Shown: positions 1 to 64,000 of the stretch, piece after piece
Position numbering within the stretch: the stretch's first letter is position 1
Layout: the number at the start of each line of letters is the position of its first letter
Assembly: GCF_035207705.1 (NCBI RefSeq)
Contig: NZ_CP128187.1
Coordinates: 3,596,001-3,660,000, forward strand
DNA length: 64,000 nucleotides
From: Maribacter sp. BPC-D8
GTDB taxonomy: Bacteria; Bacteroidota; Bacteroidia; Flavobacteriales; Flavobacteriaceae
Direction of reading: 5' to 3'
Made by a program: the position numbers and the translations under genes
Notes under the pieces: generated by a model
Database searches by the model: none
Seen by the model: the letters and a program-made list of their open reading frames with translations, nothing else
Told to the model about the DNA's origin: nothing

Positions 1-395
1 TGCGGCAATCCTTCTAACTCCAATAATATTATGGCTTTATTGGTACTACTTAATTTATTGATGCATTTGTAAAGCTGAATTAACATATCTTCTTTTTCAG
101 CCGAGTCATCATTAGAAGCGCTAACCTGAAGATTATCAATTTGTAGATTTTTATCCTTTTTACGTTTTCGTCTTATTTCTGCCAGGCATGTATTTACACA
201 AATTCGGTAGATCCAAGTCGAGAGTCCGCTTTCATTTCTAAATCCGTCTAAATTCTGCCAAACCTTAATAAAAGTTTCTTGAGTTAGATCTTTGGCAAGA
301 GACTCATCACCTACCGTATACCCCATGCACAGTCGCATAACTTTGGGGTAGTTTTCCTTATAAATCTTTTGATATATAATTTCTTTAGACCCCAT
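1..395 (-). CDS. ECF-type RNA polymerase sigma-70 factor, 3' end outside window
   Basis: Reading the minus strand from the ATG at 393-395 gives an open frame that runs off the left edge (about 131 codons visible). The protein begins MGSKEIIYQKIYKENYPKVM and contains a clear sigma-70 region 2 (DLTQETFIKVWQNLDGFR, then STWIYRICVNTC), followed by a charged linker and the start of region 4 (INKLSSTNKAIILLELEGLP). This is the layout of extracytoplasmic-function sigma factors, which direct RNA polymerase to small stress or envelope regulons. Its ATG overlaps the stop codon of the upstream hydrolase gene by one base (TAATG), so the two are probably translationally coupled. Any anti-sigma gene would lie beyond the window. 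The class is certain; its regulon cannot be told. Confidence 0.9.
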   Translation of the reverse strand, partial: MGSKEIIYQKIYKENYPKVMRLCMGYTVGDESLAKDLTQETFIKVWQNLDGFRNESGLSTWIYRICVNTCLAEIRRKRKKDKNLQIDNLQVSASNDDSAEKEDMLIQLYKCINKLSSTNKAIILLELEGLP

Positions 396-1237
396 TAGTC
401 GTTCAACGCATTTTTAAGATTCTCGATAAACCATTGTGGCTGATCATACATAATAAAGTGAGATGATCCATTAGCAAATTCAATAGTGTATTCTGTAAGC
501 GCTTTATATTGTAGCTCATAAGTAGATTTCGCCATTTCTAAGCCATAAGGTTCTGTAGCGGCTAGTATCGTAACCGGTGTATTTATCTTAGCCAAATCTT
601 CACGTAAATCTAACTTTAATAAATCGGTATAACCATAGACATAGGTTTCTCGATCTGCCTGAATCATCCAATCTTTTATTCTTTCTAGATTTGATTGTTC
701 TTTAGTCATACTATTCGCCATTTGCTGTACCATAGCTTCAAAATCGGTATCGTTCATAGCTAATAGCTGTTTGTTATATGGAGAATCATAAACCATGTAT
801 TCACTTTTAAAATCGGGCATCATTAAAGCACCCGTTGATGGTAAAGCGTCGACGATGATTAGTTCTTTATATGAATTGCCATCTGCCGCCATCCACAATG
901 CCAACGCACCACCTAAACTATGACCTACTAAAACAGCATTATCTAATTTATTCTCTGAAATATATTCTACAACTCTGTCTTTAATTTTGGGTAACCATGG
1001 TTTTTCAATAGCGGGTACATCGCCAAATCCAGCAAAGGTAAATACGTGGCATTCATAGTTTTTTGATAGTTCGCTTACAGTTTCATTCCACACATCACCA
1101 GTACAGGTAAATCCTGGAAACAATAGAATTGGATCTCCTTCGCCAGTAACTTCAACTTTAAAAGGTTCGGCTTGAGCAGTTATTGAAAGAGAGGAAAGAA
1201 TTAGCAATCCGAATAGTAATATTTTAATAGTTTTCAT
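395..1237 (-). CDS. Exported alpha/beta hydrolase
   Basis: Secreted or periplasmic serine hydrolase of the alpha/beta fold. The start at 1237 was chosen because it puts a compact signal peptide first (MKTIKILLFGLL..., ending near TAQA). An in-frame ATG at 1261 would only add eight polar residues. The mature part shows the oxyanion strand LLFPGFTCTGDVW, the nucleophile elbow GHSLGG (Ser near residue 107 from this start), and a C-terminal NGSSHFIMYDQP segment carrying the likely catalytic His. Length (280 aa) is normal for single-domain esterases or peptidases of this fold. The substrate cannot be told. The stop codon overlaps the start of the sigma factor gene, so they form a two-gene unit on the minus strand. 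Confidence 0.85.
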   Translation of the reverse strand: MKTIKILLFGLLILSSLSITAQAEPFKVEVTGEGDPILLFPGFTCTGDVWNETVSELSKNYECHVFTFAGFGDVPAIEKPWLPKIKDRVVEYISENKLDNAVLVGHSLGGALALWMAADGNSYKELIIVDALPSTGALMMPDFKSEYMVYDSPYNKQLLAMNDTDFEAMVQQMANSMTKEQSNLERIKDWMIQADRETYVYGYTDLLKLDLREDLAKINTPVTILAATEPYGLEMAKSTYELQYKALTEYTIEFANGSSHFIMYDQPQWFIENLKNALND

Positions 1238-1312
1238 CGTAAGAGTTTTTGTTTTGTTCACCCTTTAGATTCAAAAATTAAAAAATGTTACATCCTAAAT
1301 TGAAAAAAGGTT

Positions 1313-2533
1313 TTATTCTGGCTCTACATCCATTCTTTTTATAGCTGTGGATGCCAAAATAAAAGCCGCTAAGAGAAATACTGCTGCCAATGCATATGGA
1401 GCGCCCGGAAAGTAAATAGAAGCCTCAGGTCGTATAAAATAATAAAATACAGGTGCAAAAATTAATTGCCCAAGTATGGCAGTAATACTAACCAGACCAG
1501 TAATGGATCCCTGTAAGATTCCCTGTTCCTTTTCTGAAACTTGATTAGAAATTACACCTTGTACCGTCGGACCAGCAATACCGCCTAATGCATATGGAAT
1601 TAAGAATGCGTACAGCATCCAAGGTTCTTTCGCGAATGAAAAAAGAAACATACCGACTGTCCAAAGTAGAAATCCGAATATGATGACTTTTCGCTTTCCA
1701 AATTTCGTTACAATCTTACCTACCAGATATCCTTGTACAATAGCCACAAAAAGACCAACCACCATTAGCGACAACCCAATTTGTTTCGGATTCCAATCAT
1801 ATCGCTCAATTCCGTAATACGACCATGTTGATGGTAAAGCCTGACCAGCAAGATTCGCTAAAAAGAAAGCAGATATCAATAACAGGATGCCTTTATAGTT
1901 TCGTAATGCAAACAAAGAAACCCCCGGAATCATCTTTGAAAAATTAATCTGTCTTCTATTTTCAGGAGCTAAAGATTCTGGAACAAAGAAATAACCAAAA
2001 AGGAAGTTGGCAAACGTTAAACCAGCAGCAATGTAAAAAGGAAGTCGAATATTGATCTCTCCGAAAAATCCGCCAATACCAGGACCGATTATAAATCCGA
2101 TTCCGAATGCCGCTCCAATTAATCCGAAGTTCTTTGCCTTATTTTCCTTGGTACTAACATCAGCAATGTAAGCAGAGGCAACAGTGAAACTAGCACCTGT
2201 AATTCCTGCTAAGAAACGACCTAGAAATAACCAAGTAATTGTTGGTGCCCACGCATGAATCAAGTAATCTATACTTAAACCTAAAAGTGCCAAAAGTAAT
2301 ATAGGTCGTCTACCAAATCGATCAGATATTTCGCCTAACACCGGTGAAAACAAAAACTGCATACCCGCAAAAGCCGTAGTCAGCCACATACCGTATATAA
2401 TTGCCGTGTGATTACCTTCACCCGTTAACTCCATAATCAAATCGGGAATAATAGGAAGGATGATACCAATACCAATAACATCAACTAAGATGGTAATGAA
2501 AATAAAAAGTAAGGCGGTTTTGTTCGATTTCAT
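1313..2533 (-). CDS. MFS transporter, TCR/Tet-like multidrug exporter
   Basis: Twelve-helix major facilitator superfamily transporter of about 406 residues, likely a proton-coupled drug or metabolite exporter. The start at 2533 gives MKSNKTALLFIFITILVDVIGIG, a typical first helix with the DxxGxGxxxP pattern of the DHA1/TetA group. An upstream in-frame ATG at 2608 would place the coding region over the atp terminator hairpin, so it was rejected. The loop 2-3 signature appears as GEISDRFGRRPILLLALLG, and motif C as GASFTVASAYIADV followed by GLIGAAFGIGFIIGPGIGG. It is separated from atpG by the terminator and has its own transcription. Tetracycline or fluoroquinolone transport is possible for the subfamily but not shown. 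Confidence 0.88.
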   Translation of the reverse strand: MKSNKTALLFIFITILVDVIGIGIILPIIPDLIMELTGEGNHTAIIYGMWLTTAFAGMQFLFSPVLGEISDRFGRRPILLLALLGLSIDYLIHAWAPTITWLFLGRFLAGITGASFTVASAYIADVSTKENKAKNFGLIGAAFGIGFIIGPGIGGFFGEINIRLPFYIAAGLTFANFLFGYFFVPESLAPENRRQINFSKMIPGVSLFALRNYKGILLLISAFFLANLAGQALPSTWSYYGIERYDWNPKQIGLSLMVVGLFVAIVQGYLVGKIVTKFGKRKVIIFGFLLWTVGMFLFSFAKEPWMLYAFLIPYALGGIAGPTVQGVISNQVSEKEQGILQGSITGLVSITAILGQLIFAPVFYYFIRPEASIYFPGAPYALAAVFLLAAFILASTAIKRMDVEPE

Positions 2534-2573
2534 GGTCAAGACAAAAGTCGGGTAAAAAAAGTAAACTAAAAGC

Positions 2574-2604
2574 AAAAACCCCACTTTTAGGTGGGGTTTT
2601 AAAA
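2574..2604 (-). terminator. Rho-independent terminator of the atp operon
   Basis: A strong hairpin lies about 65 bases after the atpG stop. Read on the minus strand the stem AAAACCCCAC pairs with GTGGGGTTTT around a short loop, and a T-rich stretch follows. The flanking A-tract would let it work in both directions. It ends the long sprE-to-atpG transcription unit and insulates the MFS gene. Confidence 0.85.
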
Positions 2605-2666
2605 TCAATATATTTTGAAAATTTTAATGACTTCAAAAAGATTGGTCATCAATTACAAAAGCAGTT

Positions 2667-3530
2667 CTAGCTATTCAATGCTTCTGCACCACCAACGATT
2701 TCTAAAATCTCGTTAGTAATAGAAGCCTGTCTTGCTTTGTTGTATGTTAATTTCAATTGATCACGCATTTCTGTTGCGTTATCGGTTGCTTTGTGCATAG
2801 CAGTCATACGAGCACCGTGCTCACTAGCGAATGAATCTCTAATACCCTTATACAATTGTGTCTTTAAAGATTTAGGAATCAATTCTTCAATGATTTCTAA
2901 TTTCGAAGGTTCAAAAGTATAATCTGCACTTGCCGTTTCTTCAACTTCTTCTAATGGAACAATAGGTAAAAATTGCTCGGTCATTACAATTTGAGTTGCT
3001 GCATTCTTGAACTTGTTATATACAACCTCAATACGATCATAAGCACCTTCTGTAAAAAGGGCCATCAATCGCTCAGCTATTTCAGCAACATTATCAAAGG
3101 TTAAATCGTCATATACATCGCTATGATTTTCAATAACATTAAAACGTTTACCTAGAAAATCATTTGCTTTTTTACCAACAGCAACAAAATCTACCGATTT
3201 ACCAGCATAAACATTATCTGCTAGATTAACCGATTGCTTTAAAATATTAGTGTTAAAAGCTCCACAAAGACCTCTGTTAGAAGTAACGGAAACAATTAAA
3301 ACCTTATTCACAACTCTATTATCGGCATAAACACTACCAGCATCACCTTCTAAACTAGCACTTAAGTTCTGTAGTAGCTCAGTTAATTTATCTGCATAAG
3401 GTCTCATTGCTGTAATAGCATCTTGCGCCTTTTTCAATTTTGCAGCAGATACCATTTTCATAGCACTGGTAATCTGCATCGTTGAAGAAACCGATGAAAT
3501 CCTATTACGTATCTCCTTTAAATTTGCCAT
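2667..3530 (-). CDS. atpG: F1F0 ATP synthase subunit gamma
   Basis: Central rotor stalk of the F-type ATP synthase, 287 aa, the usual family length. The N-terminal helix starts ANLKEIRNRISSVSSTMQIT and the C-terminal helix holds the conserved ARMTAMHKATDNATEM and NKARQASITNEILEIVGGA segments; these two helices form the coiled coil that turns inside the alpha3beta3 head. The middle has the Rossmann-like domain (SNRGLCGAFN). It is the last gene of the atp array here, after an inserted lipoprotein gene. atpD and atpC are not present; in Bacteroidota they commonly sit in a separate operon. Confidence 0.98.
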   Translation of the reverse strand: MANLKEIRNRISSVSSTMQITSAMKMVSAAKLKKAQDAITAMRPYADKLTELLQNLSASLEGDAGSVYADNRVVNKVLIVSVTSNRGLCGAFNTNILKQSVNLADNVYAGKSVDFVAVGKKANDFLGKRFNVIENHSDVYDDLTFDNVAEIAERLMALFTEGAYDRIEVVYNKFKNAATQIVMTEQFLPIVPLEEVEETASADYTFEPSKLEIIEELIPKSLKTQLYKGIRDSFASEHGARMTAMHKATDNATEMRDQLKLTYNKARQASITNEILEIVGGAEALNS

Positions 3531-3546
3531 TTTATTCGGTATTTAG

Positions 3547-3596
3547 TAAGTAGTACAAAGTAATGAATTACTCCTTCACTTTGTACGTACTACTTA
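3547..3596. repeat. Imperfect inverted repeat between the lipoprotein gene and atpG
   Basis: The arm TAAGTAGTACAAAGT returns as ACTTTGTACGTACTACTTA, with a two-base insertion in the second arm, around a loop that itself contains a TAATGAATTA palindrome. It lies in the intergenic space within the atp operon. There is no good T-run after it on the minus strand, so an RNA stability or processing element, or a remnant left by the insertion of the lipoprotein gene, is more likely than a terminator. Confidence 0.6.
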
Positions 3597-3619
3597 GTGT
3601 TCAATACTCTGAACTATTT

Positions 3620-4177
3620 TTAATAATCATATTTAATTAAAGTCCCATCCATTTGGTATTGAAAATCAAAACTAGTACCACCAGACATAGGTTCTAAAGT
3701 TAAAAAGTACTGCATTGATTCAAAATTACCATCATTAGGAGCATTTACTAAAATAAGTTGCACCTTTCCATCAATCTTCTTGTCAGCTTTAAGCTTTGCT
3801 TTAGCATCATCTACGATTTTACCAAGAACATCAAACTTTACTTGTTTCCCAACTTGAAACATATAATCTTCAGCTTTTGCACCTTCAGGAACCTCTAGAG
3901 TAATATCTGAGTTTTGCTTCCATGAACCTTGAAAGTAAGCCCAATCTGCCATTTTCATTGAAGAAGGGTCCTCAGTATTTGTTACTGTTACTACCGATCC
4001 TAAATCACTTGATGTTACATTAATAGAAGTATAGTAGGCATCGCCAAATTCGCTTTGCAATTCAGCTCCTAAAGATTGTATAGAAGCAGCATTCTCAGCG
4101 TAATCTGTTTTACCGTTGCCACAAGACATTAGCGTTAATAGACTTATAAAAAATATACTTTTTAAAACAGTTTTCAT
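3620..4177 (-). CDS. Predicted lipoprotein of unknown function inside the atp operon
   Basis: A 185-residue protein with a lipoprotein signal: MKTVLKSIFFISLLTLMSCGNG has a lipobox LMSC with Cys at residue 19. The mature part is acidic and hydrophilic (SLGAELQSEFGDAYYTSINV, later GKVQLILVNAPNDGNFES) and has no motif I recognise. It lies between atpA and atpG, in the same direction, 45 bases after atpA and 89 bases before atpG, so it is almost certainly transcribed with them. It is not an ATP synthase subunit. The protein should be attached to the inner or outer membrane facing the periplasm, where no F1 part resides, so the pairing may be regulatory or accidental. Confidence 0.85.
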   Translation of the reverse strand: MKTVLKSIFFISLLTLMSCGNGKTDYAENAASIQSLGAELQSEFGDAYYTSINVTSSDLGSVVTVTNTEDPSSMKMADWAYFQGSWKQNSDITLEVPEGAKAEDYMFQVGKQVKFDVLGKIVDDAKAKLKADKKIDGKVQLILVNAPNDGNFESMQYFLTLEPMSGGTSFDFQYQMDGTLIKYDY

Positions 4178-4222
4178 ATTGTAATGGTTTATAGATTATT
4201 TTTTAAAAGTTCCAACTAATTA

Positions 4223-5803
4223 CTATTTCTTATATTTCGCAGAAAGCTCTTTACAAACAGCAGTCAATGTATCTGTAACCTCATCGGTTAACTTACCTGC
4301 CTTCAAAGTATCAAGAACACCTCTATGCTTAGCGTTCAAAAACTCTAAGTAATCACGTTCAAATTCTTTTATTTTATTTACCGGAACATCTCTTAACAAG
4401 TTCTTAGAACCTGCGTAGATAATTGCAACCTGATCTTCAACAGTAAAAGGATCGTTCTGTGCTTGTTTTAATATTTCAACGTTTCTACGTCCTTTTTCAA
4501 TAACGTTCAACGTAGCTGCATCTAAATCTGAACCGAATTTAGCAAACGCTTCCAATTCACGGAATTGTGCTTGATCCAATTTCAATGTACCTGCAACTTT
4601 CTTCATTGATTTAATCTGAGCGTTACCACCAACACGAGATACAGAAATACCTACGTTAATTGCTGGTCTTACACCTTGGTTGAATAAATCTTGCTCTAAG
4701 AATATCTGTCCGTCAGTAATAGAAATTACGTTTGTTGGGATATAAGCAGAAACATCACCTGCTTGTGTTTCAATAATAGGCAAAGCCGTTAAAGAACCAC
4801 CACCTTTTACCATTGGCTTTAATACCTCTGGCAAATCGTTCATTTCTTTTGCGATATCATCATCATTGATAACTTTTGCTGCACGCTCCAATAATCTAGA
4901 GTGTAGGTAGAAAACATCACCTGGGTAAGCCTCACGTCCCGGTGGTCTTCTTAATAAAAGAGACACCTCACGATACGCAACCGCTTGTTTAGATAAATCA
5001 TCATATATAATTAATGCAGGACGACCTGTATCACGGAAGTATTCTCCGATAGATGCTCCAGTAAATGGTGCATAAACCTGCATTGGTGCAGGATCAGATG
5101 CATTAGCAGCTACTATAGTAGTATATGCCATTGCTCCTTTATCTTCCAATACTTGAGCGATACCGGCAACAGTAGATGCTTTCTGACCTATGGCAACATA
5201 GATACAGTAAACAGGCTCACCAGCATCATAAAATTCTTTTTGGTTCAATATGGTATCGATACAAACTGTAGTCTTACCAGTTTGACGGTCACCAATAACA
5301 AGTTCTCTTTGACCTCTACCAACTGGGATCATCGCATCAATTGCTTTAATACCAGATTGCATTGGCTCAGTTACAGGCTCTCTGTAGATTACCCCTGGAG
5401 CTTTACGCTCTAATGGCATCTCATAAGTATCACCGGCAATAGGTCCTTTACCATCGATAGGGTTACCTAAAGTATCCACTACACGACCAACAATACCTTC
5501 ACCAACTTTTACAGAAGCAATACGTTGTGTACGTTTTACCGTATCTCCCTCACCAACTGATTTAGAAGGTCCTAAAAGAACCACACCAACGTTGTCTTCT
5601 TCAAGGTTCAAAACGATACCTTCAAGTCCGCCTTCGAACTCAACTAATTCTCCGTATTGAGCATTAGCTAATCCGTAGATTCTTGCGATACCATCACCTA
5701 CAGTTAATACAGTACCTACTTCGTCTAAAGTAGCGGTAGCATCAAATCCAGATAATTGTTTCTTTAAAATTGCTGATACTTCAGCGGCTTTTACTCCTGC
5801 CAT
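4223..5803 (-). CDS. atpA: F1F0 ATP synthase subunit alpha
   Basis: Non-catalytic nucleotide-binding subunit of the F1 head, 526 aa. The N-terminal beta-barrel ([16 protein letters not shown]), the P-loop GDRQTGKT at residues 171-178, the segment [20 protein letters not shown] and the arginine-finger region ([11 protein letters not shown]) are all intact. The C-terminal helical domain ends SAKYKK. Gene order in transcription is atpH, an inserted exported protein, atpA, an inserted lipoprotein, atpG; the two insertions break the otherwise standard atpHAG order. Confidence 0.98.
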
Positions 5804-5833
5804 ATCTCACTTATTATATTACTGTAATATTTT

Positions 5834-6643
5834 TTACCAAGGACTATTGCCCTTTTTAATTAACTCTCCAATCAATTCAGTCAAAAACTCTTGCTTTGTA
5901 ACCTTGCTTAATTGTCTTTTAGCTTTGTAATCAAAACTAGAACCGTTTTGCAATGTAACCATAACAGGTGATTGTATATCTGTTGTAGCCGTTGCAATTA
6001 AATTACCATCAACATCGTATACTTGTATTGGTGTTGATCTTGTTTCGTGATATTCATTAGGTGAAGTAACTGAACCAATTACTTCCGTTCCCATTCTACC
6101 ACCTTTTGTAATACTTAAATCTTGTTGTACAAAAGGGTTGATTGCTGCTACTTTTGCTTCTAACTCTTTACCTTGGTTTTTAGCTTTATTAACAACTGCT
6201 TTTGCTTTACTTTCTGTTGTAGTCTCTAAAAATGCATTAATCTTATCAGTATTCACATTTCCAGCTAAATCAAAAAACTCAAGCTTATTAATTAAGAAAC
6301 TAATGATTTTTTTCTTGGAAACTCCGTAATCAGGATCAATATCAATTGCATTGGTTTTTGACAAATCGGCATTAGATATTTCTAACCAACTTTCTTTAGC
6401 ACCATTTGGCACTAACATTCTACCAATACTATTTATTTGAAGAAATAATTCTGATGAGTTTGTATTTGTAAAAGAATACAAAATATCATAATCACCCATT
6501 GTTTTTGTAGCTCTGTTTTCTGTTTCTATCTTAACAGGTATTGCTACTTTATCAATCAATATAATGTCTTTTTTGACACCTATCTTTTGAGCACTAACAG
6601 CTACGCTAAATAATAAAACAAGTCCAAAAACTATTCTATTCAT
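5834..6643 (-). CDS. Exported protein of unknown function inside the atp operon
   Basis: A 269-residue protein with a classical signal peptide (MNRIVFGLVLLFSVAVSAQ, cleavage after SAQ). The mature region starts KIGVKKDIILIDKVAIPVKI, contains a lysine/alanine-rich segment (SKAKAVVNKAKNQGKELEAK) that may be helical, and ends with QEFLTELIGELIKKGNSPW. I recognise no family. It lies one base after the atpH stop and 30 bases before atpA, so it is part of the ATP synthase transcript. A periplasmic protein here is unexpected because atpH and atpA products meet in the cytoplasm. It could be a moron-like insertion or a stress protein that profits from constitutive atp expression. Confidence 0.82.
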   Translation of the reverse strand: MNRIVFGLVLLFSVAVSAQKIGVKKDIILIDKVAIPVKIETENRATKTMGDYDILYSFTNTNSSELFLQINSIGRMLVPNGAKESWLEISNADLSKTNAIDIDPDYGVSKKKIISFLINKLEFFDLAGNVNTDKINAFLETTTESKAKAVVNKAKNQGKELEAKVAAINPFVQQDLSITKGGRMGTEVIGSVTSPNEYHETRSTPIQVYDVDGNLIATATTDIQSPVMVTLQNGSSFDYKAKRQLSKVTKQEFLTELIGELIKKGNSPW

Positions 6644-6644
6644 A

Positions 6645-7184
6645 TTATAGACTATTTGAAAATTCTCTTTTTAAATTATTAAGCTTGTTGCTTACGCTAG
6701 CATCATACTGTAAATCTCCAACTCTTAAGATGAAACCTCCAATGATACTTTCGTCAACTTTACTTTCAATGGTAACTTCATTACCGGTAAGTGCAGCAAC
6801 TTTATTTAATATCTTTTTCTCCATTGCAGCATCTAAAGGAACAGCAGTTGTAACATACGCTACATCTTTACCCTTTAATTGCTCATTGATGATAATGTAT
6901 TTTAAGGCAACTTCGTTTAGCATTCCTAAACGTTTGTTGTCTACCAACATATTAATAGCACCTTCTGTAATAGAATGACTACCCTTGAAAATTTCAAGTA
7001 ATGCATTCTTTTTCATAGTACCAGAAACCACCGGACTAGCCAATACATCTCTAAGTTCTTTACTACCTGAAATAGTAGCGGCGATTGAACGCATATCTTT
7101 CTCAACAGCATCCAAGGCTTTGTTTTCCTTGGCCATATCCAATATTGCCTTTGCGTAACGTAATGCAGCTCTAGATTCGCTCAT
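6645..7184 (-). CDS. atpH: F1F0 ATP synthase subunit delta
   Basis: Peripheral-stalk subunit that clamps the b dimer to the top of the F1 head; 179 aa, the expected length. Family features are the N-terminal SRAALRYAKAILDMAKE, the middle VDNKRLGMLNEVALKYI, and the C-terminal signature VDESIIGGFILRVGDLQYDASV. Its start is eight bases after the atpF stop. Confidence 0.96.
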   Translation of the reverse strand: MSESRAALRYAKAILDMAKENKALDAVEKDMRSIAATISGSKELRDVLASPVVSGTMKKNALLEIFKGSHSITEGAINMLVDNKRLGMLNEVALKYIIINEQLKGKDVAYVTTAVPLDAAMEKKILNKVAALTGNEVTIESKVDESIIGGFILRVGDLQYDASVSNKLNNLKREFSNSL

Positions 7185-7192
7185 TATTTCTT

Positions 7193-7693
7193 TTAGTTAA
7201 GTTTTATATCGCTCAACATTGAATCAACCAATTTCAATTGCTTGTCATTGCTAGATAAATCTTCTTTCAATACTTTCTCTGCTATAGCTACAGACAATTC
7301 TGCAACTTGACTTTTAATGTCAGCAACAGCAGCTTTTTTCTCACTTTCGATTGCAGCTTGTGCTTGCTTCAACATTTTATCGCCTTCTAGCTTCGCTTGT
7401 TCTTTAGAGTCAGAAATCATTTTTTCTTTGATTTCACGCGCTTCTTTCAACATCCCCTCACGTTCAGCACGTGCTTCTTGAAGCATCTTCTCATTATCAG
7501 CTTGTAAGTTCTGCATATCGGTACGTGCTTTATCAGCAGCAGCCAATGCTTCTTCTATACCAGCTTCTCTTTCGTTCAACGAATTCAAAATTGGTTTCCA
7601 AGCAAATTTTACCATTAAGAAAATTAATGCCAATAATAATATTGTTTGAACAACAAACAAACCTGGTGAAAAATCGTTCAATAAAACTTCCAT
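7193..7693 (-). CDS. atpF: F1F0 ATP synthase subunit b
   Basis: Membrane-anchored peripheral stalk, 166 aa. One N-terminal transmembrane helix (VVQTILLLALIFLMVKFAW) is followed by a long charged helix with alanine/lysine/glutamate heptads (ADKARTDMQNLQADNEKMLQ and onward) that forms the right-handed coiled coil of the b dimer. The start follows the terminator-like hairpin after atpE. Confidence 0.96.
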   Translation of the reverse strand: MEVLLNDFSPGLFVVQTILLLALIFLMVKFAWKPILNSLNEREAGIEEALAAADKARTDMQNLQADNEKMLQEARAEREGMLKEAREIKEKMISDSKEQAKLEGDKMLKQAQAAIESEKKAAVADIKSQVAELSVAIAEKVLKEDLSSNDKQLKLVDSMLSDIKLN

Positions 7694-7723
7694 ATCCTAA
7701 TCTTTAAAATCTAAATCAATAAT

Positions 7724-7764
7724 TAAAAAAACATTTCCTGTAACCAACCGTTACAGGAAAATGT
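7724..7764 (-). terminator. Attenuator-like terminator between atpE and atpF
   Basis: Read on the minus strand, ACATTTTCCTGTAAC pairs with GTTACAGGAAATGT (one-base bulge) around a five-base loop, followed at once by a run of seven T. This is a full rho-independent terminator placed 19 bases after the atpE stop and before atpF. Partial termination here would give more atpE than downstream message, matching the 8-15 c subunits needed per enzyme. It also marks a possible RNA end that protects the short atpE mRNA. Confidence 0.75.
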
Positions 7765-7782
7765 CTTTGGGTTTTCGTGTTC

Positions 7783-7995
<213 letters not shown>

Positions 7996-8015
7996 TTAAA
8001 TTAAAAAAACTCTTG

Positions 8016-9194
8016 TTAAATAAAATCTCCTCTTACATCTTCAGCATCTGCTACTTCATGACCATGCGAATCATGCTCATGCTCGTGATCATGTTCTGCA
8101 ACCGCCATACCTATAAATAAGGCTGAAAGTGCAGTAAAAATATATGCCTGTAAAAAGGCTACCAACACCTCAATAAGGGTGATGAAAAATGATAAAACCA
8201 AAGATAAACCTGTTGCACCAACAACACCTAAACTTTTCTTAAGTGTAAACATGATAGCAATTAAACTCATTACTACAATATGCCCTGCAGATATGTTTGC
8301 GAATAAACGTACTAATAAAGAGAAAGGCTTAATGATAAATGCACCAGCTAATTCTATAATAGCCAAAATAGGCTTCACGAAAACAGGTACACCTGGCATC
8401 CACAAAATGTGCATCCAATAATCTTTATTACCACTAACTGTATAGATAACCAAAGTAAATATTGCCAAACAAGCTGTTACTGCAATTTGACCCGTTACAT
8501 TAAATCCGAATGGAGTAAGTCCCATTAAGTTTAGTATCCAAATAAAGAAGAATACTGTTAAAAGGTATCCTGTAAATTTTCTATAATGCTTTTCACCAAT
8601 ATTAGGTCTTGCGATCTCATCTCTTACATAAAGTACTAATGGCTCTAACACTCTACCAAAACCGGTAGGTATTTTTTTCTTTCCGTATTGTTTCGCCAGT
8701 GATGAAAAGGCCAATAACATTAATAGACCTACTAATAACACCCCAACAACACTTTTGGTAATAGAGAAATCTAATGCTTTATGAGCGTTAGTTGCATGGT
8801 GCTCCTCATCAAAACTAACTGATGTTGCGCCATTATCTAATTCGTATATTTTACTGTGAAGTTTAACAAATTTAGAGCCATTTCTTTCAACTACAACCTG
8901 CCCATTATCGTCATGATGAAATTCTGATGACATAAAAGTTGCCAATCCATTGTTCGACCAAAGAATTACAGGCAGCGGAAAACCAATGTGCTTTCTTTCG
9001 CCTGCATCATTAGAATATGAAAACAAATGAAAATCGTGAGAATCTTTAAGGTGGTGTAAAATATACTCATCTACCTGTTCCTTAGTACTCACTGTTCCTT
9101 CTGGTTCGGTATCAGATATAGCGAAACTTTGCAATGAAAAACAAAGTATTAGAAGTTGTAATAAGGTTTTAATCGTATTTGAAACTTGCATCAT
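8016..9194 (-). CDS. atpB: F1F0 ATP synthase subunit a with long N-terminal extension and His-rich tail
   Basis: Stator subunit that holds the proton half-channels, 392 aa, much longer than the roughly 270 residues of E. coli. The extra part is an N-terminal signal-like helix and about 120 periplasmic residues rich in His and Asp, as in other Bacteroidota. The conserved core starts near residue 145. The essential arginine is Arg296 in SLLVRLFANISAGH, and the last helix has IEVLVAFLQAYIFTALSALF. The C-terminus carries a His/Asp/Glu-rich stretch (EHDHEHEHDSHGHE) that could bind metal ions. atpE follows 38 bases downstream. Confidence 0.96.
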   Translation of the reverse strand: MMQVSNTIKTLLQLLILCFSLQSFAISDTEPEGTVSTKEQVDEYILHHLKDSHDFHLFSYSNDAGERKHIGFPLPVILWSNNGLATFMSSEFHHDDNGQVVVERNGSKFVKLHSKIYELDNGATSVSFDEEHHATNAHKALDFSITKSVVGVLLVGLLMLLAFSSLAKQYGKKKIPTGFGRVLEPLVLYVRDEIARPNIGEKHYRKFTGYLLTVFFFIWILNLMGLTPFGFNVTGQIAVTACLAIFTLVIYTVSGNKDYWMHILWMPGVPVFVKPILAIIELAGAFIIKPFSLLVRLFANISAGHIVVMSLIAIMFTLKKSLGVVGATGLSLVLSFFITLIEVLVAFLQAYIFTALSALFIGMAVAEHDHEHEHDSHGHEVADAEDVRGDFI

Positions 9195-9284
9195 TAGTTC
9201 TTTATCAAAAAATTTAGCTCCTAGAAATTTTGCGCAAAAGTAGTTAATTATTGCATAATCTACCCAATTTTAAAGCTTTAAAAT

Positions 9285-9677
9285 TTAGAGTCTTTTTTTG
9301 CGCATAATTTTCGAAATAAAAAACACTTCTAGAAACAAAAAAATTAGCACCGGTATAAGCAGCGCACCCCTATATATTTGAGGCATAATCAGTTCATCTA
9401 ACAAGTATGGATAAAACAATATCGCGAAAACCATAATCTTAAAAACCAGTACACCCATATACATAAAACCTAATTGTTCAAAAAATGAATTGTTTTTTGA
9501 AGCAATTAAGAATATGACGACCAATGTTAAGGAAAACAGGAAGTGAAAAGTATATGCCTTGATCAAAAGCGGACCAAAATAAGTTGGTGCAGTCGATAGC
9601 ACCAAATCTTGTAGAAAATAAGAAGTCGCGCCCACAACAGTGAACACGACTATATATAAAATGATATTTTTTAGCAA
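9285..9677 (-). CDS. Small membrane protein of the atp operon, DUF6168-like
   Basis: A 130-residue protein with four hydrophobic helices (for example NIILYIVVFTVVGATSYFL and GALLIPVLIFLFLEVFFISK) and a basic C-terminus (KIMRKKRL). It occupies the position of AtpI upstream of atpB and, from memory, matches the flavobacterial DUF6168 family. AtpI helps assemble c-rings in other bacteria; a similar role is plausible but inferred only from position and topology. The gene starts three bases after the atpZ stop. Confidence 0.75.
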   Translation of the reverse strand: MLKNIILYIVVFTVVGATSYFLQDLVLSTAPTYFGPLLIKAYTFHFLFSLTLVVIFLIASKNNSFFEQLGFMYMGVLVFKIMVFAILFYPYLLDELIMPQIYRGALLIPVLIFLFLEVFFISKIMRKKRL

Positions 9678-9680
9678 CGT

Positions 9681-9908
9681 TTATTTATTTAACGCCATAA
9701 CTTTTTTTATGACTAAATAGATCGACAAAAATACAGCAAGTAAAGTAAATGTGTCTTCTAAAAACGTTTTTTCAAATTTTTGATCTAACCACTCCCCTAA
9801 AAGATTACCCAAGAATATAGTGACACCCATTTGTATGGCAACACCAGATAAGCTTGCGGCATTTCTTAAAAGTTCAGAATTGTCATTACGAGGCTTTTGC
9901 GGCTCCAT
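9681..9908 (-). CDS. atpZ: AtpZ/AtpI-family assembly factor
   Basis: A 75-residue protein with two transmembrane helices. The polar N-terminus is followed by SLSGVAIQMGVTIFLGNLLGEWLDQKF, the family pattern with a glycine-rich first helix and a GxWLDxKF junction, and then TFTLLAVFLSIYLVIKKV. AtpZ/AtpI proteins support assembly of the c-ring and have been proposed to move Mg2+ or Ca2+. The start codon lies inside the 3' end of the bactofilin gene (23-base overlap in another frame), which suggests translational coupling. Confidence 0.85.
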   Translation of the reverse strand: MEPQKPRNDNSELLRNAASLSGVAIQMGVTIFLGNLLGEWLDQKFEKTFLEDTFTLLAVFLSIYLVIKKVMALNK

Positions 9909-10299
9909 TATTAGAAGATTTTAAACCTGCAGCACCTTTACCGCCACCCATTGTACATGAGGCGTTAAACGTAGCACCTGGCTCAACAGCCAATTTATTT
10001 ACCGATACTGTACCTTCTATTACTGCAGAAGATTTTAAAGATAACAGGTCAGACACCAAAAGTTCACCATTAAAGCTACCTTCTATATCTGCATTTACAC
10101 ATTCTACTTTACCATGAATGTAGCCATCTTTACCGATAACAACTTTACCTGAAGTTTTTACATTACCATCTAGCTTACCGTCTATACGAAAATCTGCTTC
10201 AGATATAATATCTCCTTTAATCTTGGTATTCTTCTCTATTCTGTTAGGTTGACCTCCTACTTCATTCATAACTCTAGGTTTTTGTCTGTCTGAAAACAT
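9886..10299 (-). CDS. Bactofilin (polymer-forming cytoskeletal protein)
   Basis: A 137-residue bactofilin. The central domain of about 90 residues shows the right-handed beta-helix repeat pattern (NTKIKGDIISEADFRIDGKL, then GNVKTSGKVVIGKDGYIHGK and VECVNADIEGSFNG). Both ends are flexible; the C-terminus is rich in Gly, Ala and Ser (GGGKGAAGLKSSNNGAAKAS). Bactofilins polymerise without nucleotides, often at the membrane, and organise cell-wall enzymes or surface machines. The gene starts three bases after the sprE stop and overlaps atpZ by 23 bases, so it ties the gliding/secretion gene and the ATP synthase into one unit. Confidence 0.93.
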   Translation of the reverse strand: MFSDRQKPRVMNEVGGQPNRIEKNTKIKGDIISEADFRIDGKLDGNVKTSGKVVIGKDGYIHGKVECVNADIEGSFNGELLVSDLLSLKSSAVIEGTVSVNKLAVEPGATFNASCTMGGGKGAAGLKSSNNGAAKAS

Positions 10300-10302
10300 T
10301 GT

Positions 10303-12858
10303 TCACGGTTTTGGGGTTAAAAGCGTATTTCTATAATCGATTATATTCTTGTGTACTTGTATAATCTTATAGTTCTCCGATAAAACTACAAAATTCTCAT
10401 CAGCAACGAGGTAATCCTTATTGTTTTTTAGTAGCTCGGCATACCCAAGGGCAAAATCTTTAGATTTAAATCCGTGCACCACTACAAATTGGTTTTCTAG
10501 ATTGTAAATATCTCTAGAAACTATATTTTTATATCTAAGGTCTATGATAGATTGCTCTAACAATTCTATTAACTTTAGTGCTTGTTCTGTATTACTTCTT
10601 TTAAACGGAAAAACTACTTTCCAGTTTGATGTTCCTTTTGAGTCTGTCTCAGGAGAAAACTCTTTTGGCTCTAACTTCGGAAGCTGCTCTGCTATCATTT
10701 GCTCAGCCTTTTTACCTTCTGGATTATTAGGATACGTCAGCGCCACATAATTCAATGCTTCTTTAAAAGGTTCAAAACCTTGAAGTCTACCAATTGCATT
10801 AGCCTTCAACATCTCAAATTTCGGAACAATTGGGTCGCCGGTGAATCTATTGATGTTTTGCTCTGCCCCAGTAATTACTTGTAAATACTGTTGTTCTTTA
10901 TACTGTTTAAAAAGACTCTCATAGCGCTTCTCTGGACTATCAGAACTATCTGCTAGTACCGCTTGCGGATTTAATAAAATCTCAGCATATCTCGAATCGG
11001 CATGGTTGGCAATAATATCTGCCTTCATAGTCTCTTTCAACGGACTATCAACTTCTTCGTAAATTTTATATAAATTATATTTTGAAGGAAGAATCAATCG
11101 TTCTTCTGCATTAGATGCTAATACATCTTCCAATTTACCAGCTGCCAGAAGGTTTTCGTTGAACTTCTCTTTATATATCAATCCTAATTGATAGTTGGCG
11201 AAATTACGCTCTGTCTTTAAGCTATCAATAACAGCAACATCTGTAGGTAAACGATCCATGTAATAGTCTAATGAGAACTTCTCATCTTCACTTACCACAC
11301 TTAAACTATCGTTAGCACTTGTTACATCTTGTAAAGCAACATTTTCGGTATTGATTACCGATTTGTCTGACCAACGCCAGTCATCTGTTAATTCTCTATT
11401 GCCCCAACGATTCTTAAAATCATTTTGACCGTAGCCTAAACTGGTAATATTATAGAAATAGAATTTACCCTTATTCTCTTTACCACCTTTACTATTACTA
11501 AATGCAGCAAAACCATCGGTGATTCTTTCTTTCTCTTTTTTCTGTGCAGCTTCTTTTGCCTTCTGTAATTCTTCAATATGCTTTCCGAAATAAGCCAATT
11601 GCTCTTCTTTAGGCATTTGATATATTGTAATTACGCTATCAGAATATTGAACAATGTCTTCGTATTTAATAACATCTTCTAAATTGTCGCGCTTCTTTTT
11701 AATAGAACGAAATTTCTTGGTGTTTTCATTAAGGTTGGTCAATACACTATCGTAATATGCACCAGCCGGTTTATAAACACTTTCATCAAAATTATATTCC
11801 GCTAAATTCTCATAATTAAGCGCATTCAATTTTGGCTTGTTTTGCGAAGCACGTAAAGACTTATTGAAATAAACCAATGCCAAACTATCAGACTCTTGCT
11901 TTAAATGAAACTCTGCCAATTGTCTATATATACCATCTAAATATGATCTATTCTCTCTATTCAGTTCTAATTTGGTCAAATACTCCAGTACCTCTTCTTT
12001 ATTTTCAGCAGTAACCTCGGTATTCTTTAATTTTTCAATTTCAGCATTGATCATGTATACACGCGGCGACTTTCTATTTAATTCGATCACCTTGTCAAAT
12101 GCGTAATTAGCACTGTCTTTAAAGCCCAATTGATTATACAACTGACCTATTATATAGTAGTATCTTCCTTTCTCAGGATTTTTTGTAGTGTAATGCGATG
12201 CTATTTTAAGATTTTGAACTGCCGTATCTGGTGCATTAAGATTAATAAACGCTTGCGCCATCATTGCTCTTGCATCGGCATATTCTTGTTCTTTTAAACG
12301 CTCATACTTCATTAAGCGTTTTAAGTTCTTAATGGCTAGATCATCATTTTCTAATCTGATGTTTACTTTCTCTCTCCAAATACTAGCTTCGTTTAGCTTA
12401 TCGCTTTCAGAATATTTGTTTAGTACATAATTGAAAGATTCTAATGCAGGAATATAACGCTCATCGAAATACCTTGCTTTACCCAAAAGAAGAAAAGCTT
12501 CATCTATTTGTGGGTTTCGCTCTTCATCTTTAATATCCATACTATGGCGTTGAATTGCCTTAGTAGCTTTTTCTTCAGCAATAAGAAAATTAGGATTGTT
12601 GTCTTCTGAATCCAATTTAATTTCGCCGCTAACCTCTAAACGTTCTACAGGTAAGACTTCAAAATAATCGTCTTGATAGGTATCGTTCAAAGTTTCTCGA
12701 CCTAGTTCAAAAGCAATATTACCATTATACAAGGTATTGTATTTGGTATTGAGCGCATGCCAGTTACGGTTTACGAACTTGTCTTTCTTAACAGAACATG
12801 CATTAAAAAGCATACTCGATAAAAGACCCGATAAAATAAGTTTGTTTCTAAGATTCAA
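10303..12858 (-). CDS. sprE: SprE/PorW-family TPR lipoprotein of gliding motility and type IX secretion
   Basis: An 851-residue lipoprotein: the signal peptide ends in the lipobox LFNACSVKKD (Cys at residue 21). The N-terminal part FVNRNWHALNTKYNTLYNGN is typical of SprE/PorW, and several TPR-like helical repeats follow (for example EAFLLLGKARYFDERYIPAL). The length agrees with SprE of Flavobacterium johnsoniae, an outer-membrane-associated lipoprotein needed for gliding and for secretion through the type IX system. A second half with WGNRELTDDWRWSDKS and a C-terminal HGFKSKDFALGYAELLKNNK segment completes it. It heads the unit sprE-bactofilin-atpZ. A palindrome like those near the tetR gene lies about 130 bases upstream. 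Confidence 0.87.
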   Translation of the reverse strand: MNLRNKLILSGLLSSMLFNACSVKKDKFVNRNWHALNTKYNTLYNGNIAFELGRETLNDTYQDDYFEVLPVERLEVSGEIKLDSEDNNPNFLIAEEKATKAIQRHSMDIKDEERNPQIDEAFLLLGKARYFDERYIPALESFNYVLNKYSESDKLNEASIWREKVNIRLENDDLAIKNLKRLMKYERLKEQEYADARAMMAQAFINLNAPDTAVQNLKIASHYTTKNPEKGRYYYIIGQLYNQLGFKDSANYAFDKVIELNRKSPRVYMINAEIEKLKNTEVTAENKEEVLEYLTKLELNRENRSYLDGIYRQLAEFHLKQESDSLALVYFNKSLRASQNKPKLNALNYENLAEYNFDESVYKPAGAYYDSVLTNLNENTKKFRSIKKKRDNLEDVIKYEDIVQYSDSVITIYQMPKEEQLAYFGKHIEELQKAKEAAQKKEKERITDGFAAFSNSKGGKENKGKFYFYNITSLGYGQNDFKNRWGNRELTDDWRWSDKSVINTENVALQDVTSANDSLSVVSEDEKFSLDYYMDRLPTDVAVIDSLKTERNFANYQLGLIYKEKFNENLLAAGKLEDVLASNAEERLILPSKYNLYKIYEEVDSPLKETMKADIIANHADSRYAEILLNPQAVLADSSDSPEKRYESLFKQYKEQQYLQVITGAEQNINRFTGDPIVPKFEMLKANAIGRLQGFEPFKEALNYVALTYPNNPEGKKAEQMIAEQLPKLEPKEFSPETDSKGTSNWKVVFPFKRSNTEQALKLIELLEQSIIDLRYKNIVSRDIYNLENQFVVVHGFKSKDFALGYAELLKNNKDYLVADENFVVLSENYKIIQVHKNIIDYRNTLLTPKP

Positions 12859-12984
12859 AATAGTTGATCTACGTATGTATGTTTAACTTAAAAACAACCA
12901 GATTATTATACCGTTCATCGGTAAACAGCATATTTATTTTTAAGCATTCGTAACATTTATAGACTACTACAACCAATTTTTACC

Positions 12985-12996
12985 GACTAGGTAGTT
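12985..12996. promoter_or_regulatory. Candidate TetR-type operator upstream of sprE
   Basis: GACTAGGTAGTT is an inverted repeat with five-base arms and a two-base centre (GACTA-GG-TAGTT). It has the same geometry as the two palindromes in front of the tetR gene, and the flank TAGTTTGTTTTG is shared with the site at 29318. It lies about 130 bases before the sprE start. Confidence 0.45.
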
Positions 12997-13101
12997 TGTT
13001 TTGAATTATAATGACCAAGAATTTATATAATAACTGCAGATAATCTGATCAAATATATTTTCAACGGATTTTATTATTCTCCAGATAAAATATAGAAATG
13101 A

Positions 13102-13125
13102 AAAACCGACCACTAGGTCGGTTTT
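13102..13125 (-). terminator. Terminator hairpin after the ABC transporter genes
   Basis: The stem AAAACCGACC/GGTCGGTTTT surrounds the loop ACTA, with a short T-run on the minus strand. It lies about 120 bases after the stop of the ABC ATPase gene. Confidence 0.65.
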
Positions 13126-13246
13126 ATGAATTTTATTGCTATTTGTATAAAGTGTAGTTCGTCTGATCGAGCAATAATGAGAAATCTTTGACTTTTCAAG
13201 CACATGTAGTTCTCCACTGAGCTCGAATCGATATAAACCCCTGAAT

Positions 13247-13966
13247 TTATTCCACAACCACATTAGCACTCTCTGCACCAAAAAAGACCTCTAGTTCTTT
13301 CAATGTTTCAGTAGATGTTTCTATGTCTTTAACCACCTCACCTTTGTTCAATACCACAATACGTTCGCAAACTTCGGTTACATGAATTAAATCGTGACTA
13401 GATACTAATACCGTTACGTCTTTCTGTTCTGCCAATTCTTTAATGATTTGCTTTAAGCGGATTTGAGTCGTCGGATCCAAATTTGCAAAAGGCTCATCTA
13501 ATATAACCACTTTAGGGTTTCCTATAAAAGAAGCTACAATACCAGCCTTTTTCTGATTTCCTTTAGATAAATCTCTCAAATACTTCTTTTGCCCTAAAAT
13601 TTCGCCGTGAAAGAAATCTTGATACTGTGCCAATAATGCATCTACATCGGCTTTATTTTGACCACGTAGGTCACCTATAAAGTAAAAATACTCTTCGGGA
13701 GTCAAGTACCCAATCAAAAATGTTTCATCTATAAACGATGATGTAAACGGTTTCCAATCTTCGCTGGTGTTTACTTGAACATCATTATTAATGATATGAC
13801 CAGTACTTGGCTGAATCAAATCTAGCAACAAACTAAAAAGTGTAGTTTTACCTGCACCGTTGTTACCAACTAATCCGAAGCTTTGCCCCGTTGGTATATT
13901 TAAAGATTCAATATTAAGTACTTGTTGTGAACCGTATTTCTTTGATAAATTTTCTATTGTAATCAT
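13247..13966 (-). CDS. ABC transporter ATP-binding protein
   Basis: Nucleotide-binding subunit of 239 residues for an ABC-2-type exporter. It has Walker A GNNGAGKTT near residue 35, the signature DLSKGNQKKAGI (the usual LSGGQ replaced by LSKGN, common in this exporter group), Walker B KVVILDEPFANLDP, and the H-loop SSHDL. It is 54 bases downstream of the DUF5687 membrane protein gene, with which it should form the transporter. The cargo is unknown. Confidence 0.93.
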   Translation of the reverse strand: MITIENLSKKYGSQQVLNIESLNIPTGQSFGLVGNNGAGKTTLFSLLLDLIQPSTGHIINNDVQVNTSEDWKPFTSSFIDETFLIGYLTPEEYFYFIGDLRGQNKADVDALLAQYQDFFHGEILGQKKYLRDLSKGNQKKAGIVASFIGNPKVVILDEPFANLDPTTQIRLKQIIKELAEQKDVTVLVSSHDLIHVTEVCERIVVLNKGEVVKDIETSTETLKELEVFFGAESANVVVE

Positions 13967-14020
13967 AATCTTATTGTTCTAATTTTTTAAGATGAAATGA
14001 AATGCGTCAAATGAAAAACC

Positions 14021-15490
14021 TTAACTAGCTTTCTCTTTAAAACCTGCAATCATTCCGTATTTCTTTTTCTTGTACTGCTCCGTTATTAATCCAAGTAAGT
14101 AGTTTTTCATAGCAAAACCAATGATGCCTAAAACCGATAATACTGCGACTGCAACTTCAATATTAAAGATGTAATAAAAGATGGAAAAGATAATTATTGG
14201 AACCACCATTACCGGAAGCATTACCAAAAACTGTGTAGCACTAGCGCCTTGCATATTACCAAACGGACTCTGATCTAATTCGATTCTTTTTTTGTTGAAT
14301 GAACCAAAATATAAAATGACCGGTATATTTACACCTAGATTATACAATGCGCAACTAAAATTAATAGCTAAAGCCTCCCAACCAAAGTAGACATAGGGTA
14401 TCGTCAATAAAAACATACCCACGATACTTACAGTAATTAAAATAACTTTAGATTCTAAATACTTTCGCATTGGTATGTTCTGTGACATCATCATGCTGTA
14501 ATAGCTACTATCCCAAGCTGGTATAAATTGACCAAAATTACTTAAGAAAATTCCTGTCATAAATACACCAACAAATGCTTTCATTGGCATCATACTACTA
14601 TAAGCATCTACTGTATAGAATACCAAACCATAAAAAACAAAAAGTAAGGAAATAAATACTTGAGACTTGGTTCTTTTATTTCTCCAAATCATTTTTAAAT
14701 CAAGCTGCAAGAAAGAACCCATTTCTCCAAAACGCTTTGTCCAAGACATATCTGAAGTATTTGCCTCCACTGATTTCGATTGAAGTTTAGCATCTAGATA
14801 AATCTTATCTCGTAAATACTTAAAATTGACATAATATATAATTGCCGCTAAAGCTATCGGAATCAATACCGTAATTGGATATGCATAAAGCGCATGAAAA
14901 ACAGGTGCAAAAAACTCTTTAACAGAGAACACTCCAAAATAATCCAATCCGTAACCTAAAGCAAGAATACTACCTATGCCAATAAGAACTTTATCATTCT
15001 TATTTACAAGCAGGTTCACATAATTAATACTAAGTATAATGCCCATGATACCGACTATCCATAGTAAAACATTTACTGCAGGGTAGCCATTAAACAATAA
15101 AACAATTGCAAACGGAACTATAAAGAACAGCGTTAATAAATTATAAATAGATGCTGCTGATCTACCCAATATATAATGTGCGATGGTACTTTTCTTAACA
15201 GGAGTTGTCAAAAATGGTTTTATATCCATCACCGGTAATTTTTGCATGAAGTATCGTAGAAATAATTCAATTAAAATCCAGTAAATAAAATATTGGCTAA
15301 TGCTCCACATTGGGCTCTGATCTGGGAATATTTCTTTTAAGATAAAGTACATTCCTACTCCTGCACCAGCAAGTGATAAAAGCATATATACGCCGAAAAA
15401 GCCCATTACTATTTTTATCCCCAGGCTTTTACCAAGGTTAGAGGATCTAAAAAAGGATTTCCATTGTAATGAAGAAAAACGTTTAAACAT
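14021..15490 (-). CDS. DUF5687-family ABC-2-type membrane protein
   Basis: Membrane subunit of about 489 residues with roughly a dozen hydrophobic segments. The start at 15490 gives MFKRFSSLQWKSFFRSSNLG, the usual opening of this flavobacterial family; a longer frame from 15556 adds 22 residues of poor composition. Landmarks are the cytoplasmic segment WTKRFGEMGSFLQLDLKMIW and SQNIPMRKYLESK. It sits upstream of its ATPase and probably forms an exporter of unknown substrate. Confidence 0.82.
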   Translation of the reverse strand: MFKRFSSLQWKSFFRSSNLGKSLGIKIVMGFFGVYMLLSLAGAGVGMYFILKEIFPDQSPMWSISQYFIYWILIELFLRYFMQKLPVMDIKPFLTTPVKKSTIAHYILGRSAASIYNLLTLFFIVPFAIVLLFNGYPAVNVLLWIVGIMGIILSINYVNLLVNKNDKVLIGIGSILALGYGLDYFGVFSVKEFFAPVFHALYAYPITVLIPIALAAIIYYVNFKYLRDKIYLDAKLQSKSVEANTSDMSWTKRFGEMGSFLQLDLKMIWRNKRTKSQVFISLLFVFYGLVFYTVDAYSSMMPMKAFVGVFMTGIFLSNFGQFIPAWDSSYYSMMMSQNIPMRKYLESKVILITVSIVGMFLLTIPYVYFGWEALAINFSCALYNLGVNIPVILYFGSFNKKRIELDQSPFGNMQGASATQFLVMLPVMVVPIIIFSIFYYIFNIEVAVAVLSVLGIIGFAMKNYLLGLITEQYKKKKYGMIAGFKEKAS

Positions 15491-15637
15491 TCGGTTGGTT
15501 TTAGTATTCAGAATATAAGTAAGAAAAATCTTGAGTTTGTTACAAACAAAATTCAAAATATTCTTTAAGCTCTTATTTTATACCTTACTATGTATCCAGA
15601 AAAAATTAACCGATTAAGTCCTCTTTCTTCCACACTA

Positions 15638-15658
15638 CCGCCAGTTTAAAACTGGTGG
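15638..15658. repeat. Near-perfect palindrome CCGCCAGTTT-A-AAACTGGTGG
   Basis: Ten-base arms match at nine positions around one central base. There is no T-run on either side, so it is not an ordinary terminator. It could be a REP-like element or an operator. Confidence 0.5.
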
Positions 15659-15737
15659 AAACAACAGTAAGCCATTAGCTAATTAACGCCAACTGGGACC
15701 AGTATGGAAATTATATTTTATCGATTTATTAACCAAT

Positions 15738-15781
15738 ACTTGCTAGGTACGGCACTCGGCACAGACGAGCGCTAGCAAAGT
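15738..15781. repeat. Hairpin with GC-rich core
   Basis: ACTTGCTAG at the left pairs with CTAGCAAAGT at the right (one bulge), and inside it CTCG pairs with CGAG around GCACAGA. Its base composition is much more GC-rich than the surroundings, which is typical of small interspersed palindromic repeats. Confidence 0.45.
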
Positions 15782-15825
15782 AATTATCTAAAAAGTTAAA
15801 CAAAAAGCAGTAATACCGACTTTTT

Positions 15826-15837
15826 TGACAAATGTCA
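15826..15837 (+). promoter_or_regulatory. FNR/CRP-like inverted repeat upstream of the reductase gene
   Basis: TGACAAATGTCA is a perfect palindrome with the TTGAC-N4-GTCA pattern of the Crp/Fnr family. Its centre lies about 40 bases before the transcription start predicted from the TAATTTTG element at 15860, which is the usual place for an activator that contacts RNA polymerase. Confidence 0.4.
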
Positions 15838-15859
15838 TATTTTATCGCAAAAGCATGCT

Positions 15860-15867
15860 TAATTTTG
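15860..15867 (+). promoter_or_regulatory. Bacteroidota -7 promoter element TAATTTTG
   Basis: This matches the TAnnTTTG consensus exactly and ends 25 bases before the reductase start codon. No TTTG element lies at the normal distance upstream, which fits an activator-dependent promoter. Confidence 0.45.
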
Positions 15868-15892
15868 TAAATCGATTTAAAGAAACCAACAT

Positions 15893-16942
15893 ATGTCGCA
15901 TTTTCACCCATTAACGGTAAAACATATTAAGAAATTAACGCCAACTTCTGTTGCTGTTACATTTTCAATTCCGAAAGAATTGGCACAGACTTTCACTTTT
16001 ACGGCAGGTCAGTACATCACCATAAAAAAAGAAATTAAAGGTAAAGAACTAAGAAGAGCATATTCTATTAGTTCATCTACCGAAAAAGATGGTATCACAA
16101 TAGGTATCAAAAAAGTAGATAATGGCGGATTCTCGAACTACGCCAATTCAGAATTAAAGGTTGGTGACACCTTAGAAGTAATGGAGCCAGAAGGTCGTTT
16201 TGTTTTTAATACTACGAAAGACATACAGAACATTGCTGCTTTTGCTGCAGGTAGTGGAATTACCCCTATTATGAGTATTGTAAAATCTGTTTTAGACGGT
16301 AACCCAAAGAACAAATTCGTTTTGGTTTACGGTAACAAGTCTTACGAAGAGACGATGTTTTACACCGACTTAGTAAAATTAGAACTAGAATATGCCAATC
16401 GGTTTTTTGTGTACTTCACCAATAGTCAAACACGTGAAGACAAGGCTTTATTTGGAAGAATAGATACCTCAACTGTAAACTATGCATTATTAAATAAGCA
16501 TAAGGATGTTGATTTTGACGGCTACTATTTATGCGGACCAGAAGAGATGATTCGTTTGGTTCAAGATACTTTAGTAGAGAATGAAGTTGAAAAAGATAAA
16601 ATTCATTTTGAACTTTTTACTCCTACTGAAATAAAAGAAGAATTACCTGTACAGGCAGATGGTCAAACATCAATTACTGTTCTTGTTGATGATGAGGAAT
16701 TTCAGTTTACAATGGATAAGAAAACAGTGATACTAGATGCTGTTTTGAAAGAAAATATAGATGCCCCATACTCATGTCAAGGCGGAGTTTGTAGTAGCTG
16801 TATTGCCAAGGTAACGGAAGGAAAAGCAGAAATGGTCATGAACCAAATTTTGACCGATAAAGAAATCGCAGACGGATTTATTCTTACCTGCCAAGCACAC
16901 CCAACTACACCTACTATTAAGGTAGATTATGATGATGTGTAA
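15893..16942 (+). CDS. PaaE-like ferredoxin/flavin reductase
   Basis: A 349-residue three-domain electron-transfer protein. The FAD domain has RRAYSISSS, the NAD(P) domain has FAAGSGITPIMSIVKSVL and YLCGPEEMI, and the C-terminal plant-type 2Fe-2S domain has the cluster motif YSCQGGVCSSCIAKV plus a distal Cys in ILTCQAHP. This is the arrangement of the phenylacetyl-CoA epoxidase reductase subunit PaaE and related oxygenase reductases. No paaABCD genes are next to it, so the partner oxygenase or desaturase is unknown and the specific name should not be assumed. A promoter with an FNR-like site precedes it. Confidence 0.9.
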   Translation: MSHFHPLTVKHIKKLTPTSVAVTFSIPKELAQTFTFTAGQYITIKKEIKGKELRRAYSISSSTEKDGITIGIKKVDNGGFSNYANSELKVGDTLEVMEPEGRFVFNTTKDIQNIAAFAAGSGITPIMSIVKSVLDGNPKNKFVLVYGNKSYEETMFYTDLVKLELEYANRFFVYFTNSQTREDKALFGRIDTSTVNYALLNKHKDVDFDGYYLCGPEEMIRLVQDTLVENEVEKDKIHFELFTPTEIKEELPVQADGQTSITVLVDDEEFQFTMDKKTVILDAVLKENIDAPYSCQGGVCSSCIAKVTEGKAEMVMNQILTDKEIADGFILTCQAHPTTPTIKVDYDDV

Positions 16943-16992
16943 TCCCATTAATCCCCGAAGGGGAAACTTATAAGAAGTAAAAAATTACTTCT

Positions 16993-17079
16993 AAAACGTC
17001 ATTGCGAGGCACGATGCAATCTGACCAATAGGAACAACTATTCGACAGATTACTTCACTATGTTCGTAATGACGTTTTT
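16993..17079. repeat. Interspersed palindromic repeat, also a likely bidirectional terminator
   Basis: AACGTCATTGCGAGGCACGA and the following GCAATCTG are mirrored by CAGATTACTTCACT...GTAATGACGTT, giving two imperfect arms of about 28 bases. The phrase 'cgtcattgcgagg...gaagcaatct' is, from memory, a widespread bacterial intergenic repeat. T-runs flank it on both strands, so it probably ends both the reductase and the patatin transcripts, which converge here. Confidence 0.65.
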
Positions 17080-17126
17080 CTTTTTGTATTACCCCTTATT
17101 ATTAAGTGCCATGCTATAGAAAAGAA

Positions 17127-17900
17127 CTATTCTGGAAACATCGTTTCAAATTTTCGTACCGCAGTCTCATACCCAATTGCATAAGCTTTTTCGATACCTC
17201 TTCGATCTAATAACCCGATATGTTCCAATTCTTGCGATTCGAGAATAAGGTGGCAGTTGTTTATTTTTTGTCGGTTGATGGCATAAATCATCAACCCCGT
17301 TACTCTGCCTGTTAATTGAAACGAGTTGTTCAGATGCTTCTTCTCTAATTTAGAAACTACCGAAACATTACTGCCAATTACATATTCTACTCTAGACAAA
17401 ACCGGCTCTGAAGGAAAATTATTCATTATTCCGCCATCGGCATATAATTCACCATTATATTCTACCGGACTAAAGACGGGTGGTAATGCGGCAGATGCCA
17501 ATAAAGGTTTTATCAATTCACCTTTGTCTATAAAAAGCTCTTCGCCCTTTTGCAAATTAGTGGCTACTACGTGAAGTTCTCTATTCAAAGCCTCAAAACT
17601 ATCTTCAGGAAAATACTGTTTGAAGGACGATATATAACTCTCGCTATTCAATAAACCCGGTTTAGCGACCGCGAAATAATTGTATTTAAAAAGCGGAGTC
17701 TCTTTAAAAAAACGGAGCATATCAATAACTGGTTTATCGGCTGCATACAACGCACCTACCAAGGCGCCAATACTGCTTCCGGAAACAACGCTGGCTTCTA
17801 GACCAAACTCTTGCATTGCCTTTATAACACCTATGTGTGCCATACCTCGAATGCCCCCACCGGAAAGCACCAAACCTACGGACTTAGAACCTATTTGCAT
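17127..17900 (-). CDS. Patatin-like phospholipase, RssA/YchK type
   Basis: A 257-residue cytoplasmic or membrane-peripheral lipid acyl hydrolase. It has the oxyanion-hole loop SGGGIRG at residues 13-19, the nucleophile motif GSSIG with Ser43, and the dyad aspartate Asp155 in YADGGIMNN. Thus all catalytic parts are present. The start MQIGSKSVGLVLSGGG is the only reasonable one. It follows the htrA terminator and probably has its own promoter. The substrate is unknown. Confidence 0.92.
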   Translation of the reverse strand: MQIGSKSVGLVLSGGGIRGMAHIGVIKAMQEFGLEASVVSGSSIGALVGALYAADKPVIDMLRFFKETPLFKYNYFAVAKPGLLNSESYISSFKQYFPEDSFEALNRELHVVATNLQKGEELFIDKGELIKPLLASAALPPVFSPVEYNGELYADGGIMNNFPSEPVLSRVEYVIGSNVSVVSKLEKKHLNNSFQLTGRVTGLMIYAINRQKINNCHLILESQELEHIGLLDRRGIEKAYAIGYETAVRKFETMFPE

Positions 17901-17918
17901 CTATCTAGAATTAATTTC

Positions 17919-17962
17919 AAAAAAAATGCCGAACGGATACTATTATCCGCTCGGCATAAAAT
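17919..17962 (-). terminator. Rho-independent terminator of htrA
   Basis: On the minus strand ATGCCGAGCGGATA pairs with TATCCGTTCGGCAT (one mismatch) around a short loop, followed by eight T. It lies 17 bases after the htrA stop. Confidence 0.9.
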
Positions 17963-17978
17963 TAGTCATTAAAGTGGA

Positions 17979-19493
17979 CTATGAATCCAATCCGAAGGCA
18001 TAATAATTTTTAGTGCCATCTTCATAAACTCCTTCTAACATTACTCCGCCTTTTTTGTTCTCTAAAATAGCAGCAACGTCATCAACATCCTTTACACGTT
18101 TACCATCAATATGCGTGATAATAAACCCTTCTTTCATTTGAGTTTCTTTCTTAATCTTACCAGGATATAATTTAGTTACCTGAACACCGCCATCTAAACC
18201 AAACTTTTTGGCAATGTCTTTATCCACGTTCTCAAAATCGGCACCTAAAAAATTAAACACTTCTTTCTCTTCCTTTTTGATAATGTCAGTACCGCCTTGC
18301 GAATTATGAAGCTCTACTTCCAATTCTTTTTCCTTACCATTTCTATTCACAACAATGGCAACTTTATCACCAGGTCTTTTACCTGCAATAATTTCTTGAA
18401 GCCTAGGTGAAGTTCCTGTCTCTTTTCCATTTACGCTAACGATAATATCACCAGATTCCATACCTGCCAAATCTGCACCACTATCTTCACCAACTTGTTC
18501 TACCCATACCCCTTTGGTAAAATCAACATTTTTCTCTTTCGCCAAGTTACTGTCCATAGTTCTAATACTAACCCCTAACATACCACGTTGTACGTTACCG
18601 AATTTCAGTAAATCTTCAACTACTTTGGTAACGATGTTACTAGGTACTGCAAATCCGTATCCTGTATATGTACCTGTTGTACTTGCAATGGCTGTATTAA
18701 TACCAACAAGGTTTCCGTCTAAATTAACCAATGCACCACCACTGTTACCAGGGTTAATGGCTGCATCTGTCTGAATAAAACTTTCAACAGCAAACTTATC
18801 TGTATTAATATGAATGCTTCTTGCCTTGGCACTTACGATACCTGCAGTAACCGTAGAGTTCAACCCTAACGGATTACCAACTGCCAATACCCACTCACCT
18901 ACTTCTACATCATCAGAATTCACCAATGACATCGTTTTTAAATTATCGGCTTTAATCTGTAAAAGTGCTAAATCTGTAGTTGGGTCTGTACCAATAACCG
19001 TCGCTTTATACGATTGGTTATTATATAAGGTTACCTCGACCTCATCGGCATTATCGATAACATGATTATTTGTAACGATATATCCTTTATCGTTGATAAT
19101 CACTCCCGATCCAGTACCAACTCTCGGTTGAGATTGCATACCATGCGGAGATTGCCCTTTAAACATATCGCCAAAAAACTCTTTAAAAGGATCTGGCAAT
19201 TCGCGCGCACCTTGACTTTGATTCGATGATCCTGTTTGGGTAGATTTAATATGCACTACAGCATCTAAAACTTTTTCAGATGTTTCGGTAAAATCTAAAG
19301 GCTTAATGTTTCCTTCATTGTCCTTCGTATATAAGGCTTGTGCACCCGGTACAGATTCTACGACGGTTACACCGGTAGATTCTTTTATCTCTTGTTTGTT
19401 AAAATGTATTACTCCGTAACTAACTGCTAGAGCAATAACTGCTGAGAAGAAGTAAACCTTCCAAGCGCTTCTGGTATTTGTGTCTGATTTCAT
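17979..19493 (-). CDS. HtrA/DegP-type periplasmic serine protease
   Basis: A 504-residue protease-chaperone for misfolded envelope proteins. An N-terminal membrane helix (VYFFSAVIALAVSYGVIHF) anchors or exports it. The trypsin-like domain has the full triad: His144 in TNNHVID, Asp174 in TTDLALLQI, and Ser251 in NPGNSGGAL. Two PDZ domains follow (RGMLGVSIRTM and a second with GVQVTKLYPGKIKK). The stretch 84-125, rich in Gly, Ser and Gln, is the expected LA-like loop. It is transcribed alone, with a strong terminator behind it. Confidence 0.95.
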   Translation of the reverse strand: MKSDTNTRSAWKVYFFSAVIALAVSYGVIHFNKQEIKESTGVTVVESVPGAQALYTKDNEGNIKPLDFTETSEKVLDAVVHIKSTQTGSSNQSQGARELPDPFKEFFGDMFKGQSPHGMQSQPRVGTGSGVIINDKGYIVTNNHVIDNADEVEVTLYNNQSYKATVIGTDPTTDLALLQIKADNLKTMSLVNSDDVEVGEWVLAVGNPLGLNSTVTAGIVSAKARSIHINTDKFAVESFIQTDAAINPGNSGGALVNLDGNLVGINTAIASTTGTYTGYGFAVPSNIVTKVVEDLLKFGNVQRGMLGVSIRTMDSNLAKEKNVDFTKGVWVEQVGEDSGADLAGMESGDIIVSVNGKETGTSPRLQEIIAGKRPGDKVAIVVNRNGKEKELEVELHNSQGGTDIIKKEEKEVFNFLGADFENVDKDIAKKFGLDGGVQVTKLYPGKIKKETQMKEGFIITHIDGKRVKDVDDVAAILENKKGGVMLEGVYEDGTKNYYAFGLDS

Positions 19494-19867
19494 ATGTATT
19501 TAAATTTTTATAATTCTTCTGATGTGCTAATCGCAATAGCTATGCCATGGATATGAATGTCAATGCTAAAAAAAAATTAAAACTGATTGAAATTTTAAGG
19601 CTTTTTTTAGACTAACCAGTCTGTAACCTTAAAATTTTGTCAAAATCACGGCTAAAAACAAGTTACTAATCTGATTTATTAGCATGTTTATAGTCGAATA
19701 TAAAAGATAGGATACTAAATAGGTAGCATAAAACCGACCAAGTGGTCTAAAACTGTCATTTTGACTTAAAGTAAGATATTTCGTATGTTTTAATTTAGTT
19801 ATTATGCATACTTAAAAAACCTTTGCTATATTTTTACGTAAGTTTAACAACAAGAAATAACTTTTAA
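19494..19867. other. Divergent intergenic region between htrA and the arsenosugar locus
   Basis: No gene is supported in these 374 bases. The only clear structure is the GACCA-N2-TGGTC palindrome at 19736, about 130 bases before the glycosyltransferase start and about 240 bases before htrA. The region is AT-rich and no confident promoter element was assigned. Confidence 0.7.
19736..19747. promoter_or_regulatory. Candidate TetR-type operator before the arsenosugar locus
   Basis: GACCAAGTGGTC is a perfect palindrome (GACCA-AG-TGGTC) in the context ACCGACCAAGTGGTCTAA. It matches the sites in front of the tetR gene at 29318 and 29444 in arm sequence and spacing. Confidence 0.6.
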
Positions 19868-20557
19868 TTGAATTCACTGAGTACAACTGCAATTCTGGTT
19901 TTTGCCAATTCCGCTAAAGAAGATTTAGCGAACAAGCACATTGCCAAAGGTGAAAAGTTATTCGATGTTTTAACCCAAACCACACTCAAGAAAGCTAAAA
20001 ATACAGGTTTACCTGTTTTTCACTTTTCAGATAAAGATCAAGTTGGCGCAACTTTTGGTGAACGTTTTACCAATGCCATTGCCAACGTTTTTGAAAGAGG
20101 TTTTTCTAATATCATTACCATTGGTAATGACACTCCGCATTTAAATACACAGCATCTTAAGCATACTGCCCAACAATTAGCTATGGGTAAGACTGTAATT
20201 GGTCCTTCAAATGATGGTGGTTTCTATTTGTTAGGTCTTCAAAAATCTAACTTTGAAGTTACTGAATTTCAAAATTTACCATGGCAACGCTTCAGCTTAT
20301 ACCACCAAATTTCATTATGGTTACAAGAAGAAGCGTCTGAATTAATAAAATTACCTGTTCTACAAGATTTGGATAACGAAAGAGATTTAGAATCTATTCT
20401 ATCGTTTTCTTCTGGTTTATCATCAACCATATTAATGTTGATCATCGGTTTATTAAAAAGAAGCAGAAGTCTATACTACACTAAACAGAACTTCTCTACC
20501 TTATTTCCTAACAGCTTTCTTTATAACAAAGGCTCACCTGAGGTTTCATTTATCTAA
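19868..20557 (+). CDS. DUF2064/TIGR04282-family glycosyltransferase of arsenosugar synthesis
   Basis: A GT-A-fold glycosyltransferase of 229 residues, of the family called rSAM/selenodomain-associated transferase 1. An in-frame stop lies directly before the TTG at 19868, so this TTG is the most likely start; it is needed to keep the first strand TAILVFANSAKEDLANK. The body has the expected TIGNDTPHLNTQHLKHT and GPSNDGGFYLLGLQ motifs and the conserved WQ. In arsenosugar loci such enzymes are thought to attach the deoxyribosyl-arsenic unit to an aglycone. The C-terminal 40 residues are unusually hydrophobic and basic (STILMLIIGLLKRSRSLYY). It is followed by susC after 52 bases. Confidence 0.82.
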   Translation: MNSLSTTAILVFANSAKEDLANKHIAKGEKLFDVLTQTTLKKAKNTGLPVFHFSDKDQVGATFGERFTNAIANVFERGFSNIITIGNDTPHLNTQHLKHTAQQLAMGKTVIGPSNDGGFYLLGLQKSNFEVTEFQNLPWQRFSLYHQISLWLQEEASELIKLPVLQDLDNERDLESILSFSSGLSSTILMLIIGLLKRSRSLYYTKQNFSTLFPNSFLYNKGSPEVSFI

Positions 20558-20609
20558 TTCCCTCTTTGCCCAATAATTGGGCAAATACAACTTCAGTTTA
20601 AAGCTTTTT

Positions 20610-23600
20610 ATGAGACACTTAACACTAGTGTTGACATTGTTTATGATAAACATGGTCAATGCTCAAGAAACTATAACAGGTATCGTAACAGATACCGATG
20701 GAAATACGATACCGTACGTAAACATTTTACTGTCTGGCACTGTAACTGGATCAACCACCAATGAAAATGGTATGTATACAATCGATGTACCCAACCTTTC
20801 AGGCAATATTGAATTTTCTGTTTTAGGGTATCAATCACAAGTAGTCGCCATAAACAATCGAAGTACAATAAATATAACTCTAGAAGACTCTTCTGAAGTT
20901 TTAGACGAAGTAGTATTGACTGCATTAGGACTAAAAAGGGAAACCAAAGAATTGGGTTATGTCGTTCAAAGTTTAGATGCAAAAGGAGTAACCGAGGTAA
21001 AATCAGTGAATTTCTTAGACAACCTATCTGGTAAATTGGCAGGTGTAACGATTAACCAAGGTGCAACAGGAGTTGGTTCTTCTTCAAAAATTACTATTCG
21101 TGGTGAAGCTTCTTTCTCGAATAACAATCCGCTGTTTATTGTGGACGGTGTGCCTATAAACAATAATTCTGTCTTTAATTTTACCAATGAGGCTGCAGCC
21201 GGATTTCAAGAAATCGATTTTGGAAATGGCGCTATGGATGTGAATCCTGATGATATTGCCGAAGTGTCTGTATTAAAAGGACCTAGTGCGGCTGCACTTT
21301 ACGGAACAAGAGCATCTAACGGTGTAATCATCATAGAAACCAAAAGCGGGAAGAATACGAAAGGATTAGGCGTGAGCTACAACACCAGTTTCTTTGTAGA
21401 TTCAGCATTTCAGTTACCTGATTTTCAAAATGAATACGGACAAGGGAATTCTGGGGAATTTGCTTTTGTAGACGGATTAGGTGGTGGAACAAATGATTTA
21501 ATCACCTACAGTTGGGGACCTCGTTTAGATGTTGGTAATCTTATTCCGCAATATGATAGTCCCGTGACATTGGCAGATGGTACTGTTGTTCGAGGTGGTG
21601 ATACTGCTCTTTACAATGGAAATACGATTACACCGACCGAGTTTAAATCGAATCCTGATAATTTGAAGAACTTCTATGAAACGGGGACAACCTTAATCAA
21701 CAACATCGCTATTTCTAACGGATTTGAAAAAGGTAACTATCGTCTTTCTTTTACCGATTTGAGAAGTGAATCTATAATACCCGGTGTTAATCTAGACCGA
21801 CAAACCGTAAGTGCAAAATTGAATTTTCAACCTATTGATAGATTACGCATAAATTCATCTATTAGTTATATCAATTCTAATAGTGACAACAGACCCTCTA
21901 ACGGCTATGGATCTGAAAACGCAAATTATTCTTTAGTCGCTTGGGGTCCGCGTTCTTTAAACATTGAGAATTTAAAAAACTACTGGCAACCAGGTTTAGA
22001 AGGCATACAACAGTATTCGTATAACTATACCTTTTTCGATAATCCGTATTTCATTCTTAATGAAAATACCAATTCGTTCAATAGAGATCGTGTTTTCGGA
22101 AACATCTCCGCTAGCTATGATATTTCAGAGCATATAACGGCATCTATTAGAACAGGTATGGATTATTCAAGTGAATTACGCCAATTGAAAAGAGCCTATA
22201 GTTCTAATCGTTTTTCTAATGGTGCTTATGCCGAGCATGATGTTTTCTACAGAGAAGTGAACACCGATTTTCTATTAAACTATGCAAATCAATTCAATGA
22301 CTTTAAAGTTGATGTGTCCCTTGGCGGAAATCGATTGGATCAAAAAGCATTTACTTCACAAGCACAAACAACAAGTTTAGCACAACCAGGTATTTTTAGA
22401 TTATCGAATGCTGCTTCACCTATTGAAGTATTCGAATTTGAATCGAATAAAAGAATAAACAGTTTTTATGGCTTGGCAAAATTCGGATACAAAGACTTTC
22501 TATTCTTAGATATCACAGGCAGAAACGATTGGTCAAGTGCTTTGGCTGCTCCGTTTTCAGTAGATAACACCTCATTCTTTTACCCGTCGGTTTCTAGTAG
22601 TTTTATACTATCGGAAGTAGTTGATTTGCCTAAGGTAATTTCATTTGCAAAACTAAGAGCAAGTTGGGCACAGGTTGGTAATGATACAAATCCATATCAG
22701 ACTACAGGTGCTTTTGTAGCACAGACACCGTTTAATGGTCAGCCGACTTTCAGTAATTCAAACACTATTGCAAATGCTAATCTACAACCAGAATTAACCT
22801 CTTCATTTGAAGTAGGCGCAGATGTAAGATTCTTTGGCGACCAACTAAGATTCGACGTTTCTTACTATAACGCATTAACCAAAGATCAAATCATTTCTTT
22901 ACCTATCGGTATCTCTTCCGGTTATACCCAACAAGTAGTTAATGGTGGCGAAGTTCGCTCTAAAGGAGTAGAGATTATTTTGGGCATATCACCAATACTA
23001 AGTGAGAATTTAAAATGGAACAGCACTTTAAATTTTAGTACTAATAGATCTACAGTAGAAAGCCTACCACAAGATGAAGGTCGATTAACACTGGCGTACT
23101 CTAGAATTTACGACAGTCAAAACCAAACGGTATTTTTACAGGCAGAAGAAGGTGGTCGCGTTGGTGATTTATACGGAACAGGATATCTTAAAAATGAAAA
23201 TGGCGATTTTATCTTAACGGATGAAGGCAGATACATCCCTGATAACGAATTGCAAAAATTGGGGAATTACAATCCTGATTTTATGTTGGGCTTTAATAAT
23301 CAATTCAATTACAAGAACTGGAATCTAGGTTTTCTTTTCGATTGGCGACAAGGCGGAATCATTGTATCTAGAACAAGAGCATTAGGTAATGTTGGTGGTC
23401 AGCTAGCGGAAACAGCAAATAGACCAGAAGAAGGTATTATACCGGAAGGCGTTGTAAATACAGGCACTGCAGATAATTCTGTTTATACTGAAAATACAGT
23501 GGCAGTATCGGCAGAAAGTTACTATCGTCAGTTTTATGATAGAAATCATGAAGAAAACAACACCTATGATGCTTCGTTTTTGAAGTTGCGTCAATTATCT

Positions 23601-23813
23601 GTTGGTTACACCTTTGACAACCTAAGTATATTCAACCAAGATGCAACTTTGAGTTTATCACTTATTGGAAAAAACTTATTTGCAATTACAGAGAATCCAC
23701 ATTTTGATCCAGAGCAATTAGCGGTACAAGGACAAGGATTTATAAGTGGTGTTGAAGACATGTCATACGCAACCACCAGAAGTATAGGTTTCAAAGCCGG
23801 ATTTAATTTTTAA
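20610..23813 (+). CDS. SusC/RagA-family TonB-dependent outer-membrane transporter
   Basis: A large outer-membrane importer of about 1067 residues. The start at 20610 gives the signal peptide MRHLTLVLTLFMINMVNAQ; the frame is also open from an ATG at 20577. The N-terminal carboxypeptidase-regulatory-like domain (TGIVTDTDGNTIPYVNILLS) is followed by the plug (KLAGVTINQGATGVGSSSKI, then NPLFIVDGVPI and GPSAAALYGTRASNGVIII) and a 22-strand barrel that ends in an aromatic residue (GFKAGFNF). The paired SusD lipoprotein follows after 10 bases. SusCD pairs import oligosaccharides, peptides or other large nutrients. Here the partners suggest a ligand linked to organoarsenic or sugar-nucleoside metabolism, which is inference. 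Confidence 0.95.
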   Translation: MRHLTLVLTLFMINMVNAQETITGIVTDTDGNTIPYVNILLSGTVTGSTTNENGMYTIDVPNLSGNIEFSVLGYQSQVVAINNRSTINITLEDSSEVLDEVVLTALGLKRETKELGYVVQSLDAKGVTEVKSVNFLDNLSGKLAGVTINQGATGVGSSSKITIRGEASFSNNNPLFIVDGVPINNNSVFNFTNEAAAGFQEIDFGNGAMDVNPDDIAEVSVLKGPSAAALYGTRASNGVIIIETKSGKNTKGLGVSYNTSFFVDSAFQLPDFQNEYGQGNSGEFAFVDGLGGGTNDLITYSWGPRLDVGNLIPQYDSPVTLADGTVVRGGDTALYNGNTITPTEFKSNPDNLKNFYETGTTLINNIAISNGFEKGNYRLSFTDLRSESIIPGVNLDRQTVSAKLNFQPIDRLRINSSISYINSNSDNRPSNGYGSENANYSLVAWGPRSLNIENLKNYWQPGLEGIQQYSYNYTFFDNPYFILNENTNSFNRDRVFGNISASYDISEHITASIRTGMDYSSELRQLKRAYSSNRFSNGAYAEHDVFYREVNTDFLLNYANQFNDFKVDVSLGGNRLDQKAFTSQAQTTSLAQPGIFRLSNAASPIEVFEFESNKRINSFYGLAKFGYKDFLFLDITGRNDWSSALAAPFSVDNTSFFYPSVSSSFILSEVVDLPKVISFAKLRASWAQVGNDTNPYQTTGAFVAQTPFNGQPTFSNSNTIANANLQPELTSSFEVGADVRFFGDQLRFDVSYYNALTKDQIISLPIGISSGYTQQVVNGGEVRSKGVEIILGISPILSENLKWNSTLNFSTNRSTVESLPQDEGRLTLAYSRIYDSQNQTVFLQAEEGGRVGDLYGTGYLKNENGDFILTDEGRYIPDNELQKLGNYNPDFMLGFNNQFNYKNWNLGFLFDWRQGGIIVSRTRALGNVGGQLAETANRPEEGIIPEGVVNTGTADNSVYTENTVAVSAESYYRQFYDRNHEENNTYDASFLKLRQLSVGYTFDNLSIFNQDATLSLSLIGKNLFAITENPHFDPEQLAVQGQGFISGVEDMSYATTRSIGFKAGFNF

Positions 23814-23823
23814 GAAAAAGAAG

Positions 23824-25248
23824 ATGAAACATATATATAGCATTCTAATCTTGTTGTTGGTCATTGGCTGCACAAAAGATTTTGAAGAAATTAATACAAA
23901 TACGAATGATCCTGTAGCAGTGCAACCTAGTCTATTGTTAAGACAGGTTATCTATGACTTTGGTGAACAAATGTCTTATGAAGGGTTTACGGCAGGTAAC
24001 TTATTAGGGCAATATAGTACGTCATTAGATTTTAACTTATTTGACCGGCATGATTTAAAATCTCCACAATTAGGTGGAAATCCGTGGCCTATATTCTATC
24101 AGAATTTACGCGATAATGAAATTATATTGAATCTATCTCAAGAGAATACCGCATATACTGTCTATGAAGGTCCCGCAAGAATTATGAAAGCGTATATGGC
24201 GGCTGGCTTAACAGATTTATTTGGTGACGTTCCTTATTCCGAAGCATTTAAGGGAGATACAGAAACCGTGACGGCCGTTTATGATTCTCAAGAATCTATT
24301 TATATGGACGAAGGCGGCATATTTGATAATCTTGATAAAGGAATTTTAGCCATACAGAACTATTCTGGAACCATTGCTTTAGAAGGTGATATTTTATTTA
24401 ATGGTGATTTAAATGGATGGATTCGTTTTGCAAATTCGTTGAAGATTAAATATCTAATGCGTGTTTCAGGTAAAATAGATGTTGCTTCTCAATTACAGGC
24501 AATCGCAAGTGAAGGTAATTTCATTAACGATAATAGCGAAAATGCGATTTTCAATTTTACCGATGGTGAGCCGAATAGTTTTAGACTGGCACAACTTAGG
24601 ATTGGTGATTTTAATAATTACGTGCTTTCTGAAACGATGGATGAAATTTTGACTGATTTAAACGACCCACGTATCGCACAATTGTATCAACCATTTGCAA
24701 ATAGTACAGATGGTGGTTACAACGGATTATTAAATGGGATTGATGCATCTGTTGGAGTCTCGTTAGCTGATTACTCTTTGCTAGGTACTATTTTCAGAGA
24801 GAATACCGGACTATTAGACGCCAACTTCATGACAAGCATGGAAACGCACTTTCTATTAGCGGAAGCCGCCCAAAAAGGGTTGATTACTGCAGATGCTGAA
24901 AGTCTATATAATACTGGGGTAACACAAGCATTTGAATATTGGCTAGTAGATTTACCTGCTGATTATTTAACGGTTGATGCTTCGTTGACAAACGGTAATC
25001 CTATAGAAAATATCATTACTCAAAAATGGATTGCAAATAGCATTAATGGTTATGAAGGTTGGGTTGAATATAGAAGAACTGGTTTCCCTCAATTGAAAAC
25101 AATTTCAGCTAGTTTGAATAATGATTTGATTCCGATTCGCATGCCTTATCCTGCTGAGGAAGAAGCTTTAAATAATGCCAATTATACCGAAGCTTCAAAT
25201 AACACGGAAGGCAATAGTATAAATGTGGCAGTTTGGTGGGATGAGTAA
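23824..25248 (+). CDS. SusD/RagB-like surface lipoprotein
   Basis: A 474-residue lipoprotein partner of SusC, acting as the lid over the transporter. The lipobox is LLVIGCTKDF with Cys at residue 16, followed by acidic residues typical of surface-exported lipoproteins. The fold pattern (INTNTNDPVAVQPSLLLRQV at the front, GLTDLFGDVPYSEAFKG in the first helical region, NPIENIITQKWIANSINGYE near the end) is that of the PF12771-type SusD-like group rather than the starch-type SusD. It is spaced 10 bases from susC and shares its transcript. Confidence 0.93.
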   Translation: MKHIYSILILLLVIGCTKDFEEINTNTNDPVAVQPSLLLRQVIYDFGEQMSYEGFTAGNLLGQYSTSLDFNLFDRHDLKSPQLGGNPWPIFYQNLRDNEIILNLSQENTAYTVYEGPARIMKAYMAAGLTDLFGDVPYSEAFKGDTETVTAVYDSQESIYMDEGGIFDNLDKGILAIQNYSGTIALEGDILFNGDLNGWIRFANSLKIKYLMRVSGKIDVASQLQAIASEGNFINDNSENAIFNFTDGEPNSFRLAQLRIGDFNNYVLSETMDEILTDLNDPRIAQLYQPFANSTDGGYNGLLNGIDASVGVSLADYSLLGTIFRENTGLLDANFMTSMETHFLLAEAAQKGLITADAESLYNTGVTQAFEYWLVDLPADYLTVDASLTNGNPIENIITQKWIANSINGYEGWVEYRRTGFPQLKTISASLNNDLIPIRMPYPAEEEALNNANYTEASNNTEGNSINVAVWWDE

Positions 25249-25252
25249 CAGA

Positions 25253-25280
25253 GTTAGGAATTAGGAATTAGGAATTAGGA
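25253..25280. repeat. Short tandem repeat, four copies of a 7-base unit
   Basis: One GTTAGGA and three ATTAGGA units lie head to tail between the SusD and symporter genes, right before the symporter ribosome-binding region. Seven-base units can change number by slippage, which here would change the spacing between the two genes but no reading frame. Confidence 0.8.
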
Positions 25281-25294
25281 AAAATCAAAAAGAA

Positions 25295-26635
25295 ATGACT
25301 GAAGTAAAGATTTGGCAATGGGGATTAATAATAGCATCAAGTTTGGCGTTATTTTTCCTTTCCCCATGGGCAAAAGATACCAATCAGTTTTTTAAAGCGG
25401 TTCAAAAAAAGAAAGCGCCCAATACGTTCATGTTAATGGGTAGTTTGATTATCTCTTGGATATTCGCCAAGAGTATAACCAACGCCGCAAATTTAGGGTT
25501 AGACTATGGTATTGTTGGTGGTGTTGCTTATGCTGGATATTATCTGTCATTTGCTGTAGCAGGTCTTGTAATTTATAAGATGAGACTACATGGAAAGTAC
25601 ACAAGTATTCATCATTTCTTATCCTCTAAATTTGGTAAATCAGCAGTAAATATTTTTTCCATTTTAATAGCATTTCGCCTATTCAATGAGGTTTGGAGTA
25701 ACACTATGGTTATTGGTTCTTACTTTGGTGATATGGGTACGAGTCCATATTATTGGTCCATTTTAGTGTTTACCGGACTAACTTTAGCCTATGTACTCAA
25801 AGGAGGTATGAGTAGCTCGATTTTTACCGATGTTGTCCAAATGGGGCTATTTTCTATACTATTAGCGGTAATATTGTTCACTATTTTTGGGAAGGATAAT
25901 GCAATCACCACTACCGAAGTAGTTAATTCAGGTATTTGGTCCTTTGAAACAGGGCTAAATTTATTATTCGCTGCATTACTACAATCCTTTAGTTACCCCT
26001 TTCATGACCCGGTGTTAACCGATAGAGGATTTATCAGTAGTCCGAAAGTAACATTGAAGAGTTTTTTATGGGCAAGTGTATTAGGTGCAATCTGTATCAT
26101 CTTATTTAGTATTATCGGCGTGTATGCACAATTTCAAGGTATGCACGGTCAGGCTGCAGTACAAGTTGGTAAAGCATTTGGAACCGTAATATTATTAGTC
26201 ATCAATTTCATCATGATCACATCAGCTGCATCTACATTAGACTCCACATTTTCATCATTTTCAAAATTATTGGCATTAGATTTAAATCTAGGAAATACAT
26301 TAAAATTTGGTCGTTGGTCTATGGTAGCAATTGCTGTTTTAGGAACCATACCCGTTTTTTTAGATGCAGAGATTTTATCTGCTACAACAATTAGCGGAAC
26401 CATGGTAATAGGGCTAACTCCCGTTTTTATATTTTGGAAGGATAAAGCACCTAAAATCAGTTTTCACTTAAGCGTATTTATAGGATTACTATTTGGGTTC
26501 CTTTTAATTTTTAACTGGTTTCCAGATAGTTTGATTTTCACGACCGGCAAGTATGCCGATTTACTTTGGATTAATTTTTGGGGCATTTTATGTTGCCTAT
26601 TCGTTTATATAATACCTACATGGATAAAGAAATAA
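25295..26635 (+). CDS. Sodium:solute symporter (SSS family)
   Basis: Inner-membrane transporter of 446 residues with about 12-13 hydrophobic helices and the LeuT-like layout of the SSS/SLC5 family. Useful landmarks are ANLGLDYGIVGGVAYAGYYL, HGKYTSIHHFLSSKFGKSA, FHDPVLTDRGFIS and SAASTLDSTFSSFSKLLALD, the last being the common helix-8 region (S-A-A-x-S-T-L-D-S) near the Na+2 site. It probably carries into the cytoplasm what SusCD brings into the periplasm. The last 16 bases overlap the next gene in another frame, so the two are translationally coupled. The substrate is unknown. Confidence 0.9.
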   Translation: MTEVKIWQWGLIIASSLALFFLSPWAKDTNQFFKAVQKKKAPNTFMLMGSLIISWIFAKSITNAANLGLDYGIVGGVAYAGYYLSFAVAGLVIYKMRLHGKYTSIHHFLSSKFGKSAVNIFSILIAFRLFNEVWSNTMVIGSYFGDMGTSPYYWSILVFTGLTLAYVLKGGMSSSIFTDVVQMGLFSILLAVILFTIFGKDNAITTTEVVNSGIWSFETGLNLLFAALLQSFSYPFHDPVLTDRGFISSPKVTLKSFLWASVLGAICIILFSIIGVYAQFQGMHGQAAVQVGKAFGTVILLVINFIMITSAASTLDSTFSSFSKLLALDLNLGNTLKFGRWSMVAIAVLGTIPVFLDAEILSATTISGTMVIGLTPVFIFWKDKAPKISFHLSVFIGLLFGFLLIFNWFPDSLIFTTGKYADLLWINFWGILCCLFVYIIPTWIKK

Positions 26636-27825
26636 AACATATTGGTGCCAAGAACGGAAAGCTATTGCTTTTTGGTGGCGTGTATAGTAATCTTCAAGCT
26701 TTGGAGCAACTGATTTCCATTGCTGAAGAAGCAGGAATTCAACCCGAGAACTGTATAAGCACCGGAGACCTTACCGGCTATTGTGCACAACCAGAAGAAA
26801 CGGTACAACTGTTTCAAAAATGGGGCGCGATTAGTATTGCTGGCAATGTAGAATTGCAACTAGCAAACGATAGCGAAGATTGTGGTTGCGATTTTAAGAG
26901 TGGTAGCCGTTGCGACGATTTTTCGAAAATGTGGTTTCCATATACTAAAGGGCACTTATCGCAACAGTCTTTAGAGTGGATGAAGGAAATTCCCGAGTAC
27001 ATCAGTTTTGACTATGGCAGCAAAAAAGTTACGGTAGTCCATGGAAATTATGGTAATACCTCAGAATTTGTATTTAAATCAAACGCCACGGAAAGTAAAG
27101 AACACTGTTTTCAAGAGACCAATAGTGATATAATTATTGCGGGGCATTGTGGTTTACCTTTTCATCAAACTATAAAGGAAAATTTATGGTTGAATCCTGG
27201 TGTTATTGGTATGCCAGCAAATGATGGCACTACCCGAGTTTGGTATATGATATTGGATACTGAAGATGGTGAAGTAACCTATAAACATCATTCATTCGAA
27301 TATGATGCCGAAACCGCACAAAAATTAATGTACAAAAATCACTTGCCCGAAGCCTATGGCGATACGCTTACTTCTGGCATTTGGGACAATATGGAAATAC
27401 TCCCTGAAATCGAAAAAATGGGACAGGGAATTCCGATTCATTTTAACCAAGAACAAAAAGATTCAATAAAACCTAAAACACAAAAAAAGATGGCAAATAC
27501 GTACTACGACCCAGCAGATTTAAGAAAATTCGGTAAAATAACAGAGTGGAGCGAAGAGCTTGGAACAAAATTTTTCGATTATTATGGTAAGGTTTTCGAA
27601 GAAGGCGCACTAAGTGCTAGAGAAAAGTCTCTAATTGCTTTAGCTGTCTCTCATGTAGTTAAGTGTCCGTATTGCATTGATGCCTATACCAAAGACGGAT
27701 TGCAAAAAGGGATTACGAAAGAAGAGATGATGGAAGCAGTACATGTGGGCGCCGCCATAGAAAGCGGTGCAACATTAGTGCATGGTGTACAGATGATGAA
27801 TAAGTATAACAAATTGTCAATGTAA
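26620..27825 (+). CDS. Metallophosphoesterase-like domain fused to an AhpD-like CxxC domain
   Basis: A 401-residue two-part protein. The start at 26620 gives MDKEIKHIGAKNGKLLLFGG; an in-frame ATG at 26578 lies deep in the symporter gene. Residues 1 to about 255 have the calcineurin-like phosphoesterase layout, but with changed metal motifs: GGVYSN instead of GDIHGN, a normal STGDLTGY, GNVE instead of GNHE, VVHGN retained, and GHCG instead of GHTH. A three-cysteine patch DCGCDFKSGSRC (Cys88, 90, 98) lies between. Residues 289-401 form a complete AhpD/carboxymuconolactone-decarboxylase-type protein starting MANTYYDPADLRKFG with the motif HVVKCPYCIDAYTKDG. This second part matches the arsenosugar-associated peroxidase-like family (TIGR04169 as I recall), normally a separate gene. 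A separate start at the internal ATG (27490) cannot be excluded. Confidence 0.85.
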   Translation: MDKEIKHIGAKNGKLLLFGGVYSNLQALEQLISIAEEAGIQPENCISTGDLTGYCAQPEETVQLFQKWGAISIAGNVELQLANDSEDCGCDFKSGSRCDDFSKMWFPYTKGHLSQQSLEWMKEIPEYISFDYGSKKVTVVHGNYGNTSEFVFKSNATESKEHCFQETNSDIIIAGHCGLPFHQTIKENLWLNPGVIGMPANDGTTRVWYMILDTEDGEVTYKHHSFEYDAETAQKLMYKNHLPEAYGDTLTSGIWDNMEILPEIEKMGQGIPIHFNQEQKDSIKPKTQKKMANTYYDPADLRKFGKITEWSEELGTKFFDYYGKVFEEGALSAREKSLIALAVSHVVKCPYCIDAYTKDGLQKGITKEEMMEAVHVGAAIESGATLVHGVQMMNKYNKLSM

Positions 27826-27830
27826 ATTTC

Positions 27831-28141
27831 GTTGTTCGTTGATGGTTGTTCCTAGCAGCTTTCTTCAATAATCAATAACTTGAAATTAAAGTTAGTTTAT
27901 AAAAATATTGCAAATGGAATGCTCTTCATGAACATCCATTATTAAGAAAAAGAAATAAAATGTTGTGATATTAGTTGTTTGTTGTCGGTTGTTAGTTTTA
28001 CTCAATATTCGCCAATGATTACTAATCCAAAATATAACAAAATAGAAATTGCTATCTATTAAAGAAGAAATCAAAATAGGTTGAATTGTTTGTTGATTCG
28101 TAATAAAATAAACGAACAACAGACAACCATCAACCAACAAC
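27831..28141. repeat. 311-base non-coding segment bounded by inverted GTTG-rich repeats
   Basis: GTTGTTCGTTGATGGTTGTT at the left end is matched at 18 of 20 positions by the reverse complement of the right end (28122-28141). Similar GTTGTTTGTTG motifs occur inside near 27974 and 28087. The segment fills nearly the whole gap between the fusion gene and arsS. The layout resembles a small non-autonomous element or a large RNA hairpin. An open frame of 103 codons on the minus strand enters arsS and is not credible. Confidence 0.5.
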
Positions 28142-28150
28142 AAAAGAAGA

Positions 28151-29206
28151 ATGGCTACAAAATCATTAAAAGCTAAAGGGAACGAATTAGCAGTTTCCAA
28201 CAAGCAATTAGAAATATTAAACGGAGGAATTTTTGCTGATGGAGAGCTTCCTTATTTTAAAGATAAGATTGCCGAAATTGGTCACTTCCCGTTACGCCCT
28301 AAAAAGCTGGAAATTTTGCAAATCAATGTTGGTTACATGTGTAATCAGGTTTGTGAGCATTGCCACGTAGATGCTGGTCCGGATCGCAAAGAGATTATGA
28401 CTCGCGATACCATGCGACAGTGTTTAGAGGTCATTAAAAATACAGGAGCTCACACCTTAGATTTAACAGGTGGTGCACCAGAAATGAATCCTGATTTTGA
28501 ATGGTTTGTAGAAGAAGCTGCAAAAGCCGGTATTAAAGATTTTATTGTTCGTTCTAACCTTACTATTATTAGGGCTAATAAAAAATATTATCATTTACCA
28601 GATTTCTTTAAAAAGCATAATGTACATGTTATTTCTTCAATGCCACATTATACCCGTGGTAAAACAGATAAGCAAAGAGGTGACGGTGTTTTTGACAAGT
28701 CGATCAAAGCATTGCAAGAATTAAACGACAGAGGTTATGGTTTACCAGGTAGCGGACTCCGTTTAGATTTAGTTTATAATCCGTCAGGTGCATATTTACC
28801 AGGTGACCAAGCAGCGATGGAAAAGGATTTCAAAAAAGCCTTAAAAGAAGATTTTGATATTCAGTTTCATAATCTTTTTGCCATCACAAATTTACCCATT
28901 GCACGATTCTTAGATTATTTAATAGCATCTGAGAATTACGAAGATTATATGTATTCATTAGTGGAAGCATATAACCCCTCTGCAGTAGAAAATGTAATGT
29001 GCACCAATACCATTTCTATTAGTTGGGATGGTTGGCTTTATGATTGTGATTTTAACCAAATGCTAGACCTAAAAGTAGCTAGTAAGGTGAAGCATATTAA
29101 AGATTATAACGAAGACTTGTTGAACGATAGAAACATTATCATATCACAGCATTGTTATGGTTGTACAGCAGGTGCCGGTAGTAGTTGCCAGGGTACTGTA
29201 GCATAA
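28151..29206 (+). CDS. arsS: Radical SAM protein ArsS of arsenosugar biosynthesis
   Basis: A 351-residue radical SAM enzyme of the rSAM/selenodomain family (TIGR04167). The 4Fe-4S motif is CNQVCEHC (Cys64, Cys68, Cys71), then HVDAGPDRKEIMTRDTM and LDLTGGAPEMNPDFEW, all typical. The C-terminal domain has further cysteines (YDCDFNQM, and HCYGCTAGAGSSCQG with Cys335, 338 and 346) that may hold auxiliary clusters or bind arsenic; some relatives carry selenocysteine in this part. ArsS is known to join a 5'-deoxyadenosyl group to dimethylarsenic in arsenosugar synthesis. No arsM methyltransferase is in the window. A terminator follows the gene. Confidence 0.9.
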   Translation: MATKSLKAKGNELAVSNKQLEILNGGIFADGELPYFKDKIAEIGHFPLRPKKLEILQINVGYMCNQVCEHCHVDAGPDRKEIMTRDTMRQCLEVIKNTGAHTLDLTGGAPEMNPDFEWFVEEAAKAGIKDFIVRSNLTIIRANKKYYHLPDFFKKHNVHVISSMPHYTRGKTDKQRGDGVFDKSIKALQELNDRGYGLPGSGLRLDLVYNPSGAYLPGDQAAMEKDFKKALKEDFDIQFHNLFAITNLPIARFLDYLIASENYEDYMYSLVEAYNPSAVENVMCTNTISISWDGWLYDCDFNQMLDLKVASKVKHIKDYNEDLLNDRNIIISQHCYGCTAGAGSSCQGTVA

Positions 29207-29228
29207 CACATTCCGAGATGAAAATTAA

Positions 29229-29267
29229 GAACCGTTTGATGATTTACATTGAACGGTTTTTTGTTTT
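29229..29267 (+). terminator. Terminator after arsS
   Basis: AACCGTT and AACGGTT pair around a 17-base loop, and T-rich sequence (TTTTTTGTTTT) follows. It ends the locus 23 bases after the arsS stop. Confidence 0.75.
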
Positions 29268-29317
29268 AAACCAACTCATTATACTATAAATAAACCAAAT
29301 ATATCACATATAGAACT

Positions 29318-29329
29318 GACCACTTAGTT
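29318..29329. promoter_or_regulatory. Candidate operator 1 before the tetR-family gene
   Basis: GACCACTTAGTT is a palindrome of the GACYA-N2-TRGTY type. With the stronger copy at 29444 it brackets the likely promoter of the regulator gene. Confidence 0.5.
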
Positions 29330-29443
29330 TGTTTTGTAGTGTAAAAAGGATGTTATACACCGATAAAATAGTCGTTTATCGAAAAAAGACGCATCTAATC
29401 TATAAATACTGAAGTTGTTTAACAATCTGGCGTTCTATAAAAA

Positions 29444-29455
29444 GACCACATGGTC
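29444..29455. promoter_or_regulatory. Candidate operator 2 before the tetR-family gene
   Basis: GACCACATGGTC is a perfect palindrome (GACCA-CA-TGGTC), 23 bases before the regulator start codon, so a protein bound there would block transcription or initiation. It points to autoregulation. Confidence 0.65.
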
Positions 29456-29478
29456 GGATTTACCCAAATCTAAATATT

Positions 29479-30096
29479 ATGAACAAGAGCCTTAAGCGCA
29501 TGGCAACCATGCAACGTTTACAGAACACCGGATTAGAATTGTTTTATGCCCAAGGATATTACGATACTAGTATAGATGATATTCTAAAAAAGCTAGATCT
29601 TTCTAAGGGGGCTTTTTACTATCATTTCGATTCTAAAGAAGACTTCTTCATTCAAATAATTCAAAATTTACTAGCACGTAAAATCTATAGTACTTTAATA
29701 GAGCCAATAGAGGGGCATGAGAACCCGTTAAAATTAATAACGAAATGTTTTGATGATGCTATGGAAACTGCCGTGCATAATGAAATGGATTATGGGTGTA
29801 TTTTAAGTAATTTCTTAACTGAATTCAATGGTAAAAATGAAGTGATTATGCGTCACTTAAATGAAATTGTTACCGTTTGGGAAGTAAACTTGGTTACAAC
29901 ATTACAAAGAGGAAAATTTAATGGTTACTTAGATCGTCATGTAGATTGTGAAGCTGCGGCTACTTTTTTAATGAGTTCGTACTTCGGAGTTAGAATTTTA
30001 ATGACAAGTGCAGCCCCGTCAGCTAAAAAGTACAGATTTATGTCTCAACTACGTCAATACTTTAAAGGTATAGAAGCCAAGCCGGTTAATTCTTAA
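29479..30096 (+). CDS. TetR/AcrR-family transcriptional regulator
   Basis: A 205-residue repressor. The N-terminal helix-turn-helix (QRLQNTGLELFYAQGYYDTS, then IDDILKKLDLSKGAFYYHFD) is a textbook TetR DNA-binding domain. The C-terminal ligand domain has several cysteines (YGCILSNF, HVDCEAAATF), which may matter if the inducer is thiol-reactive. Two palindromes lie in its 5' region and one each before the arsenosugar locus and sprE. The stop codon overlaps the stop of the converging GT9 gene by three shared positions. It is probably the regulator of the neighbouring arsenosugar locus, inferred from the sites. Confidence 0.9.
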   Translation: MNKSLKRMATMQRLQNTGLELFYAQGYYDTSIDDILKKLDLSKGAFYYHFDSKEDFFIQIIQNLLARKIYSTLIEPIEGHENPLKLITKCFDDAMETAVHNEMDYGCILSNFLTEFNGKNEVIMRHLNEIVTVWEVNLVTTLQRGKFNGYLDRHVDCEAAATFLMSSYFGVRILMTSAAPSAKKYRFMSQLRQYFKGIEAKPVNS

Positions 30097-31145
30097 ACCG
30101 AAGTACTTATAATTTCATTAATTTTCTGAACGATTGTTTCGGGTAGAAGGGTTTCCATGACTTTATCATAACCATCAGGATATTTATTACCATAAATGGA
30201 AGTTGGTATTGCAGGATATTTTTTTCTATCGGATAAAAGGGCATTATTCTCTGGCTGATTGAAAGGCGAAAAACCAGCATACGGATGCGTAACACCCCAT
30301 ATTGTTACGGTTGGCACACCAAACATTGCAGCTAAATGAGCATTGCCGCTATCCATCGCCAGCATTAATTTCAGATTAGAAATTAAACTCAATTCTTCTG
30401 AGAATGATAATTTGCCTGCTGCATTAACGCAATTGTTAAACTGAGTTTCCCATTTTGCTAAAACATCTATTTCTTTTTTCCCTCCTCCAAACAATACAAT
30501 TTGATATTTACTCGTAGAATTCAACTCAGCTATTACCTTTTCCATCATTGGTAGTGGATACATTTTTCCGCTAAAAGCTGCAAACGGGGCAATACCAATC
30601 AGCACCTTTCCATCAAAATTTATTAAGCTTTTTGCTGAATCGCTAATTGGTCTTTTAGATAAGGTTTCCATCTCGCTTATAGCAATAGGATACCCAAGCT
30701 TATCAAAAACCTCAGAATAGCGCTCAAAAGTAGTCGATAAAGGAATAAATGAAGTTCGTTCAGGATTTACCAAAGCTTTCTTAGCTGCCCTTCCCTTATC
30801 CACTTGTATAAAAGGAATTGTTGATAGTTTAAAAAACTGTTTTAGAATAGAACTACGGAGCACATTATGCAAATCTGCAACTGCATCAATCTGTAACGCC
30901 TTTAATTCTTTGTATAATTTCCAAAGTCCTAAAAAGCCGTTATGTCTTCCTTTTACATCAGCCTTAAAAACTGAGACATTTGGTATATTTTCAAATATAG
31001 GTGCTGTAAATCCTTTTGTTAAAACTGTAATCTTTACCTGAGGATATTTTTTTAAAATCCCCAAAAGAACAGGAACAGTCATAGCGACATCTCCCATTGC
31101 GGAAAGTCGTATTACCAATAAATGAACAGTTTTATTTGTTACCAC
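30093..31145 (-). CDS. GT9-family (heptosyltransferase-like) glycosyltransferase
   Basis: A 350-residue GT-B enzyme of family 9, which adds heptose or similar sugars to the lipopolysaccharide core from an ADP- or nucleotide-activated donor. Typical signatures are HLLVIRLSAMGDVAMTVPVL at the N-terminus, IAPFAAFSGKMYP in the middle and LMLAMDSGNAHLAAMFGVPTV at the donor site. It overlaps the DUF4254 gene start-to-stop by 14 bases; this pair is common in flavobacteria. The sugar cannot be read from the sequence. Confidence 0.9.
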   Translation of the reverse strand: MVTNKTVHLLVIRLSAMGDVAMTVPVLLGILKKYPQVKITVLTKGFTAPIFENIPNVSVFKADVKGRHNGFLGLWKLYKELKALQIDAVADLHNVLRSSILKQFFKLSTIPFIQVDKGRAAKKALVNPERTSFIPLSTTFERYSEVFDKLGYPIAISEMETLSKRPISDSAKSLINFDGKVLIGIAPFAAFSGKMYPLPMMEKVIAELNSTSKYQIVLFGGGKKEIDVLAKWETQFNNCVNAAGKLSFSEELSLISNLKLMLAMDSGNAHLAAMFGVPTVTIWGVTHPYAGFSPFNQPENNALLSDRKKYPAIPTSIYGNKYPDGYDKVMETLLPETIVQKINEIISTSV

Positions 31146-31734
31146 GAAGGATGGGGTTTAGTTCCTCATCATTATACATTTTCATTTGCTTGTATACCTT
31201 CATATACTTCGTACCACTCTCAATATCTGCAAGTAGTTGGTCTATAGCTACAAAAAGGTCGTTTTTCTGCTCAAGTAAGATTTCGAGTTTAACTTGGCAT
31301 TTTTCTCTATGCTCTAAAGAGGCGTCTGCTCTGGTAGCCTCCTCTTTCATATGATAGATTTTCAGGGCTAAAATAGATAAGCGATCTATTGCCCAAGCAG
31401 GGCTTTCTGTATTAATAGTAGCATCTGCCTTAACATCTACCGATTGGTATTTATTAAGAAAATAACTATCAATGAACTCCACCAAGTCTGTTCTGTCTTG
31501 ATTACTTGCGTCAATTTTACGCTTTAAAACCAAGGCGTCGTCAGGGTTTATATCCGGATTTCTAATAATATCCTCATAATGCCATTGAACGGTATCAATC
31601 CAGTTTTTGCGATATAACAAGTGCTCTATCTCTTCTTTCGAATAAGGATTATGAAAACTTTGATATACATCATCTTCTACGTGATATTTATCAATACTGG
31701 TATTAAATATATTAAATGCGAATTCGCTAAACAT
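31132..31734 (-). CDS. DUF4254-family protein
   Basis: A 200-residue, mostly helical soluble protein. Features are the acidic start MFSEFAFNIFNTSIDKYHVE, HNPYSKEEIEHLLYRKNWID and a C-terminal coiled part (EIHREKC-like repeats of Lys/Glu, ending ELNPILRGNK). It matches the DUF4254 family from memory, which travels with GT9 glycosyltransferases, so a role in lipopolysaccharide core synthesis is inferred. No catalytic motif is visible. Confidence 0.85.
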   Translation of the reverse strand: MFSEFAFNIFNTSIDKYHVEDDVYQSFHNPYSKEEIEHLLYRKNWIDTVQWHYEDIIRNPDINPDDALVLKRKIDASNQDRTDLVEFIDSYFLNKYQSVDVKADATINTESPAWAIDRLSILALKIYHMKEEATRADASLEHREKCQVKLEILLEQKNDLFVAIDQLLADIESGTKYMKVYKQMKMYNDEELNPILRGNK

Positions 31735-31773
31735 ATGAGCCTTTTTTACAAAGATAAAGTTTAAAGGATAAAC

Positions 31774-32703
31774 CTAAAGTTTCACAACAAAAACTATAAT
31801 CGGCACCAAAATACTAGAAACAAGAATTAATTCAAGCAACTTAGGTTTCTTAATAGATTCTAGATAATTGACAATAAAAATCACAGAAGGAAAGAAGGTG
31901 ATCATCACAGCGTTATTATTTTCTGAGGTAACAAGTACATTAACTACCAACCCTATTACAAACGAAAATGCAATAAGTCTCATAACAATTACCTTACCTA
32001 CACCCGACTTACTCAAATGAACAAAAGCAGAAAAAGCAAGAGCCATATTGAATAAGGCGTATAAAGTCATTTTTAAGCTAGTCCACCATTTAATGGGGAA
32101 TATAGCGTCATAGTTAATTGCAAAATCATAATGCTCTAGAATAAAATCAGGCTTGTCAAGCAATACTAATATACCGTATAGTATCATAAAAAAGCAGAAG
32201 CCTACAGATAAGATTACCAACCAGTTTCTTATATTTTTTGGTTCATAAATGTATATCGCCGCGAAAACCAAAAACAAATAAAGTAAAGCCCATTCATAGA
32301 ATACACTTGATATGCATATCCAGAGTCCGGCATCAAATATCTTAAGTTTAATATTCTTTAAAGACTTAATACTTAGTAACCGCCTCATGGCTAGCAATAA
32401 GAAAAAACTGGTAAAAATGGCGTTATTATCACCTAGTGTCTCAGGGAAAACCACAAAAAGCAGGGTGAAAAACAAAATTGCAAAAGAATTTGTACTGGTA
32501 AGTTTGTTACGTTTAACAACAAAGTCAACAATAAAAACACTGAATAATAAAATGGTCAAAATACCGATTGACGGAGCAATTTCTACATTGCTCATCGATA
32601 AATCAAAGAGGTAAAATTGGACTGACCAGTAGAAAAGAAACAAAAAAACCAGGAGAATTATGAAATTCACCGGTTTTGTTTTCTCAAAAATGCTTGAAAT
32701 CAT
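31774..32703 (-). CDS. DUF6427-family integral membrane protein
   Basis: A 309-residue protein with about eight to ten transmembrane helices and very short loops. It opens MISSIFEKTKPVNFIILLVF, has the conserved ETLGDNNAIFTSFFLLLAMR in the middle and ends VSSILVPIIVFVVKL. The family is typical of flavobacteria and has no known function. The neighbouring GT9 and DUF4254 genes suggest an envelope-glycan role, for example lipid-linked sugar handling. Confidence 0.8.
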   Translation of the reverse strand: MISSIFEKTKPVNFIILLVFLFLFYWSVQFYLFDLSMSNVEIAPSIGILTILLFSVFIVDFVVKRNKLTSTNSFAILFFTLLFVVFPETLGDNNAIFTSFFLLLAMRRLLSIKSLKNIKLKIFDAGLWICISSVFYEWALLYLFLVFAAIYIYEPKNIRNWLVILSVGFCFFMILYGILVLLDKPDFILEHYDFAINYDAIFPIKWWTSLKMTLYALFNMALAFSAFVHLSKSGVGKVIVMRLIAFSFVIGLVVNVLVTSENNNAVMITFFPSVIFIVNYLESIKKPKLLELILVSSILVPIIVFVVKL

Positions 32704-32743
32704 CTAAGCTTTTTATATTTTTGCTGGTAAATATAGTAATAAG

Positions 32744-32965
32744 ATGAAATCATTTTTTGAAGGTATCGCAGATTTGTTCGTAAATGTACTATTTGCACCG
32801 TTAGATTTTTTACGTTTTACAGATAGTTGGGCTTTATCAAATATCTTAAACTGGGTATTTATGCTGATAGGTTCTGTAGCATTTGTGTATTGGATGCTTC
32901 AATTGAAAAAATATAACGATAATGGTGAAGAGGATAAGTCGAGTACTTCTCACTCTTACTTATAA
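32744..32965 (+). CDS. DUF6341-family small membrane protein
   Basis: A 73-residue protein with one or two hydrophobic segments (FEGIADLFVNVLFAPLDFLR; LNWVFMLIGSVAFVYWMLQL) and a polar tail ending in the family-typical EDKSSTSHSYL. It is divergent from the DUF6427 gene and convergent to purD, with a shared hairpin between. Function unknown. Confidence 0.85.
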   Translation: MKSFFEGIADLFVNVLFAPLDFLRFTDSWALSNILNWVFMLIGSVAFVYWMLQLKKYNDNGEEDKSSTSHSYL

Positions 32966-32975
32966 TATCAAATTA

Positions 32976-33018
32976 AATCTGTTATCAGCTTTTAGTCTTT
33001 AAAAACTGATAACAGATT
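32976..33018. terminator. Bidirectional terminator between the DUF6341 gene and purD
   Basis: A perfect 13-base stem (AATCTGTTATCAG with CTGATAACAGATT) surrounds a 17-base loop. It ends five bases before the purD stop, so it serves both converging genes. The T-runs are weak on both sides. Confidence 0.65.
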
Positions 33019-33023
33019 ATTGA

Positions 33024-34295
33024 TTAAAGATCAAAACCTAGATCTTTTCTATAATTCATTCCTTCAAAGGAAAGTTTATCTACATTTTTATACGATTGCG
33101 CCAGTGCTGATTTAAAATCACTGCCAAAAGAAGTAATCGCCATTACCCTACCACCGTTAGTAACTACTTTACCATCTTTAAGTGTAGTACCTGCGTGAAA
33201 TACCAGTGATTCTGTAATAGAATCAATACCGGTGATTTCTTTTCCTTTTTCGTATGAGCCAGGGTAGCCACCAGAAACCGTCATAACTGTAGTAGCCGTT
33301 CTATCGTCTAACTGCAAATCTATTTCAGATAATTTCTGATCAGCAACAGCTTGTAGCAATTCTACCATATCGTTTTTTATACGCGGTAAAACCACTTCAG
33401 TTTCAGGATCACCCATTCTAACGTTGTATTCAATAACCTTAGGGTCATCACCAACTTTTATGAGTCCGATGAAGATAAAACCTTTATAAGGCATATTATC
33501 CTTTTTAAGCCCCTCTACCGTAGGTTTTACAATTCGCTGCTCAATCTTATCCATCAAGTCCTTACTCGCGAAAGGAACAGGTGAAATAGCTCCCATACCG
33601 CCAGTATTGAGTCCGGTATCACCTTCACCAATTCTTTTATAGTCTTTTGCTGTTGGTAGCACTTTATAGCTATCACCATCTGTAAGCACGAAAACGCTTA
33701 ATTCGATGCCATCAAGAAACTCTTCAATAACCACAGTTGCACTAGCAGCTCCAAACTTCTCATCAACCAACATAGATTTTAATTCAACCTTGGCTTCGTT
33801 TAAGTCATTAAGAATAACAACACCTTTACCAGCAGCCAATCCGTCAGCTTTTAAAACAAACGGAGGATTTAATTCTTCCAAAAATTTAAATCCGTCTTCA
33901 ACAGTCTCAGCTGTAAAGCTTTTATACTGAGCGGTAGGTATTTCATGACGCATCATAAACTCCTTCGCAAACTCTTTACTACCCTCCAAAGTAGCAGCTA
34001 ATTTTTCAGGACCGATAACTGCCACATTTTTTAATTCTTGGTCACCAAGAAAAAAATCATGAATTCCGTTTACCAAAGGATCTTCTGGACCAACCATAAC
34101 AAGTTGAATATTCTCCTTTAAAACTAATTTCTTAATAGCTTCAAAATCATTTACACCAATTGGTATGTTCGTTGCGATTTTTTCTGTGCCGGCATTTCCT
34201 GGGGCGACGAAAAGTTTTGATAATTTATTACTCTGTGCCAATTTCCAAGCAAAAGTATGCTCACGACCACCTGATCCTAGAATTAAAATATTCAT
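33024..34295 (-). CDS. purD: Phosphoribosylamine-glycine ligase
   Basis: Second step of purine synthesis: joins glycine to phosphoribosylamine using ATP. The 423-residue length and the ATP-grasp pattern are normal: MNILILGSGGREHTFAWKLA at the N-terminus, the lid LKADGLAAGKGVVI, and the metal-binding GFIFIGLI...EYNVRMGDPETEVVLPRI. It lies 42 bases after the stop of the UDP-glucuronate decarboxylase gene and may be the last cistron of the surface-glycan transcript. Confidence 0.97.
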   Translation of the reverse strand: MNILILGSGGREHTFAWKLAQSNKLSKLFVAPGNAGTEKIATNIPIGVNDFEAIKKLVLKENIQLVMVGPEDPLVNGIHDFFLGDQELKNVAVIGPEKLAATLEGSKEFAKEFMMRHEIPTAQYKSFTAETVEDGFKFLEELNPPFVLKADGLAAGKGVVILNDLNEAKVELKSMLVDEKFGAASATVVIEEFLDGIELSVFVLTDGDSYKVLPTAKDYKRIGEGDTGLNTGGMGAISPVPFASKDLMDKIEQRIVKPTVEGLKKDNMPYKGFIFIGLIKVGDDPKVIEYNVRMGDPETEVVLPRIKNDMVELLQAVADQKLSEIDLQLDDRTATTVMTVSGGYPGSYEKGKEITGIDSITESLVFHAGTTLKDGKVVTNGGRVMAITSFGSDFKSALAQSYKNVDKLSFEGMNYRKDLGFDL

Positions 34296-34337
34296 TTTGT
34301 CAATTTTTGCAAAAATACTTCTTGCTCTTTTAATTTT

Positions 34338-35315
34338 CTATTTAGTAGAGAAATCTCTATGCTCTTTCTTTTGTAAGTCTTCTGGAGACAACGATTTGAA
34401 ATAATCGTATACGATTTTTAATCCTTCTGCTCTATGAACTTTCGGTTCCCAGCCCAGAATTTCTTTCGCTTTTGTAATATCAGGTTGACGTTGTGTAGGA
34501 TCATCTTGAGGAAGGGGCTTATAAATAACTTTTTGTTTGGTTCCTGTCAAAGCAATAATCTCTTCTGCAAACTCTTTAATAGTTGTTTCATGCGGATTAC
34601 CAATATTAACAGGATCTGTATAATCGCTAAATAGCAAGCGGTATATTCCCTCGACTTGATCATCGATATAACAGAATGACCTACTTTGAGAGCCATCTCC
34701 GAATACGGTTAAATCTTCACCACGTAGCGCTTGTCCCATAAATGCAGGAACAACCCTACCGTCATTTAAGCGCATTCTAGGACCGTAAGTATTAAAAATA
34801 CGAACAATACGTGTATCTAGTCCATGATGTCTATGATAAGCCATTGTAATGGACTCCATGAAGCGCTTAGCCTCATCATATACTCCTCGTGGACCTATTG
34901 GGTTAACATTACCAAAATACTCCTCATTTTGAGGGTGAACCAATGGATCACCATAAACTTCGGAAGTAGAAGCAACCAAAATTCTAGCACCTTTCTCCTT
35001 TGCTAAACCCAATAAGTTTAGTGTTCCTAGCGAACCAACTTTTAACGTTTTGATCGGAATCTTCAAATAATCAATAGGACTCGCTGGCGAAGCAAAATGA
35101 AGAATGTAATCAAGCTTTCCAGAAACATGAACAAACTTAGTTACATCATGATGATGAAATTCGAAATTCGAAAGCGGAAATAAATGAGAGATGTTATTAA
35201 GATCTCCAGTAATTAAATTGTCCATTCCAATGACATGGAAACCTTCAGCTATAAAACGGTCGCACAAGTGAGAACCCAAAAAACCAGCAGCACCTGTAAT
35301 TAATATTTTTTTCAT
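34338..35315 (-). CDS. UDP-glucuronate decarboxylase (UDP-xylose synthase)-like SDR
   Basis: A 325-residue extended SDR enzyme. The Rossmann motif is [14 protein letters not shown], the catalytic STSEVYGDP and [10 protein letters not shown] provide Ser/Thr, Tyr and Lys, and the [21 protein letters not shown] and [18 protein letters not shown] segments are those of UDP-glucuronate decarboxylases, which make UDP-xylose from UDP-glucuronate. The family is assigned with good confidence; the exact product would need an assay. It ends the glycan island next to the initiating sugar transferase. Confidence 0.88.
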
Positions 35316-35323
35316 ATTCTCTA

Positions 35324-36688
35324 TTATACACCTCTGGAAAACAAAACTGTAGTTACTGTTTTAAAAACAATCCTTAAATCTAAGGTAATACTTCGATTTT
35401 TAATATAGTATAAATCATACTCCAGTTTCTTTATTGAGTCTTCCAAATTTTCACCATATTTATACTTCACCTGGGCCCAACCAGTAATACCTGGTTTGAT
35501 TAAGTGTCTAGTCTCATAAAAAGGGACTAAAGAATTTAATTGATTAACAAATACTTTTCTTTCAGGACGTGGACCAATAAATTGCATATCACCTTTAATA
35601 ACCGAAATAATTTGAGGCAATTCATCAATTCTAAATATTCTTAGAATTCTACCAAATGGAGTTATTCTAGTATCATTCTTAACAGCCATTTTAGCGCCTT
35701 CCTTTTCCGCATTAACAACCATAGATCTAAATTTATAAATTTTAAATTCGTTTCCGTGTAGACCAATACGTTTTTGAGTATAAAACAATGGTCCTTTGTT
35801 AAAAAAAAGATTTAAAATAAAAACAAATGGAACACATATTAAAAGAGTGATGCCAACAAAAAGGGAAAGAATAAAATTTACAATAAAACTAAAAATAGTG
35901 TGTAAATATCTAATTTTTCTATTTCTCAATTGTAGAATCTCATAAAAACTATCGTTATGAGACTGAATTGGCAAAGCTTCATAAGTATTTTCGTAAAATG
36001 AAGTATAAGAAATCACTTCCTTCCCTTTCAATATTGACCTTAGTAATATCTTTTCCAGATCATCAGGAAAATCACTATAATTCTTAATATTAACTACCCA
36101 TGAGTCAACTTTCTCAGTTGCTACAAGAAACTTTTTTCTTATCTCAGTATGTTGATTAAGATTATAAGTTAACTTGACTTTATAAAATGTTTCTACATCT
36201 TCACCGTCAATAGAAGAAGTTACTTCCCTAAAATGTTTTTCTGTTTCCTTATCATAAATTAATAATACATTCCTCGTAGTCGGTATAACCCTAAAAACAT
36301 TAACAAAAAAAAGTCTCCAAAGAGCAATTTCTATTGGTGTAAGTATAAGGAAAACTAATAAAGGTATTCTCCAGAAACTAGTATCAAAAAACAGTACTGA
36401 AAAAATAAAAACTATAAAAACAAATAAAGCAGTTATATATAGGGCTTGAGATACTACGTACTTTCTTTTTAATGTTTTTTGTAAGTTGTATAGATCTAAT
36501 ATATAGGAAAGTGTTAGAAATGAGATTACACCAAATAGAGTAATGATTACTTTTAGCCTTAACGAGATAAATTCAATATCAATTGCATTATTAACAAATA
36601 CATTTAAACTAGCTATAATTATAATTAAATCCCCAACTAAGAGAATAAATTTACGTTCAATTGAATTTAAAATGGAAGGATTTGGCAT
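35324..36688 (-). CDS. Initiating sugar-1-phosphate transferase (WbaP/ExoY type)
   Basis: A 454-residue polyprenyl-phosphate glycosyl-1-phosphate transferase that starts the repeat unit on undecaprenyl phosphate. The N-terminal half has four or five membrane helices and a CoA-binding-like domain. The C-terminal catalytic region is clear: [51 protein letters not shown] and [11 protein letters not shown]. The sugar it uses (glucose, galactose or an amino sugar) cannot be told. Confidence 0.94.
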
Positions 36689-36709
36689 TTTATATTGTAC
36701 TTATAATAA

Positions 36710-37456
36710 TCAAAAATAACTTTTCAATTTTAAAACAATAGCAGAAACCGTATAAAATGCAGATTTGAAAATTGACAAACCCTCGACATCTCTATAAATT
36801 TGCCATTCATACTTAAGTAATTTTAACTTATTGGAAGAAATTGATTCCTTACCAACACGATAACTTGACAAACACTCACTCAAACCATATCCTTTGGTTT
36901 TTTTTAAAAGATTTAACCAAAGTGCATAATCTTGACGTTTACGAATAGATGGCATATATTGTTTACCAAAATAATTTACGTCATACATAACAGTTAGGCA
37001 CCCTATGGGATTCTTATATAAAGCAGAATGATAATCAACAACCCTTTTTGATTTTATGATGATATTTAGATTATTCCCTACTTCATCTATTTTATCATAA
37101 GTGGTAAAGGTGAAATAGTAATTATTTACTTTCATGAAGTTTATCTGTAATTGCAATTTTTGGGGGTACCAAGTATCATCACTATCTAAAAACGCAATGT
37201 AATCCCCTTGAGCAAGTTCTATTGCCTTGTTTCTTGCAGTACCTGCTCCACTATTAATTGACAGTCTATGAAATTTAATTCTAGAATCTTTTTGAGCATA
37301 TTCTTCTATAATTTTAGCACTATTATCCGATGAGCAATCATCTACAAAAATATGCTCCCATTTCTCATAGGTTTGAGCTATTACCGAATTCATACAATCA
37401 TCCAAAAACATTTGGGAATTATATACCGGAGTGATTATTGATACTAGATTGTTCAA
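36710..37456 (-). CDS. GT2-family glycosyltransferase
   Basis: A 248-residue GT-A enzyme. The nucleotide-sugar fold shows in SIITPVYNSQMFLDDCMNSV and FVDDCSSDNSAKII, and the metal-binding DxD in YIAFLDSDDTWYP. The acceptor region RKRQDYALWLNLLKKTKGYG is typical of WcaA/EpsE-type capsule transferases. It is one of few transferases in this island. Confidence 0.93.
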   Translation of the reverse strand: MNNLVSIITPVYNSQMFLDDCMNSVIAQTYEKWEHIFVDDCSSDNSAKIIEEYAQKDSRIKFHRLSINSGAGTARNKAIELAQGDYIAFLDSDDTWYPQKLQLQINFMKVNNYYFTFTTYDKIDEVGNNLNIIIKSKRVVDYHSALYKNPIGCLTVMYDVNYFGKQYMPSIRKRQDYALWLNLLKKTKGYGLSECLSSYRVGKESISSNKLKLLKYEWQIYRDVEGLSIFKSAFYTVSAIVLKLKSYF

Positions 37457-37520
37457 TTTAGTTTTCTTTAATTTATATGCTTCAACAGTTAAACCAAGCT
37501 AATGTTATAATAATATTATT

Positions 37521-38015
37521 CTATATAAACTTTCCTTCTCTCTTTAAATTATCATACTTCGTTCTATCCCTTGAAGAAAAGACCTTTGCTGGATGACCTC
37601 CCGCAATACCCAATTCTTCAATATTACAAACTACAACGCTACCAGCTTGAATTATAGCACCCTCGCCAATTGTAACACCAGCCAAAACAGTCACATTAAT
37701 CCCTATCCAAACATTATCTCCTATAATAACATCTTTAACTATCAAGGTTTCATCATATGGAATTGCATCACCTAGATGATTATGATATGAGGTTAACACT
37801 TTACAACCAAAACCAGAATGAAAGTTATCTCCGATAACAAAATTGCCCTGACCATATACAATCAAGCCATTAAAATGAACATTCTTGCCTACACGAGTAT
37901 ATTTGTTCAATCTTGTATAGCCGTTAGCTTTTATTGAAGGGCCAAAGTTACCACTTGATTTCTTTGCTATAAACGTAAAAATCAAAGACCGTATTCTTTT
38001 AAATAATTTAATCAT
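37521..38015 (-). CDS. Left-handed beta-helix (hexapeptide) O-acyltransferase
   Basis: A 164-residue acetyltransferase of the serine-acetyltransferase/LbetaH group. Hexapeptide turns run through FVIGDNFHSGFGCKV, VIIGDNVWIGINVTVLAGV and GEGAIIQAGSVVV, with the catalytic His in TSYHNHLGD, and the closing GIAGGHPAKVF. It most likely acetylates a sugar of the surface glycan. The start overlaps the flippase stop by one base. Confidence 0.9.
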   Translation of the reverse strand: MIKLFKRIRSLIFTFIAKKSSGNFGPSIKANGYTRLNKYTRVGKNVHFNGLIVYGQGNFVIGDNFHSGFGCKVLTSYHNHLGDAIPYDETLIVKDVIIGDNVWIGINVTVLAGVTIGEGAIIQAGSVVVCNIEELGIAGGHPAKVFSSRDRTKYDNLKREGKFI

Positions 38016-39283
38016 TATGTATTTATTTTATTTAGTCCCCAAGGCATTTTATAATTCTTATAGCTAAGTATGAATACGCCCAAAAACAATATAAAAAATG
38101 TAATAGTCGTGGCCTGAGCAGCCCCAAGTATTCCATTTTTCTGTATTAACAAATAATTGAGAATTAAATTCAAAATTGCAGACCCCAAAGTCATGTATGC
38201 TATTAATTTGGTTTTCTTTAAATAGAATAAATAATTGGCAACCATTTTATACATACCATTAAACGCATAACCCAATAAAATCCATAGCACAACAGCACTT
38301 CCTGTGGTAAAGGCTTTACCAATGAAATATTTATAAATCAACGGTGTTATTAAATAAAATACTAATACCAAAAAAAGAATCAAGAAAAAATAAGCATAGG
38401 ATATTTTTACAATTCTAACCTTTTCAGCATGATTGTTTTCTTTTAATTTTCCAAAAAAGAAAGGAACCCAAGCTTGGTTGAAAGAATTTTGTAATAAAGC
38501 TATCACCATACCTATTTGATAACCTACCGAGTAGATTCCTACTTCGCTAAGCCCAAGCATAAAAAGTATAAAAAAACGATCAGAAAAACCAATTAAATTA
38601 CCGCCCAAAGTGTGAAAAACCAAAGGCAAGCTAAAAGACAACGCTTCTTTCCTGTACACCTTATCAACACGCAATATGTTTAGAAATCCATTTCTATAAA
38701 GCAAAAAGCATGCGACCGCACCAAAAAGCAAGGCTACCAAAAACTGAGGTATTAGCCTGCCCTCCCAACCCATTTTAAAGCTTACAATGAGAAGAACTGA
38801 CAAACCTAAGTCCAGTAGTGTTTTAGACACTCTAAAGACTCCAAATTGAACAGTTTTATACGATACCCGCCATAATATTAATAAAATCTCACTGACCTGT
38901 GAAAAAAGAACATAACAAATACTTACAATTATTATAAAAGGGGGGAAACTATATGATTTAATAAAATCTTGCGCTATGTAAGTAATAAAAATAGAAATTA
39001 ATATAAAAATTATACCTGATCCAAAAAGCACTAAGAAAACAGTAGTAACAAATTTTGGTAAATCAACATCTTCAAAATAATAACGGCTTATAGACTGTAC
39101 CACACTTAGACCAACGACAGGTGTAGCAATCAACGATATATTAAAAAAGATATCAATTATAGCATAATCATCCGGACTAAGGTAAGTTGTTAAGATGGGT
39201 AGCAAAAGAAACGGTATTGCTGAATTAACTACATTGAACAACGTGAAAAAAGAAATATTCTTAAATAATTTTCTGTTATTCAT
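38015..39283 (-). CDS. Wzx-type oligosaccharide flippase
   Basis: A 422-residue MOP-superfamily membrane protein with about 12 transmembrane helices. The N-terminus (LFKNISFFTLFNVVNSAIPF) and the motif SRYYFEDVD, then FSLPLVFHTLGGNLIGFSDR, are typical of Wzx flippases that move undecaprenyl-linked repeat units across the inner membrane. Its place within the Wzy-type island supports this. Confidence 0.9.
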   Translation of the reverse strand: MNNRKLFKNISFFTLFNVVNSAIPFLLLPILTTYLSPDDYAIIDIFFNISLIATPVVGLSVVQSISRYYFEDVDLPKFVTTVFLVLFGSGIIFILISIFITYIAQDFIKSYSFPPFIIIVSICYVLFSQVSEILLILWRVSYKTVQFGVFRVSKTLLDLGLSVLLIVSFKMGWEGRLIPQFLVALLFGAVACFLLYRNGFLNILRVDKVYRKEALSFSLPLVFHTLGGNLIGFSDRFFILFMLGLSEVGIYSVGYQIGMVIALLQNSFNQAWVPFFFGKLKENNHAEKVRIVKISYAYFFLILFLVLVFYLITPLIYKYFIGKAFTTGSAVVLWILLGYAFNGMYKMVANYLFYLKKTKLIAYMTLGSAILNLILNYLLIQKNGILGAAQATTITFFILFLGVFILSYKNYKMPWGLNKINT

Positions 39284-39287
39284 ACCC

Positions 39288-40685
39288 TTACTTCCTTAAT
39301 ATCCTTTGCTCAATAACGTCATTTAAATTGTTAACAAAATTGCTTTCGATAAAATTTCTTGATTTCTGTACAATTCTTTCTTTGTCGTAAAAATGATGGT
39401 TTTTAATAATATGCTCAAATTCACTAATGGAATTTACGAATACCGTATGCCCAGAATCATCAAGGACTTCACCATAATAATTCGAAGCCCAATTTTTATA
39501 ATCGTATAGAATATTAGGTACTCCAAAACATAACGATTCTATTGCGCATGTAGAATTAATTGTCATATGAAAATCAGCTATCTTCAAACACTCGTATACA
39601 TTTGAATTTCGTTCAACTCTTACATTATCTGGGAACTGAAATTCTTGATATGACCTCTTAGGATCTCTAGGTACTAACAAAAACAGGATAGTTTTATCTC
39701 TTAAAGCGATATCATTTAAAAATTTAAACATAAATTTCTCAAAAGGATCCTGTAAACTTAATACAATGATTTTTGTAAAACCATTTTTATCGGGTAGATG
39801 CTTGAAATCGTCAACAGGAGAATTAATAAACTCTTCTAAAAAATAATATCCTATAGGAATTACATTAGAAGGTTTAATGAAAAAATTATTGGCATCGAAA
39901 ATCTTAGACTCATTAACACCATAAGTCAACAAATAGTCTGGGTAGAAATTGTTTCCAAAATCTTTAAATACGTTATAAGCATAGTGCAACTCATTAATTA
40001 CACCATGCTGTAACTCTACAACAGGAATCTTTTTTTCTTTTAACGCTTTTATGTATCCTATTGAAGATGCAGAATAAACAAAAAAGACAACATTTGGTGT
40101 TGCCACCTTAAGCATTAATTTCATAAATAGATACTGAGCTCTATGATTTTTTAATACAGCCTTATAATCTAGAGAAATACCTGATTCTTTGAATATTTTG
40201 ATAAGTATTTCTTCGTTTTCAACCTTAACATTTCTACTTAAAAAGAGACCAATTAATTTTGCGCATGAAAAAAAAACAGTCTGACTTATAATATTCCCGT
40301 TCTTAAGATCCTCCTTTTTATAATGCTGACCAAGAGGATATGGATTTTCAATAACTAAAGTTCTTAATTCATGCTCCACAATCGGCTCCATAACACGATC
40401 AACGTATTTCCCGTGAATTTTTTTTCTCCTGTCAGAATTAGAAAAGACCCAAAACTTATAACGGTTAATTATTAATAACTCCTTTAAACCATAAAACAAT
40501 GTTACCAAAAGCTCAATGATTAAGCTTTTATTGATTATTACAGTTCTGGATGTTAGTCCTTCCTTAGTACGCAGCTCCTCATTAACTTTATATCTTAAAA
40601 TGGGCCAAACACAATCTCCATCCAATTTAATTGACTGCGTATCATAACATAATTCAATTTCTTTTAACCCCATACTGTTAGACAT
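39288..40685 (-). CDS. Putative GT-B glycosyltransferase of unknown specificity
   Basis: A 465-residue soluble protein that I cannot assign to a named family with certainty. It has a GT-B-like C-terminal half: KKIPVVELQHGVINELHYAY, then LSLQDPFEKFMFKFL and a donor-site-like NSTCAIESLCFGVPNILYDY. These are features of capsule, CDP-glycerol or sialyl/nonulosonate-type transferases. In this operon, next to the nonulosonate synthesis genes, a transfer of the CMP-activated nonulosonate is a reasonable guess. It overlaps the upstream Wzy-like gene by eight bases. Confidence 0.75.
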   Translation of the reverse strand: MSNSMGLKEIELCYDTQSIKLDGDCVWPILRYKVNEELRTKEGLTSRTVIINKSLIIELLVTLFYGLKELLIINRYKFWVFSNSDRRKKIHGKYVDRVMEPIVEHELRTLVIENPYPLGQHYKKEDLKNGNIISQTVFFSCAKLIGLFLSRNVKVENEEILIKIFKESGISLDYKAVLKNHRAQYLFMKLMLKVATPNVVFFVYSASSIGYIKALKEKKIPVVELQHGVINELHYAYNVFKDFGNNFYPDYLLTYGVNESKIFDANNFFIKPSNVIPIGYYFLEEFINSPVDDFKHLPDKNGFTKIIVLSLQDPFEKFMFKFLNDIALRDKTILFLLVPRDPKRSYQEFQFPDNVRVERNSNVYECLKIADFHMTINSTCAIESLCFGVPNILYDYKNWASNYYGEVLDDSGHTVFVNSISEFEHIIKNHHFYDKERIVQKSRNFIESNFVNNLNDVIEQRILRK

Positions 40686-41958
40686 TTTTTAATTCTTTTT
40701 GAGAGTTTTGACAAACAAGAAACAAAATAAAAAATGCAGAAAAAAACACTACACCTCTTTCTCTTTCTAAAATACTTTCAAATACAAAATTTAGCCCCAT
40801 AAAAACAATAAAAAAAAAGAAAATTTGATCTTTATTATTAAGCGCCTTTACCAGCCCCAAAAATAGAGCTAATAGAAACGGTATGAGGATTAAAAAACCA
40901 TTTGAAACTAAAAAGTTTAAATACTGATTATGACTATTTTTATTTCTTAAACCCTCACAAATAGAAAAACTAAACAAAGCTATACAATTTTCATTAAGTG
41001 ATCTAACAACACTACCTGTACCGTATCCATATAAAGGGCTGTTTTTAATAACTTGCGTAGACAATTTCCACAATCCAAAACGTATTGAACTTGATTCGTT
41101 AGTTTGTTCTTGTTTCATCCATACCTTATCGAAAGAACTTACAAGCTGCTCTGTGCGCTGGTACATTAAAGGGTTAATTAAGAAAATAAAGGAGACTCCT
41201 AAAATAAGAGTACTCAAAAGGGAAATCGTATACTTATTGGGTCTCCTAATAAGACTGTAGATAAAATAAGTGCAACTAGCTATAAGAAATGAAAATATAC
41301 CGGCCTTACTAGAAGTAAATATAAAAGTTACAAATAGAAAGATCATCAAAGTCCATTTTATAATTAATCCATACTTTCTATCATTATGATAATAGCTTAA
41401 TAAATAGAACAAGGATAAACCAATATAAATAGAAAAATAAGTGGGATGCAAATCTAAAAAATCGGAAAATTCGACATAAAAAAATATATTAATTTTTCTT
41501 GAAAATTCATCCAAAACATAATGATCCCCTGTTTCATAATAGCGATAAAACGAATTACCAAAACATAATAAAGAAGTAAATACTACTCCAAGAATAAAAC
41601 TAAGAAAGTATTGCTCTTTTTGTTCTTTTAATAAGTTCTTTCCCCCAAGAAATAAAGGAAAAACTAGTAAGCTTAACTGTGTTTGGACTTTTGAAAAACC
41701 TAAAGTAATATCAGATGAATAACTTAGTCCAACAATCAAAATTAAATATACTAGCATCAACAAAGAAACAGGTTTTCGGAACCAAATATTTCTAAAATAT
41801 TTACGCTCAAAAGTAAGTAGGGATACTAAAGAGTAAATAATAATTAAAACTGTTGTTAATTTTGGAGAAAGCGGAATTGTAAAAAAAAGTGCTAATAAAA
41901 TATATTGCTCTGATTTTCTTAAAATTGAATGGTAATCTTTAATTATTGCTTTTATCAT
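40678..41958 (-). CDS. O-antigen polymerase/ligase-like membrane protein 1
   Basis: A 426-residue protein with about 11-12 hydrophobic helices and one large periplasmic loop with SSSIRFGLWKLSTQVIKNSP and YGYGTGSVVR, which is the Wzy_C/WaaL pattern (the conserved H in NSHNQYLNFLVSNG follows). It could polymerise the repeat unit or ligate the chain to the lipid A core. It overlaps the next such gene by 20 bases. Confidence 0.87.
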   Translation of the reverse strand: MIKAIIKDYHSILRKSEQYILLALFFTIPLSPKLTTVLIIIYSLVSLLTFERKYFRNIWFRKPVSLLMLVYLILIVGLSYSSDITLGFSKVQTQLSLLVFPLFLGGKNLLKEQKEQYFLSFILGVVFTSLLCFGNSFYRYYETGDHYVLDEFSRKINIFFYVEFSDFLDLHPTYFSIYIGLSLFYLLSYYHNDRKYGLIIKWTLMIFLFVTFIFTSSKAGIFSFLIASCTYFIYSLIRRPNKYTISLLSTLILGVSFIFLINPLMYQRTEQLVSSFDKVWMKQEQTNESSSIRFGLWKLSTQVIKNSPLYGYGTGSVVRSLNENCIALFSFSICEGLRNKNSHNQYLNFLVSNGFLILIPFLLALFLGLVKALNNKDQIFFFFIVFMGLNFVFESILERERGVVFFSAFFILFLVCQNSQKELKNV

Positions 41959-43156
41959 TATTCTTAAAAAAATCTAGGGCATAAAACAATATGAAAAGGT
42001 AAAAGTAATTGGACCACGCTCCCGACAACAAAGTTATTGAAACAACACAACTAAAAAAGAACAACCAAATTAAATTTGGTGAATACAAAGTATTGCGAAT
42101 TGTAGACTTAATATCAAGTATAAAAAAACCAAGCATCCCAAAACCGAACAAACCCATTTCTGTTATAAGCTGTAACGTGAAATTATGCATACTGTATGCT
42201 GCCCATTTTTCTTGACCAGGTACAATTAATTCTTGAATCATCAGCAGAGAATTACCAGGGCCTATTCCAATCAGATAAGAGTTAAAGAACTCATGTATTC
42301 CCGTGATTACAGCATTCGACCGAGAATTAAAAGTCCCAATATGTTCAAGAGGAGTACCTGTGAATAAACCGTTTACCAGTCTCGAAATAAAATATTCAAT
42401 AGTATATTTTCCTTGAATAGTGTATTCACGAGCAAAAAACATAACCAGAACACCAATTAAGACAATTAAGCCGAAGCCAATATAACGCATTCTAAAAAGC
42501 CTAAACTTCATAATGAAGTATCCTCCAAAAAAAATAATAAGCGATAATATTGCTAATTTTGCGTCATTGTAGGCTATCAAATATATAGACAGAAGTATCC
42601 AAATATATTTAAAATAAGAGCTTTGCTTTAAAAAGAATAGTGGAGTGAAAATAGCAAGAATAGCCGAGTATTCATTTTCATTCCAAAAAAAGAGATTAAT
42701 AGCCGGAAATCTATTTTGAGTATTAAAATATACCCCACCAATAAAATACTGTAGTAAGCCTAATACAATTAATGTTCTATATAAAATAGACAAGAAAATG
42801 TACACGGTTTCCTTGTTGCAACGTTTTATAATTTCTTTATAGTAAAAATAAAAGAAGAAAATAGTAATGTAATAGAAATTATAAGCCCAATTAATTTCAT
42901 GAAACCTAGAACCTAATGAAGCAATTAAAGAATATAAAAAAAAACCAATAATTATTATTGATAATTTGATGCCGCGTTTTGTATTTACAAAAAATAACCA
43001 TAAAAATAAAAAAGGCAAAAGCACCCTAAAGAGCGTTATTTTACTTTCCATAGAGGGTCTTAATATAGTACTAAGACCAGCTATTAAAATGATTCCCAAA
43101 TGAACAAGTGTTTCAAGCTCTCTAACACTTATTTTATTTCTGAACTTTAATTGCAC
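41939..43156 (-). CDS. O-antigen polymerase/ligase-like membrane protein 2
   Basis: A 405-residue membrane protein with about 10-12 helices, similar in topology to its downstream neighbour. The periplasmic loop holds GTFNSRSNAVITGIHEFFNS, YLIGIGPGNSLLM and, after it, SMHNFTLQLITEMGLFGFG, the WaaL/Wzy-like His motif. One of the pair may be the polymerase and the other a ligase or an additional polymerase. Confidence 0.86.
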   Translation of the reverse strand: MQLKFRNKISVRELETLVHLGIILIAGLSTILRPSMESKITLFRVLLPFLFLWLFFVNTKRGIKLSIIIIGFFLYSLIASLGSRFHEINWAYNFYYITIFFFYFYYKEIIKRCNKETVYIFLSILYRTLIVLGLLQYFIGGVYFNTQNRFPAINLFFWNENEYSAILAIFTPLFFLKQSSYFKYIWILLSIYLIAYNDAKLAILSLIIFFGGYFIMKFRLFRMRYIGFGLIVLIGVLVMFFAREYTIQGKYTIEYFISRLVNGLFTGTPLEHIGTFNSRSNAVITGIHEFFNSYLIGIGPGNSLLMIQELIVPGQEKWAAYSMHNFTLQLITEMGLFGFGMLGFFILDIKSTIRNTLYSPNLIWLFFFSCVVSITLLSGAWSNYFYLFILFYALDFFKNNDKSNN

Positions 43157-43170
43157 ATATATTGTATTAC

Positions 43171-44211
43171 TTATTTAATATGTTTGTTTTCTAAGGGTGT
43201 TCCTCTTTTAAAAGACCCTGTAAAAGTTTTACCAAGTATTTCGTGAAAAAATTTAGGGTGCATGCCATACCCAGGCCTAATAGAGCGAATGTTGTCCTTT
43301 GTTATTAAATCTCCTATTCTCACATCTTCTACAATAAATAGTGACCTTGCAAATTTCCTGTTATTTCTAATTTTTTCAGAAATTTCATAAGACACCTTTC
43401 CTATTAGCTTTTCCGTATTCCTTACTTCTGTAACCATTCTTGTAAACTCCTCTGTATCTAGAGAAAAATCAGCATCAGGTCCACCTATTGACTTATCCAA
43501 AATAAAATGCTTCTCTATAACGTTTGCACCCAATGCTGTGGCAACTGTAGGAGCAAGGGAACCATATGTATGATCACTAAAACCTACTTCAACATCAAAG
43601 CGTTTCTTTAAATCTGGTATAGTTTTTAAATTAGCCAACTCTAAGGGGGCTGGATAAGAAGATGTGCATTTTAATAAAATAATTTCATTATTACCCATTT
43701 TTCTACAAGTCTCAACTGCTAAATTAATATCCTCCTCTTCTGCAATGCCAGTAGATATGATGATTGGTTTCCCTTTGGATGCGACATAATTTATTAATGG
43801 AATATCTTGGATTTCAAAAGAGGCAATCTTATAGGCTGGCACATTTAGCTCTTCAAGAAAATCAACCGCAGTAAAATCGAAAGGTGATGAAAAACAAATT
43901 ATACCTTCTTCTTTTGCAACCTCGAATAACTTTTTGTGCCATTCCCAAGGAGTATACGCTTCGTCATATAATTGATATAGTGTTTTACCATCCCACAAAC
44001 TTCCATTCTCTATTCTAAAATGTTTATTGTGGCAATCTATAGTCAGTGTATCCGCCGTATAGGTTTGTAACTTTATTGCATCAGCTCCTGTCTTTTTTGC
44101 AGCTCTTATTGTTTCTATGGCTACATTTAAATCTCCGTTATGATTCGCAGACAGTTCTGCTATTATGAAACAAGGATTATCTCCTCCTATTTCTCTATTT
44201 CCTATTTTCAT
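43171..44211 (-). CDS. pseI: Pseudaminic acid synthase (NeuB family)
   Basis: Condenses the trideoxy-altrose intermediate with phosphoenolpyruvate to give a nonulosonic acid. The 346 residues have the NeuB TIM barrel (FIIAELSANHNGDLNVAIET, DAIKLQTYTADTLTI, LLKCTSSYPAPLELANLKTI, GFSDHTYGS, EKHFILDKSIGGPDADFSLD) and the C-terminal antifreeze-like SAF domain (RSLFIVEDVRIGDLI...NIRSIRPGYGMHP). The segment LYDEAYTPWEWHKKLF points to PseI rather than sialic acid or legionaminic acid synthase. It overlaps the formyltransferase gene by 17 bases. Confidence 0.93.
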   Translation of the reverse strand: MKIGNREIGGDNPCFIIAELSANHNGDLNVAIETIRAAKKTGADAIKLQTYTADTLTIDCHNKHFRIENGSLWDGKTLYQLYDEAYTPWEWHKKLFEVAKEEGIICFSSPFDFTAVDFLEELNVPAYKIASFEIQDIPLINYVASKGKPIIISTGIAEEEDINLAVETCRKMGNNEIILLKCTSSYPAPLELANLKTIPDLKKRFDVEVGFSDHTYGSLAPTVATALGANVIEKHFILDKSIGGPDADFSLDTEEFTRMVTEVRNTEKLIGKVSYEISEKIRNNRKFARSLFIVEDVRIGDLITKDNIRSIRPGYGMHPKFFHEILGKTFTGSFKRGTPLENKHIK

Positions 44212-45076
44212 TACTAAATATATTTCCTTTTATAAAAGTACAATTTTGAGTCCTTATAACATCCAAATTTAGCGATCCATCCCTTACTTTTACAACAACA
44301 TTAGGAGAAGTATTAATAATTTGTCCATTTTTCTGATTATCAAATGTATTTACTTTACTAATGGAAGCTTTATCAATTATAATCTTTTGACCCTGAAAAA
44401 AAGTAAATGCCCCAGGATAAGGGTTCGCTTGCGCCCTAATCCAATTTCTGATTTTTTCTTTATTCCAATTCCAATTAATTTCCCCATCTAAAGGCGTACG
44501 CTTACCAAAAATAGTAGCTTTTGACTCATCTTGTTCCCTAAGGCTAATTTTATTGGATATGATATCAGAAAGGACTTTTTCAATCAAAGGGAAATATTCC
44601 TTTGAATATTTTGTTAAAATCACAGCTCCAGTGTCCTCTTCTCCAATAGCTATTTTAATTTGACGTATTATTTTACCAGTATCACAACCATTATCAATAA
44701 TGTGAGCTGTTATACCTGTCATCGTTTCACCATTGATTATTGCCCATACATGTGGAGTTCTCCCTCTGTATTTAGGTAATAATGATCCATGAATATTAAA
44801 AGTAAGAATATTAGAGTGGTTGAATATATCACGTTCAATTAGAAACAAATAGTTAATGGATATAATCACATCGACGTTAATTTTTTTTATAAAATTATGT
44901 CCTGAGCCTCCTCGTGGGTTTCCTGCATATAAAGGAATTTTATGTTTGTGAGCGAAATCAATTATTGTGTTTGAATTACTATCCGTCAAGATAAATTTAA
45001 TAGGATGAACTTCTGCAAGCTTGCACAAGGTTTCAAATCCTAATACACCACTAACTAAAACTCCAATTGTTAACAT
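44195..45076 (-). CDS. Sugar N-formyltransferase-like protein in the nonulosonate operon
   Basis: A 293-residue protein of the methionyl-tRNA formyltransferase superfamily. The catalytic triad is intact: Asn94 and His96 in NIHGSLLPKYRGRTPHVWAI and Asp132 in DNGCDTGKI. A C-terminal domain like that of Fmt/ArnA follows (ANPYPGAFTFFQGQKIIIDK). It transfers a formyl group from 10-formyl-tetrahydrofolate to an amino sugar. It lies between pseG and pseI, overlapping both, at the place in the pathway where PseH should act on the 4-amino group, so it probably makes an N-formyl derivative. It is too closely tied to pse genes to be a translation-initiation Fmt. Confidence 0.88.
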   Translation of the reverse strand: MLTIGVLVSGVLGFETLCKLAEVHPIKFILTDSNSNTIIDFAHKHKIPLYAGNPRGGSGHNFIKKINVDVIISINYLFLIERDIFNHSNILTFNIHGSLLPKYRGRTPHVWAIINGETMTGITAHIIDNGCDTGKIIRQIKIAIGEEDTGAVILTKYSKEYFPLIEKVLSDIISNKISLREQDESKATIFGKRTPLDGEINWNWNKEKIRNWIRAQANPYPGAFTFFQGQKIIIDKASISKVNTFDNQKNGQIINTSPNVVVKVRDGSLNLDVIRTQNCTFIKGNIFSNENRK

Positions 45077-46083
45077 AAGGTCTTTATTAAATTTAAATGT
45101 CTTGACGCAATTCTATCGTCGAATAATTTTTTTTGTGCCTCAACTTGTTCATTAAAATTACCCTCTTTCAATATAGCTTCAATTAAACCTAAGAAATTAG
45201 AAACTTCAAAATTTTTCATGTTTCCCCCAGGATATATAGCTTTACTTTCTAAAAACCCTTTATAAATTAATTCTTGATTATTTACAAAAAAGCCACTCAA
45301 AATAGGCATTTTAACACAACATAGCTCATATAATATCGTACTTGCAGGGGCAATAGCGAAATTGCAAAAACCCATGACTTCCAAAAGACTTTCTTCTGAT
45401 AAATTAGCAAAAGTTTTTATCCTTTTAGAGAATATCCTTTCTAAGTCAAAAATTTCTGAATGATTATATGCTCCTCCTAGAACCACATGAATTTTTCTAA
45501 TTGATTTAATTTGCAAGAGTGCCTTTACAGCTTTTAAGCTTAGATTAAATGGATCTGCTCCTCCGAAACATACAAACACATTTTCAATTAAATTAACACT
45601 CTTATATTGCTTTGCTTGATTCAAAAAAAGGGGCCTCAATATCGCATATGGGGTTCCAAGAGCTAATTTTGTATATGATTCTTTTCTAAAGTCAGTTTTA
45701 TTGACGTAGGGCGAATGGTTAATAACTAAATCTGCAAACATATATTCCTTTGCCAAGTCATCGATGTAAATTAATTTATATCCCTTATTTTTCAATTGCT
45801 TTTGATAAATGGAATTAAATTGATATCCGTCTGCAATTACATTAAATTCATCTGAAGGATAATTATTGCTTATCCAATCAGGTTCTTCCTCTAAAGTGAT
45901 TTTTTCAGGTATCAGAGCTAAGGATATTTTATCATCAAACATTGAAGAAATAGTGGATGCTCGTGTTAGAAAAATAAATTCATAATGACCTCTTACAATT
46001 TCTACGATTGCTAATAACCGGTATAAGTGGCCGAGACCAGTTTTAGAATTACCATCTGCTCTGAAAATAATTTTTTTTGTCAT
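45070..46083 (-). CDS. pseG: UDP-sugar hydrolase of pseudaminic acid synthesis (PseG-like)
   Basis: A 337-residue GT-B-fold hydrolase that removes UDP from the diamino-trideoxy-altrose intermediate. The N-terminus RADGNSKTGLGHLYRLLAIV is the PseG signature, and the C-terminal region has CFGGADPFNLSLKAVKALL and APASTILYELCCVKMP. It overlaps the formyltransferase start by seven bases. The fold is shared with other UDP-releasing enzymes, but the neighbours make PseG the best call. Confidence 0.87.
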   Translation of the reverse strand: MTKKIIFRADGNSKTGLGHLYRLLAIVEIVRGHYEFIFLTRASTISSMFDDKISLALIPEKITLEEEPDWISNNYPSDEFNVIADGYQFNSIYQKQLKNKGYKLIYIDDLAKEYMFADLVINHSPYVNKTDFRKESYTKLALGTPYAILRPLFLNQAKQYKSVNLIENVFVCFGGADPFNLSLKAVKALLQIKSIRKIHVVLGGAYNHSEIFDLERIFSKRIKTFANLSEESLLEVMGFCNFAIAPASTILYELCCVKMPILSGFFVNNQELIYKGFLESKAIYPGGNMKNFEVSNFLGLIEAILKEGNFNEQVEAQKKLFDDRIASRHLNLIKTLC

Positions 46084-46152
46084 TTTTTTTACTCTCCGGT
46101 TTTTATAAAGAAAAAATAAAACGAACAGTTCTATCTTTAAAAATTTTCAACT

Positions 46153-46995
46153 TTAATCTTTATGTTTCTCTAGTAAAGAAACAGATCGATGTAAATCATA
46201 TTTTTGCAAGATTTGAATTGCAAAATTCAACTCATTCTTAGCGTCTTTAAACTGCTTTTTTTGAATATTACTAGTATTTGCCTGAAAAATATAAGGAGCA
46301 TCAATAAGAACCGCCTGAACAAGCTTCAGACCTCTTAATCCATTTCTTTCACCGTATTGCAATACAGATGAAGTCACCAATAAATCAGAGGCATAATCAA
46401 CCGTTAATCTTAAATATTTCAATGATTTGTTTAGAACAGGATTAAAAACTCCTTTCTTATACTTCTGGTTGTTTCTAATAAACAAAGTAACATGCTCTCT
46501 GTCATTTTCAGTAAGTACTTGATCAGGCATTTTGAGTAAAGACTGTGCTCTGATTACTTCAAAATTCATTCCTGTTGGCAGAATATCTGTACAAGTATAA
46601 TCATTCTCTTCTAGGAGATGAAAATTTATTGTTTCGTCTAATGTATTAATATCAATAATTGGGTTATCCGCAGTTAGCCGTACTACAGTGTTATAATCCG
46701 CATCTCTTAATATTGTAATAAATCTGCTCAACACATCATCCTCTTCCCCTCGAAAACAAGTTATTTCATTTTTAATACAAAAATCCTCAAGCGAATCGTT
46801 TTCCTTATTCTTTGAGGTGGCAATAACAATTTCTCCGCAGTGCTTTGACTTACGTAATTCTTCAATTACCCACATTAGAAGAGGCTTAGCTCCCCATAAT
46901 GGTAATGGCATCAAAACTTTACCAGGAAGGCGACTGGATTGCATTCTTGCCTGAATAATAAAAACAACTTTCTTATTTTGCTGTCCATCCTCCAT
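46153..46995 (-). CDS. SpsF-type CMP-nonulosonate cytidylyltransferase
   Basis: A 280-residue nucleotidyltransferase. The motif IIQARMQSSRLPGKVLMPLP is of the SpsF/KdsB-like group and not the IPARGGSKRI motif of classical PseF/NeuA. VRLTADNPIID is the metal site. It should activate the nonulosonic acid with CTP, doing the job of PseF. The C-terminal 60 residues are a helical extension. The start lies inside the 3' end of the SDR gene (23-base overlap). Confidence 0.85.
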   Translation of the reverse strand: MEDGQQNKKVVFIIQARMQSSRLPGKVLMPLPLWGAKPLLMWVIEELRKSKHCGEIVIATSKNKENDSLEDFCIKNEITCFRGEEDDVLSRFITILRDADYNTVVRLTADNPIIDINTLDETINFHLLEENDYTCTDILPTGMNFEVIRAQSLLKMPDQVLTENDREHVTLFIRNNQKYKKGVFNPVLNKSLKYLRLTVDYASDLLVTSSVLQYGERNGLRGLKLVQAVLIDAPYIFQANTSNIQKKQFKDAKNELNFAIQILQKYDLHRSVSLLEKHKD

Positions 46996-47761
46996 CTACT
47001 ACAAAATTTTGACCGGTTATATAGTCTGCCGCATTTGACGCTAAAAAAACGAAACAACCCGCCAGGTCTTCTGGTAAACCTACACGCCCCAGACAGGTTT
47101 TTTCCGCTAAGGCTTTTATAAAGCCTTTGTTTTCTTTTACTTTATCTGAAGGAAAGGGCCCAGGGGTTATTGTATTTACATTAATATTATGTTTTCCCAA
47201 GTAACTAGCGTAATACTTTGTTATCTGAATAACGCCAGCTTTCGCCGCCCCGTAATGTGGGGGATTTAAAAATTCTGGATATTCATCATATACTTCAAAT
47301 TGCGGAGCTACAACTCCATACATTGAAGATACATTTAATATTTTTCCACTTCCGTTCTTCTTAAAATAAGGTATTACCTCCCTTATCGCTCTAAACACAC
47401 TATTGAGCGATCCATCAATTCCGTAAGACCAATCGTCATCAGACATCTGTTCTGGAGATTGACCACGACTATAAAAAGCGTTATTAATTAATACGTCTAT
47501 TTTACCTTCTTTTTCATCAATAGTTTGAAAAGCCTGTTTGATTGATTCTGTAGTTGAAATATCACATTTTATAAAATTGATATTCAAGTTAACTATACTA
47601 TCTTCTGCCGCGAACGTGTTTTTAAATTTCTCCTCACTTCTTCCCAAGACATAAACTTTGGCTCCATGATGACAGAGACTTAATGTAATTGCATGACCAA
47701 GAAAACCATACCCTCCAGATATTAAAATAACCTTGTTGTCAAGATTGAATGTTTTTATCAT
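46973..47761 (-). CDS. Short-chain dehydrogenase/reductase in the nonulosonate operon
   Basis: A 262-residue classical SDR. Coenzyme motif SGGYGFLGHAITLSL, NNAF in place of NNAG, the active Ser in LNVSSMYGV, Tyr/Lys in HYGAAKAGVIQ, and a C-terminal GQNFVVDGGWTAK. It uses NAD(P)H to oxidise or reduce a sugar. The standard pseudaminic pathway needs no such enzyme; similar SDRs (for example PtmA) accompany nonulosonate loci. It could change a chiral centre of the nonulosonate or its precursor. Confidence 0.88.
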   Translation of the reverse strand: MIKTFNLDNKVILISGGYGFLGHAITLSLCHHGAKVYVLGRSEEKFKNTFAAEDSIVNLNINFIKCDISTTESIKQAFQTIDEKEGKIDVLINNAFYSRGQSPEQMSDDDWSYGIDGSLNSVFRAIREVIPYFKKNGSGKILNVSSMYGVVAPQFEVYDEYPEFLNPPHYGAAKAGVIQITKYYASYLGKHNINVNTITPGPFPSDKVKENKGFIKALAEKTCLGRVGLPEDLAGCFVFLASNAADYITGQNFVVDGGWTAK

Positions 47762-47767
47762 AGTAAT

Positions 47768-48619
47768 CTATTTTTTAGGCCATAAAGACGGCACTAAAAT
47801 TTTTTCTGCAACTACTGGTATTCTAGTCTTTACAGGTTGTTTTAAAGAAATATTTTTTAAATTCTGGCTGAGTTGGTTTACATTTTCAACTCCTACAACA
47901 ACTACATCAATAAATTCCTTTTCTAAAGCAAAATTCAGAAGTGCACCTGACAAGTTTTCTCCAAATTCATTTTGCAAATCACTTATCACATTTTTAACAG
48001 ATTCAAAGTAAACGGGCAAGTTTTTAGGTTCAATAAAAAAAAGACCCTGTAAAAATGCAGAACGGACATGTATTTCACAACCATTTTTCTTCAATTCCAC
48101 AATATGCCTTTCGAATCTTCTATCAAAAAGGTTATACGGCACCTGAATTAAATCCGGTTCCATGTTTTTTTGCAATAACGTATCTAGCTCCTCAAGACTA
48201 TTTAGGGAATAACCTATTTTCTCAACCTTTGATTGTTCTTTTAATTCTTTAAGGTCAAGCCATTGTTCTGGATTTTTCAAAAGCTCTTCAGGTCTGTGTG
48301 CTAAATAAGCATAAACCATTTCTAGTCCAAGATTTTTGAGACTTGTTTCTAATTCATCTTTTACTGAGCCTTGATTTGGAGGCATAAATTTGGATATGAC
48401 TCTAAAGGAGCTCAAGTCAAATGAACCCAGCACCTTTTCGGCATTACCATATGCTGAAGCTGTATCTATATAAGTGATCCTATTCTTTCCAGCATAATCC
48501 AAAATCTTTTCTATCTCTACACTATCAGTCTTTCCTTTTGTATTTGAAATACCGTAATCAATACCAAATTGAACCGTACCTAACCCTAATTTGCTATACA
48601 CTTTTTTCATAGAATTCAA
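47768..48619 (-). CDS. Aldo/keto reductase in the nonulosonate operon
   Basis: A 283-residue (beta/alpha)8 oxidoreductase. It opens KLGLGTVQFGIDYGISNTKG, keeps the catalytic Asp and Tyr in YIDTASAYGNAEKVLG, the next Lys in VISKF and the His in YLAHRPEEL. Start at 48619 or at 48610 (MKKVYSKLG) cannot be decided; both overlap pseC. Such a reductase is not part of the known PseBCHGIF route, so it likely modifies a keto-sugar intermediate together with the neighbouring SDR. Confidence 0.87.
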   Translation of the reverse strand: MNSMKKVYSKLGLGTVQFGIDYGISNTKGKTDSVEIEKILDYAGKNRITYIDTASAYGNAEKVLGSFDLSSFRVISKFMPPNQGSVKDELETSLKNLGLEMVYAYLAHRPEELLKNPEQWLDLKELKEQSKVEKIGYSLNSLEELDTLLQKNMEPDLIQVPYNLFDRRFERHIVELKKNGCEIHVRSAFLQGLFFIEPKNLPVYFESVKNVISDLQNEFGENLSGALLNFALEKEFIDVVVVGVENVNQLSQNLKNISLKQPVKTRIPVVAEKILVPSLWPKK

Positions 48620-49793
48620 GTACCTGATCTATCACGTATTGCTGTTCTTTCGTTTCTAGTGTTGGATACATGGGTAGACTTATACATCTTTTATAATATT
48701 GCTCTGCCTGTGGCAAATCTCCTTCTTGCCAGCCTCGATTTCTGTAATAAGGCATTAAGTGACAAGGTATGTAATGTATCTGCGCGTATATTTTACGTTC
48801 TCTTAAGTGATTATAAAGCCCTGTTCTATCATCTACCTCTACAACATACAAATGATAAGCATGGCCTTCCACTACATCAGACTGACCCTTAATAAACTTT
48901 TTATCAAAAAAGGCGTCTTTGTAAACTTTTGCAAGTTTTCTTCTTATTTCCAAGCCTTGATCTGCACGAGAAAGCTGAGAATGACCTAAGGCCGATTGAA
49001 AATCGGTTAAACGGTAATTGTAGCCTAAAGTTTGCATTTCCATATACCAAGTAGGGTATTCCGAAAAACCAGATTCACCAGCAGCAAAGTCTATACTATT
49101 TTTAAATGTTTCACTATCCTTGGTTATTCCATGCGTTCTCAACATTAATAAAGACTTGTACAAATCCTCATCATTTGTTGTAATCATACCTCCTTCACCA
49201 GCAGCAATATGTTTTACAGGGTGAAAAGAGAAAATAGCCAAATCAGCAAATTTCCCATTACCACATTGTTGTTTTATATCATTACTATCTTTAAAATACC
49301 CTCCCGGCGCATGACATGAGTCTTCTATAATCCATAAATCATGTTTATTTGCTAAATTGGCAAAAGCTTCCATATCTACACTTCTCCCGGCAAAATCTAC
49401 TGGAATAATTCCCTTATATGTTCCTTTTGGTGACGCCAATATGAGCTCTTCAACCTTATCTATATCTAGTAGATAAGTATCTGGTTCAATATCAGCAAAT
49501 ACAACTTCTCCGCCGCAATATCGAACGCAGTTAGCCGATGCTGCAAAAGTAATGGGCGTTGTTATAACCTTATCTCCTTCCTTAACATTTAATGCAAGCG
49601 TACAAAGATGCAGCGCAGCAGTCCCATTTGCGACAGCAACAGCATATTTACTGCCAACATACTCAGCAAAGGCTTCTTCGAATTCTAAAACTCTTGGGCC
49701 TTGAGTAAGATAATCAGATTTTAATGTGGCTATTACAGCATCAATATCTTCCTGAGAAATATTTTGGCGACCATATGGAATTGGTTTCATCAT
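48594..49793 (-). CDS. pseC: PseC-type UDP-4-amino-sugar aminotransferase
   Basis: A 399-residue PLP-dependent DegT/DnrJ/EryC1 aminotransferase. The N-terminal IPYGRQNISQEDIDAVI, KVITTPITFAASANCVRYCG, and the PLP-lysine site SFHPVKHIAAGEGGM are typical of PseC. It converts the 4-keto sugar made by PseB to the 4-amino sugar. The start ATG overlaps the pseB stop as ATGA, so the two are coupled. Confidence 0.92.
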   Translation of the reverse strand: MMKPIPYGRQNISQEDIDAVIATLKSDYLTQGPRVLEFEEAFAEYVGSKYAVAVANGTAALHLCTLALNVKEGDKVITTPITFAASANCVRYCGGEVVFADIEPDTYLLDIDKVEELILASPKGTYKGIIPVDFAGRSVDMEAFANLANKHDLWIIEDSCHAPGGYFKDSNDIKQQCGNGKFADLAIFSFHPVKHIAAGEGGMITTNDEDLYKSLLMLRTHGITKDSETFKNSIDFAAGESGFSEYPTWYMEMQTLGYNYRLTDFQSALGHSQLSRADQGLEIRRKLAKVYKDAFFDKKFIKGQSDVVEGHAYHLYVVEVDDRTGLYNHLRERKIYAQIHYIPCHLMPYYRNRGWQEGDLPQAEQYYKRCISLPMYPTLETKEQQYVIDQVLEFYEKSV

Positions 49794-50812
49794 AATGTAA
49801 AAGTTGAATCAACATGTTCCTTAATTAACTCTCTAAGACCTTGAACAGTTTCCCATTCCGTATTTTCACCCGAATTATAACTAAATCCTTGAGGGACTTT
49901 TTTAGCCTGAAACTTTTTTAAGTACTCTTCCAAATTCCACTGGTGTGTAACTGGTAAAATAGCATAGTATTCTCCTAAATCATACGTGTAAAAAGAATCT
50001 GACGGTGTAATCATCTCTTCGTGAATCTTCTCTCCTGGACGTATTCCAACCACAGGTTTCTCACATTCAGGACCAACTGCTTCAGCAACATCAGTAATAC
50101 GGTAAGAAGGTATTTTCGGAACGAAAAGTTCACCACCCCAAGCTTCTTCTAGAGCATACATAACCATATCTACACCACCTTGCAACGAAATATTAAACCT
50201 CGTCATATTAGGATCCGTAATTGGTAAGATTCCTCCATTCTTTTTCTTAGAAATGAAAAATGGTATTACAGAACCATTTGAACCCATTACATTGCCATAT
50301 CTAACTACAGAAAAACTAATTGGGCTGTCTCCCTTTATATTATTTGCTGCAACAAATAACTTATCAGAAGTTAATTTAGTAGCACCATACAAATTAATTG
50401 GAGCACAAGCTTTGTCAGTAGACAGTGCAACAACACGTTCCACATTCGTTTCCAAACAAGCATCCACTACGTTTTGAGCACCCCCAATGTTTGTCTTTAT
50501 ACATTCTTCAGGATTATACTCTGCTAAATGAACATGTTTCATTGCTGCAGCATGAATTACATAATCCACCCCTTTAAAGGCCCTAATCAAACGATCGCGA
50601 TCTCTTACATCTCCAATGAAATATCGAATCTGCGGATATTCACTTTCGGAAAACTCTTGAGCCATTTGAAATTGCTTCTGCTCATCTCTTGAAAAAATTA
50701 TCAGCCTTCTAATTTCAGGATACCTAGTTAGTATATGCTGTGTCAGAGCCTTTCCTAATGACCCAGTGCCTCCAGTTATCAATAGAGACTTATTTTTCAT
50801 TTCAAATTTCAT
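49790..50812 (-). CDS. pseB: UDP-N-acetylglucosamine 4,6-dehydratase (inverting), PseB
   Basis: First step of pseudaminic acid synthesis. The 340 residues have ITGGTGSLGKALTQHIL, the catalytic STDKACAPINLYGATK (Tyr and Lys), and VVRYGNVMGSNGSVIPFF, all of the FlaA1/PseB family, which also inverts C5. No transmembrane part, unlike the longer membrane-bound 4,6-dehydratases. It heads the unit pseB-pseC-AKR-SDR-SpsF-pseG-formyltransferase-pseI. Confidence 0.94.
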   Translation of the reverse strand: MKFEMKNKSLLITGGTGSLGKALTQHILTRYPEIRRLIIFSRDEQKQFQMAQEFSESEYPQIRYFIGDVRDRDRLIRAFKGVDYVIHAAAMKHVHLAEYNPEECIKTNIGGAQNVVDACLETNVERVVALSTDKACAPINLYGATKLTSDKLFVAANNIKGDSPISFSVVRYGNVMGSNGSVIPFFISKKKNGGILPITDPNMTRFNISLQGGVDMVMYALEEAWGGELFVPKIPSYRITDVAEAVGPECEKPVVGIRPGEKIHEEMITPSDSFYTYDLGEYYAILPVTHQWNLEEYLKKFQAKKVPQGFSYNSGENTEWETVQGLRELIKEHVDSTFTL

Positions 50813-50828
50813 TTGTGCAGATATTAAT

Positions 50829-51371
50829 TTAAAATTTTACGTTCTGTAAAACAATTTCTTTACTCTTAAGCTTGGTCTTATATTCAATTACCGAAATGGT
50901 AATGGCTCGAGCAAAATTAAGTTTAGTTTTAATTTTTCTAGCGATAATTAAATCATTTAATTCGTTTTTTCTTATTTTAAGTGAAAATGTTTCAAAGCCA
51001 TACTTTATTCTTTCGGTACTTAAAAGTTTTATGTCTTTATCTAATGGATAAACAGCTATAATTATATAATAATTTTTATAAAATTCAACATTCTTAATTG
51101 GACAATTAGCAACTATTTGTATACTAATTTCATTAAGGCCTTCTTTTTGAAGATAGACTTTTTTAAAAAAAAGCGATAGGTTCTCCTTTTTAAAATTTTC
51201 TTCTTTGACCATAAATCTAAGTATATCTTTTCTCTCGTACACTATAGAAGTTATATGATGCCTTTCTTTATAAACAAAAGATTGGCAACCCAAAAATAAA
51301 AATATAAATATAATTACTTTTGAAAAAAAATTGAATTTATAAAAAAAACAGAATGTAAAATTTTTAATCAA
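50829..51371 (-). CDS. Predicted lipoprotein of unknown function
   Basis: A 180-residue protein with a hydrophobic N-terminus and a lipobox (FIFLFLGCQS). The rest is rich in Lys, Ile, Phe and Tyr and contains no motif I recognise (for example KKVYLQKEGLNEISIQIVAN). Its codons are extremely AT-rich even for this island. It lies between rfbD and pseB in the same direction. It might be a small glycan-export accessory or a recent insertion; no function can be given. Confidence 0.65.
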   Translation of the reverse strand: MIKNFTFCFFYKFNFFSKVIIFIFLFLGCQSFVYKERHHITSIVYERKDILRFMVKEENFKKENLSLFFKKVYLQKEGLNEISIQIVANCPIKNVEFYKNYYIIIAVYPLDKDIKLLSTERIKYGFETFSLKIRKNELNDLIIARKIKTKLNFARAITISVIEYKTKLKSKEIVLQNVKF

Positions 51372-51398
51372 AATAATAAAAGTATTAACAAATTACAT

Positions 51399-52175
51399 TC
51401 ACTCTTTTAATACACTATAATTAGGTCTTCTAGCAAAAGTACGATAATTCTTCACTTTCTCTAGTTTTACATTTTTGGTTAAATTATTATTCGCAAGAAT
51501 CTTCTCAGCGAACTCAAACCAATTAAGGATTTCACCGTCCGTAAAATGATAAATTCCAGGGAATTTATCATTACTAGATAATACAGTAAGAATATATTTT
51601 GCCAAATTATTTGCATTCGTAGGACAACCTGTTTGGCTATCTGTTACCGAAAGATTCTCCCCTGCCTTAGCTTTTTTCAAGATAGAAGTATAAAAATTCT
51701 TTCCAAATTCCGAATACAACCAAGAAGTTCTAATAATATAATAATCATCCATTATCGCCTGAATATATTTTTCGCCCAACAATTTAGATTTTCCGTATTC
51801 ATTAATTGGGTTAGGTATATCATCTACAGAATAGGGTTCTTTCTTTTCACCATCAAAAACATAATCCGTAGAAATATGAATTAGTCCAACTTCATGTTTT
51901 TTACAAGCAAAAGCAAGATTTTTGACACCTTCTGCATTAACCCTAATTGCTATATCTGGTGTTTTTTCGGCTTGCTCAACATCGGTATATGCTGCACAAT
52001 TAATACAATAGTCAAAATCAACGAGATCAAAAGTTTTTTTAATTGATAAAGCATCTGTAATATCTAAATCTTTAGAATTCTTGAAAGTGAATTCCAAGTT
52101 TTTAAACTGCGCAGCTATTTTCTGTAAACATTGCCCTAACTGCCCATTTGCCCCCGTAACTAAGACCTTCTTCAT
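51399..52175 (-). CDS. rfbD: dTDP-4-dehydrorhamnose reductase, shortened at the C-terminus
   Basis: Last step of dTDP-L-rhamnose synthesis. The 258 residues have VTGANGQLGQCLQKI, the DITDALSIKKTFD and DYCINCAAYTDVEQAEK region, the catalytic STDYVFDGEKKEPYSVDD with Tyr/Lys in NEYGKSKLLGE, and the substrate-binding TSWLYSEFGKNF. The protein stops at RRPNYSVLKE, where homologs continue for about 25-30 residues; other frames downstream do not restore it. The active site is complete, so it may still work. Overlaps rfbC by four bases. Confidence 0.9.
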   Translation of the reverse strand: MKKVLVTGANGQLGQCLQKIAAQFKNLEFTFKNSKDLDITDALSIKKTFDLVDFDYCINCAAYTDVEQAEKTPDIAIRVNAEGVKNLAFACKKHEVGLIHISTDYVFDGEKKEPYSVDDIPNPINEYGKSKLLGEKYIQAIMDDYYIIRTSWLYSEFGKNFYTSILKKAKAGENLSVTDSQTGCPTNANNLAKYILTVLSSNDKFPGIYHFTDGEILNWFEFAEKILANNNLTKNVKLEKVKNYRTFARRPNYSVLKE

Positions 52176-52717
52176 TGCATCAATTCTTTGAAAGTTGGCA
52201 AAATCAAATCTTTTTCTGAAACTATTAATTCAGATGAAGCAAATCCCCAATCTATTGCTAAGTCAGAATCATTATATAAAATTCCAGATTCCGTTTTAGG
52301 GTCATAATAGTTATCGCAAAGATAGGTGAATATTACATTCTCGGTAAGGGTTACAAATCCGTGTGCCATACCTTTTGGTATAAAAATGCTTTTATTATTT
52401 ACATCTGATAAATGCACCTTAACATGTTCGCCAAAAGTTACACTATCAGGTCTAATATCAACAATTACATCGACTACCTCGCCTTTTTGAACTGAAACTA
52501 ACTTGGCTTGTGTGCTATTTCCTTTTTGAAAATGCAGTCCTCTTAAAACACCTTTCTTAGAAAGAGATTTATTTTCCTGTACAAAATCAACTTCATACCC
52601 TAAAAAATCACTTAGTTCTTTCTTTTTAAAGACTTCAAAAAAGACACCTCTATTATCTTTAAAAATTTGAGGCTCTAGAATTAAGCAACCTTTTAGTTTT
52701 GTTTCGGTTATTTTCAT
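52172..52717 (-). CDS. rfbC: dTDP-4-dehydrorhamnose 3,5-epimerase
   Basis: Third step of dTDP-L-rhamnose synthesis. The 181-residue cupin has [20 protein letters not shown], the catalytic His in [20 protein letters not shown], and [15 protein letters not shown], with the Tyr in [14 protein letters not shown]. Overlaps rfbA by four bases. Confidence 0.96.
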
Positions 52718-53574
52718 TTAATCAAATTCATTAAATATTTACCATAACCACTCTTTAACAAAGGTTCAGCCAGCTCTTCAAGCTGTTTTGCATCAATAAA
52801 ACCTTGGGTAAAAGCTACTTCTTCTATACAACCAATTTTTAATCCTTGCCGCTCTTCTATTACCTGAACAAATTGAGAGGCTTGCATTAAAGAACTGAAT
52901 GTACCGGTATCTAGCCATGCAATTCCTTTATCAAGAACACTTACTTGTAGCCTTTCCTTTTTTAAATAAGCAATATTAACATCTGTAATTTCTATTTCTC
53001 CTCTGCTACTTGGCGCTATGTTTTCAGCAATTTCAATTACTTCATTGTCATAAAAATAGATTCCTGGTATAGCATAATTAGATTTCGGTGTTTCTGGTTT
53101 TTCAACAATTGAAATAGCCTTTCCGTCTTTATCAAATTCAACTACCCCATATCTCTTTGGGTTATTTACGTGATATCCATATATAATACCTCCGTCTGGC
53201 TTATAATTTTCCTTTAACAATCTCTCAAGACCATTACCATAAAAAATATTATCTCCTAAAATTAAGGCAACCTTACTTGACCCAATAAAATCTTTACCTA
53301 TAATGAATGCTTCCGCTAATCCTTTAGGTTCTTTTTGAACGGCATATTCAAATCTACAACCTAACTGACTGCCGTCTGAAAGTAACTTTTTAAATAAAGG
53401 CAAATCATCAGGAGTAGTAATAATTAAAATTTCTCGTATGCCAGTTGTCATTAAAGTGGACAACGGGTAATATATCATTGGTTTATCATAAATAGGCATG
53501 AGCTGCTTACTTAAAGCCTTTGTCAATGGCCATAAACGTGATCCAGTACCACCTGCGAGTATGATTCCTTTCAT
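52714..53574 (-). CDS. rfbA: Glucose-1-phosphate thymidylyltransferase
   Basis: First step of dTDP-L-rhamnose synthesis: makes dTDP-glucose. The 286 residues have the GxGxRLxPxT motif as [30 protein letters not shown] with the metal Asp, and [20 protein letters not shown]. All standard. It follows rfbB after four bases. Confidence 0.97.
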
Positions 53575-53578
53575 ATAT

Positions 53579-54583
53579 TTAAAGTTGATATTTGTTTAAA
53601 TACCAGTCAACAGTTTTTTCTAGACCAGAATCAAAGCTTTCATTGGCTTTCCAACTTAGTTCTTTTGAAACCTTTGACGCATCAATTGCATACCTAAAAT
53701 CATGTCCAAGACGATCTTCAACAAATTTAATTTGATCTTTATAGCTTCCCTTTTCTTTAGGAATTTTTAAATCTAAAATTTTACAAATCTTCGTCGCTAT
53801 CGTCAGATTATCGTATTCATTATTCCCACCTAACAAATAAGTTTCTCCCGCTTTTCCTTTGTGATAAATGGAGTCAATACCTGTACAATGATCTTTTACA
53901 AATAACCAGTCTCTAACATTTTTTCCATTCCCATAAATGGGAATCTTTACACCATTGATGGCGGACCTAATTATTGTAGGAATCAATTTTTCATCATGTT
54001 GTTTAGGACCATAATTATTGGAACAATTACTGGTTACCACATTCATGTCATATGTATGATAATAGCTTCTGACCAAAAAATCAGAAGATGCCTTAGATGC
54101 ACTGTATGGACTATTAGGTTGGAAGTTCGATTCCTCTGTGAAAAATCCATTTTCACCTAAAGAACCATATACTTCATCCGTTGATATATGATGGAACCTA
54201 TTGTTTTTATTCTTCCAAAAAATTCTGGCATTCTCTAAAAGATTAAAAGTGCCTTCTATATTTGTTTTTATGAACTGTCTCGGAGAATTTATTGAATTAT
54301 CTACATGAGATTCTGCCGCAAAATTTATTACGCCACTAATGTCATACTCCTCAAATAATTGCTTAACCATAAGGTTATCGCATATATCTCCTTTTACAAA
54401 TGTATAATTTGGATGGTTCTCAACTTCCTTAAGGTTACTCAGATCCCCAGCATAGGTTAATACATCTAAATTAACGACCTTAATACTAGGGTTTCTATCT
54501 AAAAAATAAGGAATAAAATTACTCCCTATAAAACCAGCACCACCAGTAATTAGTATTGTGTCATGAGATTGGTGGTCAACCAT
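53579..54583 (-). CDS. rfbB: dTDP-glucose 4,6-dehydratase
   Basis: Second step of dTDP-L-rhamnose synthesis. The 334 residues carry the NAD motif [16 protein letters not shown], the [11 protein letters not shown] and [13 protein letters not shown] motifs with Asp/Glu, and [19 protein letters not shown] with Tyr/Lys. The rfb gene order here is B-A-C-D. Confidence 0.97.
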
Positions 54584-54586
54584 AAA

Positions 54587-55582
54587 TTATAGTAGAGATT
54601 TAGATTTCCTGTTCAAATATACCAGTATAGATAAAATAAAGAAAACAGTAATAAATATTATCGGAAGCAAAACAATACTCTTTCCAAAAAAGGATTTGTT
54701 TTCGACTTGAGGTTGCCCCAAATTAATGATACTTACCGGCACTGTTCGCTCCTCTAATTCTAACTTCTTAGCCTCAATATCTCTAATTAAGCCGGTTTTA
54801 TATTCGAATATATCTGCAATATTTACTTGTTCCTGATTATCTAAAATAATCTTATCGTTTGAACTATTATTGGCTTTAGATGCCAATCCATTTGTATAAT
54901 TAGCTATTATCTCATCTACTTGAACCAATAATTTTTCATCTTCCTTTATTCTTGCTGTTGCATTGCTTCTATACACTTCCAAAAGACCATTGAAATATGT
55001 ATTTGTATTTATATAGTTCAATACTTTTTCTGCAAATACTTTACCAACAGTAGGATTTTTGTAGTAAAATGTAATTCTATGATTAAAAGAACTTTTGTTC
55101 TGTAGTTCAGCCCTAACAATATCTGCAATAGCATCTGTATTCTCAAAACTTTGAAGCAATTCTAAATATTGAGTATCACTTTCAGTATTTCCTACTTCTT
55201 CTACTCTAGAGATTTCAATATTTAAACCATTAAAATCAATATTTTCTATGCCTATAGACTTAAAAAATAAAGTGTCTCTCGAGCCTATATTAGATTGCAA
55301 CTCATTTACAACATCATACAAGTAGTTTTTGCTTTCAATTTGAGGTTTAACGATGACCTCTGTTTTATACTTCTTAGATATAATTTTATTTAACCCATAA
55401 CCAATCGCAAGGCCAACAACCACAAGACCAATAAGTAAAAGAAGATTCTTCTTAAAATAAAGAAACACTTTTAAAAACCAACGAAAAATGGCATTAAAGC
55501 CCCTTCCTATTAATTGAAATAATTGTCCCAAGTCAATTTCATCAGAATTGTTTTGGGTAGATGGTGATTGATTGCTTGCCAT
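54587..55582 (-). CDS. Wzz-type chain-length determinant protein
   Basis: A 331-residue polysaccharide co-polymerase with two membrane helices that bracket a long periplasmic coiled region: LLLLIGLVVVGLAIGYGLN near residues 48-66 and SIVLLPIIFITVFFILSILV near the end. The N-terminus is cytoplasmic and rich in Ser, Asn and Asp. It controls the length of chains made by the Wzy polymerase. No tyrosine-kinase domain is attached. It stands at the head of the island in transcription order. Confidence 0.85.
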   Translation of the reverse strand: MASNQSPSTQNNSDEIDLGQLFQLIGRGFNAIFRWFLKVFLYFKKNLLLLIGLVVVGLAIGYGLNKIISKKYKTEVIVKPQIESKNYLYDVVNELQSNIGSRDTLFFKSIGIENIDFNGLNIEISRVEEVGNTESDTQYLELLQSFENTDAIADIVRAELQNKSSFNHRITFYYKNPTVGKVFAEKVLNYINTNTYFNGLLEVYRSNATARIKEDEKLLVQVDEIIANYTNGLASKANNSSNDKIILDNQEQVNIADIFEYKTGLIRDIEAKKLELEERTVPVSIINLGQPQVENKSFFGKSIVLLPIIFITVFFILSILVYLNRKSKSLL

Positions 55583-55583
55583 T

Positions 55584-57278
55584 CTATGTATTAAAAATTT
55601 GTTTTAAAATTTTATCTGTAATTAAGTACGTTGGTTTTACCCCAGTTGTACCTAATCCTCCAGATGCTAAAGTACTACCTGTTTCTAATGGGTTATCTGA
55701 TGCATAGTACGCATAACGTACTTTAACATCTTCACCTATACTCTTTCTAATTTTAGAGGCAGACTGTATCGCTTTTTGGTAATGCACACCTTCCATCTCT
55801 AAACCAATTACATTCCAAGTTGACTTATGAAAGAACTTAAGAATATCTTTGTTCTGCAGTGAGGTTCCTAAAACAGTCACCATGGTACCTTCAAAAACCT
55901 CTAAACCATAACCTTCAAAGTCTTTGGCACACAATTCATTTTTAAATGGATAATTGTCTGCAGTGCCTTCGAAAATATGTGCTGAAGGAATCATTAAATC
56001 TCCTTTTCCGCCTTCTAGAATACCTGCTTTTCCCATTATTGAAACAGAATCAACATTTATCAAAGACACATTGTTCTTTTTGGTATTGTATGGTTTCAAT
56101 AACTCATCAATTGTCTCATACGCTTGCTCACCAAATGCGTAATCCATTACAAATATAACAGGTTTTTTATCAACATCTTGTTCAGAAAATTCATACGAAC
56201 AATTGTTGATTTTAATTTTTGCGGTATCAAAAATCTGTACATCAATATTTGTTCCAGAGGTATCATCCATAATGATCATACCATTCTTCTCTGCCAAGTC
56301 CGTTACTTTCTTTCTTAGCGCAGCATTGCCAGAACTACTAAGGGCTTCAAAAATTTCTAATGAATCTGTATTCGGAAATTCCGTTTTTAAAGCTGCTTTT
56401 GCAAATAACGAATTCATTACACTATGCATATTGGCAGAGATAATATGAATAGGCCTATGCATAAGTTTGTTTTTGGTTAAAACCTCCTTTATGTTATTTG
56501 CCCATCTTTCTCCATGAATATGATGTCCTAATCGTTCTCTTAGCAAAGCACTAAATGTAACAGCTCTTTTCTCTCCTGAGATTTCTTCATCTAAAGCTAG
56601 TTTACCCAACCAATAAATGACATTCAGAAATCTATCGGGATTACTTTTTGTACTGAATTTTTTATAGACTTCTAAAATTTCCTCAAAAGACCTGCCTAAT
56701 ATGTTTGCTGTATGAATAAGTGCAATTTCTCTCTCAGCCTGGGTCAATTCTTCTTTTTGAACTGCAGCTTCAAGTTTAGCCCAATCTCTTATAGTTCTTT
56801 CTGTATCTGTTATTAAAACACGCTTACATATTTTTTCAGATTCAATAAATAAGAAAGTAAGGTGCGTAAGAATATCATAGATATCTGAACGACCTCTAGT
56901 GATTTCAATATTCATCTGCTCTTCGTCTATACGATAACAGTTTCTTCTTCTTTTTGGTGGAATGATCGGGTTGATATGAGAAATACCATAACCTTCATCT
57001 GAAGTTAGATTTATAAAAGAACATTGTTCTATTCCCTCAGGTAATCTTTCTAAAACGTATATAAGTCCGTTTAATTCGGCTTTTTCTTCTCCTACAGAAC
57101 CATATATTTCTGGTCTTAACTGTAGTAAAGCATTTTTCAACGCTTCACCAGAAACTCCGTTTGGCTTATAAAAACCTCTATTAAAAAGATGGCGCATAGT
57201 AATATACATGCGTTCTATAGCATTTGTAGACTCTTGTGCTCTTGTTGTTGTAATTGCTTTTCCCATTGGTGATTTCAA
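55584..57278 (-). CDS. DUF6909-like protein with nucleoside-phosphorylase-like C-terminus
   Basis: A 564-residue protein. The N-terminal half starts at the likely start MGKAITTTRAQESTNAIERM (or five residues upstream) and is mostly helical (ERMYITMRHLFNRGFYKPNG, then IPPKRRRNCYRIDEEQMNIE). The C-terminal part shows a phosphorylase/AMP-nucleosidase-like layout: PVIFVMDYAFGEQAYETIDE, GKGDLMIPSAHIFEGTADNY, and NVIGLEMEGVHYQKAIQSAS, in which the EMEG motif is the ribose-binding motif of the NP-I family. From memory it matches the flavobacterial DUF6909 family. The substrate is unknown. It is next to, and probably upstream of, wzz. Confidence 0.75.
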   Translation of the reverse strand: MKSPMGKAITTTRAQESTNAIERMYITMRHLFNRGFYKPNGVSGEALKNALLQLRPEIYGSVGEEKAELNGLIYVLERLPEGIEQCSFINLTSDEGYGISHINPIIPPKRRRNCYRIDEEQMNIEITRGRSDIYDILTHLTFLFIESEKICKRVLITDTERTIRDWAKLEAAVQKEELTQAEREIALIHTANILGRSFEEILEVYKKFSTKSNPDRFLNVIYWLGKLALDEEISGEKRAVTFSALLRERLGHHIHGERWANNIKEVLTKNKLMHRPIHIISANMHSVMNSLFAKAALKTEFPNTDSLEIFEALSSSGNAALRKKVTDLAEKNGMIIMDDTSGTNIDVQIFDTAKIKINNCSYEFSEQDVDKKPVIFVMDYAFGEQAYETIDELLKPYNTKKNNVSLINVDSVSIMGKAGILEGGKGDLMIPSAHIFEGTADNYPFKNELCAKDFEGYGLEVFEGTMVTVLGTSLQNKDILKFFHKSTWNVIGLEMEGVHYQKAIQSASKIRKSIGEDVKVRYAYYASDNPLETGSTLASGGLGTTGVKPTYLITDKILKQIFNT

Positions 57279-57322
57279 ACGAAATTACGATTTATAATTT
57301 GTTAATTAAAAAGCTAGCTGCT

Positions 57323-58819
57323 CTATGCCTTATATTTTGACAGGCTTTCAACTACTTTTCGGTCGTTAGATAGTCGCTGAACTTTGTTTTGTCCGCCGAG
57401 CTTACCTATTGATTTCATATATTCTAAAAACCCTCCGCTTTTAACGGGAGTAACTTTTAAAGTTTGCAACACCTTACCCACAATAAGGTCATAATAATAA
57501 CTATTCTGTTTTTGAAGTGCCGAATCTAATTCTTTTATAAAAAGACCCATATCAGATGGTAGTTTTTCAAATTCTATAAACCACTCGTGATATGGCAATT
57601 CATTTTCTTGCGGATTAATTTGTGGTGCCACGGTAAATTCACTTACACTGGCATCGGTTACACTTGTCGCAACTAACATTGCTTCTTCTACTTCTTTAGC
57701 GATAACGTGTTCCCCAAACGCAGAAATAAAATGTTTTATACGCCCAGACACTACTATTTTAAAAGGATATGTTGAAATAAACCGAATGGTATCACCAAGA
57801 TTATATGCCCATAACCCGGCATTCGTGGTGATAATCATAACATAATCAACACCAATTTCTACATCTTTTAAAGTGATTCTTTTGGGGTGTTCATCAAAAA
57901 ATTCATCAGACCTTACAAATTCATAAAATATGCCTGCTTCTAATAGCAGTAACATACCCTTTTCTGTTTGAGAATTCTGATAGGCAAAGAAACCTTCACT
58001 GGCTGGAAACAATTCTATACTTGCTACTTTACGACCTATTAATGATTCAAACTTCTTTCTATACGGCTCATAATTGACTCCGCCATAAATAAAAAGTTCA
58101 AAATTCTTGAACAAATCACCTACATACTCATTGGTATTTTCCTTTAGTTTCTCAAAGTACATTTGAACCCAAGAAGGTATACCGGCGATAACCGTCATAT
58201 CTTCATTCTTGGTTTCTTCTACGATAGCATTCACTTTGGTTTCCCAATCTTCTATACAGTTAGTCTCCCAACTGGGCATTCTATTTTTTTGCAAATAATT
58301 AGGCACATAGTGTGCCGAAATACCAGAAAGTCTACCCAGTTTCACTCCATTTTTCTCAGTTAAAACCGGACTACCCTGCAAAAAAATCATTTTACCAGTT
58401 ACGAAATCTGCCTTGCCAGTTTCATGAATGTAATTAAGAATAGCATTTCTGGATGCTTTTACCTGTTCTTTAATACTGCCTTCAGTAATGGGTATATATT
58501 TAGCTCCAGAAGTAGTACCCGAGGTTTTTGCAAAATATAATGGTTTACCTGGCCAAAGAATATCTTCTTGCCCAGCAACCGCTAAATTTACATATTCTTT
58601 AAGTTCTTCATAATCTCTAATAGGAACTTGAGCGATAAAATCGCTATGCGTTTTAATCGTTTTTAAGTTATGGTCTTTACCAAACTTTGTCTCACTACCT
58701 TTTGCGATAAGTTCTCTAAAAACGATCTCTTGTGTCTCAATAGGATTACTGACCCACTTATCGGTTCTTTTCGCGATACGGTGTGCAAATATTTTAGCAG
58801 CAATAGTCTTTAGTGACAT
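57323..58819 (-). CDS. Bacterial GH3-family acyl-adenylating protein
   Basis: A 498-residue protein of the GH3 family, known from plants for joining amino acids to auxin or jasmonate. The ATP-binding motif LYFAKTSGTTSGAKYIPIT, the middle LFIYGGVNYEPYRKKFE and FPASEGFFAYQN, and the C-terminal HEWFIEFEKLPSDMGLFIKE are all present. It should activate a carboxylic acid with ATP and transfer it to an amine or thiol. The bacterial substrate is not known. The gene lies seven bases after the M23 peptidase. Confidence 0.93.
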   Translation of the reverse strand: MSLKTIAAKIFAHRIAKRTDKWVSNPIETQEIVFRELIAKGSETKFGKDHNLKTIKTHSDFIAQVPIRDYEELKEYVNLAVAGQEDILWPGKPLYFAKTSGTTSGAKYIPITEGSIKEQVKASRNAILNYIHETGKADFVTGKMIFLQGSPVLTEKNGVKLGRLSGISAHYVPNYLQKNRMPSWETNCIEDWETKVNAIVEETKNEDMTVIAGIPSWVQMYFEKLKENTNEYVGDLFKNFELFIYGGVNYEPYRKKFESLIGRKVASIELFPASEGFFAYQNSQTEKGMLLLLEAGIFYEFVRSDEFFDEHPKRITLKDVEIGVDYVMIITTNAGLWAYNLGDTIRFISTYPFKIVVSGRIKHFISAFGEHVIAKEVEEAMLVATSVTDASVSEFTVAPQINPQENELPYHEWFIEFEKLPSDMGLFIKELDSALQKQNSYYYDLIVGKVLQTLKVTPVKSGGFLEYMKSIGKLGGQNKVQRLSNDRKVVESLSKYKA

Positions 58820-58825
58820 TTCGTT

Positions 58826-59698
58826 TTAATTAAAGTCGATATAATTTAAAGGATCAATAGGTGTTCCGTTATCCCAAAGTTCAAAATGTAGATGTGGGCC
58901 AGTAGTAAGTTCACCAGTATTACCAACTGCAGCAATTACTTCACCACCCCTTACAATATTACCTTGATACTTCGATAACGAACCATTATGCTTATATACA
59001 CTTAACAATCCGCCTTCGTGTTCAATTATAATTACATAACCGGTATCTGCAGTCCATTCAGAAAAAATTACTGTACCATTTGCAATTGCTTTCACCGGGC
59101 TATCGGTTACAGCAGTAATATCAACCGCATAGTGTTTTTCATTAGGGTTGAAGCTCATAGTTACTGATCCTGAAACCGGAGTAAACAATACTAAATTTTT
59201 CTTATCAATTGTTCGTTCAAATAAGTTGTACTTGTCTTCAAGAGCAACCTCTGCACGTAATAACGAATCTTCTTTAATAGGGTTTAGATCCACTGAAGCT
59301 GGATCTAATTTAAACTGCTGAAAAAGAGAATCTCTATTTACCACCGTATTCTCAATATCACCCTTTAACACCATACGAATATTATCTAAATACTTATTGG
59401 TATAATTTAGGGTTCGAATTAAAGAATCTGTTTTATATGTAAGCTCTGTGGCTTCTTTCTTTAATCTTGTTGAAGAATAACCCGGTATATATTCTCGAAG
59501 TGGCGTAAAGGCAATTAACAGTGTTGTAAGTCCTATTAAGGTGATCATAAAAAGAGATCCTGTCACAAAAACATTCAGCCTGCTTAACTTAAAAGAAATC
59601 TTTTCTTCGAAAGTACTTTCGTTTAGTATTACCAAACGGTACTTATGAAGAAGTTTCCTTTTTATTTCCTTTCTTTTTTTGACTTTCTTTTTGGCCAT
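58826..59698 (-). CDS. M23-family (LytM-type) peptidoglycan endopeptidase
   Basis: A 290-residue envelope peptidase. A basic cytoplasmic N-terminus (AKKKVKKRKEIKRKLLHKYR) is followed by one membrane helix near 43-64, a coiled region, and the metallopeptidase domain at about 170-285. The zinc ligands are His189 and Asp193 in KHYAVDITA and His271 in GPHLHFELW; His269 and His237 are close to catalytic positions. All are intact, so it should cut peptide cross-links in murein. Confidence 0.94.
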   Translation of the reverse strand: MAKKKVKKRKEIKRKLLHKYRLVILNESTFEEKISFKLSRLNVFVTGSLFMITLIGLTTLLIAFTPLREYIPGYSSTRLKKEATELTYKTDSLIRTLNYTNKYLDNIRMVLKGDIENTVVNRDSLFQQFKLDPASVDLNPIKEDSLLRAEVALEDKYNLFERTIDKKNLVLFTPVSGSVTMSFNPNEKHYAVDITAVTDSPVKAIANGTVIFSEWTADTGYVIIIEHEGGLLSVYKHNGSLSKYQGNIVRGGEVIAAVGNTGELTTGPHLHFELWDNGTPIDPLNYIDFN

Positions 59699-60080
59699 CT
59701 TAACAAAGATAAACTTAGAATTTAATTTTAGAGCTTCTTTGAATTGATTAATTTAGAAAGAGATGCTCAACTTTACTTTACTTACGTTTTTTAATACAAT
59801 TTTAGTTCACTTACGCCTATGATTGGCTCATATTTACTTCAAAAAATAACAATTAAATATAAATTACTTCTTGCCTATTATACTGCTTAAGAAAGTTAAA
59901 GTCTTCTTTTTTCCTATTACTTAATCATCTAAACATCAAAGTATTTAGGCTGTTACCTCGGTAAACCATCAATTCACAACATAAATTACCCCTAAACTTT
60001 CTTTAAAGTTAGATTTGATTTAGCTGTTAAAAGACCTACAAATCGAACCACTTAAACAGATGCTTGATCATCAAGTAACA
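59699..60080. other. Divergent intergenic region before the giant exported protein
   Basis: No gene is supported in these 382 bases. A TAGATTTG element (60010-60017) matches TAnnTTTG but lacks an upstream TTTG at normal spacing. CTTGATCATCAAG at 60063 is a palindrome with one central base, directly before the start codon. Confidence 0.6.
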
Positions 60081-63000
60081 ATGACACATTTTCAAACTCA
60101 TACCAAACTCTTGCATAAATTAAGAAAATCTGCGGTTTTAATCACCGTACTTCTTTTTTTTGCAGCTGTACAATCCATACAATCCCAAATAAATAATTCA
60201 GATTACCACGTAGAAATTAGCTCGACAAATATGGGCGTCTGCGGAGGATCAAATGATGGCAGTACCACTCTTACAATTACCGCAAAAGCTGCTCAACTTC
60301 ATACTTTTAAAATTATTTTTGACTTACCAGAAGGTATTTCCTATAAAACTGGAACAGCAGCTATTGATTCTCAAACGGGGTCTGCCGATTTGCAGTTATC
60401 TGAATTCGATGTTACAGATTTAAATCAACCAACCTTTCAAATTGAAAGACCTAGTAATGCAAACTGGCAAATTTCCGATGTTGTTACATTTACCTTTGAA
60501 AAAACAGGAGATTGCGATGCCGTACAATTCTCATATAATGGCGGACTCTTTAAAGATGTTCAAACCATAAATTACATACAAAATACAACGGCCAAAACAG
60601 CAAACAATAGCGATCTAACTTCTAACGGCTACACACTATTAAAAGCATATTTAGCAGTAAATGATATTACAGCCGTAGATGCCTATGTTGGTGATGTTAC
60701 CAATAGAAATATTGTTATCAATAATTCTGGTAACGGTAGCATTTCACAATTTGATCATGTGGTAGAGGTGAGTCCGGGTTTACAAGCTAACTATGAACTC
60801 TCATTTAATGGCACTGTTTTAACGCCTTCTATAAGTGGTGATTTCTATTCCTATACTATCAATCTTAACTCGGCTCCTTTTGCGGGTCAAGTTGGTGATG
60901 GTGACAATTTATTTGAAAACGAAAATATTACACTAGTAGAAAAACTAGTATTAACAAGCTGTGTAGACAATCAATCTACTCAGCACAGTCCTAGATGGGG
61001 ATGCACAGCTGGCGCCTATTGCCAAGTTGGTGCAGCAATACCTGGGTTTATTGGTTTTAATCAAGAATGGTCAGACATCTCTTTTCAAACCATAAGTGAC
61101 CCTCGCCCTCGATGGGATGCTCCTGTAACTTATATATACAGATTAGAAAACGACGCAAGTGCAGACAATGCCTATAATGTTAATTTTAATATAGGCTATA
61201 CTTGGGATAATAGAATGTCATCTACAGGGTTCAACCCAATGTACGGAGATGACAACGATACAAACAGACAATTATCTAACTTCAGATTTACTGGTGGATC
61301 TTCATTTACACCCGTAAGATGGGAAAACACAACCACCGGAAGCTCTCTTGGCTTAGGGTCTTATCTTGTTGGTCAAGATTTCTTTACTACGGATCCTGAC
61401 GGACCTGGCGGATTACAAGATTTAGATGGCGATGGTTTCTTTGATGATTTATTACCTGGAGATTTTACAGAAATCAATGTAGATTTATCCATGTTACAGC
61501 TATCACCTACATGTGATGCTAATGATGCCGAGTACTCGAAAAGTGCCAGTTTAAATATGGATGCTTGGGCAGTAAATACTTGTGGTAGCAGTAATAAATC
61601 TGTCCGTGAAGAAATTGAAAGACATTATGTAAATAGAGCAGCGTTATTTAATGAAGATTTCCCCGAAGATTATGACTTAGATGCTGAAGACGGTGCTGTT
61701 TTCAATCTTTCATTTATCGGAAATTTCATTGCATCGAATCAAGCACCAACATGTGACGGCATTGAAATGTTTTCAAATGATGCGTCAACTATTTACAAAG
61801 CCGTACTTGATGTACCAGCGGGAGTTACGTTAGATTCTGGCGCAGATGCCCGTTATGCACAAGTAGGCAATCAAATTATATTCACCGAAACACAATTAAA
61901 AGATTTTGAATACAACTCTTACTATTTAAGAATACCAATCGATTTTGCATTAAATATAGATTGCAGTACGTATTCGGGTCCAGAAAATCTGGTTTTAAAT
62001 TACGCTACTTCTTACGAAAGTTCATGTTATAATACCGATTTACATTGTGGATCATTCAATGTTACAACACATTGCCCTAATGGTTGTAGTGCTCCAATGA
62101 CAACCTCTTTCGACGCAAATAGAACAACTGCAGGTTGGACCGATGAAACCATGAGTACCAAAGTGGTTTTAAACCCTACTACTCATGCTACCAAATATTA
62201 CATGCCAAAAGATGAAATGGTTGTTACTACTAGTGCTGTTATGCAGAATACTACTCAAGACAATTTGCTTTTTGAAATGCGCTATATCACTGAAAGTGGT
62301 GAAAGCATGCAAGACATCATTGATTTTACAGGCGGTACTATTACAATAAATGACCTTTCTTCTGGAACACCGCAAACATTTCCTATTACGAATACACCGG
62401 TGCTTACGACAATTGGCACTAATGATAATAGATTTACTTTAGACTTATCTTCTTATCAAACACTAATTTCCCCTACATATGAATATGGAGAAGGATTAGA
62501 GGCTGATGAAATATCATTGGAACTTAGTTTTCAATTTAAAGAAGACTTCCCTGAAGAAGCTTTTTTATATCAATTTCACACCTTTCAAGGTCGTTTTTAC
62601 AGTTTAGACAGTTCTAATAATGAAATTGATTGTGGTGCGTATAATGAAAGAGCACACTTTTTTCAAACTGAAATTAATATTACTGCAGATATTGATAACA
62701 AAACAGAGGGGTGTGATGAAAAATGGCTTTATGTTGGTCTAGCGCAAGCTTCATCGGTAGATGATAAATTCCCTGATGAGTTTAGACCGCCATTATTATG
62801 GAATTCTACTACAATCGAAATACCAACCGGTATGCATTTCAATGACCTAGTTAGTAGCTACGGTTACCCGAGTCTAATGCCAGAGAATAATGATGCGGCA
62901 TCGTGGAACAATGGATTAAATTATTCGGTTTCAGGTAATATTGTTACTATAACTCCCGGACCTCGATTTGTTCATTTAGATCAGGGTGGCAATAAATATC

Positions 63001-64000
63001 CTAGTGTTTCAATCAACCTAACAGCAACCAGTACTACCCCTGCACTAAGTTCACATAACATTTCAGTAAATTATGATGAGTTTGCCTATGCAGATTCGCC
63101 TGTTACTAAAACAGAAAGCGATACTAAAGACTTTACTTACAACCAACCTGTTTTCTTCTTAACGTCAGATAATCCTACAGAAATTGGAAATTCAGAATTA
63201 GAAGGTTTCACGGTTGATATTTGCAAACAGAATTCAACAGAAATTGCTAACAATTGGCTTCGGGTAGATACCGGCTCCGATTATATGATTACAAATGCCT
63301 ACTTAGTAGATGGGGCAACAGAAACTGCGTTAACTTTCACCACCGAAAGTGATGTCACCTATATTGAATTTGGTGATATGGAAGGTGGAACCTGGATCTG
63401 TAGACAAATTAGGTTTGAAGGCACATACAATTCTAGTAGCCCAATTGACTTAAGCGTTTCACATAATTATGATTGTATTGCTTACCCTACAAGTTACAGT
63501 GGCATTCCATATTTTGATGAAGAGGTTTTTACCTTAAATCCTGTTCCAGCAGCAATACAATTACAAATACTAAACCAGCCAAGTGCAACAGTTGATACTT
63601 GTACCGATTTTAATATTACCCTAGAAGCAAGAAATGCTGGCGAAGGAGATTTAATTTCTCCTATTATTGATTTTGATGTGCCTGGTGATATTTCAGCTCT
63701 ATTAATCAATGGTCTTACTATTGAATACCCTAGAGGTTCTGGTAATATTGAAACATTGACCCCAACAATATCTGGCAATAATGTTTCTATAAACCTTTTA
63801 GACCACTCGTTTATTTCGGCAATAAATGGAATACCTGGATCATTGAATGCTGCCTCAATAGATGAACAAATTGCTGTTATTAGTCTTACCTTAAATGCAC
63901 AATGTAATTATGTATCAAACACAGGTACGGCATATACAATAACTGGTAATAGTCCGTTTGGGGATCCAGCGACAGGTAGCGGTAGTAGAACTTCTGCTAA
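60081..64000 (+). CDS. Very large exported protein of unknown function, 3' end outside window
   Basis: An open frame of more than 1300 codons that begins at the ATG at 60081 and has no stop before the window edge; codon phase was checked at several points. The N-terminus is a long signal peptide (basic start, VLITVLLFFAAVQSIQSQ). The visible protein is a chain of beta-rich, Asn/Thr/Ser/Asp-rich segments (for example HTFKIIFDLPEGISYKTGTA and SIDEQIAVISLTLNAQCNYV), with paired cysteines and DUF11-like stretches such as IDFDVPGDISALLINGLTIE. This is the composition of flavobacterial surface adhesins and cargo proteins of the type IX system, whose sorting domain lies at the C-terminus, not visible here. 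No enzyme motif was found. Confidence 0.85.
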   Translation, partial: MTHFQTHTKLLHKLRKSAVLITVLLFFAAVQSIQSQINNSDYHVEISSTNMGVCGGSNDGSTTLTITAKAAQLHTFKIIFDLPEGISYKTGTAAIDSQTGSADLQLSEFDVTDLNQPTFQIERPSNANWQISDVVTFTFEKTGDCDAVQFSYNGGLFKDVQTINYIQNTTAKTANNSDLTSNGYTLLKAYLAVNDITAVDAYVGDVTNRNIVINNSGNGSISQFDHVVEVSPGLQANYELSFNGTVLTPSISGDFYSYTINLNSAPFAGQVGDGDNLFENENITLVEKLVLTSCVDNQSTQHSPRWGCTAGAYCQVGAAIPGFIGFNQEWSDISFQTISDPRPRWDAPVTYIYRLENDASADNAYNVNFNIGYTWDNRMSSTGFNPMYGDDNDTNRQLSNFRFTGGSSFTPVRWENTTTGSSLGLGSYLVGQDFFTTDPDGPGGLQDLDGDGFFDDLLPGDFTEINVDLSMLQLSPTCDANDAEYSKSASLNMDAWAVNTCGSSNKSVREEIERHYVNRAALFNEDFPEDYDLDAEDGAVFNLSFIGNFIASNQAPTCDGIEMFSNDASTIYKAVLDVPAGVTLDSGADARYAQVGNQIIFTETQLKDFEYNSYYLRIPIDFALNIDCSTYSGPENLVLNYATSYESSCYNTDLHCGSFNVTTHCPNGCSAPMTTSFDANRTTAGWTDETMSTKVVLNPTTHATKYYMPKDEMVVTTSAVMQNTTQDNLLFEMRYITESGESMQDIIDFTGGTITINDLSSGTPQTFPITNTPVLTTIGTNDNRFTLDLSSYQTLISPTYEYGEGLEADEISLELSFQFKEDFPEEAFLYQFHTFQGRFYSLDSSNNEIDCGAYNERAHFFQTEINITADIDNKTEGCDEKWLYVGLAQASSVDDKFPDEFRPPLLWNSTTIEIPTGMHFNDLVSSYGYPSLMPENNDAASWNNGLNYSVSGNIVTITPGPRFVHLDQGGNKYPSVSINLTATSTTPALSSHNISVNYDEFAYADSPVTKTESDTKDFTYNQPVFFLTSDNPTEIGNSELEGFTVDICKQNSTEIANNWLRVDTGSDYMITNAYLVDGATETALTFTTESDVTYIEFGDMEGGTWICRQIRFEGTYNSSSPIDLSVSHNYDCIAYPTSYSGIPYFDEEVFTLNPVPAAIQLQILNQPSATVDTCTDFNITLEARNAGEGDLISPIIDFDVPGDISALLINGLTIEYPRGSGNIETLTPTISGNNVSINLLDHSFISAINGIPGSLNAASIDEQIAVISLTLNAQCNYVSNTGTAYTITGNSPFGDPATGSGSRTSA

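Follow-up and report, generated by a model that had tools for sequence, protein, structure and literature searches.

Between positions 19868 and 29206 of the window (the whole 64-kb stretch of Maribacter sp. BPC-D8 DNA that was analysed), a check of open reading frames finds six genes, all on the plus strand and placed as in the first-pass annotation. Their order is GTx, SusC, SusD, an SSS-type symporter, a metallophosphoesterase-fold protein fused to an AhpD-like domain, and ArsS (Table 1). NCBIfam and Pfam matches confirm the earlier description of six same-direction genes that combine family marks of organoarsenical metabolism with SusC, SusD and a symporter. The individual calls for ArsS, AhpD-like protein, SusC and SusD stand, whereas the phosphoesterase and AhpD domains, listed as separate proteins, belong to one frame. 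ArsS passes the curated cut-off of its equivalog model (300 bits), and the designation of the locus as arsenosugar-type is supported; a paper on ArsS biochemistry is reportedly Cheng 2021. The genes are probably transcribed as an operon. The stem-loop beyond arsS is weak evidence alone because the region holds 8 sites of this class, compared to 6.6 in shuffled sequences. No RNA element scored above its gathering score between 14000 and 34500.

Table 1. Features of the gene row and its flanks (positions in the window).
Feature	Position	Strand	Remarks
Candidate TetR operator GACCAAGTGGTC	19736..19747	.	132 bp 5' of first gene (GTx)
GTx, degenerate DUF2064/TIGR04282-like protein	19868..20557	+	GxxKTRL motif lost; C-terminal NKGSP conserved
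SusC/RagA TonB-linked outer-membrane transporter	20577..23813	+	TIGR04056; likely ATG 20610
SusD-like lipoprotein	23824..25248	+	PF12771 291 bits
Divergent SSS-type symporter	25295..26635	+	PF00474 23.8 bits, barely above cut-off
Fused CGC-type metallophosphoesterase-fold + AhpD-like protein	26620..27825	+	TIGR04169, Metallophos_2
325-bp spacer	27826..28150	+	GTTGTTsGTTGATGGTTG repeats, both orientations
ArsS, radical SAM enzyme	28151..29206	+	TIGR04167 437.5 bits
Terminator-like stem-loop 3' of arsS	29227..29261	+	15 pairs, then T-rich tail
Weaker operator-like site	29318..29329	.	8/10 positions; 161 bp 5' of tetR
Candidate TetR operator GACCACATGGTC	29444..29455	.	35 bp 5' of tetR
TetR-family regulator	29479..30096	+	PF00440 50 bits, PF16925 41 bits

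SusC (TIGR04056 588 bits, cut-off 368) has plug, barrel and CarboxypepD_reg_2 domains and is followed after 10 bp by the SusD lipoprotein, whose PF12771 match compares with a cut-off of 27 and which has 26 solved relatives at E <= 0.001. A plasmid search with SusD returned only relatives below 60% identity. The nearest solved relative of SusC is BT_2264 (437 bits; next best 119), which we take to be a peptide-type outer-membrane system for larger solutes. The symporter match is marginal (PF00474 cut-off 22.8); TIGR00813 gives 34.5 bits, under its cut-off of 184, and no solved relatives were found at E<=1. The paired SusC and SusD, with the plug and CarboxypepD_reg_2 domains of SusC, resemble the nutrient importers of Bacteroidota such as BT_2263/BT_2264. 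In contrast to those systems, no glycoside hydrolase, peptidase or other polymer-degrading enzyme is present among the six genes, and the partners are arsenosugar genes. SusCD systems usually import molecules larger than dimethylarsinate.

The first gene, GTx, had been called a DUF2064 glycosyltransferase. Its DUF2064 match holds (74 bits, cut-off 25.8), but the glycosyltransferase call does not: TIGR04282 gives 92.8 bits, under the cut-off of 134, and GxxKTRL, each residue of which is found in at least 90% of 141 de-duplicated rows of the canonical enzyme (GTc), is absent from the conserved columns of 66 de-duplicated GTx rows. GTx is thus a degenerate relative of the arsenosugar glycosyltransferase. 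It was rejected as a marker of the importer, since it occurs without SusCD as well (L043, L046-L051, L053 and L054). A canonical TIGR04282 glycosyltransferase (214 bits) is encoded elsewhere in the genome, outside the window; a second locus retains this gene together with those for rhodanese, PNP and GT2, the last three enzymes having been found by HMMs built here from clusters whose members match NF045521, NF006054 and TIGR04283, respectively. Compared to the arsenosugar biosynthesis locus defined by NF038099 ArsM, TIGR04167, TIGR04169, TIGR04282 and TIGR04283, the genome therefore has ArsS, the AhpD-like domain and a TIGR04282-related gene here and the remaining pathway genes at the second locus. 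It differs in having neither searched ArsM type, in carrying SusC, SusD, the symporter and the CGC-type protein within the row, and in the fusion of AhpD to the CGC-type domain.

The fused protein is encoded by a single frame (26578-27825; start ATG 26620) that matches Metallophos_2 at 42 bits and TIGR04169 at 196 bits (cut-off 120), the AhpD part beginning at about 27490. A phosphoesterase-fold protein adjoins the symporter in 40 of 41 symporter loci, and the fusion is seen in 8. Active metallophosphoesterases hold a binuclear metal centre with the ligands DxH, GD, GNH, H and GHxH. In an alignment of 59 de-duplicated rows, with the window's sequence entered as reference, DxH has become GxY, GNH has become GNV and GHxH has become GHCG; GD, N, H and the first H of GHxH are kept, while DxH, the catalytic H and the last H are gone. 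By its sequence, the protein lacks the full ligand set of an active enzyme. The ligands of metal site 1 are missing and an invariant CGC...C motif has been gained. Motif counts were 116/120 among the best 120 of 3155 matches and 120/120 among the best 120 of 3105. The structure model of the CGC-type domain (pLDDT about 93, residues 1-250) has SapH and 3rqz as nearest solved folds. Its fold is that of SapH-like/Metallophos_2 phosphodiesterases, with TM-scores by target length of 0.83 (3qfm_A) and 0.76-0.78 (3rqz), but it differs from them in the three altered motifs and the added cysteines. With metal site 1 lost, phosphoesterase chemistry is not borne out for the protein that the first-pass annotation called metallophosphoesterase-like, and cleavage of arsenosugar phosphodiesters is unlikely.

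A TetR-family regulator follows the row. The window contains two perfect GACCAnnTGGTC sites, one of them upstream of GTx, and one-mismatch sites at 13108 and 34265. An operator-like site lies at the same position in one relative (G286, L155), and another locus (L040) has one with a single mismatch 213 bp 5' of GTx. Judging by these sites, the linked TetR may control the operon through the candidate GACCAnnTGGTC sequences. TetR is present in 8 of 41 symporter loci and also in loci without SusCD (for example L042, L047 and L051).

Symporter orthologs were detected in 41 of 299 family-level genomes. ArsS is present in 40 of these 41, compared to 216 of 299 overall, and lies no more than 7.2 kb away in 39; SusD is present in 37. 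The same block occurs in 37 of the 299 genomes, that of the window included, and in 15 of 80 named ArsS loci, one of which (L111) is cut off by a contig end. Lack of co-occurrence of SusCD and ArsS in other genomes had been named beforehand as counting against a link, and the gene-order comparison across the family finds the two together. Recurrence rules out a chance neighbourhood of importer and arsenosugar genes. In a phylum-wide draw, ArsS was found in 9 of 9 symporter genomes compared to 156 of 395 overall (the draws share two genomes, G000 and G176), and the SusC-SusD-SSS-MPE arrangement recurs in four further families (f5, f8, f9 and f10). Of 7 additional phylum-level loci, 3 (L235-L237) show no ArsS within the sequence read on account of the block, and the same is true of G087, whose ArsS lies outside its read stretch.

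Relatives of these genes also occur in other settings. One symporter relative (G242, 59% identity) stands alone among phenylacetate genes in a genome without ArsS, and another (45% identity) lies beside chemotaxis genes on a Marinobacter plasmid. In G063 (L257), which lacks the symporter and either ArsM, GTx is followed by a TonB-type receptor and a binding-protein ABC importer. On a plasmid of the alphaproteobacterium Roseomonas haemaphysalidis (NZ_CP061178, L293), one operon combines an importer and a CGC-type protein of 39% identity with TIGR04282 and DUF547. Unlike the window's row, it has a PhnCDE-type ABC importer (TIGR01098 148 bits, PhnE 241 bits) instead of SusCD and the symporter, and two other radical SAM proteins instead of ArsS. 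Homology of these to the second radical SAM protein of L257 was rejected, the matches being short and weak (37 and 25 bits). The importer might carry a phosphonate, a selenium compound, a peptide or a carboxylate that feeds or protects the pathway, or loci without ArsM might act on another element. The phosphonate-type importer of the Roseomonas operon, the phenylacetate and chemotaxis neighbourhoods and the presumably peptide-type BT_2264 all point that way. We nevertheless consider it improbable, given that NF038099 ArsM never occurs without ArsS (0/168), that ArsM absence tracks SusCD, and that ArsS scores 437.5 bits against its own equivalog model.

The first-pass annotation had noted that arsM is missing from the row. 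This holds for the genome (one contig, completeness 100) with two models and one ortholog search: there is no NF038099 match, the best NF008823 score is 36.6 bits of 263, and a relative's ArsM retrieves at best 26.5 bits. Among ArsS genomes, both ArsM types are missing from 21 of the 37 that have SusCD and from 11 of the 179 that do not (Fisher p = 9e-12), or from 20 of 36 and 6 of 156, respectively, when genomes at least 90% complete are counted. For 10 of the 11 genomes without ArsM and without SusCD, no importer was recognised, neighbouring genes being outside the scan. A likelihood-ratio test gave p = 3e-7 on a 147-tip tree, which is an ArsS tree rather than a species tree and covers 147 of the 216 ArsS genomes (the rest were unfetched or without a full ArsS frame). 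Independent pairs are only suggestive: across 17 pairs, ArsM changed opposite to SusCD in a mean of 6.5, the same way in 0.5 and not at all in 10 (median p 0.06), and on well-supported branches (6 pairs) the values were 4.1, 0.1 and 1.8 (median p 0.125). In the fitted model, SusCD raises ArsM gain from 0.4 to 7.6 and loss from 0.16 to 9.15; since gain rises as well as loss, it shows faster ArsM turnover. These tests replace an earlier one confined to NF038099 (18/22/150/26, p = 3.5e-7), for which the tree test gave p = 0.0018 and the pairs differed in opposite directions in 6.4, the same way in 0.7 and not at all in 12. NF038099-lacking genomes do not all carry canonical ArsM instead: NF008823 exceeds its cut-off in 15 of the 26 that lack the symporter and in 1 of the 22 that have it, the single case (G121) lacking SusCD and having one stop in its ArsM frame.

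ArsM is still present in 16 of 37 SusCD genomes, so the importer is not simply an ArsM replacement. Its apparent usefulness even where methylarsenic can be made would suit a cell that secretes an arsenic-containing product of its own and recovers it, as happens with metallophores. Such re-uptake predicts no tie to ArsM absence, contrary to the association above, and we regard it as very unlikely.

The importer might instead take up complete algal arsenosugars (or their phosphodiesters or lipids), to be trimmed and re-used or consumed as a carbon source, with ArsS acting in parallel. The kinship of SusC with BT_2264 and its presumably larger solutes, and the phosphoesterase-fold neighbour of the symporter, favour this salvage. 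So does the predominance of arsenosugars in the arsenic of seaweeds (PMC5478658). The loss of metal site 1 speaks against it, and the occurrence of the block in four other families may do so too. It also fits less well because ArsS, rhodanese, glycosyltransferase and PNP are retained in the absence of ArsM (rhodanese, GTc and PNP share a stretch with ArsS in 13 of 21 SusCD/no-ArsM loci), which salvage leaves unexplained unless arsenosugars are degraded as far as dimethylarsenic. We think it a rather doubtful account. Of the import, salvage or recycling proposed initially, import of an arsenic compound is supported in part.

Our best reading of the gene content, the recurrence, the absence of both searched ArsM types, their association with SusCD, and the motif losses and gains is that the place of ArsM is taken by an importer dedicated to methylated arsenic or to an organoarsenical that yields it. 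Relatives with the importer often lack the arsenic-methylating enzyme, which suggests that ready-methylated arsenic is taken up rather than made; the initial proposal that dimethylarsenic is supplied from elsewhere or imported is backed by the same counts. We put at about even the chance that the row is an arsenosugar-biosynthesis operon with a captured, dedicated uptake system supplying methylated arsenic that would otherwise come from ArsM. The ABC importers beside related genes in G063 and in the Roseomonas operon count in its favour as convergence; the symporter relatives outside arsenic loci, the blocks read without ArsS, the small number of independent contrasts and the usual size of SusCD solutes count against it. 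We infer the substrate, the transport direction, the order of steps and the regulation of the row. Powered by TonB, SusC and SusD would move an organoarsenical through the outer membrane, and the symporter would pass it on through the inner one. The CGC-type protein, here fused to the AhpD-like domain, could receive or process it through its invariant cysteines. ArsS would then attach dimethylarsenic to the adenosyl moiety of SAM, and the second locus would provide further functions (rhodanese, canonical glycosyltransferase, PNP and GT2).

Among the matches listed in a search of the open-licence literature, no paper links a SusCD importer, arsenosugars and ArsM by title or abstract start. A passage in one review calls the uptake of arsenosugars, arsenobetaine and arsenolipids into human and other cells 'largely unknown' (PMC12608789). 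If correct, the proposal would provide, within the literature searched, the first outer-membrane route of organoarsenical uptake to be defined genetically, and SusCD with the symporter, the TonB receptor with an ABC importer, and the PhnCDE-type importer would be alternative solutions. More tentatively, many Bacteroidota could be arsenic cross-feeders, in which SusCD, the symporter and a cysteine-rich receiving protein import the methylated or organic arsenic of others and arsenosugars are built without arsenic methylation. Should the importer supply ArsS, some bacteria that make arsenosugars would rely on their neighbours for methylated arsenic, which would change models of arsenic cycling, and the locus would offer a gene set for testing what arsenosugars are for.

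The six same-direction genes that the first-pass annotation had assigned to organoarsenical metabolism and SusCD uptake were confirmed by gene content. The row lies in a single-contig genome of 4.78 Mb (completeness 100), and Maribacter is the source of the closest named loci for ArsS (96% identity), the radical SAM enzyme (TIGR04167) described as adenosylating arsenic during arsenosugar biosynthesis (PMC12159101, citing Cheng 2021). SusC and SusD are separated by 10 bp, SusD and the symporter (SSS) by 46 bp, and AhpD and ArsS by 325 bp; the symporter ORF overlaps that of the metallophosphoesterase-fold protein (MPE) by 16 bp, counting the latter from the ATG at 26620. A terminator-like stem, weak as sole evidence, lies 3' of ArsS. 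The pattern of repeats in the AhpD-ArsS spacer matches three times at up to 3 mismatches (0.05 expected; the first match is the pattern's source), and three similar pieces occur at two further sites, C1:3211465-3211841 and C1:1969151 of the same genome; they may mark a small interspersed element.

Coordinates of features in the window, its genome and related loci
Feature	Sequence	Position	Strand	Remarks
Six-gene row	window	19868-29206	plus	GTx (degenerate TIGR04282/DUF2064-like protein), SusC, SusD, SSS-type symporter, fused MPE~AhpD, ArsS
AhpD-ArsS spacer	window	27826-28150		GTTGTTsGTTGATGGTTG repeats, both orientations
TetR gene	window	starts 29479		3' of ArsS
PaaE-like gene	window	15893-16942		upstream; 329 bits, under TIGR02160 cut-off
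Series of 25 ORFs	window	34338-59698	minus	each at least 100 aa, gaps short
GT2 (TIGR04283-type)-PNP-GT (canonical TIGR04282)-rhodanese	window's genome	4,258,450-4,261,356		DUF547 gene nearby
NF008823 ArsM gene	G121:C1	464811-465596		one in-frame stop
Region with symporter relative	G242 (L194)	5986-13719		among phenylacetate-degradation genes
Plasmid symporter, Marinobacter adhaerens	L292	8992-10353		45% identity; adjoins chemotaxis receptor gene
Receptor, ABC importer, second radical SAM	L257	11191-18730		between GTx and rhodanese; genome with neither of the two ArsM types sought
Alphaproteobacterial plasmid operon	L293 (NZ_CP061178.1)	2859-9819		PhnCDE-type importer

In a family-level draw of 299 genomes, ArsS was found in 216 and a symporter ortholog in 41 (threshold 1e-30; weakest accepted match 3e-167). 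All 41 symporter stretches were read, the window's own among them. ArsS lies within 7.2 kb of the symporter in 39, and MPE is present in 40, SusD in 37, GTx in 36 and the MPE~AhpD fusion in 8. Co-occurrence of SusCD and arsS in other genomes, a lack of which the first-pass annotation had named among refuting outcomes, was found. One genome (G087) has the importer block with ArsS absent from the stretch read, and three (G168, G002, G121) have symporter and MPE without SusD. Among 80 named ArsS loci, the arrangement seen most often is AhpD-ArsS-rhodanese-GT-PNP-ArsM-(fatty-acid-hydroxylase-like)-DUF547-GT2. SusD occurs in 15 of the 80; in these, GTx-SusC-SusD-SSS-MPE follows ArsS or, in the Maribacter group, precedes AhpD-ArsS. 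At phylum level, the symporter ortholog occurs in 9 of 395 genomes, all nine with ArsS, compared to 156 of 395 overall. Among seven newly read phylum-level stretches, ArsS is present in L232-L234 and L238, with none in the stretches L235-L237; L234, from another family, reads SusC-SusD-SSS-MPE~AhpD-ArsS, fusion included.

Arsenosugar-type ArsM (NF038099) was detected in 168 of the 299 family-level genomes, never without ArsS, and was not found in the window's genome. Canonical ArsM (NF008823) was sought in 54 genomes, comprising the 48 that are ArsS-positive without NF038099 and six others. Among the 48, 15 of the 26 genomes lacking the symporter scored above its cut-off, versus 1 of the 22 carrying the symporter, the lone case being G121. 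In the symporter-less group, the two ArsM types partly stand in for each other. Both types are absent, as judged by these two models, from 21 of 37 SusCD ArsS genomes versus 11 of 179 without SusCD (Fisher p = 8.8e-12), and from 20 of 36 versus 6 of 156 when only genomes at least 90% complete are counted (p = 1.4e-12). Five of those 11 are below 90% completeness (G062, G065, G095, G170, G281), and another, G063, has a different importer after GTx. The absence of arsM, first noticed for the locus only, extends by this two-type test to the window's whole genome. The importer block is recurrent in arsenosugar loci and tracks the absence of arsenic methylation, a strong genomic association. ArsM retention in 16 of 37 SusCD genomes counts against reading the block as simply a substitute for ArsM.

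As kinship bears on this association, we computed an ArsS tree covering 147 genomes, on which letting ArsM change depend on SusCD gave a better fit than independence (p = 3.1e-7). Fitted ArsM loss was 9.15 with SusCD and 0.16 without, and fitted gain 7.6 and 0.4; both being raised, overall ArsM turnover is faster with SusCD. Among 17 path-independent pairs, ArsM changed opposite to SusCD in a mean of 6.5, in the same direction in 0.5 and did not differ in 10 (median p 0.06). Restriction to well-supported branches left 6 pairs, with 4.1, 0.1 and 1.8 in these classes (median p 0.125). These pairs agree in direction with the tree test, yet are few.

Other importers occupy related loci. In G063 (L257), AhpD-ArsS-GTx is followed by a TonB-type receptor, a binding protein scoring 385 bits against NF008633 (cut-off 203), a pair of permeases, an ATPase and another radical SAM protein, with rhodanese-GT coming next; in L079, an outer-membrane barrel protein follows GTx (OMP_b-brl_4, 105 bits). 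The L293 operon, on a Roseomonas plasmid, reads TIGR04282-DUF547-two radical SAM proteins-PhnD-like-PhnE-ATPase-CGC-type protein, the radical SAM pair best matching the TrsS and Rv1681 families of NCBIfam, under cut-off.

In the CGC-type (MPE) protein, C88, C90 and C98 are invariant across 59 aligned rows and C55 is present in 98%; among the matches listed for two queries, 120 each, the CGCxFxxGxxC motif is present in 116 for one and in all 120 for the other. Aligned to 3rqz at positions that we take to be metal ligands, DxH becomes GxY and GHxH becomes GHCG; the GD pair and the middle H remain unchanged. An AlphaFold2 model is confident for this domain, nearest SapH and 3rqz, and poor for the AhpD part. 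Our reading is that the protein would bind trivalent arsenic or a metal through a thiol site rather than act as a working binuclear phosphodiesterase. The GxxKTRL motif, conserved across 141 canonical rows, has been lost from GTx, whose tail carries a conserved NKGSP; GTx is also found without SusCD, a point against the import reading.

Two perfect GACCAnnTGGTC sites, at 19736 and 29444, flank the gene row, the latter 35 bp before tetR; two one-mismatch sites lie elsewhere in the window. We surveyed 27 TetR-bearing loci (28 rows, two from the window's genome) for matches at 9 or more of 10 positions. Such a site was found near the tetR start in 12 and before the first gene in five other loci and the window's own; L161, L162, L046 and L070 had none. 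TetR regulation through these candidate sites is only a lead, drawn from sequence.

The symporter family of the block is shared with non-arsenic loci, which counts against arsenic-specific import: in G242, a relative (59% identity) stands alone among phenylacetate-degradation genes, with no ArsS. The closest solved SusC is BT_2264, which we take to belong to a peptide-type system. Arsenosugar uptake has been described as largely unknown (PMC12608789), and among the matches listed, judged by titles and abstract openings, we found no paper linking arsenosugar loci to uptake through SusCD or TonB. Rhodanese, GT and PNP, thought to act after methylation, are retained in the ArsS stretch of 13 of the 21 SusCD genomes without ArsM; the other eight have the Maribacter gene order, and in the one looked at further, the window's, these genes are located elsewhere. 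The import or salvage proposed by the first-pass annotation is partly supported: an import-type block tracks missing ArsM, and uptake of finished arsenosugars fits less well, since these genes are kept in the genomes checked. Import of a precursor fits better. Overall, we report a strong genomic association together with a substrate that we infer: the importer would bring in the product of ArsM, or a compound that yields it.
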